A stretch of DNA of 40,667 bases from an uncultured Clostridia bacterium (lineage in GTDB: Bacteria > Bacillota > Clostridia > Christensenellales > Borkfalkiaceae): NCBI GenBank assembly GCA_947175325.1, contig CAMWME010000013.1:1-40667 (forward strand), in the 5' to 3' direction. Below are positions 1-40,667 of the stretch, in pieces (position 1 is the first letter of the stretch; the number at the start of each line of letters is the position of its first letter). Position numbers and translations under genes: made by a program. The notes beneath the pieces were generated by a model. That model made no database searches and was not told the DNA's origin. It worked only from the letters and a program-made list of their open reading frames with translations.

Positions 1-1397
1 TCGTATGCCGTTGTGCAAAAATCTGTTTTCTCCGCCGAAGAAATTTCCGCTGATAGACCCAAAACGGAAGTCGCGCAGACCGACGCGTCAAACGGATTAA
101 GCCCGCGCGCAAGTGTGCCGCATAAAAATCCCGAAAGAATATCGCCGCTACCTCCCTTGGAAAGAGCGGTACTTCCACGCACGTTAAGGGCAACCTTTTC
201 TCCGTCCGTTATAACGGTAGTCGCAGACTTCAAGACGAGGGTTATGCCGTACTCCTTCGCAAAAGACTTGGCATGCGATACGGGGTTATTCGTGATTTCT
301 TCAACGCTTAGCTTGGTAAGGCGGGAAAACTCCTTCAAGTGAGGTGTCAAAACCACTGTGCACTTTTTATCTTTTAGAATTTCGACACCGTACTTTGAAA
401 GAGCGTTCAAGCCGTCCGCATCAATGAGAATGGTTCCCGAATATTCCTTTAAAAGGAATTTTATAGTATCGTACAGCTCGGGCGTCGCACCACACCCCAT
501 GCCAACGGCAATGGCGTTTGCGTTAAGGTCGACCTCCTCCGAATAAATCGCTTGCGGGTATTTTGCGGCAAGGGCAAGTTTTACTTCTTCCGCCGTAGTC
601 AGTTTGACAATGCCGCAACCCGACGTCAACGCCGACTGCAAACTTAGTGCCGCCGCGCCTATATATTTTTTTGAACCCGCTATTAAATTTGCCGTGCCGT
701 AAGTTCCTTTATGGGAATTGCGTTTGCGCGTTTTGAAAAATTCAGCCAAATCTGCTTCGGCGTAAATTAACGCACAACCGTCTAAAATATTTTGCGGCAC
801 GGAGATGCCTATATTTTTTTTAACAACTTCACCACAGAGGTCAAGACCGTCGTTTAAAAAATGACCGAGCTTGTATTTAGCAATCGCAACGGTTTTATTT
901 GCTTGAACGGAAATTCCCATAGCTTTGCCGCTATCGCCGGAAAGTCCGCTGGGAATATCCGCAGAAATCACGAATGCGCCGTAAGAATTTATTTCCTCTA
1001 TAAGCGAATAAATTTCACCCGTAACATTTCTGTCTAAACCGGTACCGAAAATGCAATCAACTACGATTGCCCCCCACATATGCCTCAAATAACGACCTTT
1101 ATAGGCAAGTTTTTCTCTTTGGCAGCCGGCTGATAATTTGCCCTCCGAAGCGTAAACCGCAACGTTAAAACCGCGCTTTCTTAACACCTCTGCACACACG
1201 TAACCGTCGCCGCCGTTATTGCCGGTGCCGCAAACGACCAAAATTTCGTCGGTTTTTAAAACTTTTGCGATATTTTCGACCTCGTCGGCTATTGCAACGC
1301 CAGCAGCGTGCATCAATTCAGCGGAAGATGCACCCTTTTCTTCTATTGTAAAAGCATCCGCAAGGCGCATTTGCGCGTTTGTTAACACCCTTTCCAT
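1..1397 (-). CDS. nnr: Bifunctional NAD(P)HX epimerase / ADP-dependent NAD(P)HX dehydratase (3' end cut by window edge)
   Basis: This enzyme repairs hydrated NADH and NADPH in the cytosol: the N-terminal YjeF half epimerises NAD(P)HX and the C-terminal ribokinase-like half dehydrates it using ADP or ATP. About 465 residues are visible and the frame is open at base 1. The N-half carries the GTGNNGGDGYVCA nucleotide loop and SADIPSGLSGD. The C-half carries HKGTYGTANLIAGS, IDADGLNAL, a PHLKEF version of the usual PHPGE motif, and GGSGDILSGF near the cut end. The ATG overlaps the birA stop as TAATG, so the two are translationally coupled. Only the last roughly 20-40 residues should be missing. 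Family assignment is firm. The dehydratase cofactor (ADP or ATP) is inferred from bacterial relatives. Confidence 0.93.
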   Translation of the reverse strand, partial: MERVLTNAQMRLADAFTIEEKGASSAELMHAAGVAIADEVENIAKVLKTDEILVVCGTGNNGGDGYVCAEVLRKRGFNVAVYASEGKLSAGCQREKLAYKGRYLRHMWGAIVVDCIFGTGLDRNVTGEIYSLIEEINSYGAFVISADIPSGLSGDSGKAMGISVQANKTVAIAKYKLGHFLNDGLDLCGEVVKKNIGISVPQNILDGCALIYAEADLAEFFKTRKRNSHKGTYGTANLIAGSKKYIGAAALSLQSALTSGCGIVKLTTAEEVKLALAAKYPQAIYSEEVDLNANAIAVGMGCGATPELYDTIKFLLKEYSGTILIDADGLNALSKYGVEILKDKKCTVVLTPHLKEFSRLTKLSVEEITNNPVSHAKSFAKEYGITLVLKSATTVITDGEKVALNVRGSTALSKGGSGDILSGFLCGTLARGLNPFDASVCATSVLGLSAEISSAEKTDFCTTAY

Positions 1398-2077
1398 TAC
1401 AGTCTTAAAGATACCTCCGCAGAGCTTATTTCAAGCATATTCCCGCACCAATCGACTAAAAGTCTACCGTTTTCAGTTATATTAATAGCAGTTACAACCC
1501 GCTCTTCCCCTTCGGTTTTTAAAGTTACGGACTGACCGAACCAATTAATATACCGCTTATAATCTTCAATTGAAAAGTCGCAGTTAAGGTATGAAACGAA
1601 CGTGGTTTTTACTTCTTGCAGATTCAAACTTTTGCCCAATACTTTTTTCATTGATGTGGCGATATGTTTGATTTCGGAAGAAATTTCATTGTTTACGTTG
1701 ATACCTATTCCTACTATCGACCTAATAATTTTACCGTTTGAAAAGGTGTTTTCTATAAGTGTACCGCAGATTTTTTTGCCTTCTACGAGAACGTCGTTAG
1801 CCCAGCGTATAACGGGTGAAATGCCAAAATTTTCAAGCGTTTTGCATACCGCAACGCAACCGTTCACCATAATTTTAAAAGCATTTTCGGCTGATAAATT
1901 ATCGTAATGTCGCATAACCGAAACGTATAAGCCGCCGTTAAGAGAGATAAAACTTCTGCCCTTAGTGCCCTTACCCGCCGTCTGGTGCTTAGCAAAAACG
2001 CATAAATCTTCACCGCTGTCGATGGTTTTACAGTACTCGTTTGTTGAGCCGACTTCGTCAAGTTCAATAATCTTCAT
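1397..2077 (-). CDS. birA: Biotin--[acetyl-CoA-carboxylase] ligase, monofunctional
   Basis: It activates biotin with ATP and attaches it to the biotin carboxyl carrier domain of carboxylases. The 226-residue protein has the biotin/adenylate loop GKGTKGRSF (family GRGRRGRxW), RWANDVLVEGKKICGTLIE (family KWPNDxL..KKxxGIL), VGIGINVN, and a short C-terminal BPL_C domain ending EVSLRL. There is no N-terminal winged helix, so this is a ligase only and not the repressor form. The ATG at 2077 lies inside the last codons of recX (14-base overlap), and the stop overlaps the nnr start. The three genes form one operon. No biotin biosynthesis gene is visible in the window. Confidence 0.93.
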   Translation of the reverse strand: MKIIELDEVGSTNEYCKTIDSGEDLCVFAKHQTAGKGTKGRSFISLNGGLYVSVMRHYDNLSAENAFKIMVNGCVAVCKTLENFGISPVIRWANDVLVEGKKICGTLIENTFSNGKIIRSIVGIGINVNNEISSEIKHIATSMKKVLGKSLNLQEVKTTFVSYLNCDFSIEDYKRYINWFGQSVTLKTEGEERVVTAINITENGRLLVDWCGNMLEISSAEVSLRL

Positions 2078-2681
2078 CGCCGCCCCCTAACTTGGAAAGC
2101 GCGGATTTTGCCGTATCGTAGCCGAATCCTTTAGATATTAAATATTTAAAGCCCTTGTAAAAATTTTCTTTTGAAAACTCCTTCCCGCGCATATATTTTT
2201 CTAAAATTTTCAGTGCCTCGCCGTCGTCCTCTTCCACTTCGTCCAAAACCTCTTCAATGGCACTTCTCTCGGCACCACGCTTAATAAGGTCTGCTTCCAA
2301 AGCGCGTTTGCCTTTACCCTCAACGCTATTTACGTAGGCGCGGCAATAAGCGTAATCGTCAACGAATTTGTAATATTCAAGCCGCTCCAAAACGTATGCT
2401 TGAACTGCCTCCGTATAGCCTTTTTTTGCAAGAAAATCCATCATTTGCTTTTTCGTTTTCATCGTTGCGGAAAGGTGAGTCATAGCCTTGTCGAGGGCTT
2501 GGCTCTTTTCGGTTTCAAGCTGAATTTCGTCAAGCATTGACTTTTCAATCTGCATACCGGCTTTAAGGTGGTATTTTACGGCTACTTCAAGCTTAATTCC
2601 GCAATAAAATCTTCCGTCAACGTACACGTTACAGCGTTTTGCATCCTTTTTTTGAGGTTCGATAGAGGTAATTTCTGCCAT
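2064..2681 (-). CDS. recX: RecX family regulatory protein
   Basis: RecX binds RecA filaments and modulates recombination and strand exchange. The 205-residue protein has the tandem three-helix repeats of the family: a first region around DKAMTHLSATMKTKKQMMDF, the YYKFVDDYAYCRAYV segment, then GKRALEADLIKRGAERSAIEEVL. The N-terminal segment (IEPQKKDAKRCNVYVDGRFY) matches the extension typical of clostridial RecX. It leads the recX-birA-nnr operon. A TTGACA-N17-TAAAAT promoter places the expected transcription start on the A of the ATG, so the message may be leaderless. I see no Shine-Dalgarno sequence upstream of the start. Confidence 0.9.
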   Translation of the reverse strand: MAEITSIEPQKKDAKRCNVYVDGRFYCGIKLEVAVKYHLKAGMQIEKSMLDEIQLETEKSQALDKAMTHLSATMKTKKQMMDFLAKKGYTEAVQAYVLERLEYYKFVDDYAYCRAYVNSVEGKGKRALEADLIKRGAERSAIEEVLDEVEEDDGEALKILEKYMRGKEFSKENFYKGFKYLISKGFGYDTAKSALSKLGGGDEDY

Positions 2682-2687
2682 AAAACT

Positions 2688-2716
2688 ATTTTATCACCCA
2701 CCGCAGTTTTTGTCAA
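2688..2716 (-). promoter_or_regulatory. SigA-type promoter of recX operon (predicted leaderless)
   Basis: On the minus strand there is a -35 TTGACA at 2716-2711, a 17-base spacer and a -10 TAAAAT at 2693-2688. Six bases follow and then the recX ATG at 2681, so +1 would coincide with the start codon. The -35 faces the -35 of the divergent promoter across 9 bases. Confidence 0.75.
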
Positions 2717-2727
2717 TTACCGCAGTT
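2700..2727. repeat. 9-bp direct repeat ACCGCAGTT spanning the divergent -35 region
   Basis: ACCGCAGTT occurs at 2700-2708 and again at 2719-2727, offset by 19 bases. The second copy runs into the plus-strand -35 box and the first sits in the recX spacer. It could be an operator or UP-type site for both promoters. No regulator is assigned. Confidence 0.5.
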
Positions 2728-2754
2728 GACACACAGCGTTGAGAGAGATATAAT
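2726..2754 (+). promoter_or_regulatory. Consensus SigA promoter of PP-loop/ferredoxin pair (predicted leaderless)
   Basis: TTGACA at 2726-2731, a spacer of exactly 17, TATAAT at 2749-2754, then six bases and the ATG at 2761. This matches the consensus perfectly and puts +1 on the start codon. If the true start lies downstream, a normal leader would exist. Confidence 0.8.
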
Positions 2755-2760
2755 TTTATT

Positions 2761-4149
2761 ATGTACTATCTTCAAAATCGCTGGAAATGCAACGGAAAAA
2801 GCCTTGTTTATTACGGGATACGGTTAGGCGAGAATCTGAACCGAAATACCATAAAACTGACGGGGAAGCAGAAAAAAATTATCTCTACCTTGCCCAAAGA
2901 ATTATCTAAAAACGAACAAGCCGAATTGAAAAAGATTATCGCTTCGGGTGCGGTTTTGCCGCGTGAACCGAAAAAAACGCCCCTAACACTTGCGGAAGCG
3001 CAATTTTGCACACGATGCTGCGCCAACGATTTTATAATTCCGGGGATTGAATTTACCGAGGACGGACTTTGCGCCATATGTGCAAGCGAGCATATTACGA
3101 GGAATTTCAAAAGCGTTGTACCGATTGTAGATAAAATTCCGCACTCGAAAAAGTCGCGCTTTGACGTTGCGGTGTTTTACACGGGCGGAAAGGATTCCAC
3201 TTACCTTTTATACTATCTTGCAAAGGTACTGCACCTTCGCGTGCTGGCGCTTACGTGGATTATTCCTTACGCCTCTGAAAGTGCGTTAAAAAGCATAGAA
3301 AACGCACAAAAAACGTTTGAAAACGTAGAATTTTTAACCCGTTACGTCAATAAAGAAGATTTGAGGAAAATTTACGCTAAGCTTTACGGGCTAAACGAAA
3401 ACACTTGTGCTTGCCCCTCGCTTGCATACGTGCTGTTTTACCCGACCTTGGTAGCGGAAAAAGTGCCCTACTTTATTGCGGGGAACGAACCGGCACAGAT
3501 GACGGGGCTGTTTTATAATAATATGGCGCCGAAAATTGCATATAAATTCGCTGACAACAAATTTCTTAATTTTGCCGTCAATCTGGGTAGAGTTTTAACT
3601 TTTCACCCACCCTTACGGCGAGGACAATTTCATACTCTTACAACTGTAAAACAGCTTGCGTTCGGCACGAAAAAGATTGTAAAACTTTTCGGATATAAAA
3701 ACGAATTGGTGGAAAACGTTACTTTGGCAATCCACGAAGTACCGAAAACGTTAAAACCGCTTAAAAACAGCGTAAGAAAATCCTCTTGGACGGGAAATAT
3801 TCCCGCCTTCGTTCAGATTGACTTCGATGAGATAAGCGGAGGCAAATACGATTGGACTAAAATCAAAAAACTTATAATAGAAGAATGCGGTTGGGTTGCG
3901 CCGGAGGATATGGGTAAGGGCTTACATACAAGCTGTAAAATTGAAAAATGCAAGGAATTTTCGCAATTTTCAAGGTTCTACCATATGAAAAGCACTATGA
4001 TACCGTTTAGCGCCATTGAAATTGCTTTAGCAAGCCGTGATAAAAATATTACACGCGAACAAGCGATTTACGAAATTGAGAATACGCTTGGTTTTTCACT
4101 TGAAGAAGTGCCCGAATGCAAAATTATGAAGGAATTTTTGAAGAAATGA
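2761..4149 (+). CDS. PP-loop ATPase with Cys-rich N-terminus, WbpG/N-acetyl-sugar-amidotransferase-like
   Basis: The 462-residue cytosolic protein has an ATP-pyrophosphatase PP-loop TGGKDS at residues 141-146. Enzymes with this loop adenylate a substrate for amidation or thiolation. Before the loop are CTRCC (83-87) and CAIC (104-107), spaced like the zinc or Fe-S knuckle of WbpG/PseA-type sugar amidotransferases (CxRC...GVCxxC). FIAGNEPAQ after the loop resembles that family's GENPQ region. Further cysteines (CAC near 218 and a C-x4-C late in the protein) would fit a metal cluster. The first 80 residues are not recognised. No Shine-Dalgarno precedes the ATG (see promoter). The stop overlaps the next start as ATGA, so it probably works with the flavodoxin/ferredoxin protein. 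No sugar-biosynthesis genes are nearby, so tRNA or metabolite thiolation is an alternative. The substrate is unknown. Confidence 0.8.
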   Translation: MYYLQNRWKCNGKSLVYYGIRLGENLNRNTIKLTGKQKKIISTLPKELSKNEQAELKKIIASGAVLPREPKKTPLTLAEAQFCTRCCANDFIIPGIEFTEDGLCAICASEHITRNFKSVVPIVDKIPHSKKSRFDVAVFYTGGKDSTYLLYYLAKVLHLRVLALTWIIPYASESALKSIENAQKTFENVEFLTRYVNKEDLRKIYAKLYGLNENTCACPSLAYVLFYPTLVAEKVPYFIAGNEPAQMTGLFYNNMAPKIAYKFADNKFLNFAVNLGRVLTFHPPLRRGQFHTLTTVKQLAFGTKKIVKLFGYKNELVENVTLAIHEVPKTLKPLKNSVRKSSWTGNIPAFVQIDFDEISGGKYDWTKIKKLIIEECGWVAPEDMGKGLHTSCKIEKCKEFSQFSRFYHMKSTMIPFSAIEIALASRDKNITREQAIYEIENTLGFSLEEVPECKIMKEFLKK

Positions 4150-4820
4150 ACGCAGTAATTTACTTTTCATGTTCGGGGCAAAGCAAAGCCGTTGCCGAGG
4201 ATTTGGCGAAAAGGCTCGGCTATGATTTATACGAAACCGGCAACGCGGAAGGGATGATATTTGAAAGCGTTGCAATCGTATTCCCGATACACTGCCAAAG
4301 CTACCCTACGCCTATGAAAAGCTTTTTTAAAGCGCTTAACGCGAAGCACGTAACGCTTATTGCAACCTATGGCAGAGAGCACTGTGGAAACGCATTGTAC
4401 GAAGCTGCTAAACTTATTAAAGGCGACGTTATTGCGGGAGCTTATCTGCCGGCCAAACATACATACTGCGAAACGGGCGATACAGTATTCGTGCCGGAAG
4501 AAATAATTTGCAAAATGCTTGCGCCTACTCCCATAAAAATTCCAAAACTGAAAAAGACCCCTTTTGCGGGGCTTTTGCCTTCTGCGCGGAGCAGAATGAT
4601 AATTAGCATAAAAAAGACTGAAAATTGCGTTAGTTGCGGCATATGTGGGGGTCTATGTCCTACGGGAGCTATTGAAAACGGCAAAATTTCCACCAAATGT
4701 ATTAGGTGTTTAAAGTGTGTTTCTAACTGTCCGCAAAAGGCGTTGGCGGTTAAAAAAAGCCGAATTTTAAGGCAATATCTAAGGAAACCGAGATTTGAAA
4801 AAACTATAATTTATAAATAA
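4146..4820 (+). CDS. EFR1-type protein: flavodoxin-like domain plus two [4Fe-4S] clusters
   Basis: This 224-residue protein should carry electrons in the cytosol. The N-terminal half has a flavodoxin-like phosphate-binding segment (FSCSGQSKAVAEDLA) and FPIHCQSYPTPM. The C-terminal half has two ferredoxin motifs, C161-x2-C164-x2-C167-x3-C171-P and C185-x2-C188-x2-C191-x3-C195-P. I chose the ATG at 4146, which overlaps the upstream stop (ATGA) and follows AAGGAA, rather than the in-frame ATG at 4116 inside the upstream gene; the flavodoxin fold starts directly with MNAVIYFSCSG. The redox partner is probably the PP-loop protein before it, by tight coupling. The family (EFR1, ferredoxin/flavodoxin fusion) is recognised; the reaction is not known. 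Confidence 0.87.
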   Translation: MNAVIYFSCSGQSKAVAEDLAKRLGYDLYETGNAEGMIFESVAIVFPIHCQSYPTPMKSFFKALNAKHVTLIATYGREHCGNALYEAAKLIKGDVIAGAYLPAKHTYCETGDTVFVPEEIICKMLAPTPIKIPKLKKTPFAGLLPSARSRMIISIKKTENCVSCGICGGLCPTGAIENGKISTKCIRCLKCVSNCPQKALAVKKSRILRQYLRKPRFEKTIIYK

Positions 4821-4849
4821 AAAGCGCAGCTTTAAAAGCTGCGCTTTTT
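4819..4849. terminator. Bidirectional intrinsic terminator
   Basis: AAAAAGCGCAGC (4819-4830) pairs with GCTGCGCTTTTT (4838-4849) around a 7-base loop. It has A-tracts and T-tracts on both sides and lies between the convergent ferredoxin gene and yigZ, so it serves both. Confidence 0.9.
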
Positions 4850-5480
4850 AAATTTTGAACGGGAAGAAATATTCCCTCAATTTTTCCGTTTTAACTTTTC
4901 CGTTCAGTCTGTTTATAAGTGCTGAGATAAAACCGTCTTCCTCCGCCTTTTTTACTGCAACGGTAAAGATAACTTCGTTTAAATAATCGGTTCCTATTAA
5001 GTCTGCGTCAGTTTCATTGAAATAGCGCAGAGCCGTATCGACTGACGCATAGTCAACGGTAATTTTAAGCTCCGAACAAGTTTCGTAAAGCACCTTTTGC
5101 GCCGCGTCGAGGTTTTCTGCCGCACAGCCCGAATACGCGCGAAGAAGCCCGCCCGCACCGAGTTTTATTCCGCCGAAATAACGGGTAACCACCACTGTCA
5201 CTTCTGCAAGGCGTTTGGACTTTATAACTTCCAAAATCGGCATACCAGCCGTGCCTTGAGGCTCGCCGTCATCCGAAAAGCGAAGGAAATTGCTCAGCTT
5301 ATCGCTTATATACGCATAGCAATTATGAGTTGCGTCAGAATATTTTTTTGAAACTTCCGCAATAAATTCTTTTGCTTCTTCCTCGCTTTCAACATGGCGT
5401 GAGGTTGTTATAAACTTAGATTTTTCAATAATTTTTTCCGTCTGCGTTTCGCCCGCAACGGATAGGTATTTTTCAAGCAT
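4848..5480 (-). CDS. yigZ: YigZ/IMPACT family protein
   Basis: The 210-residue protein has the N-terminal UPF0029/Impact fold with SKFITTSRHVESEEEA, DATHNCYAYI, RFSDDGEPQGTAGMPIL and VVVTRYFGGIKLGAGGL, the family signatures. A C-terminal DUF1949-like domain follows. The family is widespread and may act on translation, by analogy with eukaryotic IMPACT; the bacterial biochemical role is unsettled. It lies 36 bases after tyrS on the same strand, and no separate promoter or clear Shine-Dalgarno is visible, so it is probably read from the tyrS transcript. It ends at the shared terminator. Confidence 0.92.
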   Translation of the reverse strand: MLEKYLSVAGETQTEKIIEKSKFITTSRHVESEEEAKEFIAEVSKKYSDATHNCYAYISDKLSNFLRFSDDGEPQGTAGMPILEVIKSKRLAEVTVVVTRYFGGIKLGAGGLLRAYSGCAAENLDAAQKVLYETCSELKITVDYASVDTALRYFNETDADLIGTDYLNEVIFTVAVKKAEEDGFISALINRLNGKVKTEKLREYFFPFKI

Positions 5481-5516
5481 AATTGCGTTATTTAAGGCAT
5501 ATGTGCGGGTCTATCG

Positions 5517-6701
5517 TTATTTTAAGTTGATTTTTACGTGAACTTTTTTACCCTTATGGATAATATCACCGCTCTTTACGGGCGCGTTGATATCGGTTAC
5601 TTTATCGTCGTTTAACGATACACCGCCTTGCTGAATGAGTCTGCGCGCCTCGCCGTTGCTCGTGCAAATACCGGCAGCAACGAGAACGGGAATTATAGTA
5701 GGCGTTTCAACGCTGACGGTCTTTTCGGGAAGTTCACCACCGCCGCCGAACGCCGCCTTTGCCATTGACTGAGCCTTTAAAGCCTTTTCTTCGCCGTGAA
5801 CGAGTTTGGTAAGCTCGTAGGCGAGAACTTCTTTCTTTTGGTTAATGCGACTTGCATCCCACCCTTCCATCTCGCGGATTTGTTCTACGGGAATGAAGGT
5901 GAGCATTTTTATGCACTTCATTACATCGTTATCGTCGACGTTGCGCCAGTACTGATAGAAGTCGTAAGGGCTTGTCTTATTCTCGTCGAGCCAGACTGCG
6001 CCCTTTGCCGTTTTGCCCATCTTCTTGCCTTCGCTGTTCAAAAGAAGGGTTATGGTCATAGCGTACGCATCCTTGCCCGATTTTTTGCGGATAAGCTCCG
6101 TTCCGGCAAGCATATTGCTCCACTGGTCGTCGCCGCCGAACTGCATATTGCAGCCGTACTTTTCGCTGAGGTGCCAGAAGTCGTACGCTTGCATAATCAT
6201 ATAGTTGAATTCAAGGAAGGAAAGCCCCTTCTCCATACGCTGTTTATAGCACTCGGCGCGAAGCATATTGTTTACGGTGAAGCAAGCGCCCACTTCACGC
6301 AGAAGCTCGATATAGTTCAAATCGAGAAGCCAATCCGCGTTGTTTACGATAATGGCTTTATCCTCGCCGAACTCGATAAACCTTTCCATCTGCTTTTTAA
6401 AGCAGTCGCAGTTGTGCTGAATAGTTTCGGGAGTGAGCATAGAGCGCATATCCGTTCTGCCCGTGGGGTCGCCGATATAGCCCGTGCCGCCGCCGAGCAA
6501 AACCACGGGCTTGTTGCCCGCCATTTGCAGCCTTTTCATAAGGCAGAGCGTCATAAAGTGTCCGACGTGAAGGCTGTCAGCCGTAGGGTCGAAACCGATA
6601 TAAAATCTTGCGCCGCCGTTATTTATTAAGTCCTTTATTTCTTCTTCGTCCGTCATCTGAGCAATAAGACCGCGCTCTTTTAATTCTTCGTAAATTTGCA
6701 T
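5517..6701 (-). CDS. tyrS: Tyrosyl-tRNA synthetase
   Basis: This enzyme charges tRNA-Tyr using ATP. It has 394 residues, slightly shorter than typical TyrS (about 400-420). The class I signature appears as HVGH within DPTADSLHVGH, the tyrosine-binding region includes FGGDDQWSNM, and the KMSKS loop is KKMGKT. A C-terminal S4 RNA-binding domain (NGEARRLIQQGGVSLND) completes it. The start at 6701 follows GGAGAATATT. A TTGCAA-N17-TATAAT promoter lies directly upstream. I see no T-box: only 65 bases separate it from sigK, too little for one. Confidence 0.97.
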   Translation of the reverse strand: MQIYEELKERGLIAQMTDEEEIKDLINNGGARFYIGFDPTADSLHVGHFMTLCLMKRLQMAGNKPVVLLGGGTGYIGDPTGRTDMRSMLTPETIQHNCDCFKKQMERFIEFGEDKAIIVNNADWLLDLNYIELLREVGACFTVNNMLRAECYKQRMEKGLSFLEFNYMIMQAYDFWHLSEKYGCNMQFGGDDQWSNMLAGTELIRKKSGKDAYAMTITLLLNSEGKKMGKTAKGAVWLDENKTSPYDFYQYWRNVDDNDVMKCIKMLTFIPVEQIREMEGWDASRINQKKEVLAYELTKLVHGEEKALKAQSMAKAAFGGGGELPEKTVSVETPTIIPVLVAAGICTSNGEARRLIQQGGVSLNDDKVTDINAPVKSGDIIHKGKKVHVKINLK

Positions 6702-6723
6702 AATATTCTCCTAGCTTTTTAAA

Positions 6724-6752
6724 ATTATAGCAAAGCCGAGAAGATTTTGCAA
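6724..6752 (-). promoter_or_regulatory. SigA-type promoter of tyrS
   Basis: Minus-strand TTGCAA at 6752-6747, 17-base spacer, TATAAT at 6729-6724, about 22 bases before the tyrS ATG. It lies just after the sigK stop, so tyrS need not depend on sporulation transcription. Confidence 0.75.
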
Positions 6753-6766
6753 TTATTTACGCTTAA

Positions 6767-7465
6767 TTAATAAAAATCGTCCTTAGTCAAGTGTTCGCGC
6801 GCTTTCTCTATGGCGCGTTTTTCTATCCGCGATATGTACGAGCGGGAAATACCGAGCTTTTGCGCGACCTCACGCTGGGGAAGCGCCGCACCGTCTTCAA
6901 GCCCGTAGCGCATTGAAAGAATGGTAAATTCGCGCTCGGAAAGAAACTTTTTTAAGATAGCAACGAATTTTTCACGCTGAATGTTTTTCTCGACTTGAGC
7001 GAAAACGCTGTCCTCTTTTTCGGACAAAAGGTCAATTAAGGTAAGCTCGTTACCGTCCTTGTCGGTGCCGACGGGGTCGGTTAAGGATACGTTGTTCTTG
7101 TGCTTTTTGCCCGAACGCAGAAGCATTAGAATTTCGTTTTCTATACACCGAGCGGTGTAGGTTGCAAGCTGGGTGCCCTTGCCTTCTTGATAGGTGTTGA
7201 TAGCTTTTATAAGTCCTATCGAGCCGACGGAAAGCAAATCGTCGGTTTCAGCCGCGCCGACGTATTTTTTTACGACGTGGGCAACGAGGCGCATATTGTG
7301 GCGGATTAGTATTTCCCTTGCCTCGTTATCGCCTTGACGGACGAGAGCAAGATACTTTTTCTCGTCTTCGGGGGAAAGCGGTTTGGGGAAAGTACCCTTA
7401 TCTTGCACCATTCCCGTGAAGAAGAAAATTTTATCGAACAAAAGACTTAACAAATCGAAAAACAT
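6767..7465 (-). CDS. sigK: RNA polymerase sporulation sigma factor SigK (pro-form)
   Basis: SigK is the late mother-cell sigma factor of endospore formation. The 232-residue protein matches family SigK end to end: the FPKPLSPEDEKKYLALVRQG entry, region 2 with HNMRLVAHVVKKY, DDLLSVGSIGLIKAINTY and RCIENEILMLLR, a linker with DPVGTDKDGNELTLIDLL, and region 4 ending REVAQKLGISRSYISRIEKR. The first roughly 20 residues are hydrophobic (MFFDLLSLLFDKIFFF), like the membrane-associated pro-sequence removed by SpoIVFB in Bacillus. The gene is continuous, with no skin-element interruption. AAGAGGT precedes the ATG. A SigE/SigK-like promoter lies upstream. Its presence says the lineage makes, or recently made, endospores. 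Confidence 0.93.
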   Translation of the reverse strand: MFFDLLSLLFDKIFFFTGMVQDKGTFPKPLSPEDEKKYLALVRQGDNEAREILIRHNMRLVAHVVKKYVGAAETDDLLSVGSIGLIKAINTYQEGKGTQLATYTARCIENEILMLLRSGKKHKNNVSLTDPVGTDKDGNELTLIDLLSEKEDSVFAQVEKNIQREKFVAILKKFLSEREFTILSMRYGLEDGAALPQREVAQKLGISRSYISRIEKRAIEKAREHLTKDDFY

Positions 7466-7492
7466 ACGCTATACCTCTTAATCTCGGTTTTA

Positions 7493-7523
7493 TAACATAT
7501 GATTTCGACAGTTTGTACTATGT
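7493..7523 (-). promoter_or_regulatory. Candidate SigE/SigK-type promoter of sigK
   Basis: Minus strand CATATGTTA (7501-7493) fits the -10 of mother-cell sigmas (CATAnnnTA), with ACATAGT (7523-7517) about 15 bases upstream, near the SigE -35. The match is by eye and imperfect in the -35. In Bacillus, sigK is known to be read by SigE and SigK. Confidence 0.5.
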
Positions 7524-7565
7524 TTTACTGTTTGTCCCTATTTTTATTAAATTTTAGGCAACGAA

Positions 7566-7594
7566 AAAGCCGCCGCAGTTTCTGCGGCGGCTTT
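7566..7594 (-). terminator. Intrinsic terminator of ABC exporter operon
   Basis: GCCGCCGCAG pairs with CTGCGGCGGC around a 3-base loop, within A/T flanks. Read on the minus strand it ends in a T-run just after the ABC gene stop. Confidence 0.9.
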
Positions 7595-7605
7595 GTTAAT
7601 TTTTA

Positions 7606-9531
7606 TTAATCTAATTCGAAGGCGCCGGTGTAGAGCTGATAATACTTACCCTTTTGGGCAATTAACTGCTCGTGATTGCCGCGCTCGATAATTTCGCCTT
7701 GCTCCAAAACCATAATTGCGTGGCTGTTGCGGACGGTGGAAAGTCTGTGCGCGATTACGAAAACCGTTCTGCCTTCCATAAGTTTATCCATACCTTGCTC
7801 GATAAGCTTTTCCGTTCTGGTATCAATGGACGAAGTTGCTTCGTCAAGAATGAGTACGGGGCATTCAGAAACCATAGCGCGGGCTATTGCCAAAAGCTGC
7901 CTTTGACCTTGCGAAAGGTTTGCGCCGTCGCCCGTAATCATAGTGTCGTACTTTTCGGGCAAGTGCTTTATAAACGAGTGCGCGTTGGCAAGGCGTGCGG
8001 CGTTGATGCACTCTTCGTCGGTAGCGTCAAGTCTGCCGTAACGGATATTTTCCATAACGGTGCCCGTAAAGAGGTGCGTATCTTGCAATACTACGCCCAA
8101 GCTCTTTCTTAAATCGTCTTTCTTTATTGACTTAATATCAAGCCCGTCGTAGGTTATAGAGCCCGACTGAATGTCGTAGAAACGGTTGATAAGGTTGGTT
8201 ATCGTAGTCTTGCCCGCACCGGTAGAACCTACGAAGGCTATTTTTTGACCGGGCTTTGCGTAGAGGCTGATATTCTTTAAAATTACCTTTTCTTCGGTGT
8301 AGCCGAAAACTACGTTTTCGAACTTTATATCGCCTTTAAGGGGAATATAATCGAAGGTGCCGTTGGGATTGGGTTTCTTCCACGCCCATTTACCTTCTTC
8401 CATTTCGCCGTAGGTTATCGTTACGTCACCGCCCTCGTCTTCGGGTTCGGTATCGACCATTTCGAAAATTCGCTCTGCACCCGCAAGCGCCATAACTATT
8501 GCGTTAAACTGCTGGGTAACTTGTTGAATGGGCATATTGAACTGTCTTGAAAAGGCAAGGAAGGAAACGAGCATGCCGGCACAAGCGGCAGTTCCCGCAA
8601 GTCCTTTTGCACTGAGATAGCCCGACAAAAGCCAAGCTTGATTGCCTGTGATGACCAAAATGAACCCGACGACCGCGACCAAGACGTATTGAAGGTAACC
8701 CAAATTGTTGCTTACGGGCCCCAAAATAAACGCGTTAGCGTTAGCTTGCTTTCCAGCCTCGTTCAACTCGTCGTTGAGCTTTTTGAACTCTTCACGCGCT
8801 TTTTGCTCGTGACAGAAAACTTTAATAACCTTTTGACCTTCAGTCATTTCTTCAACGTAGCCGTTGAGCTTACCCAACGCAGTTTGGTTTTTAGAATAGT
8901 ATTTAGCCGACTTCGAGCCTATGCTCTTTATCGTAAACATCATCACCACGAACACGCAGAGAATGACCACCGTAAGCGTAAAGCTGAATACTATCATCAG
9001 TACGAATACGAATAGGAACGTAAGAAACGAGGATATCAACTGCGGTATCGTCTGCGACAAAAGCTGACGCATGGTGTCGACGTCGTTGGTGTAAAGACTC
9101 ATCGTATCGCCGTGCGTGTGCGTATCGAAGTATTTCAAAGGCAAACGCTGCATCTTTGTAAACATTTCGTCACGCATTTTCTTAATAGTGCCTTGTGCGA
9201 TAAACATCATTATTCTGTTGTACGCAAAGGAAGAAAGCCCACCCGCAACGTATACGCACGCCATAACGATTATATTCGTATAAATGATGTCCATATCAAT
9301 TACGGGATTTTCGGGAGTAATAATTAGTTCGTTTACGGTAGGGGCGAAGAACGCCGCGCCGATTGCCGTTGCTCCCGCCGACAAAAGTACGAACAATACG
9401 ACGAACGCCATTGCAATCTTATAACGCGAAAATGCGTAAGATAAAAGTCTTTTCAAGGTTTTCATAGGGGCTTTTGCGCGCTTGCCGTCGCCCCTCATAC
9501 CGCCGTGCGGAGATGACATTGCTCTTGCCAT
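7606..9531 (-). CDS. ABC exporter half-transporter, subunit with catalytic NBD
   Basis: This 641-residue ABC exporter fuses a six-helix membrane domain to an ATPase and should work with the upstream gene as a heterodimer exporting lipids, drugs or peptides. The N-terminal about 30 residues are a cytosolic tail. The membrane domain runs to about residue 370, followed by a family-typical insert containing KWAWKKPNPNG. The NBD has Walker A GSTGAGKTT, a signature reading LSQGQ, Walker B LILDEATSSID with the catalytic Glu, and switch VIAHRLSTV. LSQGQ plus the partner's altered site match the TM287/TM288 arrangement, in which this is the TM288-like half. A strong AAGGAGGTG sits 9-10 bases before the ATG, whose A overlaps the partner's stop. 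Substrate unknown. Confidence 0.93.
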   Translation of the reverse strand: MARAMSSPHGGMRGDGKRAKAPMKTLKRLLSYAFSRYKIAMAFVVLFVLLSAGATAIGAAFFAPTVNELIITPENPVIDMDIIYTNIIVMACVYVAGGLSSFAYNRIMMFIAQGTIKKMRDEMFTKMQRLPLKYFDTHTHGDTMSLYTNDVDTMRQLLSQTIPQLISSFLTFLFVFVLMIVFSFTLTVVILCVFVVMMFTIKSIGSKSAKYYSKNQTALGKLNGYVEEMTEGQKVIKVFCHEQKAREEFKKLNDELNEAGKQANANAFILGPVSNNLGYLQYVLVAVVGFILVITGNQAWLLSGYLSAKGLAGTAACAGMLVSFLAFSRQFNMPIQQVTQQFNAIVMALAGAERIFEMVDTEPEDEGGDVTITYGEMEEGKWAWKKPNPNGTFDYIPLKGDIKFENVVFGYTEEKVILKNISLYAKPGQKIAFVGSTGAGKTTITNLINRFYDIQSGSITYDGLDIKSIKKDDLRKSLGVVLQDTHLFTGTVMENIRYGRLDATDEECINAARLANAHSFIKHLPEKYDTMITGDGANLSQGQRQLLAIARAMVSECPVLILDEATSSIDTRTEKLIEQGMDKLMEGRTVFVIAHRLSTVRNSHAIMVLEQGEIIERGNHEQLIAQKGKYYQLYTGAFELD

Positions 9532-11288
9532 TATTCTTCACCTCCTTTCACTTGCGACTCGTAAACTTCACGGTAAATTTCATTCGTTTTCATAAGCTCG
9601 CTATGCGTACCGATTCCCGAAATTTCACCGTCGTCCAAAACAATAATTTTATCCGCATCTTCAACGGAAGCAATGCGCTGGGCGATTATTATTTTCGTAA
9701 TATCGGGCGCGTACTTTCTGAGCGCGTCCCTTATCTGCGCGTCGGTTTTGGTATCGACTGCCGAGGTTGAATCATCGAAGATGATTACGTTGGGCTTTTT
9801 AAGAAGGGCGCGGGCGATACACAGTCTCTGCTTCTGCCCGCCCGAAACGTTTACGCCGCCTTGGCCCAAATCGTAATTATAACCGCCGGGGAGCGCGTCG
9901 ATAAATTCTTCGGCGCATGCTTGCCTTGCGGCAAAGCGCAAATCCTCGTCGGTGGCGTTCTCGTCACCCCAGCGAAGGTTTTCCGCTACCGTGCCCGAGA
10001 ATAAGACGTTCTTTTGCAAAACCATTGCAACTTTATTGCGGAGGGTGTTCATATCGTAATTTTTTACGTCAACCCCGCCCACTTTAACCGTGCCTTGCGT
10101 CGTGTCGTAAAGTCTTGGAATAAGGGAAACGAGGGAAGTTTTGCCCGAACCCGTTGCACCGATTATTCCAACCGTTTCACCCGAATTTATGGTAAAATTC
10201 AAGTTGGAAAGCACGCTTACGTCTGCTTTTTGCGAATATGCAAAATCTACGTTTTCAAACTCGATAGAACCGTCTTTTACTTCGTAAACGGGGGCTTCGG
10301 GCTTAGGCAAAGTCGTTTTTTCGTTCAAGACCTCGCAAATTCTTTCCATACTGCCCCTTGACAGTGAAATGAAATTCAAGCACATTGCAACCATCATAAC
10401 TCCCGAAAGAATTTGCATGGCGTAAATATTCAAGGTCTGCAAATCTTTTGCGGATACGTTGCCGACAACGGTGCCCAAAACCATATTTGAGCCAAGCGAC
10501 CAAATTATGATTATTACCGCATACATGACGATGCTTACACAAGGCATCATAAACGTCAGAATTTTTTCGGCTTTTACAGAGTATTTATACACCTCTTCGG
10601 TGGCGTATTTCATTTTTTCGATTTCTTTGTCTTCCCTCACGTAAGATTTAACCACGCGGATGGCCGTTAAATCTTCTTGCACGACGGAATTGAGATTATC
10701 GTACTTTTTAAACATAGTTTTAAAGTGCGGGATAACCTTAAACATACAAACGAACACTATCAGTCCGAGAACTATTGCGCCGCCGACGAAAATTAGCGCC
10801 ATCTTCCACTCAATAAGACACGTCATAACAATCGACGCAACGAAAAGAATGGGCGCACGCACCAGCATTCTTATGCACATCTGATAAGCGTTCTGCACGT
10901 TTGTAACGTCGGTGGTAATTCTGGTAATAAGGCTTGAGGTTGAGAAGTTGTCTATATTTGCGAACGAATAAGTTTGAATATTATTGTACATATCCTCCCT
11001 TAAATTATGTGCAAAGCCGCAGCTTGCCTTTGCGGAAAGCTTACCGCCTACTACTCCGCAGAAAAGTGCAAATAATGCACATACTACCATTGCTACGAAA
11101 TAGAGGATAATTTTCGTAACGTCAATCGCGTAGCTTGCATCGCCCGATAAGGATTCCAGCTCTCCGATAATAAAAGTCATAATATAAGGAATCATTATTT
11201 CCATGGCGGCCTCGCCGACCATAACGATCGGGCAGAGGATTGACGGAAGCTTATATTCCCTTACGCTCTTCAATAAAGTCTTTATCAT
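9531..11288 (-). CDS. ABC exporter half-transporter, subunit with degenerate NBD
   Basis: The first gene of the exporter operon encodes 585 residues with six membrane helices, then an ATPase domain with Walker A GATGSGKTS, intact signature VSGGQ, Walker B IIFDDSTSAVD (Asp instead of the catalytic Glu) and switch IIAQRIASV (Gln instead of His). These are the hallmarks of the inactive site in heterodimeric exporters such as TM287 and BmrC-type proteins. I use the ATG at 11288: AGGAG at 11298-11294 overlaps the upstream in-frame GTG at 11294 and is correctly spaced for the ATG. The promoter is a TTGACT-N18-TATAAT. No regulator gene adjoins. Confidence 0.92.
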   Translation of the reverse strand: MIKTLLKSVREYKLPSILCPIVMVGEAAMEIMIPYIMTFIIGELESLSGDASYAIDVTKIILYFVAMVVCALFALFCGVVGGKLSAKASCGFAHNLREDMYNNIQTYSFANIDNFSTSSLITRITTDVTNVQNAYQMCIRMLVRAPILFVASIVMTCLIEWKMALIFVGGAIVLGLIVFVCMFKVIPHFKTMFKKYDNLNSVVQEDLTAIRVVKSYVREDKEIEKMKYATEEVYKYSVKAEKILTFMMPCVSIVMYAVIIIIWSLGSNMVLGTVVGNVSAKDLQTLNIYAMQILSGVMMVAMCLNFISLSRGSMERICEVLNEKTTLPKPEAPVYEVKDGSIEFENVDFAYSQKADVSVLSNLNFTINSGETVGIIGATGSGKTSLVSLIPRLYDTTQGTVKVGGVDVKNYDMNTLRNKVAMVLQKNVLFSGTVAENLRWGDENATDEDLRFAARQACAEEFIDALPGGYNYDLGQGGVNVSGGQKQRLCIARALLKKPNVIIFDDSTSAVDTKTDAQIRDALRKYAPDITKIIIAQRIASVEDADKIIVLDDGEISGIGTHSELMKTNEIYREVYESQVKGGEE

Positions 11289-11332
11289 GCACACTCCTAT
11301 CCGCTTAAATTTTCACTGCATTTTTACAAGAT

Positions 11333-11362
11333 ATTATACTGAAAAATTGCCGAAAAAGTCAA
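11333..11362 (-). promoter_or_regulatory. SigA-type promoter of ABC exporter operon
   Basis: Minus-strand TTGACT (11362-11357), 18-base spacer, TATAAT (11338-11333), 44 bases before the ATG at 11288. It diverges from the lipoprotein promoter. The AT-rich 137 bases between the two show no gene. Confidence 0.75.
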
Positions 11363-11471
11363 TTGAAATGCTGTTAAATTTTAGTGAAATTATTCCGTGA
11401 TTTTATTCATAAAATTGCATAAATTTATAAAAATAAAAAAATTCACGCAGTTTTCATATATATTATCACTG

Positions 11472-11493
11472 TTTAATACATTTTTAATACATT
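11472..11493. repeat. 11-bp tandem duplication TTTAATACATT upstream of lipoprotein promoter
   Basis: Two perfect back-to-back copies (11472-11482 and 11483-11493) end 6 bases before the -35 of the next promoter. The phase is one helical turn, as for an UP element or a regulator half-site. Function is not known. Confidence 0.6.
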
Positions 11494-11499
11494 TTTTAG

Positions 11500-11529
11500 T
11501 TGACTTACACTATTATAATAATATATAAT
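11500..11529 (+). promoter_or_regulatory. SigA-type promoter of first surface lipoprotein
   Basis: TTGACT at 11500-11505, 18-base spacer, TATAAT at 11524-11529, about 70 bases before the ATG. AGAGGTG at 11587-11593 is the ribosome site. Confidence 0.7.
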
Positions 11530-11599
11530 AAAAACAATTCTAATTTTAGATTTAACTCGGGCGGTGCCCGAAAAGACAATACTTTAAGAGGTGTTATAA

Positions 11600-14500
11600 A
11601 TGAAAAGACTGAAATCCCTCCTTTCGGCGGCTTTAGTGGCTTTGCTGTCGGCGGCGTTGATTTTGCCGCTTGCGGCTTGCAACGAAGACGACAAACCCGC
11701 CGGCGAAGGTACCAACGCGGTTTACGTAGCTTCTATGGGCGGAATGGCGCTTCCTAACGTTACCGTTGAACTTTTGAAGGACGGTTCAAGCGTCAGTGCT
11801 ACTAAGACGGACGAAGAAGGTAAAGTTACCTATAATCTTAGCAGCGATGCAAAATACGAGGTTAAGCTTTCGGACGTGCCCGTAGGTTTTATCGTTAAAA
11901 ACAACTATGAGGTAAAAAGCTCTGACAAAGAGACCCGCATCAACTTGGATTCTCACATAATTACCGATGGTACGCCGGCTAACTTGTATCAGACGGGCGA
12001 CGTTTTGTACGACTTTAAGGAAACTTATTTCACGTACAACCCCGACGGCAGCGAACCCAAGCAAAGAGAGGCAAAGCTTTCGGAGTTCTTCGACGAGGGC
12101 AAAAAAGCCGTGCTTATAAACTTCTTCTATATCGGTTGCTCGAACTGCAAGGACGAATACCCTTATTTGCGCGACGCTTACAAGAAGTATGCCAACGACT
12201 TGCAAGTAATCGGCATTAACGATATCGACCCCATTTCGTCGGGTCTGTCCGGAGAAACCGAGCCGGGCGTAAAAAACCTTGTACAAAGCGATAAGGTGCC
12301 TTACCTTATGTGCTATGACGACGGGTCGTTAATAGGCAGATATTTCAAGAATTTCGTATCGGGATACCCCACTTCGATTATGATTGACAGATACGGCATT
12401 TTGTGCGAAGTGCTGTTAGGCAAAAACGAGTCGCAAGCGTTCTGGGAAACTTGGTTTGAAAAATATATAAGCGACGATTACTCGCAAAACGTAGATAAGG
12501 GCGAAGACCCCGGCGTAGCATTCAAACCCGAATTACCTGGCGACCACGTAAGTATACCCGATTCAACGGAGCTTACGGCCAAGGTTAGCCCTAAAATAAA
12601 CAATACCGGCAAAAACATACTTTTCAGCGTAGATACTTCTAACAGCAGCTACGGCTGGCCTTGGGATTTGACTGCCGACCAAACGGCAATTTACCCCACC
12701 AACAGCGGATATCAAGGTACGATGGCAACCATCTACGCGCAGATAGACCTTGAAAAAGACGAAGTTTTGGCGTTTGACTATAAGCTTTCTACTATGCAAG
12801 GAAGCGACTACTTCTACGTTTCGGTAGACTCACGCGAAGGCACCGGACGTCAGCTTTCGATGACCTCGGGCGTTCAAGATTGGCAGACGGGATATTCCTA
12901 CGCCGCACTTGAAGCGGGCAGACACGAAATAGAATTTACCTATTACCGCTCCACTGCCGCGTTAAATAATCTTGAAGATAAGGTTTATATAAAGAACCTA
13001 AGAATAGTTACCGTTGAGGAAATGAATGAAAAACTTATTGCAAGGAAAGAAACGTATGAAATTCCTTATCTTGCAACGAGAAACTACAACAACAAGACTA
13101 AGCAATTTGAAAACATTGAGAACGTTTACGTTGCAGAAGACGGTTACTATCATATCGGAACCGAAGATAAGGCAACGAAAAACGACCCTTATCTTTTGTT
13201 GGACGTAACCCACTCTACCCCTTACTTCAGCAAAAACTCTGAAAGCTTATACACGTTAATGAATTCAGAGATTGCTTTAAACGGCGCTATGTATATCGAC
13301 GACGAAGATTACACGGATACGTTTAGGTCATACCTTTCCTACTCAACCAACTCGGATTATCCGGGCCTTATACCGATAAATGCGGACATACAAGCAACTA
13401 TTTCCGCACTTTATAAGGATAATATACCTAAGGGTGCTCCCTATTACAGTAAAGACGGCTGGTTGCAGTTCTGCGTATATTACAAGCAGTACGGTGTTCA
13501 GCAAGAACTTTCCGACCCCATTAAGGGCTTGGCTTACTTCTCCGCATTCAAAGCGAATGAAACTACCGGTCAAGAAAACTTCATAGAAGTTGAAAAAGGA
13601 ACAGGGCAATATATGCTCGATACCGAAACGGGACACTTCGTTGACGTTGAAGGAACGAAACTGAAGGACGAAGGCAATTACGATTTGAACCCTAACATTA
13701 ACAAAGTTAGCGTCGACAAAGTAACGAATCCTCGCGGACTTTTGTATGCGTTCACTCCCACTAAATCGGGCGTTTACAGCTTCAACGGAATTGACTGCTA
13801 TTATTACAACGACGACGATGACGTAATAGACGATGAAGCAACCGACGCTGACTTTTATGACGGCAACTTAAATCTTTCAACCGCGTACGCGAATCCTATT
13901 GCGTCAAGCGGCCCCGACAGATACGAGAGAAACGATATTCCGAAAAGTTTCAAAATCGTTCACTATTTAGAAGCGGGCAAAACCTATTACATTAGCGTTT
14001 ACTTCCGCGTATTTGAAACGACGGGCGACTTCGCGTTCAGAATTGATTATTTGGGTGAAGAATTCAGCTATATTCATCAAGCAGCCGTTGACGGTTATAC
14101 TGTAGACTTGCAAAGCTACAAACTCTTACTCCCCATCTACTGCGAACCTACTTTCGACGATACTCATACCTACGACTACGGCGGCGATATCGGCGTACAA
14201 CCGGTTTGGTACGACGGCAACGGCGGCGGAATGATATTCGTTGACTTCACGCAGTTATCGCTGATGTTCGACTACACGATAGAGCAAGTTCTTAACGACG
14301 ACTTTAAGTCTTCGCAATTTACTTTCGATATTGCAAAGAAAACTTATACCGACGATAACGGCACAACGTACGATATTGCTTTAGACCTTGTAAAACGGTA
14401 CGGCAAAGAGGAAAATATTCCCGATACGTTGAAAGAAGTATTGAAGGATTACCCCATTGCCGACTATACCGACACTATGAGGTACTACCTTGAAAAATCG

Positions 14501-14689
14501 AAAGAGGGCAAAGAAGTTACGGACGAGGAATACGGACTGTTACCCGTTAACAAAGAGTTGTACAGTATACTTCAACTATACCACACTAAGTTCGCGGGTT
14601 TCGACAACCAAAACGAATGGCTTAAGGCGTGCTGCTTCCGTTTGGTTATAAACGAGAACAACCCTAGCTATATATTGAAATTACAGTAA
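11600..14689 (+). CDS. Large surface lipoprotein with CnaB-like, TlpA/thioredoxin-like and repeated W-L-x-x-C modules
   Basis: The 1029-residue exported lipoprotein has a signal peptide ending LPLAAC (lipid Cys27). Residues about 38-115 look like a prealbumin/CnaB-type beta-sandwich. Residues about 125-290 are a TlpA/redoxin fold with INFFYIGCSNC (C180, C183), GINDIDP and a cis-Pro-type YPTSIMIDRYG. About 310-500 is a jelly-roll-like carbohydrate- or adhesin-type region. Two copies of an unrecognised module follow, centred on residues 571-628 and 956-1015, each with YTDT..., G-L-x-P-x-N and W-L-x-x-C. Between them is a PPC-like beta domain (FTPTKSGVYSF). The protein has many Asp/Tyr and several extra cysteines. 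It probably takes or gives electrons outside the membrane, with the convergent polyferredoxin-TlpA operon as likely partner (inference). A hairpin separates it from the next lipoprotein. Confidence 0.82.
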   Translation: MKRLKSLLSAALVALLSAALILPLAACNEDDKPAGEGTNAVYVASMGGMALPNVTVELLKDGSSVSATKTDEEGKVTYNLSSDAKYEVKLSDVPVGFIVKNNYEVKSSDKETRINLDSHIITDGTPANLYQTGDVLYDFKETYFTYNPDGSEPKQREAKLSEFFDEGKKAVLINFFYIGCSNCKDEYPYLRDAYKKYANDLQVIGINDIDPISSGLSGETEPGVKNLVQSDKVPYLMCYDDGSLIGRYFKNFVSGYPTSIMIDRYGILCEVLLGKNESQAFWETWFEKYISDDYSQNVDKGEDPGVAFKPELPGDHVSIPDSTELTAKVSPKINNTGKNILFSVDTSNSSYGWPWDLTADQTAIYPTNSGYQGTMATIYAQIDLEKDEVLAFDYKLSTMQGSDYFYVSVDSREGTGRQLSMTSGVQDWQTGYSYAALEAGRHEIEFTYYRSTAALNNLEDKVYIKNLRIVTVEEMNEKLIARKETYEIPYLATRNYNNKTKQFENIENVYVAEDGYYHIGTEDKATKNDPYLLLDVTHSTPYFSKNSESLYTLMNSEIALNGAMYIDDEDYTDTFRSYLSYSTNSDYPGLIPINADIQATISALYKDNIPKGAPYYSKDGWLQFCVYYKQYGVQQELSDPIKGLAYFSAFKANETTGQENFIEVEKGTGQYMLDTETGHFVDVEGTKLKDEGNYDLNPNINKVSVDKVTNPRGLLYAFTPTKSGVYSFNGIDCYYYNDDDDVIDDEATDADFYDGNLNLSTAYANPIASSGPDRYERNDIPKSFKIVHYLEAGKTYYISVYFRVFETTGDFAFRIDYLGEEFSYIHQAAVDGYTVDLQSYKLLLPIYCEPTFDDTHTYDYGGDIGVQPVWYDGNGGGMIFVDFTQLSLMFDYTIEQVLNDDFKSSQFTFDIAKKTYTDDNGTTYDIALDLVKRYGKEENIPDTLKEVLKDYPIADYTDTMRYYLEKSKEGKEVTDEEYGLLPVNKELYSILQLYHTKFAGFDNQNEWLKACCFRLVINENNPSYILKLQ

Positions 14690-14696
14690 CTGAAGT

Positions 14697-14720
14697 CCCC
14701 CGTACTTCACGGTACGGGGG
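14697..14720 (+). terminator. Hairpin between lipoprotein genes 1 and 2 (weak terminator or processing site)
   Basis: CCCCCGTAC (14697-14705) pairs with GTACGGGGG (14712-14720) around a 6-base loop. It is followed by AAATCTTTT, a poor T-tract. No promoter is seen before lipoprotein 2, so partial read-through or RNA processing would set the ratio of the two. Confidence 0.6.
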
Positions 14721-14748
14721 AAATCTTTTAAAATATCAGAGGTAAAAA

Positions 14749-16749
14749 ATGAAAACGAAATTTAAATTACTTATCGTTCTGCTTGCGACCTTTTGCCTAA
14801 GCTTGGATTGCGGCTTGATTGCGGCGTGCAAGGAACCCGATAACACCGTGGATTACGGTGACCCCGCAAAGGACGGCTATATCATAACGGTGCTCTATCC
14901 CGACGGGTCAAAAGTTAAAGGTACCGACAGCTCTGACCCCCACGGCAAGGTATACGTTGAATTGGTTGACGCCGAAGGGAACTTGGTTGACCCCAGCGCT
15001 ACGTCGAACCTTAACGAAGACGGTATTGCACAGATAAATTACTACGTACCCGGAGAATACTTTATTCAGATATACGACTACCCCGAGGGCTACGCTTTTG
15101 ACAATACTTCGGTTAAAACCTCCGCTGACAGAGCGCGTTATACCGTAAGCTTGGAGCTTGACGCCCCCACCCCCTACACTGTGAACTTAGAGTATTTCAA
15201 CGAAGACCCTATTCCGGGTGTTACCGTTAAGCTTATGAACGGAACGAATACCGTTGCAACTGCAGTGACAAACGAAAACGGAGCTGCCGTTACCTCCACT
15301 ATAGTTCGCGGAAAATACGATATAGTGCTTGAAAATATGCCCGAAGGCTACGGCTATAAAAAAGCAACCACCACCGTTGCCGCATGGCCCGTAACCGTAA
15401 CTGCCGTAGTATTAAAAGATATCAATTTTGATAAGGCACACAAACTTGACGAAGACGGCGTTGCAGTTTGGGACGAGGCGCTTAACGATTATTATTTAAG
15501 TACTAAAAGGTTTGATAAAACCGGCGACTGCTACGTCTACACAGCAGAATTTGCAGCTAAAGAAGAAGTTTTCTTTAAGATACACGCACCTAAGACGGGC
15601 TCCTACACGATAGGCTCGAAGAAAGGTAACGATTACGTAATTCAATTCTACAGCAACGATTTGACCTACGTTGACGACAGCTTGACGATTTCGAGCAAGG
15701 AAAACGACGGCAATAACGTTCAAAATATGCGAATTAACGATGGCGAAACTCTTATCTTCTCGGTTAAGTCAGCAGCCCGCAAAGCCGGCACGGTTGAGGT
15801 TCTCGTCTGCTTGCCCGTGCCCGAGCCTATAGTGACCACTGCTACCAAGGCAGACACTTACACTTTATACTTTAACGACTATAACACTGCATATCTTAAC
15901 TTCATTACCAGTGCTGGCATCGGAGCGGGCAAGTACGAAATCACCTCCCTTTCCGACACTTACGACGTTATGATAGTTGAGTACGTCAACGGTTACCCTA
16001 TGGAAGACGCTAACAGCGATTTGCCCGCACCTTACGAGGGATACGCCGGCAACGACAACGGCGCAAAAGACGGACGGAACTTCGTTCATACCAAAAACTT
16101 AACCGTCAGCTACGTCGGCAATACCTTCCAATACCACATTATTATAAAGGACGAGATTATCAACTACCCCGTTACGATAGACGTTAAAATCGAAAGAACG
16201 GGCGACGCCGACAAAGAAATCGAGGTTACAAAGAATACCGCTGAGGCGCACGTTGATACGAAGTACGCCGACCAAGAAGGCACATTTACTTGGATGCCTA
16301 CGGACGGTTCATTAGAGCCTTACAGAAAGGATGACGGGAATTGGTACGTTAACGTAAACGGCGAAGAAAAAGCGTTGGTTGTGGCTATAACCAAAACTAT
16401 TCGCAGCCAAGTATACTCGTTTGCAAACATTGAGTATTTCGGTGAAGAAAGCGGTGAAGACAGCAAGCCTACACCTCATAGACAAAATACCAATCTTACG
16501 GTTTACGAAGATTTGACAACTTTAGATACGACGTGGAACTACACCGGCTTCATTGAAAAGTATGCCGGCTACAAGGACTCCGACGGAGTTGAACACGAAG
16601 GCTTTGTAAACAGCGACGGCGTTTATCAAGTTAACGACGAGTTGAAGCTGTTCCTTGAACGGTATATGAACCAGCATCACAGCAATATTACCGGCAGTAC
16701 GATTGCCCCCGCACAACCTTGGCTTTTGGGTTGCGGATATTATGCATAA
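14749..16749 (+). CDS. Surface lipoprotein with two CnaB-like repeats and a C-terminal W-L-x-x-C module
   Basis: The 666-residue protein has a signal peptide ending LIAAC (lipid Cys27). Two prealbumin-like repeats follow, about residues 44-140 and 142-225, both with the pattern G-x-V-x-V-x-L followed by E-N/D-G-x-A and a closing P-E-G-Y, in the style of the surface CnaB/SpaA folds. Two larger beta domains (about 230-350 and 360-500) look like PPC or carbohydrate-binding sandwiches (APKTGSYTIGS). The C-terminal about 130 residues match the module of the first lipoprotein: NYTGFIEKY (from about 597), GVYQVNDEL (624-632) and PWLLGCGYYA at the very end. There is no thioredoxin motif. AGAGGT precedes the start. 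The role is unknown; cell-surface display and a partnership with its neighbours are inferred. Confidence 0.8.
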   Translation: MKTKFKLLIVLLATFCLSLDCGLIAACKEPDNTVDYGDPAKDGYIITVLYPDGSKVKGTDSSDPHGKVYVELVDAEGNLVDPSATSNLNEDGIAQINYYVPGEYFIQIYDYPEGYAFDNTSVKTSADRARYTVSLELDAPTPYTVNLEYFNEDPIPGVTVKLMNGTNTVATAVTNENGAAVTSTIVRGKYDIVLENMPEGYGYKKATTTVAAWPVTVTAVVLKDINFDKAHKLDEDGVAVWDEALNDYYLSTKRFDKTGDCYVYTAEFAAKEEVFFKIHAPKTGSYTIGSKKGNDYVIQFYSNDLTYVDDSLTISSKENDGNNVQNMRINDGETLIFSVKSAARKAGTVEVLVCLPVPEPIVTTATKADTYTLYFNDYNTAYLNFITSAGIGAGKYEITSLSDTYDVMIVEYVNGYPMEDANSDLPAPYEGYAGNDNGAKDGRNFVHTKNLTVSYVGNTFQYHIIIKDEIINYPVTIDVKIERTGDADKEIEVTKNTAEAHVDTKYADQEGTFTWMPTDGSLEPYRKDDGNWYVNVNGEEKALVVAITKTIRSQVYSFANIEYFGEESGEDSKPTPHRQNTNLTVYEDLTTLDTTWNYTGFIEKYAGYKDSDGVEHEGFVNSDGVYQVNDELKLFLERYMNQHHSNITGSTIAPAQPWLLGCGYYA

Positions 16750-16770
16750 AAGCTAACTTACTAAAACGGC

Positions 16771-16802
16771 AAATCCGCCCGCGCATTTGCGCGGGCGGAT
16801 TT
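16771..16802 (+). terminator. Strong intrinsic terminator after lipoprotein 2
   Basis: AAATCCGCCCGCGC pairs perfectly with GCGCGGGCGGATTT around loop ATTT. It ends the lipoprotein 1-2 transcript. The remaining 158 bases to the next gene are AT-rich and hold its promoter. Confidence 0.9.
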
Positions 16803-16892
16803 ATATTATACAATTAATATTCATAAATATACAATTATCACTATTTTATGCAAATATAACTGCATTTTTTTACATTATCCGTTTAAAATCGT

Positions 16893-16921
16893 TTGCAAAT
16901 TGCATAAACTAATGTTAAAAT
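16893..16921 (+). promoter_or_regulatory. Candidate SigA promoter of lipoprotein 3
   Basis: TTGCAA (16893-16898), 17-base spacer, TAAAAT (16916-16921). GGAGG at 16949-16953 is an ideal ribosome site 7 bases before the ATG. Confidence 0.6.
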
Positions 16922-16960
16922 AAATTTATTAAATTTAAAAAATTTTTTGGAGGTATTACT

Positions 16961-18604
16961 ATGAGTAAATACTTAAAGAGTCTTATAACTGCTTGCTTAG
17001 TCATTTGCATGACGGTTTGCCTCGGAATTTTCGCGGCAGCTTGCACCGGCGGTTCAGAAGGCGGCGACGGCGGCGAAACCACCCTCCCCACTTCCGTAAG
17101 TGTAACCGTATTGCTTGACGACGGCACACCCGCTGTTGGCGTATCCGTACAGATTTGTACTGTAAGCGACGACGGCACTGCGAACACCGCAAACTGCAAA
17201 TTGCCGAAAGCGACGGACGCGCAAGGCGTTGCAACCATTGATATTGCTAAGACTGACGGAAACAATTTCGAAGTTCACGTTTTGAGCATTCCCGATACTT
17301 ACGCATATTATTCGTACGTTGACGCAAACGGAACCCCTTATGCAGAAGGCACCGGCGCACGCGTTGATATTACGAAATCTGCTAAAGTAACCGTTAAGCT
17401 TGCAGTCGTTTCTATTACGGATAAGCTTTCCGAAGGAACCAATATCGTTAAACTTGACGCTATCACCGATACGCTTACAGTAAAAGCAAATATCGAAAGC
17501 GCGGGTTGGTACAAGGTAACTTCTTATACTAACGCATTCTTGCTTTCCGGAACGGGCTTTAATCTTACGAACGATAATAACGAGGTTAACCTTTATCTTA
17601 ACCCCAACGACGAATTGACCTTCAGCTTTGTTGAAACCGAAGAACCCGAGCTTTTATTCACCGTAGGCTTGGCAGCACATGAAGCTGACGGTACCGAAGA
17701 TAAACCCTTACCCGCAGTTATCGGTTCACAATACGTTATTTCTCTTGCAGCAGAGGGAACCGTTTATATAACCAACGATACCGTTAACAGCAGAGCTGCG
17801 GCAGCGTTAGACGTTACCGGAAACAACTTCTACGTAGTGTACGGGGAAGAGATTTATTACAATGAAGCCTTCACCCTTAATGCACCCGAAACCGACGGTG
17901 ATAAGCTCGTTCCCGAAACGATTGAAGTTAGCACTGCAGAAGGCGATGCGGGCGTTGTAACGCTTTACTTTGCCGAGCACGTTGACGGTGGCGATACATC
18001 TGACCTTCCTGCTTTAACGCTTGACAAAAGCGTAACTATTTCCGGTGCAGATTTCTTTACAGCTGTAACTTACACTTTGACGATAGAAGAAGACGGTGCT
18101 TATCTTTTTGATACTGAGATTGCAGAAGCGGATATTATTATTAATACTTTCTTAGAGAACGGCGCAGCTTCTATGGATAACGCCTTGGAAGCTACCAACG
18201 GTGCTTACACCCTTACGGCTGGAACGTATTACGTAAGCTTCTATAACAATGGTCCGGTTAAAGTTTCTTGGACTGAAGGCGGCGAAGGCCCCGGCCCCAA
18301 CTTACCCATTATACCCGATGACCCCGACTATCCCGAATTAACGGTAGGAGAAGAAATAACCATAACCGAATTCAACGGCTCCGAAGCATATTACAGCCTT
18401 GTTCTTACTGAGGAAACGAATTTCATTGGTACGGCTAATACGTTCGTTAGCATTGAAAACGCCGATTACAGCGCCTTTGCGAGCATATTTGTCAACAGTC
18501 CCAGTGAATTTACTCTTCCCGCAGGCACTTATAAAGTAACCGTTTATAACGAAGACGGTTTAGAATCTGTTACGTTAAAGATTGAGGTAAAGACCGAGGC
18601 ATAA
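16961..18604 (+). CDS. Surface lipoprotein with CnaB-like N-terminus and beta-sandwich repeats
   Basis: The 547-residue protein has a signal peptide ending IFAAAC (lipid Cys28) and a Gly-rich linker. A prealbumin/CnaB-like domain (about 45-150) has VTVLLDDGTPAVGVSVQIC and the ATDAQGVATIDI turn, resembling the N-terminal domains of the two lipoproteins before it. This domain also carries two cysteines (in VQIC and NCKLPK) that could form a disulfide. Three or four all-beta segments follow (about 155-235, 245-345, 350-440, 455-547). They share ADIIINTF- and TAGTYYVSFYNNGP-like strands, typical of PPC-type modules, and a Gly/Pro linker at about 442-462. It has no catalytic motif. It has its own promoter and terminator. 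The role is unknown; a relative of the two upstream lipoproteins by domain make-up. Confidence 0.78.
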   Translation: MSKYLKSLITACLVICMTVCLGIFAAACTGGSEGGDGGETTLPTSVSVTVLLDDGTPAVGVSVQICTVSDDGTANTANCKLPKATDAQGVATIDIAKTDGNNFEVHVLSIPDTYAYYSYVDANGTPYAEGTGARVDITKSAKVTVKLAVVSITDKLSEGTNIVKLDAITDTLTVKANIESAGWYKVTSYTNAFLLSGTGFNLTNDNNEVNLYLNPNDELTFSFVETEEPELLFTVGLAAHEADGTEDKPLPAVIGSQYVISLAAEGTVYITNDTVNSRAAAALDVTGNNFYVVYGEEIYYNEAFTLNAPETDGDKLVPETIEVSTAEGDAGVVTLYFAEHVDGGDTSDLPALTLDKSVTISGADFFTAVTYTLTIEEDGAYLFDTEIAEADIIINTFLENGAASMDNALEATNGAYTLTAGTYYVSFYNNGPVKVSWTEGGEGPGPNLPIIPDDPDYPELTVGEEITITEFNGSEAYYSLVLTEETNFIGTANTFVSIENADYSAFASIFVNSPSEFTLPAGTYKVTVYNEDGLESVTLKIEVKTEA

Positions 18605-18623
18605 AAACACAAAACAACAAAAT

Positions 18624-18656
18624 AAAAAACGCGGCTGAAATTCAGCCGCGTTTTTT
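18624..18656. terminator. Bidirectional terminator between lipoprotein 3 and redox operon
   Basis: AAAAAACGCGGCTG (18624-18637) pairs with CAGCCGCGTTTTTT (18643-18656) around a 5-base loop. It overlaps the last bases of the minus-strand gene's stop. Confidence 0.92.
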
Positions 18657-20397
18657 AATTATTTAAAACTTTAAGCATTTCTTCTTCGAGCGAATCGTAA
18701 GTTACGGAACCGGGACGAATATAAGCTATTTTACCTTCCTTATCTATGATAGCCGTATGAGGTAAAGTGTTACCACCGCTCAACGCCTTATAAAGTTCGG
18801 TCTGTCTTGAAATTTCAACGACCTCGCCGTCTACTTCCTCTTGGCTAATTACCGTTGCTAAGGTTTCCGTATCTTGTGCGAAAAGCATTTGATATTCATT
18901 CCAACCTTTATCGTTAAGAAACTTTTGAACGCCGTTTGTTCCACCGTCCACCGTAATAGCCGTGCTATGCAAAGCTATAACGACGATGTCTTCACTGTAA
19001 TTTTGTTGCAGCTGTTCAAAGTAAGGTATTTCTCCTACGCAAGGATTGCACCACGTTGCCCAGAAGTTTATAACCACTACCTTGCCCTCGTAATCGGAAA
19101 GGTTGAAGGTCTTTTCCTCTTCCGTGTTATAAAGCTGAGCGGAGAACTGAGGACACTCGTCTAACGAAATACGCTCCTCGTAAGGTGCAAAGAAATTGTA
19201 GTAAACTAACGCTGAAATTAAAAGTACCGTTGCAAGCGCCCAAGCCGCAATTTCAAGCCATTTGTTGCGCCGCTTGAGTCTTGCCACCGCGGGGCTTTCA
19301 ATGGGCTTTGAAGCCGTATTTAAATCGTTTTCGGAAGTAGGTACTTGCTCTACCGTTTGCGGTTCTTCTACCGCCACTGCCATTGCCGCTATCGAGTTGA
19401 CGGAAGTAACTTCCGCTTCCTCCGAAAGCTGAGCCGTGGTGCCCTTCTCTAAAATAGAGTTTAAAGTGGGTTGCGCTTCCTCTTCTTTTTCTATTGCATT
19501 GGAGTGAAGGAAGATTTTGGAGCCTTTCCAGCTAATCGCTTGCGTGGGACATACCGAAATACATTCGCCGCAGTTGATACATTCGTGGTCGCCGACGTGC
19601 TTGATATCCATTTTACAGTGGCTTACGCACAGTCCGCAGTCAGTACATTTAGATTTATCCAGTTTTACGCCAAGCAGCGCAAACTTGTTGAAGAAGCCGT
19701 ATATTGCACCGAGCGGGCACAAGAACCTACAGAAGAAGCGGAAACAGAACACTGACATAACGATTATTGCAACCATTAAGCAGAATTTCCAAGTGAAAAG
19801 CGTGCCGAGCTGTGCAAAGTAGTTACTGCCCCCAGTGGCGTTATTGGGGTTGATTAATAGCCCTATCGCGCCGCCGAAGGTTCCCGCGGGGCATATGTAT
19901 TTACAGAACGTGGGCGACTGTAACATTATCGGAATAATGATAACCAGCGCAACCAACAAAACGTATTTTAAATACGAGAATGCTCTTGAAACCCTACTCT
20001 TCTTTATCTTCGGGGTTTTTATTTTATACAGAAGCTCTTGCCCCAAACCTACCGGACACAAGAAGCCGCAAATGGTTCTTGCAAATATTATTGCAAACAG
20101 TGCAAGTATGCCTAAAACGTAGTACGGGGCTTTGGTGTCCGACGCTTGCAACGCGTTTTGTAACGCCCCCAACGGGCACGCGCCCGTAGCACCCGGGCAA
20201 GAATAACAGTTCAACCCCGGTACGCATGCGTACTTAGTACCGTTTTTAGCGTTATAAATGCTACCCGTTACGAAGCCCTTTATGTTGGCGTTATACAGCA
20301 GCGCGGCGTAAACTTGGATAAGCCGCCTTTTACTTGGCTTGTGCCGCACGAACCAATCTTTAATTTTTATGAAAAAATTCTTAAATTTTGTCTTCAT
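18655..20397 (-). CDS. NapH-like membrane polyferredoxin fused to extracytoplasmic TlpA-type thioredoxin
   Basis: The 580-residue protein joins an electron-input membrane module to an outer disulfide reductase. The N-part has CVPGLNCYSCPGATGACPLG, CGFLCPVG, CKYICPAG and CRFLCPLG, the CxxxCP motifs of NapH/YccM-type proteins, set among three or four hydrophobic helices. Two ferredoxin motifs follow (CTDCGLCVSHC, CINCGECISVCP) on the predicted cytosolic side. An acidic linker of about 75 residues leads to another membrane helix (WALATVLLISALVYY), then a TlpA domain with NFWATWCNPC (C450, C453) and a cis-Pro TLPHTAII loop. I start at the ATG at 20397, 1 base after the upstream stop, rather than the TTG at 20406. 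Relatives usually encode the two halves as separate genes. It would move electrons from cytosol to outside thiols. The electron donor is unknown. Confidence 0.88.
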   Translation of the reverse strand: MKTKFKNFFIKIKDWFVRHKPSKRRLIQVYAALLYNANIKGFVTGSIYNAKNGTKYACVPGLNCYSCPGATGACPLGALQNALQASDTKAPYYVLGILALFAIIFARTICGFLCPVGLGQELLYKIKTPKIKKSRVSRAFSYLKYVLLVALVIIIPIMLQSPTFCKYICPAGTFGGAIGLLINPNNATGGSNYFAQLGTLFTWKFCLMVAIIVMSVFCFRFFCRFLCPLGAIYGFFNKFALLGVKLDKSKCTDCGLCVSHCKMDIKHVGDHECINCGECISVCPTQAISWKGSKIFLHSNAIEKEEEAQPTLNSILEKGTTAQLSEEAEVTSVNSIAAMAVAVEEPQTVEQVPTSENDLNTASKPIESPAVARLKRRNKWLEIAAWALATVLLISALVYYNFFAPYEERISLDECPQFSAQLYNTEEEKTFNLSDYEGKVVVINFWATWCNPCVGEIPYFEQLQQNYSEDIVVIALHSTAITVDGGTNGVQKFLNDKGWNEYQMLFAQDTETLATVISQEEVDGEVVEISRQTELYKALSGGNTLPHTAIIDKEGKIAYIRPGSVTYDSLEEEMLKVLNN

Positions 20398-20398
20398 T

Positions 20399-21217
20399 TT
20401 AACCAAGACCTATACATTCGGTACAAATATTAATCGCTTTGATTAAAACGTCGTGTGCGCCTTCGTTGAAAATACCGAGGATAATAAACGTTACGGCGAT
20501 AGCCGCTACGCCCGACCTTATGCCGAGCAAGGTGTATTTGTTAGAGAAAAACTTTTTTAAGGCCGCTAAAACCTTGTTGGGCTTTATATCGGCTTTTATT
20601 ACGGGGTTACCTTTATACGACGAAATAAGGCGCTTGATTGCGCTTATTTCACAAAGTTGGCTGTACTTTTCGAATACGGTTGCAAAAACGCAGCTTAAAA
20701 GCGCAACGACTACGCAAGGCAGAACCCAAAGCATCATTTTAAACATTGCGTCGTTTGCCGCCAAGCCCTTGAAGTTTGCGGGTTGCAACAGATAAATTGC
20801 ACTTGCCACGGCGCACGCAAAGCAAATTGCGGCGCAGACGATATATACGATAAGGCGGTTGCGGTTTTCGTCGCGCACGCGCTTCATTTCACCGTCGTAA
20901 GCCTCTCCACTGCCTTCGGGGATACGGGCTTTTAAACGCCTTAACGTTGCCCCCTCTTGGGGAATTTTAACGGCTTTATCCTTATAAGGATAAACGAGCG
21001 ATAAAACGAAGCCCGCAATTATCGCCGCTATCCAGATATAGAACGGTATCGAAACGGGGAAAAGGCGTTCGGCAACGATATCTCTTGAATAAGCGCCTTG
21101 CGCCCAATTGCCGTCGCTGAGAATGCTGATTGCAACTGCGATAAAGGCGGCGCCGAGAACTGCCGTGAATACGCTTAAAAATATTCCGTAATATAAGCGG
21201 ATTTTCTGTGCTTTCAC
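20399..21217 (-). CDS. Polytopic membrane protein with C-terminal CD1871A-like CxxC tail
   Basis: The 272-residue protein has about five or six hydrophobic helices (around residues 8-30, 57-77, 121-145, 158-182 and 228-250) and ends in INICTECIGLG (C265, C268). That ending, with the preceding helix, matches the small CD1871A family, whose members are usually free-standing, about 50 residues long, and encoded beside 4Fe-4S and TlpA genes. Here the tail is fused to a longer membrane domain that I do not recognise. The GTG start is supported by GGGAGG 8 bases upstream. It is first in the operon and ends 1 base before the polyferredoxin-TlpA start. The CxxC is a likely electron relay (inference). 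Confidence 0.78.
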   Translation of the reverse strand: MKAQKIRLYYGIFLSVFTAVLGAAFIAVAISILSDGNWAQGAYSRDIVAERLFPVSIPFYIWIAAIIAGFVLSLVYPYKDKAVKIPQEGATLRRLKARIPEGSGEAYDGEMKRVRDENRNRLIVYIVCAAICFACAVASAIYLLQPANFKGLAANDAMFKMMLWVLPCVVVALLSCVFATVFEKYSQLCEISAIKRLISSYKGNPVIKADIKPNKVLAALKKFFSNKYTLLGIRSGVAAIAVTFIILGIFNEGAHDVLIKAINICTECIGLG

Positions 21218-21248
21218 TTTTTTACCTCCCGTTTTTCTATACTATATT

Positions 21249-21277
21249 ATTATAATAGAAAGTACTTATACAGTCAA
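21249..21277 (-). promoter_or_regulatory. SigA promoter of redox operon
   Basis: Minus-strand TTGACT (21277-21272), 17-base spacer, TATAAT (21254-21249), about 32 bases before the GTG start. It is a near-consensus promoter with no obvious operator. Confidence 0.82.
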
Positions 21278-21321
21278 GTATTTTCATATTTCGCCAAAGT
21301 GCTAAATTTTGGAGATAAATG

Positions 21322-21352
21322 AAAAGACGGTGAATTGAATTCACCGTCTTTT
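21322..21352 (-). terminator. Intrinsic terminator of MoxR/VWA/Big operon
   Basis: AAAAGACGGTGAA (21322-21334) pairs with TTCACCGTCTTTT (21340-21352) around a 5-base loop. It lies just after the stop of the Ig-like lipoprotein gene and has T-tracts on both strands. Confidence 0.9.
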
Positions 21353-21357
21353 TACTT

Positions 21358-24300
21358 TTAATCTTCCCAGTCGCTTGCAAGGCGAGGATATTCGCCGTCC
21401 ACTGCTACCCACGCAGTCCAACCGTCAAAGGTTGCCGCCGAAGTAATTTGAGCTTCGGTTATATCCGTACCCTTGGGAGATGCAATTACACTGCTGTCCG
21501 CACGGTAAGAAAGCAACGTCGGGAAAGCACCGCCGTCAGCGCCCGCGAAAGATGCAAACGTACCGCCCTTATTGTTGGGATTATGCGTAACGACTAAAAC
21601 GTTTTCTATCGTACCGCCCGCTATATGGTTAGCCAATGCGGGAGACGTGCCGTTGCAATGTTCGCCGAAAGTAACGTCGAAATAGCAGTTTCTAATTACC
21701 CCGCCGATGGTGTGATGCCCGAGTATACCGTATGCCACGTCGTTATTATCCAAAGTGCAGACGAATTTAACGTTTTCGATTGCGCTGTTATCCAGATTGT
21801 ACATAATCAACGCGTTCGTTACGAAGTTGCTTACCGTATATCCGTGTCCGTTAAATACTGCGTGATAGTCATCCCTCTGCTTGTTTACAACCGCACCGTT
21901 CAAATCGAGGTCGTGCGCCAAATAATAGTTGCCGCCACCGCTACTCCAAACGTTCTTGAAAGTAGTCAAATCGTAAACAGCAGTCCAAGCACCGGTTGCG
22001 GTGAAGGCGTTTACTTCACAAGTCACTTTGTAATCAACGCCGTCCAAGGTATAGGTTGCGGTAATAACTGCTTTACCCTCGCCGGCAACGTTAAGACTAC
22101 CCGTGTAGCCGCCGTCCGCGTCGTAGCCGGCAGTAATTCCGCTAACGACCGCCGTATTGCTTGAATTCCATACGATATCTGCGGCTGTAGGGCTTGCGGG
22201 CATATTGTCCAAAGTTACGTGTAGTATGCGTGCAGCCGAAGCTTCGCCAACTTTAAGCGACGCTTTTGTTGCGTCAATGCTCATTTCGACTTTTGCTTCG
22301 ATTGCGTTTACCGTTACGTCTTTGTAAACTGCTGTTACGTCGGTGTAAGAAACGGATGAGGTTACGCGTACAGTTGCAGTGCCGTCGCCCGTTGCGATAA
22401 TTTTGCCGTTTTCGATGGAAACTCCGTTACCGCTTACTACCGACAAGGTAAGTTCACCCTTGCTTGCCGTTGCAATATCCGAAGCACTGAGCGAGTTGCC
22501 GGTGAATACGCTAAAGCTTTCGGCTTTGAGAGTGATTACTACGGGAACGTACGTTACGGTTACTTTACAAGTTGCCGTCGCATAGGTGCCGCTGCCGCCG
22601 TCGTCGTTGGAGGTTGCGGTTATATTCGCAGTTCCGTTCACGCCGTGGGTGGTAACTTTACCGTTTTGGTCAACGGTTGCAACGCTTGTATTGGACGAAG
22701 CCCACGTTACGCCGCTATCAGAGTTGCCCACGGTTGCCGTAAGAGTTGCCGTAGCGTCCCTATCAAGTGTAAGCGTAGTATCGGAAAGTTCAACCGTAAT
22801 TACGATGGTTGCCTTTACTTGGATAGTGATACTGTCGTACTTGGTATTGTCGTTTACCGAGCGGGCTGTGATGGTTACCGTGCCCGCGCCGACTGCCGTT
22901 ACCAGTCCGTTTGAAACGGTTGCAACGCTGCTACTAGAAGTTTCCCAAGTAACGTCGCCGCAGTTTACTGTTGCGTTAAGTTGTTTGGTTGCGTTAATTT
23001 TAAGCTCTGAAATTTTGTCTTCGGCATTGATGGAAATTTCAATTGCCTTTACCGTTACGGTGCAAGTTGCAACGACGGTTTCGTCTTTTAACGAAACTGC
23101 TTTTATGGTAACGGTGCCCGCCTTCTTCGCGGTAACTACTCCGTTTGCAACGGCTGCAAGCGTGGAGTCTTCGGAAACCCACTTAATTGCGCGCTCTTCT
23201 ACGGTGAGTTCGGTAGGGGTTACCGTTGCGGTAAGTGTTAACGTTTCGCCTACGAAAAGCTCACCGGAAGTTTTATCAAGCTTAATCTTTAAAGGCTCGG
23301 TTACGAGCGCGCCTTTAAGCACGGGCATTTGACCGTCAATAATTACCCAACCCTCTTCCCAGCTTTCGTCAAAGGTTGCCGCCGATTTAAGCTGAGCTTC
23401 TGTCTTTTCCGTTGCGCCGTTGGTTGCGGAATACGAGCCGTTACCCTTTAACAAGAATACGTTTTCAACCGTGCCGTTATTGGGGCTTTCGAACCAAGCG
23501 GGGAATTTTTGACCGCTAACGTCAGCCTCACAAGAAACTTTTACGATTACGTTTCTCATCGTGCCGTTGTTGTTATGGTGTACCAAAGCGCATTGGTTTG
23601 CACTGCCCGAGAAGGTTATATCGAAGATACAGTTTTCAACCGTGCCGTCCACCGCGCCTATCCACGTACCGAACAAGCCGTCAAAGTTGCCGGTGCCGTT
23701 CAATACGCAAGAAATTTCTATATTTTTTACGTAGCCTTGGAGCTGTGTGAAAAGTTTAGGCGTTTTGAAGTTGCTTACTTTATAACCCAAACCGTTTATT
23801 TTTGCAAAATCGTTAAACGTGTTTACCGTTTCGCCGCCAAGGTCTATATCGTTTACGATATAGTAAGTGCCGTTGCCGATAGATTTAAACTGTTCGGGCG
23901 TTGAAACTTCGGTTGCTCCCGCCGCCTTTTCGTAGACGTGGATTACCATCGTTGCGGTCTTCTCGCCTACCTTTGCGGTAATGACGGTTTTACCTACCGC
24001 TACGCCGCTTACGACGCCGCTTGCGTTAACGGTTGCAACGGAGGTATTGCTTGAAGTCCAGCTTACGCTTCCGCCCAAAGCCTTATAATCTATCTGATAA
24101 GTTCCGCCGACGCTTACCGAACGAGCCGAAAGTCCAAGCTCGATATGTCCGTCACCGTACACGGTAAGAGTTACGCTGTCGGTTGCGGTTTTGCCGTTGT
24201 CGGTTGTAAAGGTTGCGGTAACGGTTACTTCGCCTTCGCTTATTGCCGTTACCTTTCCGTTTGCGACTGTTGCAACGGAGCTATCCGAAGAAGTCCAAGC

Positions 24301-26406
24301 GACCGTTCCGTCGTCCCTATTCTTTCTGACCGTGAAGGTTAAAGCATTACCTATCTTCAAGCCTTCGGAAGCTATTGATTTATTGGTAATTTCAAGTACG
24401 GGGTCGGGGTTAGTATCCGGCAACACTACAGTTATCGTACAGCTTGCATATTTGGTGCTGTCCTTTACTGAGGTTGCGGTTATCGTAACCGTGCCCGCGT
24501 TGTGCGTAGTTACCGAGCCGTTTTCGTCAACGGTTGCAACGCTTTCGTTTGAGGATTCCCAAATTACAGCCCTATCCGCTGCGGGAAGTTTAATAGGTTT
24601 TACCGTTGCGATAAGGTCAATGAATTCACCCTTGTCAACGGTTGCCTCTTGCTTATCAAGGGTAACCCTAATTTCACCGATGTTTCCACCGTTCTTCAAT
24701 ACGGGGATTTCGCCGTCTTCGATTTGCCAAACCGTTTCGTCCCAGCCCGCGTAAAGCGACGTTTGTTTAAGCTCGGCTTCAGTCTTTTGTGCGGGGCCGA
24801 ACACTTGTGCAACGTTGCCCTCTAAAACTGCACAGTAAGAATCTTTCCACGCATTATTGAGGAAGCAACCCGCATAGATATTTTGTTTATTTGAAGGATT
24901 GCTTACGAGTAAAATTACGTTGCTGACCGAGCTGCCGCCGTCAATATGATGGGCAACAGCCGCCATATTGTTATCGTTTACTGTTATATCAAAGCGGCAG
25001 TTTTCAAGTTTGCCCAAAACGAACTCGCCGAAAAGCCCGAAGTATTCGGCACTGCGTCCGGTAGTACAAGTGATGGCAAGGTCTTTGACTACGCCCGTTC
25101 TGTCGATACCGGCGAAAAGCCCGTTACAAGTAAAGTTCATTATCTCGTAACCCATGCCGTCGAAAGTGCCAGTGAATTTGCCCATAGTACTTTTCAGCGG
25201 TTCACCGTCGAGGTCGATATCGCCCGTAAGGTACATGCTTTTACCTTCGTTGCCCGATTTAAGCGCCGCTTCAAGTGAAGCTTTGTCGTGAATTTCAATC
25301 CAGTTGGCGCGGGGATTGGGCACGTTTATTCGGCATTCCGCGGTGTAATCGGGGTCTTTTACGCTGGTTGCAAGTATAACCGCCTCACCGTAAATTTCGC
25401 CGAGAGAGGTTACTAATCCGTCTTCGCTAACCGATACGATATTATCGCCCGATTTTACAGACCAAAGAACTTTTGCGTCGTCGCCCGATTGTTCGGGTGT
25501 AACCGTTGCCGTAAGTTGAAGTGAATCTTTTGGTTGCAACGTAAGCGTATCTTTTACTTCTTCACCGTCTTTATATACGGTTATATCGAGCTTTTCTCCC
25601 TTTACCTTTACGCGGCAGTCTGCGCTTGACGTAGGAGCAGTATCCGTCGTTGCCGTTATAATTGCTTCACCCAAGGCACGGGCCGTAACAAGTCCGTCTT
25701 CGCTGACGGTTGCAACGGATTCGTCACTTGACGACCATTCAACGTCGAAGTTGGAATCGGCTTCAAGCTGGAAGCTATCGTTCCCTTCCTCCAAGGTAAG
25801 CAACACCAAATCTTTATTGAGGGTTACGTAAGGCTCGGTTACGGTTACGGTGCAAGTTGCCGACGCGTTACCTCCGGATACGGTAATTCTTGCAATGCCG
25901 CCCGAGTGAGCCGTTATAAGTCCGCTATCGTTAACGGTTGCAACCGATTCGTTATTTGAAGAATAAGTTAGTTTGGTGGTAACGTTGGTTTCCGCAGTAA
26001 TAGTGGTCGTGGTACCCGCAAGCATGCTTATATTAGTTTTGTCAAGGTTGATATACTGACCGGGTTTTACCGTAACGGCGCAAATGGCAACTCTGTCGCC
26101 CGCCGTGGCGGTGATAACCGCCGCACCCGTATCAACAGCCTTTACCGTTGCTCTGTTTGCGGCGTTTTTATCCACGCTTACCGTTGCAACCGAAGAATTC
26201 GAAGAAGCCCACACGGGGGTTTCTTCCACGTTTGCTATGGTAAGATTTAAAACTTCCGCGTTGCCGCCGACTGTGAGCTCCACACTGGTTTTATCGAGTG
26301 TGAAAACGGGGTCTGACGCCGGCTCGTCTGACGAGCAAGCGGCGAATATAGCCGGAATAAGCAAAATAGACATAATCGCGGCTAAAATTTTAAGCGGTTT
26401 TTTCAT
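21358..26406 (-). CDS. Giant Ig-like (Big_2) repeat lipoprotein with three beta-helix-like modules
   Basis: The 1682-residue lipoprotein has a signal peptide ending AIFAAC (lipid Cys24). By eye it has twelve Big_2-type repeats with the motif W-x-S-S-N-x-S-V-A-T-V, G-x-V-T-A and a closing C-T-V-T-V, grouped 4, 3 and 5. Each group is followed by a roughly 200-residue module with NDIDLGG or GDIDLDG, FNGHGYTVSNF (variants FDGMGYEIMNF, INGLGYKVSNF), several short helical-ladder strands like GLUG/pectate-lyase folds, and an ending like EAQLKSAATF...PVL. No catalytic residues are recognised, so adhesion or wall spanning is likely. The ATG overlaps the upstream VWA gene stop (ATGA) and follows AGGGGG. 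It is last in the MoxR operon, so it may be that machine's client (inference). Confidence 0.88.
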   Translation of the reverse strand: MKKPLKILAAIMSILLIPAIFAACSSDEPASDPVFTLDKTSVELTVGGNAEVLNLTIANVEETPVWASSNSSVATVSVDKNAANRATVKAVDTGAAVITATAGDRVAICAVTVKPGQYINLDKTNISMLAGTTTTITAETNVTTKLTYSSNNESVATVNDSGLITAHSGGIARITVSGGNASATCTVTVTEPYVTLNKDLVLLTLEEGNDSFQLEADSNFDVEWSSSDESVATVSEDGLVTARALGEAIITATTDTAPTSSADCRVKVKGEKLDITVYKDGEEVKDTLTLQPKDSLQLTATVTPEQSGDDAKVLWSVKSGDNIVSVSEDGLVTSLGEIYGEAVILATSVKDPDYTAECRINVPNPRANWIEIHDKASLEAALKSGNEGKSMYLTGDIDLDGEPLKSTMGKFTGTFDGMGYEIMNFTCNGLFAGIDRTGVVKDLAITCTTGRSAEYFGLFGEFVLGKLENCRFDITVNDNNMAAVAHHIDGGSSVSNVILLVSNPSNKQNIYAGCFLNNAWKDSYCAVLEGNVAQVFGPAQKTEAELKQTSLYAGWDETVWQIEDGEIPVLKNGGNIGEIRVTLDKQEATVDKGEFIDLIATVKPIKLPAADRAVIWESSNESVATVDENGSVTTHNAGTVTITATSVKDSTKYASCTITVVLPDTNPDPVLEITNKSIASEGLKIGNALTFTVRKNRDDGTVAWTSSDSSVATVANGKVTAISEGEVTVTATFTTDNGKTATDSVTLTVYGDGHIELGLSARSVSVGGTYQIDYKALGGSVSWTSSNTSVATVNASGVVSGVAVGKTVITAKVGEKTATMVIHVYEKAAGATEVSTPEQFKSIGNGTYYIVNDIDLGGETVNTFNDFAKINGLGYKVSNFKTPKLFTQLQGYVKNIEISCVLNGTGNFDGLFGTWIGAVDGTVENCIFDITFSGSANQCALVHHNNNGTMRNVIVKVSCEADVSGQKFPAWFESPNNGTVENVFLLKGNGSYSATNGATEKTEAQLKSAATFDESWEEGWVIIDGQMPVLKGALVTEPLKIKLDKTSGELFVGETLTLTATVTPTELTVEERAIKWVSEDSTLAAVANGVVTAKKAGTVTIKAVSLKDETVVATCTVTVKAIEISINAEDKISELKINATKQLNATVNCGDVTWETSSSSVATVSNGLVTAVGAGTVTITARSVNDNTKYDSITIQVKATIVITVELSDTTLTLDRDATATLTATVGNSDSGVTWASSNTSVATVDQNGKVTTHGVNGTANITATSNDDGGSGTYATATCKVTVTYVPVVITLKAESFSVFTGNSLSASDIATASKGELTLSVVSGNGVSIENGKIIATGDGTATVRVTSSVSYTDVTAVYKDVTVNAIEAKVEMSIDATKASLKVGEASAARILHVTLDNMPASPTAADIVWNSSNTAVVSGITAGYDADGGYTGSLNVAGEGKAVITATYTLDGVDYKVTCEVNAFTATGAWTAVYDLTTFKNVWSSGGGNYYLAHDLDLNGAVVNKQRDDYHAVFNGHGYTVSNFVTNALIMYNLDNSAIENVKFVCTLDNNDVAYGILGHHTIGGVIRNCYFDVTFGEHCNGTSPALANHIAGGTIENVLVVTHNPNNKGGTFASFAGADGGAFPTLLSYRADSSVIASPKGTDITEAQITSAATFDGWTAWVAVDGEYPRLASDWED

Positions 26407-29069
26407 GTTTCGTTACCCCCTGTCTTGGCGCGGCGTTCACGGATAATTTCGTGCGGCCATTTGATTTTGAATTTACGTACGACGATATCTAAAAGGAACA
26501 ATACTATACTGATAATTAGGAAAGTAAGCTGCGGGTTGAAGGTGCTTCTTACTACCTCGTTTTGCTTGCCGAAAAGATTTTCCGCGGAGAACAGCATAGT
26601 GCCGTTGCCGTTTGCGCTTAAGCTTTCAAGGAATTGAAAGCACTCGGTATCGTTGGCGAAAGCCGAATATTCCTTAGAATAGGAAAACGCAGTATAAGCT
26701 GAAATTTCAGTAGTTTCGGTGCCGTTCGTTTTGGTTATGCGTATTTCGTAAATTCCGCTATCGTGCATATTGAACACGCCCGCATAGACGCTGCCCGTTT
26801 GCTTTTCAAGCGTTACCGTTGAAGTGGTTTTGTCGGGTGAAATTAACTGAGCGGTTACCTTTTCCCCTTCTTTTGCATCGGTATAAACGCGCAGCTCCGC
26901 CGCAAAGTTATCGTTGACTATTTCAGCCCTTATTTCCGCATAGGTTTGGTCAACCGTTTTCGGAAGCAGACTGCTTATAGAATTGACTATAAATTTTTTT
27001 CCGCTCGAACTTGATAAAAAGTCTTTCGACCAGGTACCGTTTAAATCGCACATAAAGCTGCCGACTCTGCCTTTACCGCGCGCCCACTCTGCATAAATGG
27101 GGTCGGTATTATGACCCAAAATCAAGATTGCGTCGTTTTTCAGTCTCGTGCCGTAATATCCGCGGAGTTTGGGAAGGTCACTCTCGGTAATACCCGAAAC
27201 TGCCGCCGAAAAAGGACTTTTTATTTCAAGCTCGGTCTGCTTTTCGTTTTCGTATTGGCTTGAAGCCGCCTTGGTTTCTTCAACCATCGCTTCCATAAGC
27301 CTCGTTTCGTTAGTTACTGCATAGAAGCGCCCCTTGCCCGTCGTAGCCATTTTTTCTGCCGTTTCGGTGGACACGGAAGCACCCAGCGCGATAGTCGACA
27401 AGGTTATATCCGATTTCGCCATGGTGTCGATTATTCTTAAATAGTCGGCCTCGTTATCTCTCTGCGGGTCACCGTCGCTGAGGAAGATTATATGCTTTAA
27501 ATCGGTTTCGTTAAATCCCGTAAACAAATCGTTTGCCTTAGTTAACGCCTTGGTATAATGCGTGCCGTAGCCGAGTTCAATTTTGTCTATGCGGTCGAGA
27601 ACCGTATCCTTGCGCGACATAGAGAACAGCTGATTGTTCGTAATAGTAGCGTCGGGGTCTTCGTCAAAAGTTATGATGCCGATATAATCCTCGTCTTCCA
27701 ACATGCTAACGCTGGCCTTTGCCGCGTCTTTTGCAAGTTTAAGACGGTTATTCTCTTTCATACTGCTTGAACGGTCGATTACGAGCAAAAGCCCCAACGA
27801 TTTTCTTCCGGTAGAGGCTTCGACGGGCAGAAGGTCTTGGTACTTAGAGTCCCTCATATCGTTCTCTTGATAGGCTTTATCGCCGCCTACCGTATAGAAG
27901 CCGCCGCCGAAAGTTTCAACGTACTCGGTGAGGATATCGCCGTAGCCTACGGGAAGGTCTGCGTTTGCAACGTTTGCAAACACTACCTCGCTGTAACGGC
28001 ACAGTTCTTCGTAAGTTGCGGGCAAATCGGTTACGCTTATTCTGTCTAAATCGTAATCGTTTTTCATAAGGTCTTCTATATTCTTTGCGGCGTCTGCCGA
28101 GCCTTCGACGAGTAACAATTTATGGGAAGCTTGTATGTTGAGATAAGAATAGTATACGTTATTTTCCGAAATAGTATCGCCGTCCGCTGTTATGACCACT
28201 TTGAACTTGTGGAAAGTAGGGTTCATTAAAGCGTAATCAATAGGGACGACGTCCGTACCTCCGCTAAGCGGCACTTCGCGTTCGGAGTAAAGCACATCGT
28301 TATCGTACAGCGCGATATGCGCCGTTATTTGCGCCGAGCCTTCGGTAACGCTTTCAAGCGTAACCATAATAGACTCGGTGGTACCTACTGCCATGGTTTG
28401 CGGGACTTCGACCGAATTTATCTGCACTTCGCTTTTGTAGCCTTTGGGTGAGAAGCATACAGCGTCCACTCTCGTCCCTTCGTCCGCAAGAGTTTTTACG
28501 GCGGCAAGCGCACTGCCGTCGGTTTCCAAACCGTCGGAAAGTATTATGATACGCCCCGAAGAACGGTCTGCAAGTTTTTCACGCGCGAACAAAAGCGCGG
28601 AAGCTATATCCGACGCGTTGCCTTCGGGCTTGTCGGTACAAGCAATATAATTTTTATAGGCTTGCTCTCCGTTGGAATTGAGCTCCGCGGCGTACACTTG
28701 CCCGTTTGCAAACGTGATTATACCAAGACGGTAACCGTCCTCGCTTTCTTCTACGACGTTTTGAATAAACTCGTTCATATCGTCTTCGGAAGCCTTATTG
28801 CTGTCGGACGCGTCAACCAAAATAATTACGTCGTTTTTTATGGAAACTATCGTGTGCTCGAAGCTCATTCCGCAAATCATAAACACGCAAAGCAAAATGA
28901 TTACCGAATGTAGCACCAACGATACTACGCGGCTCGTGGTTCTTCTGTGTTGCTTTGAAAGTCTGAAATAGGGCCACAGCATCAGCGCGTATGCGGGAAT
29001 TAGCAAGAATAAAAGCCAAGGAAGCTTGAAATGAACGCTGAGGGCGCAAAGAGTATTAATACTGCTCAC
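26403..29069 (-). CDS. Membrane protein with two VWA domains and a GATase-like middle domain
   Basis: The 888-residue membrane protein has two or three N-terminal helices (LPWLLFLLIPAYALMLW, VVSLVLHSVIILLCVFMI). VWA domain 1 has an MIDAS DASDS (from D86) and ILSDG. A middle alpha/beta segment resembles class I glutamine amidotransferases (LLVEGSADAAKN, ETFGGGFYTVGGD) without a Cys nucleophile I can see. VWA domain 2 has DRSSS (from D432), TFDEDPDAT and FLSDGDPQ. A C-terminal helix ends the protein. I choose the GTG at 29069: it follows GGGGGTT and overlaps the upstream stop by 14 bases, whereas the ATG-like start at 29120 would overlap by 65. VWA proteins beside MoxR act in assembly or maturation of other proteins. 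Client unknown. Confidence 0.87.
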   Translation of the reverse strand: MSSINTLCALSVHFKLPWLLFLLIPAYALMLWPYFRLSKQHRRTTSRVVSLVLHSVIILLCVFMICGMSFEHTIVSIKNDVIILVDASDSNKASEDDMNEFIQNVVEESEDGYRLGIITFANGQVYAAELNSNGEQAYKNYIACTDKPEGNASDIASALLFAREKLADRSSGRIIILSDGLETDGSALAAVKTLADEGTRVDAVCFSPKGYKSEVQINSVEVPQTMAVGTTESIMVTLESVTEGSAQITAHIALYDNDVLYSEREVPLSGGTDVVPIDYALMNPTFHKFKVVITADGDTISENNVYYSYLNIQASHKLLLVEGSADAAKNIEDLMKNDYDLDRISVTDLPATYEELCRYSEVVFANVANADLPVGYGDILTEYVETFGGGFYTVGGDKAYQENDMRDSKYQDLLPVEASTGRKSLGLLLVIDRSSSMKENNRLKLAKDAAKASVSMLEDEDYIGIITFDEDPDATITNNQLFSMSRKDTVLDRIDKIELGYGTHYTKALTKANDLFTGFNETDLKHIIFLSDGDPQRDNEADYLRIIDTMAKSDITLSTIALGASVSTETAEKMATTGKGRFYAVTNETRLMEAMVEETKAASSQYENEKQTELEIKSPFSAAVSGITESDLPKLRGYYGTRLKNDAILILGHNTDPIYAEWARGKGRVGSFMCDLNGTWSKDFLSSSSGKKFIVNSISSLLPKTVDQTYAEIRAEIVNDNFAAELRVYTDAKEGEKVTAQLISPDKTTSTVTLEKQTGSVYAGVFNMHDSGIYEIRITKTNGTETTEISAYTAFSYSKEYSAFANDTECFQFLESLSANGNGTMLFSAENLFGKQNEVVRSTFNPQLTFLIISIVLFLLDIVVRKFKIKWPHEIIRERRAKTGGNET

Positions 29070-30939
29070 GATACTGTAACCCCCATTCCACACAGACGAA
29101 CGCAAGAAGCGCCGCCGCAAGATATACGTATATATCCATCGTGTCGTTTTGAATAGTCGTATCGGTGCCGTTGCCTATAACTATAGGATTTACTAGCGTT
29201 GAGCCCGTTACGTTGAACATGCTTTCGTTTTTGGATACGCGCACGTAGAAGCTGTCGGTAACTTCCCTACCCGTTTTAAGAGTTTGAGTAACCGTATAAA
29301 CGCCAACCTTTTCAATGTTTAAAGGAACCGTCTTTTCTTCAGTATATTCGGTTGTTTCGTCTTCGCCGGAAGCATATTTTGCGCTTACCGTCAATTTCTC
29401 GGCGTCAGGTTTTGCGTTCACCGTTACGGTGTCCCCCACCGAGTACAAGGTATTGTCAACCGTGTTCGCCATCGAATAATTGCAAAGGTTGTTTATGAGC
29501 AACGGGAAGTCGATAAGCAATACGGGAAGCGTTGAATAGTGCAAATCGAATGCAAAAACTACGGTTTTTAAGCCGTTATCGTTTTTAGCAAGCAAAACGG
29601 GTTCGCCGTTGCATTTAAGTATGCTTTCGTAGCTTGCCATACCGTCGTAACCGTATCTTTGCACGCGGGAATACTGCGTTGCTTGCATCGAAGCTACGGA
29701 CACTCCCTTCATAATCTGTTTGTAGGTTTCGCCGTTTACGTTGTCTGCGGCAAGCTGAAATTCTCCCGTGCGCTGTGCGCTGGCAAAAGAGATGCCCCAT
29801 TTTTCGGGAGGAAGTGATTGTTGGTCACGCGGCGGGTTGATAAGCCAAACCGCACCGTCAGTCGGAACCTCGTCGGGAACCGTGCCGTCGTAAACGTACA
29901 AATCGTAACCGCTGGTCTTGGCGGGTGAATTTTCCGATACCAAATCGACCTGGCACCTTGCAACGGAGTGCAAGGCACTGTTTAAAAAGCCCGGGTTATT
30001 GCTTTCAAGCTGGACTTTGAATTTTTCCGTGTTGCCGTTATAAATATAAAACTCGTTATCGTAGACGAAGCTGTCCTCCGCCACGAGATGGACGTCTGCA
30101 CTTTCGTATTCGGCTATTTTAAGGGTGTCCCAAACGAGCTTAACGGTGCCGTCCTTTTCACACTGGGCGAGCTTGGGAAGCTGAGATTTACCGTCAATAT
30201 TAAGGTTTACGGCTATTTCAGTCTCTTTGCCGTAGCTTGCAACTTCGGCGGTAAAGACGTAATAGCCCTTCTCTTTCTTTGCCGAAAAATCGAGTACGGC
30301 TACGTTCCACTCCGAACGCGCCATATTCACTACTTTGACTTTGCCCGCGTCGGCATAGTCGCAGTCGGTGTAAAGATAAACCTCGGCTTGGGGGTTTTCC
30401 CTAAGCACGCCTTGAGCCAAGCTCATAGCCCCTTCAAGGTTTGAGCCGCCGAGCGAGCATTTCGCTTCCGAAAGCTTTTGCTTTATAAAGCTTGCGGAAT
30501 TGGAGCGGCGTATGATGAAATCGGGTTCGTCGTCCGCTAAAATTACCGTGAACTTGTCTTCTTCCGCAGTCGTTTTTTCGGCGAGCACACTTATCTCGCT
30601 TACGGCGCGATTGAAACGGCTTTTGCCGCCGTCTTCGGCAAGCATTGAAGCCGACGCTTCGAGCACGACGATTTTTTCGCCCGTTTTAGTTGCAAGAACT
30701 ACGAGGGGCTGAGCCATCATAAAAGCTATGATTATTATGATGAGAATTTGCACGATTAAAAGCAGTGAGCTTTTCAGCCACTGCAAAGGCACTTTACGCT
30801 TTTGGTAACGCAAGGACAGTTTCCATACGTAAGTGCTGGAAACTTTCTTGTCCTGATATTTTGGTTTTAGGATATAGATGAGTATGAGTGCGGCTATCGC
30901 AAGCAGACCCAGCAAACCCAAAGGAAGCGCAAATTTCAT
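29056..30939 (-). CDS. BatA-like membrane protein with degenerate VWA domain
   Basis: The 627-residue protein begins with a BatA_N-type region (two helices, FALPLGLLGLLAIAALILIYIL and LLLIVQILIIIIIAFMM, flanking a basic loop). A VWA domain follows whose MIDAS reads EASAS (E94) where most relatives have DxSxS. The second half is beta-rich and ends with a short helix (IYVYLAAALLAFVCVEW). The ATG overlaps the DUF58 stop (ATGA). It should sit in the membrane with the VWA domain outside or inside depending on topology, partnered with the second VWA protein. The first acidic residue change may weaken metal binding but Glu can still ligate. Member of the MoxR-DUF58-VWA set. Confidence 0.87.
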   Translation of the reverse strand: MKFALPLGLLGLLAIAALILIYILKPKYQDKKVSSTYVWKLSLRYQKRKVPLQWLKSSLLLIVQILIIIIIAFMMAQPLVVLATKTGEKIVVLEASASMLAEDGGKSRFNRAVSEISVLAEKTTAEEDKFTVILADDEPDFIIRRSNSASFIKQKLSEAKCSLGGSNLEGAMSLAQGVLRENPQAEVYLYTDCDYADAGKVKVVNMARSEWNVAVLDFSAKKEKGYYVFTAEVASYGKETEIAVNLNIDGKSQLPKLAQCEKDGTVKLVWDTLKIAEYESADVHLVAEDSFVYDNEFYIYNGNTEKFKVQLESNNPGFLNSALHSVARCQVDLVSENSPAKTSGYDLYVYDGTVPDEVPTDGAVWLINPPRDQQSLPPEKWGISFASAQRTGEFQLAADNVNGETYKQIMKGVSVASMQATQYSRVQRYGYDGMASYESILKCNGEPVLLAKNDNGLKTVVFAFDLHYSTLPVLLIDFPLLINNLCNYSMANTVDNTLYSVGDTVTVNAKPDAEKLTVSAKYASGEDETTEYTEEKTVPLNIEKVGVYTVTQTLKTGREVTDSFYVRVSKNESMFNVTGSTLVNPIVIGNGTDTTIQNDTMDIYVYLAAALLAFVCVEWGLQYREQY

Positions 30940-31835
30940 CTGATGGTACCCGTTAAATACATCCTTTCAAACAACAGTTTTTCAATGGGCTCGTCGCAAG
31001 TTACGGATATGAAATCCACCTCACGCGAGGAACAGAAACGTTTAATATCGTCTATAAAGTCTTTTAAAGCTTCTTTATAAGCTTTAATGTGGCTTTTCGT
31101 TATTTTCATTTTCATATGTCTGTCGTCCATGGGTTCGCTCGCTTCCAAATCAACGAGGCGTATTCTGCCGTTGTATTCGGGGTCAACTTCCTCGGGCGAA
31201 AGAACTTGTATAAGCATAACTTGTCTTTTTTGGAACAAAAGATAGTCCACCGCCTTCTTCCAGTTGCTTTCGGTCATAAAGTCCGAAATAATGACGGTAA
31301 GCCCGTTATTCGAGCCGGGACTGGGACAGTTGATTATGGCTTTTTCCAAATCCGTACTGCCCTTGAACTGTAAATCGTCAAACTTACCTATGCCGCGGAA
31401 AAAGGAATTTTTGCCCGTAATCGTTCCGCACAAATCTTCCGCAACGTCCCCCTTTATAAGCCTTATGGAGGTTCTGTCCATATTCCTTACCGAAAGGTAG
31501 CCTATTGCGGCGGCAATACGCATGGCGTACAGAGCTTTATTCTCGTCGGCCTTCTGCATCGAAGCGGAACAGTCGAGAAAGGTCTGAACGTGCATTTGAC
31601 GCTCGTCGACGAACAGTTTTATATAATGTTTTTCAAAACGGCTGTATAAATTCCAGTCGATACGGCGGATATCGTCACCCAACACGTATTCACGGTAATC
31701 GGCGAACTCCACCGTTGAACCGTGAAAGTGCGTTTGATGGTTTCCGCCGAAATAGCCCTGCATATTGTTGCGGACGTAAAGCGCCGCCGCTTCGAGCCTA
31801 TTTAGGAATTTGCCGTCTATGACCTTTGCGCCCAT
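30936..31835 (-). CDS. DUF58 domain protein
   Basis: The 299-residue soluble protein has the DUF58 signature FADYREYVLGDDIRRIDWNL followed by KHYIKLFVDER and a VWA-like strand LDCSASM. Unlike many DUF58 proteins it lacks N-terminal membrane helices. DUF58 proteins are encoded next to MoxR ATPases and are thought to act as adaptors or co-chaperones. The ATG overlaps the moxR-like stop by one base and the stop overlaps the BatA-like start (ATGA), so these genes are strongly coupled. Confidence 0.93.
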   Translation of the reverse strand: MGAKVIDGKFLNRLEAAALYVRNNMQGYFGGNHQTHFHGSTVEFADYREYVLGDDIRRIDWNLYSRFEKHYIKLFVDERQMHVQTFLDCSASMQKADENKALYAMRIAAAIGYLSVRNMDRTSIRLIKGDVAEDLCGTITGKNSFFRGIGKFDDLQFKGSTDLEKAIINCPSPGSNNGLTVIISDFMTESNWKKAVDYLLFQKRQVMLIQVLSPEEVDPEYNGRIRLVDLEASEPMDDRHMKMKITKSHIKAYKEALKDFIDDIKRFCSSREVDFISVTCDEPIEKLLFERMYLTGTIR

Positions 31836-32941
31836 TATTTTTTCTTACCGCCGAACAAGCCGCGCTTTGCGGGCTTTTCACCTTCTCCGTCCTCTACCTT
31901 TTCCGTGGGTTCGATTTTTTCTTCTGCCTTTTCTTTATGCGCGACCTTTATAGGCTCCGAGCCGGTATTGAGTTCGCGTATGATTTCGTTTATTATATCG
32001 TCTGCCGAAACGTTGTCCGTAACCGCCTCGAACGAGAGTTTAATTCTGTGGCGGAGTACGGGGCACGCCAGCGAGTTCAAATCGTTATAAGAAACGTTAT
32101 AGCGACCGTTCATAAGCGCGCGCACCTTTGCCGCAGAAATAATTGCTTGCGCGGCACGGGGCGAGGCTCCGCAGCGGATATACTTTTTAGTTATCTTTGC
32201 GGCGTGCTCGCTTTCGGGTTGGGTTGCAAGGGTAAGCTTAAGCGCATAAGTCATAACCTCCGAAGCAACGGGGATTTCCTTTGCGGTTGCACGCATATTC
32301 AAAAGCTGCTCCGCATTGCAAGCCGCGTCCGCAGTTTCGTCCATAGTAATTTGCGTCATGCCTACGATTTGCCCGAGCTCTTCAAGGTTGGGATAGGTTA
32401 CCAAAAGCTTGAACATAAACCTATCCATCTGCGCTTCGGGCAAGGGGTAAGTACCGTCTTGCTCGATAGGGTTTTGGGTTGCAAGCACGAAGAAAGGCTC
32501 TTCCAATTTTCGCGATACGCCCATGACAGTAACCTTATGCTCTTGCATTGCTTCCAAAAGTGCAGACTGAGTTTTAGGCGTTGCACGGTTGATTTCGTCC
32601 GCAAGAATAATGTTGCTGAAAATGGGGCCCTTTTGGAAGTTGAACTGCGAGTTGCCCTTTTCGTCCTTGACGATTATGTTGGTACCCGTAACGTCTGCGG
32701 GCATGAGGTCGGGGGTGAACTGAATACGGGAAAACGGAAGGTCGAAAACCCGCCCGAGCGTACGAACGAGCCTCGTCTTGCCTACACCGGGCACGCCCTC
32801 CAAAAGCACGTTGCCGCCCGCTATCATTGCAATGACGGTGTATTCTACTACCTCTTTCTGCCCGATTACGTCGCGCCCGATTTGTTCGTATATTTTTTTG
32901 CACTGTTCGCTGAATTGCTGCAAATCTTTTTCCTTAACCAT
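31835..32941 (-). CDS. MoxR-family AAA+ ATPase
   Basis: The 368-residue cytosolic AAA+ ATPase has Walker A GVPGVGKT (49-56), Walker B LADEINRA, sensor TQNPIEQDGTYPLPEAQ, and DRFMFK, all family hallmarks. A charged C-terminal tail (GLFGGKKK at the end) of about 45 residues extends beyond the usual length. MoxR proteins work with VWA proteins to mature or fold enzymes and surface structures. The gene follows GGGAG and overlaps the preceding gene by 8 bases. It is the energy source of this operon's machine. Confidence 0.95.
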   Translation of the reverse strand: MVKEKDLQQFSEQCKKIYEQIGRDVIGQKEVVEYTVIAMIAGGNVLLEGVPGVGKTRLVRTLGRVFDLPFSRIQFTPDLMPADVTGTNIIVKDEKGNSQFNFQKGPIFSNIILADEINRATPKTQSALLEAMQEHKVTVMGVSRKLEEPFFVLATQNPIEQDGTYPLPEAQMDRFMFKLLVTYPNLEELGQIVGMTQITMDETADAACNAEQLLNMRATAKEIPVASEVMTYALKLTLATQPESEHAAKITKKYIRCGASPRAAQAIISAAKVRALMNGRYNVSYNDLNSLACPVLRHRIKLSFEAVTDNVSADDIINEIIRELNTGSEPIKVAHKEKAEEKIEPTEKVEDGEGEKPAKRGLFGGKKK

Positions 32942-34400
32942 TGTTATCTCCCTCGGTCGGTTTTAAAAGACCAATATAATTTTCTATAATCTGCCGTTCT
33001 TCGTCCGTAAGATTTCCGCTTGCCAAAAGCTGTTCAAGCGCCTCACGCTCGTACTTGCCGTAGACTTTATCGTATTCCGTCTTGCCGTCGATAACGGAAT
33101 CGTACACGAGTTCGCCGTCAATATTCGGGTTGGAAGGACTGACGTCGGTATCCCCCGTTTCTTCGTCCTTCTTTTCTTCCTCTTCGGGGTCGGGGGTCTC
33201 TTGACCGAGGCTTTCCAAAGCGTCGCTTATAGTGCCTTGAATATCTTTATCAAGCTGGTCTATATCGTCCTTATTATCCTTTATGGAACCCAAAGCCTCT
33301 TGTATGGCGTCTTGTACCGCTTGGTCAACCTCGTCGTCAGACTTCGGCTCTTCACCGCCTTGTTCGGGGGGAGGCGGAATTGCCGCAAGGAAGGCTTTTG
33401 CGAGCTTTTCAAGCGCGTCTTTAAGGTCTTCGTCCACGGCTTCGGCATCGTCTATTGACTGCAAAATATCCTCAGCCGTCTGTTTAAGCTGGTCGTATTT
33501 TTGCTCGCTAGCCAAAACGTGTATGGAGTCGTACATTTTTTCGAAGGCGGCTTCGATTTTTTTGATATCGCCCGTATCCAAAGCCTTGCCGAGTTCCGTC
33601 GTGGTGTCGTGTTGTTGCAGTTGGTAAGGTATATCGTTCTGCAAAATTTTGTGTATCTTTTGCGCCGTTTCGGAAATTTTTGCGATTTTAACTTCCTTAC
33701 TGTCCGTGGATTTTAGGCTTTTCTCCAAGTCGTCAACCATACCGTTGAGCTTATCGCGCAAAGGCTTTTGAATTTTTGCATCCGCGATTTCTTGGCGGAG
33801 GTCTTCAAGCATTTGCTTTATGATTTTGTCCTCTTCGCTAAGCTCGGGTTCTTCTTCGCCCTTTGCCGCCGCTTCGGCTTGCTCCTTTTCGTAAGCAACC
33901 GCTTGAACGGTGGAAACGACCATCATAGGGACTGCCGCAACCGCTATCGCCGCAAGACACGACGCAAGGACGATAAAGATTTTCGTCTTTGCAAACTTCA
34001 TATGCTTGGGTGTAACGCTCTGCAAAATTTCCGCAGTGTCCCGACGCTGCGCCTTCGCAATGACGTTATCGCTGCCGGCGAATTCAATCATCGTGATTAC
34101 GCGCTCGTCAAGTCCCATTCCGTCCACGCGGGAAGCCGTTTTATCGAGCGTGGTGCGGAATATTTTGAAATAGAACAACACGGATAAGCCCGCAGTTGCC
34201 GCCGCCCACACGCCTAGCGATATCCACAGCGCGTTGAACTTGGTTGCGAACGAGATTATGCTGACGAGTATGCAAAGCATAAAGCCCGCAATAAGCGCCA
34301 GCACGAGCGATTTTATAATCGCCTCGACCGTCAGTTTTCTTTGATAGCCCCTTAAAAGCTTTTCTTCGGGCGATAAAGGGCGTTTCTTCGTTTTTGCCAT
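32934..34400 (-). CDS. Membrane-anchored coiled-coil protein, MoxR operon
   Basis: The 488-residue protein has two adjacent N-terminal helices (IIKSLVLALIAGFMLCILVS and LWISLGVWAAATAGLSVLFY) and one near residue 145 (FIVLASCLAAIAVAAVPMMV). A long acidic helical region follows (about 170-420, coiled-coil pattern with Pro-rich break PPPPEQGG) and a C-terminal acidic segment. The layout recalls DUF4175-like proteins found with MoxR-VWA operons, but I cannot make a firm family call. AGAGG precedes the ATG, 9 bases after the upstream stop. A scaffold role outside or beside the membrane is inferred from context only. Confidence 0.78.
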   Translation of the reverse strand: MAKTKKRPLSPEEKLLRGYQRKLTVEAIIKSLVLALIAGFMLCILVSIISFATKFNALWISLGVWAAATAGLSVLFYFKIFRTTLDKTASRVDGMGLDERVITMIEFAGSDNVIAKAQRRDTAEILQSVTPKHMKFAKTKIFIVLASCLAAIAVAAVPMMVVSTVQAVAYEKEQAEAAAKGEEEPELSEEDKIIKQMLEDLRQEIADAKIQKPLRDKLNGMVDDLEKSLKSTDSKEVKIAKISETAQKIHKILQNDIPYQLQQHDTTTELGKALDTGDIKKIEAAFEKMYDSIHVLASEQKYDQLKQTAEDILQSIDDAEAVDEDLKDALEKLAKAFLAAIPPPPEQGGEEPKSDDEVDQAVQDAIQEALGSIKDNKDDIDQLDKDIQGTISDALESLGQETPDPEEEEKKDEETGDTDVSPSNPNIDGELVYDSVIDGKTEYDKVYGKYEREALEQLLASGNLTDEERQIIENYIGLLKPTEGDNNG

Positions 34401-34409
34401 TTTGTCCTC

Positions 34410-36002
34410 TTACCAGTTGTATACTTTGCTTTCGGATACCTTGGTTTTATTCGAAGGTATATATTTGTTTTCTCTGTCCTCGAAGTTCATTGAAAAGCTG
34501 AAATTTGCACCGCTTTTAATCTCGGTATGTTCAGCCGAAAGTTCTTTTAATACTTTCACGACTTCGCTTCCGGGGATTATGTGCCCGCTTTCGATAAACT
34601 TTGCAGTATCCACTTCACCGCGGGCGATATAATTTCCGTCAACGTAAACGTAAAGCCAAACCTTCGCGTACGTGGAAATTTCCGTATAAGACGATAAATC
34701 GTAAAGTTCAACTACGCTATTCAACATGTTTGCATGGTTCTGCAAAACGATATGGGGCGGTACGTCGCCGGAGTATACCAAAGTGGGTTCTGACATAGGT
34801 ATTTGTTTATAACCTTTTTGGTTGAACGCCTTTTGCGCCGCGTTCCAACGCTCGTACGCTTGCTGTACTTCGGGTAGGCTATGCGACTCATACGCAAGCG
34901 CATAATACGCCCGACTTGCCGCATCCAACTCGTCATACCATAAAATATCTACGTCCTCGATATTGGTGCGGACGTTGTTTGCCGCCTCAATAAACTGTTG
35001 TATCCTTATTGCTTCCGCCGCCGCAAACAGTTCGTCGTATTTTGCCCTTGCTTGCTGTAAAACTACGTAATATTCGGCAACGCCTTCCGCCGCCTTAGCT
35101 TCGTCGGACATTTTTTCGTAAATTTTTTCCGCTTTGGCTATAGTATCCTCGCTTTGAAGGGTTACTTTCTCCCCCACGGGCGAAAGTTCTTCAATAAGCT
35201 TTAAGAAGTCCTCAACGTCCTTTGCATCTTTCAAAGCGACGTATTCTTCATTCAATTCGTCAAGCTTTACCTTAGCCTCGGCTACACCCTCGTAATCTAT
35301 AACTTCGTCTTCAAACTCGTCGTAATCGTAATACAAATCTTCAATAGTGTCGCCCGCATCGAGAATGACTTGATTCTTATTTTCGGCGTCCGCTTCTTCA
35401 ATTGCTTTAAGCAATTCTTCAACCGAGTTTATGAACTTGTTCGCGGTGGCTTTGATAACTTCTTGGCGGGCAGCCGCTTTAAGCTCTTCTATCTTGTCTT
35501 CCGCATCAAGAAGCTTTGAGTAAGCCGCGTAAACTTCGCTTTTAGATTTGCTTTCGTCTTTAAGCTGACCGTGCTTTTCAATTAACGCGGCAACCGTTTC
35601 CTCGTCTTCAAGCTTAAGCTTATTCAAAGACAATTCGTTTACGGCGGCGACGAAGTCTGCAACGAGCTTATTTTCCCGTGCGATTTCCGCTTGTTTGTCG
35701 GCTTCGGCTTTAACGACGTCGTACTTGGATTTAAGTCCGTCAAGAATGGTTTTGGAAGCCGAAACGTCATTATTGCTTTTTTCCGCCTCGTTAAGCTTCT
35801 CGTAAACGAGCAACGCGACCTCTATTTTTAAACCGTCTTCAACCGTTATCGGTTCTTGAATTTCCGAAACGATGGTTATAAAGGTTTGCGTGTTCTGCGT
35901 TACCGTAGCGGAGGGTTGCTCCTCCTCGCTACTGCACGCGCCGAATAGGCACGACGTTAAACCTATTAATATTGCCGCAAGTGCACATTTGAGTTTTTTC
36001 AC
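34410..36002 (-). CDS. Helical lipoprotein, first gene of MoxR operon
   Basis: The 530-residue lipoprotein has a signal peptide ending LFGAC (lipid Cys23). Residues about 45-350 are Lys/Glu-rich helices arranged as four or five loosely repeated units of about 75 residues. Each has a pattern like F-x-x-x-V-x-x-L followed by an acidic turn and A-x-x-x-Y-x-x-L-x-D-A, resembling helical-bundle surface repeats. The last about 170 residues are beta-rich (IPMSEPTLVYSGD, WLYVYVDGNYIARGEV). No enzyme motif is visible. A consensus promoter and a hairpin leader lie upstream. It may be the extracytoplasmic face of the complex encoded behind it. Confidence 0.8.
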   Translation of the reverse strand: MKKLKCALAAILIGLTSCLFGACSSEEEQPSATVTQNTQTFITIVSEIQEPITVEDGLKIEVALLVYEKLNEAEKSNNDVSASKTILDGLKSKYDVVKAEADKQAEIARENKLVADFVAAVNELSLNKLKLEDEETVAALIEKHGQLKDESKSKSEVYAAYSKLLDAEDKIEELKAAARQEVIKATANKFINSVEELLKAIEEADAENKNQVILDAGDTIEDLYYDYDEFEDEVIDYEGVAEAKVKLDELNEEYVALKDAKDVEDFLKLIEELSPVGEKVTLQSEDTIAKAEKIYEKMSDEAKAAEGVAEYYVVLQQARAKYDELFAAAEAIRIQQFIEAANNVRTNIEDVDILWYDELDAASRAYYALAYESHSLPEVQQAYERWNAAQKAFNQKGYKQIPMSEPTLVYSGDVPPHIVLQNHANMLNSVVELYDLSSYTEISTYAKVWLYVYVDGNYIARGEVDTAKFIESGHIIPGSEVVKVLKELSAEHTEIKSGANFSFSMNFEDRENKYIPSNKTKVSESKVYNW

Positions 36003-36039
36003 TTTGTTTCCCCCGTTGAATGGCTGTATAGTGCGTATT

Positions 36040-36079
36040 GCGTTTGTTTACAAACGCAAAGGGGATATATCCCCTTTTT
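36040..36079 (-). promoter_or_regulatory. Two-hairpin 5' leader of MoxR operon
   Basis: Within the predicted leader, GCGTTTG/CAAACGC (36040-36057, loop of 4) and GGGGATATATCCCC (36061-36074) are adjacent palindromes. On the plus strand the second is followed by a T-run, but no plus-strand gene ends here, so an mRNA-stability, operator or attenuation role on the minus strand is more likely. The rest of the intergenic stretch is AT-rich. Confidence 0.55.
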
Positions 36080-36104
36080 CATTAATATATAAATATCCTT
36101 TTAC

Positions 36105-36133
36105 ATTATCTCACTTTAATATTGCTTTGTCAA
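36105..36133 (-). promoter_or_regulatory. Near-consensus SigA promoter of MoxR/VWA operon
   Basis: Minus-strand TTGACA (36133-36128), 17-base spacer, GATAAT (36110-36105). The leader to the ATG at 36002 would be about 95 bases. Confidence 0.82.
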
Positions 36134-36236
36134 CAGACAGTGTTAGATATTTTCGTAATTTGGTACGATTTACCATTTTTTATATACTATTTTATGTTAT
36201 AAAATAAGAAATTTTTAACAAATTTAACAACCGCTG

Positions 36237-36266
36237 TTGACATTAAGCGATTTTAAATGATACTAT
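36237..36266 (+). promoter_or_regulatory. SigA-type promoter of CotH-like gene
   Basis: TTGACA (36237-36242), 18-base spacer, TACTAT (36261-36266). The ribosome site AAGGAG at 36286-36291 serves the ATG at 36301. Confidence 0.72.
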
Positions 36267-36300
36267 GAATAAAAGCGTAATTTTTAAGGAGTTTATCTAA

Positions 36301-38256
36301 ATGAGATATAGAAAGCTGAAAACCGTATTTTTTGCAGTGTTGCTTGCGCTCGTTTTTGCGTGTACGCCTCTGCTTTCAGCTTGTAACGAAACGACCGGCG
36401 GAAACGTAACAATTACTTACGAAACGGGCGTTGAAGGGTTGACTGTTAATTCTTTTACTGCGAAAGCGGGAAGCAGAATTTATCCCCCCGCAGACCCCGA
36501 ACGCGAAGGCTACCGCTTCGAGTACTGGGAATTGAACGGACAGCAATTCGTATTCGATAAGATGCCAGATAAGGATATAACGCTTACCGCAAAATGGTTA
36601 AAGCTTTATTGGCTTTCGTTCGTAACGGGAGACGATGCCGAAAAGGTTGACGGCGCGTACTACGCGGCGGGCGATGCGTTGGAGCTACCCGATGACGTTT
36701 TGCGTCAAGGCTTTAAATTAACGGGTTGGACGGTTGACGGCGTACCCTTCACCTCTCAAACGATGCCCGAAAAGGACCTTACACTTACGGCAAGCTGGGC
36801 GAAAGCTTATACTATTACTTTTGCCGGAACAAAAGGCTTAACCGTTGCACCCATAGTTGAGGTTGCGGGCGCACCCATTACCGCACCCGCGGTAAACAAA
36901 CCGGGCGAATACGTAAAATACTGGAAACTGAACGGCGAAAAGTTTAATTTTGACGTTATGTCGGATAAGGATATAACGCTTACCGCAGAATGGGAAACGC
37001 TGACAAACCTACCCGCTATGTTCATAGATTTGAATAACGGCTATCCTTTGAGTGCTGTAAACCGCAAAGATTACGTTGAAAGTAAAGTTAGCGTTACCAA
37101 CACTACTGATGACGCACATCTTTTACATTCGATAGCTGCCGGATTCAGAGGGCGCGGAAACGGGTCTTGGACGGACAGCGGCGATAAAAAGGGATATAAA
37201 ATTAAGTTTGATAAAAAGCAGTCGCTGTTCGGCAGAGCGGCAAACAAGCATTGGGTAGTTATAGCTTGTGCAAATTTTGACGACGTTACTATGTACCGCA
37301 ATTATCTTGCGTACAATATGGCGGGCGAAGTGTTCAGTGATATAGAATACTCCACTTGCGCTTATTGGCTTGATTTGTACGTTAACGGCGAGTACCGCGG
37401 CGTATATCTTCTGTGCGAGCACGTGCGCGTCGGCTCCGGCAGAGTTGATATCGAATCGGAATACACTACCGAACCCGAGCACAACGGCTTCTTAGTTGAA
37501 TACGACGCATACGGTGACGTGGAAAACGCCGACAAGGGCGAAGTCAATTTAAGAGAAGGTATTAATTATTTCCGTGTTGAGGGACTTAAATATCCCTTCA
37601 CCGTTAAATCGCCCGACCCCGAAGATTACGAGGCAGAGGGCGTAAGCATGGGCGATTATATGGAGCAAGTTGCGTATATAAAAGATTACGTAACTAAAGT
37701 ATATAAAGCGGCGCTTGCGGGAAATTACGATACCTTTAAAGAACTTGCCGACGCTAACTCGTTTATTGATATGTATATCTTGCACGAGCTGTTTAAGAAT
37801 ATGGATACGGGTTACAGCTCCTTCTACCTCTACAAAAAACCCGACGGCAAGCTGTATGCGGGTCCCCCTTGGGACTTCGACGCGTCAACGAACGCAGACG
37901 ACGGAAACGGCAGAGGCGACAGAACGGCGCAAGGGCTTTATATAGCAAAACCCGACACCACGAGCAGCCCCGAACACACGAGGAGCGAGCTTTATATTTC
38001 GTTGTATCAGATACCCGCTTTCAGAAGTGCAGTAAAGACGCGTTGGAAGCAGTTGTCGCCCCAGATTACCTCATTCTTGAACAAGCAAATGAACGACGAC
38101 GTTTACGCGGCGAACAGAGTTGCTATGGGTAAAAACTTTGCGATGTGGAAAGGCACGTCTCAGTCCGTGGCGGAAACGACTTGGATAAACAACTGTAAAA
38201 CTTTGAAAAAGTGGTTTACCGACCGTATAGCTTGGCTCAACACCGAATGGGCTTAA
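36301..38256 (+). CDS. Lipoprotein with three InlB-type B repeats and a CotH kinase domain
   Basis: The 651-residue lipoprotein has a signal peptide ending PLLSAC (lipid Cys28). Three Listeria-Bacteroides (Flg_new/InlB B-type) repeats span about residues 36-232, each ending DKDITLTAKW or a close variant. The rest is a CotH kinase domain: FRGRGNGSW, KGYKIKFDKKQSLFG, NHWVVIA-like core (HWVVIACANFDD), LYVNGEYRGVYLLCEH, and GPPWDFDAS with D525 and D527. CotH proteins are atypical kinases; B. subtilis CotH phosphorylates coat proteins CotB and CotG. Here the kinase is an exported lipoprotein, common in Clostridia. Its substrate is unknown. It converges on a tyrosine-phosphatase lipoprotein gene across a shared terminator. 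Confidence 0.9.
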   Translation: MRYRKLKTVFFAVLLALVFACTPLLSACNETTGGNVTITYETGVEGLTVNSFTAKAGSRIYPPADPEREGYRFEYWELNGQQFVFDKMPDKDITLTAKWLKLYWLSFVTGDDAEKVDGAYYAAGDALELPDDVLRQGFKLTGWTVDGVPFTSQTMPEKDLTLTASWAKAYTITFAGTKGLTVAPIVEVAGAPITAPAVNKPGEYVKYWKLNGEKFNFDVMSDKDITLTAEWETLTNLPAMFIDLNNGYPLSAVNRKDYVESKVSVTNTTDDAHLLHSIAAGFRGRGNGSWTDSGDKKGYKIKFDKKQSLFGRAANKHWVVIACANFDDVTMYRNYLAYNMAGEVFSDIEYSTCAYWLDLYVNGEYRGVYLLCEHVRVGSGRVDIESEYTTEPEHNGFLVEYDAYGDVENADKGEVNLREGINYFRVEGLKYPFTVKSPDPEDYEAEGVSMGDYMEQVAYIKDYVTKVYKAALAGNYDTFKELADANSFIDMYILHELFKNMDTGYSSFYLYKKPDGKLYAGPPWDFDASTNADDGNGRGDRTAQGLYIAKPDTTSSPEHTRSELYISLYQIPAFRSAVKTRWKQLSPQITSFLNKQMNDDVYAANRVAMGKNFAMWKGTSQSVAETTWINNCKTLKKWFTDRIAWLNTEWA

Positions 38257-38270
38257 AAACAAATAAAAGA

Positions 38271-38299
38271 GCGTCCCCCTTTTGCGGGGGACGCCTTTT
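38271..38299. terminator. Bidirectional terminator between CotH-like and phosphatase genes
   Basis: GCGTCCCCC (38271-38279) pairs with GGGGGACGC (38286-38294) around a 6-base loop. A T-run follows on plus, and TCTTTTATTT on minus. Confidence 0.9.
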
Positions 38300-38313
38300 C
38301 TCTATTATATAGT

Positions 38314-39438
38314 TTAAGCCGTCATTATTGCGCGGACTGCGTCGATTTCAGCCTTATCTACGCCAACCGTATTTATAAGACAGTATTCAATTTTTTCGCT
38401 TAAAGTTGAGCCTTCGCTGTTCTTTATGGTGTTAACGTAACCGTCGATATTGCTTAGAACTCTTGGAGTGTCAATTTTGCCGAAGTTTGAAAACAGATAA
38501 TCGCGGTACAAGTCATTTTCGTCCACCCCTACTAAGCCGTTGATAAGGAAGGCGAAGAAGCCGGTTCTGTCCGTTCCTATATCGCAGTGGAAAGCGATAG
38601 GATAGTTACTTTCGTTTGCAAGCAGCGTGAAAAACTGCTTTATTGCGGGGTGGAACTTTTCGTTGGTGATACAGTCTTCCCCCATTGCTCCTTCCATAGG
38701 AATATTTACGTATTCTACGCCGCCGCCGAGGGGACTTGAAGTTATACCTCCTCTTTCATACTCGTTGGTACGCAAATCAACTTCGGTTTTAACGCCGAGG
38801 ACTTCCTTCATTTCGCGGATACCTTTGTCGGTTATCTCTACCTTTACGTCCTCGCGCTTGCTTTCGTTAAGTCTGCCGCAGCGGTATATCATACCTTGCT
38901 TTACGCTGCCAGTTGAGGTTTTCCAACCGCCCAAATCACGCGCGTTGGTTATTCCGTCAATATATAAGTTGCGGGGCGCGGCTGCCGAAGTAGTGAACAT
39001 CGAGGTCGACGAAACGCTTTTTTTGCCGCCCGAAAGGTTTGCCGTAACGCGCCAAAAATAAGTTGAATCCAACAAAAGGTTGTAAATATCTATCTGTGTT
39101 TTATCCGTTTCGTACTTGATACTTTCGGTAAAATCGTAGGAAAGCGACAGCTCAACGGTATAACTTTCAGCCGACACGGCGGCACCGTTATCTTCTGCCG
39201 ACCAAGAGAAATTTACGGACTGAGGGCGGCTTAACTCTTTCGTGCCATTTGCATAAGTACTTATTTTCGTATAGTCGCCGGCAATATAAGCCGCTTGCGC
39301 TTGGGTGTGCCCGCTTACACCGACGCCGACGTCGGTCAATCGCCATTCAAGCTGCACTTGATTATTGCACGCGCAGAGAAGAAATAACGCGCACAGCCCC
39401 GTACTTAAAGCCGAAAAAACCTTGCCCTTCGTCTTCAC
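38314..39438 (-). CDS. Tyrosine-protein phosphatase lipoprotein
   Basis: The 374-residue protein has a signal peptide ending FLLCAC (lipid Cys24 from the chosen start). A fibronectin-III-like domain (about residues 45-150; FSWSAEDNGAAV, STYFWRVTAN) precedes a phosphatase domain of the Y_phosphatase3 (PF13350) type with NARDLGGW, YRCGRL, and the P-loop FHCDIGTDRTGF (nucleophile C285, R291). It should act outside the membrane. The GTG at 39438 is preceded by AGGGG 7 bases upstream, whereas the GTG at 39459 has no ribosome site, so I use 39438. The promoter is a perfect consensus. Target not known; the convergent CotH kinase is an obvious candidate antagonist, by location only. Confidence 0.9.
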   Translation of the reverse strand: MKTKGKVFSALSTGLCALFLLCACNNQVQLEWRLTDVGVGVSGHTQAQAAYIAGDYTKISTYANGTKELSRPQSVNFSWSAEDNGAAVSAESYTVELSLSYDFTESIKYETDKTQIDIYNLLLDSTYFWRVTANLSGGKKSVSSTSMFTTSAAAPRNLYIDGITNARDLGGWKTSTGSVKQGMIYRCGRLNESKREDVKVEITDKGIREMKEVLGVKTEVDLRTNEYERGGITSSPLGGGVEYVNIPMEGAMGEDCITNEKFHPAIKQFFTLLANESNYPIAFHCDIGTDRTGFFAFLINGLVGVDENDLYRDYLFSNFGKIDTPRVLSNIDGYVNTIKNSEGSTLSEKIEYCLINTVGVDKAEIDAVRAIMTA

Positions 39439-39468
39439 AATTTTACCCCTAAAAGACACTTTTTTAAT

Positions 39469-39497
39469 ATTATATAATATTAAATATTAGTTGTCAA
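39469..39497 (-). promoter_or_regulatory. Consensus SigA promoter of phosphatase lipoprotein
   Basis: Minus-strand TTGACA (39497-39492), 17-base spacer, TATAAT (39474-39469), both boxes perfect. About 30 bases lie between the -10 and the chosen GTG. Confidence 0.88.
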
Positions 39498-39513
39498 TAC
39501 CGATAATTAAATG

Positions 39514-39542
39514 AAAAAACGGCACTTAAAGTGCCGTTTTTT
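39514..39542 (-). terminator. Intrinsic terminator of BspA-like gene
   Basis: AAAAAACGGCAC (39514-39525) pairs with GTGCCGTTTTTT (39531-39542) around TTAAA, just after the stop of the leucine-rich-repeat gene. Confidence 0.9.
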
Positions 39543-39548
39543 TCTTGC

Positions 39549-40667
39549 TTACCAAACGACTATTTTGCCGTTTTCGTCATAGTGCCACCAATCATAATCG
39601 GGGTCTGTGGGCTCCTCTTCGGAATAGAAATACCATTGCGCCCATGTAAGGTCTGTATTTCTTCCGGTTATTGATATTCCGTACCTATCGTCATCAGTTC
39701 CAAGGTAATATACTGCGTTTATTCCGCTGCAATTATAGAACGCGTCCGTGTCAATGTATTCTACGCTGGCAGATATAACTACGGTTTCCAAACTGCCGCA
39801 TTTGTAGAAAGCGTATTCGGGAATACCTTCTACACCGTCGCCTATAACTAACGTAGTAAAATTACTGCACTCATTGAATAAACCATATAAAGTGGTTCCT
39901 TCAAGCCAGCCACACTCGCATTCGATTGCGTTCCAATATACAGTTTCAAGTGAGGTGCATTTTTGGAACGCACTGTGTCCGATAATAGTTACACCTTTAC
40001 CAATGGTAATACTTTTCAAACCACTGCAACCTATAAACGCAGAGTCTTCGATAGTAGATACACTGTCCGGAATGATTACACTTTTTAATTTGGTACAATT
40101 TTGGAACGCGTGGTCGGCGATAATTGTTACGCTGTTCGGAATTACTACACTCGTTAAACTGCTACATCCATTGAACGTATGCATATAGATGGCGGTTACA
40201 CCGTCCGGGATGTTTATGCTTGGTAAACTGCTGCAGTAAGCAAACGCACCAAGACCTATTGATTTAACGCTGTTAGGAATGGTTATGTTATTTAAACTTT
40301 CACACCAATAGAACGCAGATTCGCCAATGGTCGTTACACTATCCGGAACTGTTACGCTTTTTAAACTGAAACAACCGCGAAACGCACCATTCCCGATAGA
40401 AGTTACACTGTTAGGAATGTTTACGCTTTCTAAATTTTCGCATTCATTAAATGCTTTTTCGGCGATTGAAGTTACGGGTTTACCGTTATAGGTGGCGGGA
40501 ATATTTATAGCCGTGGGGTTGCCGTTCACGCCGCTGACGATATAGGAATTGCCGTCTTGCGAAGGCGTGAATTGAACGTCGTCGGTAGTTTGAGGCTCTT
40601 CCTCGTCACCGCAAACGGAGCAAACACCGTCCTCGTAGTTATGACCGAGCGCTTCTACCGTTTTATG
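39549..40667 (-). CDS. BspA-type leucine-rich-repeat surface protein (5' end cut by window edge)
   Basis: At least 372 residues; the frame stays open to the right edge, so signal and start lie outside. The first visible residues have GHNYEDGVCSVCGDEEE, a CxxC zinc-knuckle-like unit common in front of BspA repeats in clostridial surface proteins. About eleven repeats of about 23 residues follow (pattern V-T-S-I-x-x-x-A-F-x-x-C-x-x-L-x-x-V-x-I-P), one interrupted by an insert near ECECGW. The C-terminal about 45 residues are Asp/Glu/Trp-rich and have no anchor motif. Such proteins are presumed adhesins. A GTG at 40529 is only an internal Val codon. Confidence 0.9.
   Translation of the reverse strand, partial: HKTVEALGHNYEDGVCSVCGDEEEPQTTDDVQFTPSQDGNSYIVSGVNGNPTAINIPATYNGKPVTSIAEKAFNECENLESVNIPNSVTSIGNGAFRGCFSLKSVTVPDSVTTIGESAFYWCESLNNITIPNSVKSIGLGAFAYCSSLPSINIPDGVTAIYMHTFNGCSSLTSVVIPNSVTIIADHAFQNCTKLKSVIIPDSVSTIEDSAFIGCSGLKSITIGKGVTIIGHSAFQKCTSLETVYWNAIECECGWLEGTTLYGLFNECSNFTTLVIGDGVEGIPEYAFYKCGSLETVVISASVEYIDTDAFYNCSGINAVYYLGTDDDRYGISITGRNTDLTWAQWYFYSEEEPTDPDYDWWHYDENGKIVVW

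Follow-up and report, generated by a model that had tools for sequence, protein, structure and literature searches.

We analysed a 40,667-nucleotide stretch of DNA from an uncultured gut Clostridia bacterium of the Borkfalkiaceae, referred to below as the window, in which two gene sets converge (Table 1). The minus-strand operon consists of a gene for a CD1871A-type membrane protein followed by a gene for a polyferredoxin fused to a TlpA domain, and it runs toward three plus-strand genes encoding the lipoproteins LpTlp, Lp2, and Lp3. All five reading frames are open in the window sequence at the positions in Table 1. Together with Pfam and NCBIfam matches, this confirms the originally predicted operon of a CxxC-tailed membrane protein and a NapH-like polyferredoxin–TlpA; the converging CSNC TlpA-like lipoprotein and two further Cys-bearing lipoproteins are likewise borne out by their frames and domain matches. 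The two operon genes overlap by 8 bases if the TTG start of the polyferredoxin is used; an in-frame ATG at 20397, three codons past the TTG, leaves 1 base between them. The 580-residue database protein P0001 agrees with the ATG start, and so does the predicted numbering of the TlpA cysteines (C450/C453), which are C453/C456 when counted from the TTG, as below.

Table 1. Features of the converging gene sets in the window
Feature	Position	Strand	Basis or remark
Promoter-like TTGACT-18-TATAAT, 5' of LpTlp	11500..11529	+	11/12 consensus matches; pattern only
LpTlp, 1029-aa lipoprotein	11600..14689	+	Domain matches, Cys alignment, fold model
Lp2, 666-aa lipoprotein	14749..16749	+	Two SpaA/CnaB-like stretches, C-terminal WLxxC motif
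Lp3, 547-aa lipoprotein	16961..18604	+	First 120-150 residues similar to small CnaB-type lipoproteins
Terminator-like 16-pair hairpin between the converging sets, could serve either direction	18623..18657	.	Pattern match
NapH-like polyferredoxin with C-terminal TlpA domain	18655..20406	-	Pfam/NCBIfam matches, Cys alignment; probable ATG at 20397, giving 580 aa
CD1871A-type 272-aa membrane protein	20399..21217	-	NF040920 match; five hydrophobic segments in a hydropathy scan
Promoter-like TTGACT-17-TATAAT, 5' of CD1871A-type gene	21249..21277	-	11/12 consensus matches; pattern only

Genes for a Big_2 protein and two ABC exporters flank the two gene sets in the window. Both promoter-like sequences overlap an identical 16-mer that has exact copies nowhere else in the 1.54 Mb genome. 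We place no weight on it as a shared regulatory element because it is not common to the other loci having both upstream regions, where the longest shared upstream word reported is 10 bases (in L051).

The 272-residue membrane protein belongs to the CD1871A family of CXXC proteins (NF040920; 37.9 bits, NCBIfam cut-off 32), and the likeness above cut-off lies in its C-terminal tail of about 36 residues, which ends in CTECIGLG. Both tail cysteines are kept in 19/19 and 21/21 aligned rows (alignment A6 comprises the window and 20 of 58 loci). Family frames with this tail have 177-362 residues in the genus, versus 51-79 residues in four other matching genomes, and we did not find the family name in the open-licence literature searched. 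A K/R-rich segment precedes the last helix, for which reason the positive-inside rule would predict an outside location of the CTEC tail.

The polyferredoxin–TlpA protein matches Fer4_5 (PF12801) with 62 bits against a Pfam cut-off of 22, and Fer4_7, Redoxin, and AhpC-TSA are likewise above cut-off. Twenty cysteines are invariant in all 42 rows of alignment A5 (the window plus 41 of 77 fused loci): eight in two 4Fe-4S motifs, ten in the membrane part, and C453/C456 in the TlpA domain. With Fer4_5, CX3CP motifs, and two C-terminal 4Fe-4S motifs, the protein is a NapH-like membrane ferredoxin that falls outside the curated NapH/MauN subfamily TIGR02163 (68.4 bits versus a cut-off of 213). The positive-inside rule would tentatively assign C113/C117 and C226/C230 to the inner face of the membrane, and C61/C67/C70/C77 and C168/C172 to its outer face. 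This placing is uncertain because the hydropathy scan missed the assumed first helix near residues 26-48 and marked only a weak helix at 229-247; the structural model of residues 41-240 has low to middling confidence (pLDDT 38-86, mostly below 75). DsbD_TM (PF02683) is absent from the Pfam matches of the operon proteins up to E 0.1, so that they are not members of the DsbD/CcdA type. The same family is absent from 59 of the 61 genus genomes, that of the window included, and we rejected it as a partner since it occurs in two of them only. Pfam searches with seven proteins gave no FMN-binding family up to E 0.1, which separates the system from the flavinylated NapH-like type.

LpTlp is built of a lipobox (C27), a CnaB-like domain (~40-118), a ResA-like domain with the CSNC site (~129-292; C180/C183), a beta-sandwich (~320-477), and a C-terminal region with C625. 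The CnaB-like domain scores just below the Pfam cut-off of SpaA (22.5 versus 23.1 bits), and the CSNC domain matches AhpC-TSA with 36.8 bits (cut-off 26). Structure prediction gives the CSNC domain a ResA-like thioredoxin fold, as had been foreseen, and ResA ranks first for it both by profile and by fold alignment; the NCBIfam ResA model gives 37.7 bits against a cut-off of 170, which does not make it ResA proper of cytochrome c maturation. The CxxCxxExP motif and a later proline (C180, C183, E186, P188, P257) are invariant in 31/31 LpTlp rows, and C625 is kept in 26/31. These rows (alignment A4) are the window and 30 loci, L125 and L150 having been dropped from 32 candidates because LpTlp runs off the end of their fetched stretches; two truncated LpTlp (L050 and L053) were left out of alignment A2. 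The fold matches of whole LpTlp are filled by its thioredoxin domain and thus hardly probe the C-terminal domains. Peroxiredoxins occur among them at lower rank, and the TlpA domain of DipZ matches by sequence yet is absent among the best 50 fold matches listed. The structural and profile matches also contain the pneumococcal Etrx lipoprotein thioredoxins (2yp6, 4hqs, and 4hqz).

Both Lp2 and Lp3 have cysteines outside the lipobox. These are few, and outside the signal peptide neither window protein has a CxxC pair. All 4 aligned rows, the window's own counted, share Lp2 C662 and Lp3 C66/C79. In several relatives the place of Lp3 is occupied by small CnaB-type lipoproteins matching its N-terminus, and at most genus loci examined further lipoproteins stand in one set with LpTlp. 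The proposal that LpTlp acts on the large beta-sandwich proteins found adjacency and a few conserved single cysteines in its favour and gained nothing further.

Across 61 genus genomes, polyferredoxin–TlpA and LpTlp occur together in 36, one alone in 3, and neither in 22. They are convergent on one contig in 26 of the 36, and present but unlinked in G084 and G069. On a Spo0A tree of 49 of the 61 genomes (the other 12 are without a strong full Spo0A match), the two were gained or lost together in 7/7 independent pairs. Because both the arrangement and the redox cysteines are conserved in relatives, the locus is not a chance arrangement. The neighbourhood of polyferredoxin–TlpA and CSNC CnaB lipoproteins, conserved as predicted within the genus, is not kept everywhere outside it: of the 41 named loci flanked by more than 6.5 kb on each side, 18 have no LpTlp near the operon. 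LpTlp counts refer to a strict threshold, as looser order-wide thresholds also catch stand-alone TlpA partners. Genus loci L030-L054 partly overlap the named loci, and each count is from one set only; no polyferredoxin frame was called in L152, L172, and L191. Loci L035 and L036, from other families of the order, carry a trio of stand-alone TlpA, CD1871A, and polyferredoxin, with the same three parts and the same 18 polyferredoxin cysteines as the window operon. There TlpA is a separate secreted protein, whereas it is fused to the polyferredoxin in the window, and LpTlp has no BLAST match in the fetched stretches of the two loci. The exact gene set had been thought to be new, and we found no description of it in the open-licence PMC literature searched.

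In many relatives an oligopeptide transporter and an L-cysteine desulfidase gene lie beside the operon, and the latter adjoins it divergently in 13 of 77 named loci. The enzyme converts cysteine to pyruvate, ammonia, and sulfide. Its assignment here, in relatives and on contig C4 of the source genome, is by sequence: the proteins of L129 (the named strain Pumilibacter muris CLA-AA-M08) and L040 score 202.7 and 212.2 bits with PF03313 (cut-off 26.4), the former matches the solved L-cysteine desulfidase 9he0 (E 4e-31), and the C4 copy matches the desulfidase alignment with E 1.8e-232; NCBIfam gave no desulfidase match. Within the genus, the desulfidase occurs in 32 of 37 carriers of polyferredoxin–TlpA versus 2 of 24 non-carriers, the exceptions being G006, G008, G010, G013, and G017 (polyferredoxin–TlpA without desulfidase) and G002 and G030 (the reverse). 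Two observations in the source genome speak against a use in cysteine metabolism: its own desulfidase gene is on another contig (G000:C4), not at the locus, and no oligopeptide transporter is among the window neighbours.

We favour, with some reserve, reading the locus as a transmembrane thiol reductase that is powered by ferredoxin and acts on external disulfides. Its likeliest use would be the splitting of cystine and other disulfides for cysteine use. A cytosolic low-potential donor, ferredoxin or flavodoxin, would load the polyferredoxin at its two cytosolic 4Fe-4S sites, and the cysteine sites of its membrane domain would carry the electrons across, from inner-face to outer-face cysteines. 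These may next be converted to a dithiol, first at the CTEC tail of the CD1871A-type partner and then at C453/C456 in the tethered TlpA domain, which would reduce LpTlp C180/C183. Within LpTlp, the CnaB-like part may serve to position the ResA-like domain out in the wall. LpTlp would in turn reduce external disulfides, most likely those of cystine, cystine-containing peptides, or disulfide-bonded proteins. Cells would import the resulting thiols, in some relatives perhaps through the oligopeptide transporter encoded next to the operon, for intracellular breakdown by L-cysteine desulfidase. We infer every electron step, the direction of flow, and the substrate, and gene association is what points to cystine. 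The loci and genomes with LpTlp away from the operon, the genomes with only one of polyferredoxin–TlpA and desulfidase, and the low to middling confidence of the membrane model weigh against this reading. As a conserved unit, the ferredoxin-to-surface thiol route is well supported because the neighbourhood is conserved and CSNC models as a thioredoxin/ResA fold. Hence the predicted passage of cytosolic electrons to the surface CSNC lipoprotein gains in plausibility, but its extension to the beta-sandwich proteins has adjacency and a few single conserved cysteines to offer, and the desulfidase and oligopeptide transporter of relatives, together with the co-inheritance of the desulfidase, point away from it.

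The same route might instead serve the upkeep of the surface, with LpTlp keeping the cysteines of neighbouring lipoproteins or wall proteins reduced or repairing oxidised surface thiols, and cysteine metabolism being a mere correlate. We consider this unlikely. The further lipoproteins set beside LpTlp fit it, and the conserved single cysteines Lp2 C662, Lp3 C66/C79, and LpTlp C625 are possible clients, but the scarcity of cysteines and of CxxC pairs in the window's Lp2 and Lp3 argues against it, and the linkage and co-inheritance with the desulfidase would be left unexplained. Methionine sulfoxide repair is an improbable outlet, as MsrB (PF01641) is found in 0/61 genus genomes by a profile that matched 10 of 14 controls, and a system of the Etrx–MsrAB2 type was not encountered. 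A thioredoxin-fold domain can work both ways, and external thiols could feed electrons inward via TlpA and the polyferredoxin to form disulfides in secreted proteins, a process that is described as understudied in Clostridia (PMC12453122). We think this direction quite improbable, given the few cysteines that the window's adjoining lipoproteins offer for oxidation. Furthermore, CxxCxxExP and CGPC/CDPC/CTPC-type active sites are linked to ResA/TlpA-type reductants, and ferredoxin accepts electrons from thiols poorly.

The best Pfam matches of the CSNC domain, AhpC-TSA and Redoxin, together with the lower-ranked peroxiredoxins among the fold matches, could suggest a surface thiol peroxidase fed by ferredoxin. 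This is very improbable in view of the invariant CxxC with E and P of the ResA/TlpA type and the first rank of ResA, and the same Pfam models hit the polyferredoxin's TlpA domain as well. The resemblance to ResA and StoA of Bacillus might point to a role in cytochrome maturation or sporulation, to which we give scarcely any credence. Cytochrome c assembly (PF01578) is absent from 60 of the 61 genus genomes, that of the window among them, and Spo0A, present in 55/61, is found with and without the operon, so that the operon does not follow it.

On the thiol-reductase reading, the locus is a complete candidate route for supplying surface thiols with reducing power in bacteria that lack DsbD or CcdA. 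Several groups of Clostridia conserve this route and inherit it as one unit; one of them includes P. muris CLA-AA-M08, whose operon, LpTlp gene, and desulfidase gene lie together. Since related bacteria keep the parts together, often with a cysteine-degrading enzyme, it may help them feed on cysteine, and it offers candidate genes by which gut anaerobes may reduce cystine, a process relevant to intestinal cysteine supply and sulfide production. More speculatively, surface disulfide reduction driven by ferredoxin could be a nutritional, respiratory-like trait of gut Clostridia, in which an Fe-S wire replaces DsbD/CcdA and cystine and the disulfides of dietary or mucus proteins serve as electron sink and cysteine source; the desulfidase would yield pyruvate and sulfide, and pyruvate oxidation would regenerate reduced ferredoxin.

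Among known systems, DsbD, CcdA, and DipZ are membrane transporters that keep a TlpA-like outer domain supplied with reducing power from the other side. The window route would do the same job with different parts, as its carrier is of the Fe-S ferredoxin type and without PF02683. The pneumococcal Etrx lipoprotein thioredoxins work with CcdA and MsrAB2. They resemble LpTlp as surface-exposed TlpA-fold lipoproteins fed by a membrane carrier, whereas in the window the carrier is Fe-S based, MsrB is absent, and CnaB-like and beta-sandwich domains are added. Flavinylated NapH-like systems (PF12801 with FMN-binding domains) share with the window a membrane Fe-S protein of the NapH-like kind, whose presumed task is to pass electrons outward to a modular extracytosolic redox domain; in the parts of the eLife 2021 paper considered here (PMC8238504), which also cover DsbD, thioredoxin-like partners are treated under DsbD and P19, not under the NapH-like systems. 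The window differs from them in having a TlpA (dithiol) outer domain in place of FMN, further invariant cysteines that may lie on the outer face, and the CTEC partner of the CD1871A type.

The original prediction set an operon of two genes, for a membrane protein and for a NapH-like polyferredoxin fused to a TlpA domain (polyferredoxin-TlpA), against converging lipoproteins, and the gene positions and strands read in the window bear out this description. A hairpin, recognized by pattern match, lies between the three plus-strand lipoprotein genes and the minus-strand pair and could serve both sides. One 16-mer is found at 11510-11525 (+) and 21243-21258 (-), overlapping the -10 region of both promoters; its exact copies are confined to these two sites within the 1.54 Mb genome, and in the other loci compared the two upstream regions do not have it in common. 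A relative of the first ABC exporter (72-74% identity) lies near LpTlp, the first lipoprotein, in two related loci (L031, L044).

Positions of the operon, the lipoprotein cluster and flanking genes in the window
Feature	Position	Strand	Remark
CD1871A-type membrane protein, 272 aa	20399-21217	-	upstream gene of operon
Polyferredoxin-TlpA, 583 aa from TTG, 580 aa from ATG at 20397	18655-20406	-	directly after CD1871A-type gene
LpTlp, lipoprotein	11600-14689	+	first of three in a row
Lp2, lipoprotein	14749-16749	+	second of three in a row
Lp3, lipoprotein	16961-18604	+	third of three in a row
Lipoprotein-like protein, 1682 aa, ten Big_2 stretches	21358-26406	-	directly upstream of operon
VWA, VWA/BatA and DUF58 proteins	26403-31835		past the Big_2 protein
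ABC exporter (ABC_membrane + ABC_tran)	9531-11294	-	directly upstream of LpTlp cluster
ABC exporter (ABC_membrane + ABC_tran)	7606-9531	-	directly upstream of LpTlp cluster

Of 61 genomes of the genus, 36 carry both polyferredoxin-TlpA (E <= 1e-100) and LpTlp (E <= 1e-90), and 22 carry neither. One genome (G013) has polyferredoxin-TlpA without LpTlp and carries a shorter CnaB-TlpA protein, and two (G005, G061) have LpTlp alone, on contigs that end inside the lipoprotein cluster. In 26 of the 36 the two genes converge on a single contig, within 6.1 kb of each other; in eight the contig breaks off on the polyferredoxin side (G012, G018, G019, G020, G032, G072, G073, G074), and in two the genes are unlinked (G069, G084). 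At order level (297 genomes), a strong LpTlp (E <= 1e-85) occurs in 24; 23 of these also have the polyferredoxin at E <= 1e-130, and the contig of the single exception (G323) again ends inside the lipoprotein cluster. The polyferredoxin at that threshold is present in 36 of the 297, 13 of them without LpTlp at E <= 1e-85. On a single-gene Spo0A tree of 49 genus genomes, operon presence needs nine changes, seven of them forced by starred branches, and LpTlp tracks the operon in 7.0 of 7 independent operon-differing pairs (mean over 200 pairings; median p 0.016). Fisher values calculated for the co-occurrence of the genes take no account of kinship.

Among named loci (the best 80 of 580, of which 77 gave a polyferredoxin-TlpA frame), LpTlp is found in 32: 25 convergent, 4 divergent upstream (records named Oscillospiraceae, Oscillibacter or Clostridia) and 3 co-directional upstream. 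Where more than 6.5 kb is available on both sides (41 loci from the best 80), LpTlp is present in 23 and absent in 18, five of which have another CnaB/LpTlp-type protein. Downstream of polyferredoxin-TlpA, L261 and L264 have a co-directional CnaB-TlpA protein. L256 encodes CD1871A, polyferredoxin and TlpA in three separate neighbouring genes, and a convergent LpTlp follows ~7 kb on. The same partners in differing gene orders argue for a working link between them. The CnaB-TlpA proteins of L261 (2174-3991), L264 (6771-8228) and L184 (252-1880) have N-terminal CxxC-rich repeats (ATC...CSVCG type) and are without the long C-terminal part.

Polyferredoxin-TlpA contains Fer4_5, two 4Fe-4S motifs and TlpA. 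Twenty of its cysteines are invariant in 42 of 42 aligned rows; in a set with unfused homologues from other families, the 18 of the N-terminal part are likewise invariant (9 of 9 rows). The positive-inside rule would place two CX3CP motifs on the inner face of the membrane part and six further cysteines on the outer face; we infer this placing, as a simple hydropathy scan left the assumed first helix near residues 26-48 unmarked and gave a weak segment at 229-247. PMC5928378 describes CX3CP motifs as important to function in NapH and NosR, with the cofactor unsettled. The model of the TlpA domain matches ResA; from residue 421 on, 12 of its 17 ten-residue blocks reach pLDDT >= 85, and confidence is lower across the membrane part. 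In four loci (L042 7808-9943, L046 10024-12138, L048 7289-9466, L050 7733-9913) the protein reaches 704-726 aa, and in the alignment an added TlpA-like stretch without a Cys pair precedes the active one.

NCBIfam assigns the tail of the 272-aa membrane protein to the CD1871A domain (37.9 bits, cut-off 32), which is present in 26 of 61 relatives searched (own genome included; 37 of the genus and 24 of other families): in 22 of 37 within the genus, in frames of 177-362 aa, and in 4 of 24 elsewhere, in frames of 51-79 aa. Its two tail cysteines are invariant in all 21 aligned rows, the remainder being poorly conserved.

DsbD_TM, the carrier family searched, is in 2 of 61 genus genomes versus 10 of 14 controls, leaving the operon as the only candidate found for bringing thiol electrons out. 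MsrB was not found in the 61, cytochrome c assembly is in one, and Spo0A is in 55, both operon carriers and non-carriers. Many relatives have an oligopeptide transporter and an SDH_alpha protein next to the operon. The transporter (solute-binding protein, two permeases and two ATPases by Pfam in L046) precedes the operon on the same strand in 13 of 77 named loci when OppC and OppD matches are the minimum required. In four loci (L046 8877-9209, L030 10802-11056, L052 8826-9077, L040 7584-7844) the transporter operon ends in a gene for a protein of 83-110 aa with a hydrophobic end, before the CD1871A-type gene; for the L046 copy neither Pfam nor NCBIfam gave a match. The SDH_alpha protein (~430 aa, divergent from the operon) has L-cysteine desulfidase as its only PDB matches. 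Thirteen of the 77 named loci have it beside the operon (one as a fragment), at 62-85% identity to the L040 protein; through the genus it occurs in 32 of 37 operon carriers (two as fragments) versus 2 of 24 others (Fisher 7.7e-10); in the window's own genome it is on another contig. On the Spo0A tree it changes with the operon in 6.3 of the 7 independent pairs and against it in none (median p 0.031). PMC7835215 reports that Moorella thermoacetica has viologen-linked cystine reductase activity and converts cysteine to acetate. On these grounds our leading reading is that the route would reduce disulfides outside the cell, in cystine, peptides or proteins; upkeep of the neighbouring lipoproteins ranks below it.

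Each single domain of the locus is of a known kind. Databases contain many relatives of the fusion: of 7999 scored candidates, 5509 reach E <= 1e-30, some possibly unfused. Among the matches listed, at least 120 carry Fer4_5 and redoxin-type domains, and most bear no protein name, one source giving ferredoxin/thiol-disulfide isomerase/thioredoxin. Our literature search found no described system that joins a NapH-like wire to thiols; which way the electrons flow here, and to what substrate, are proposals. The nearest described systems are the NapH-like flavinylated systems (PMC8238504) and DsbD/CcdA.
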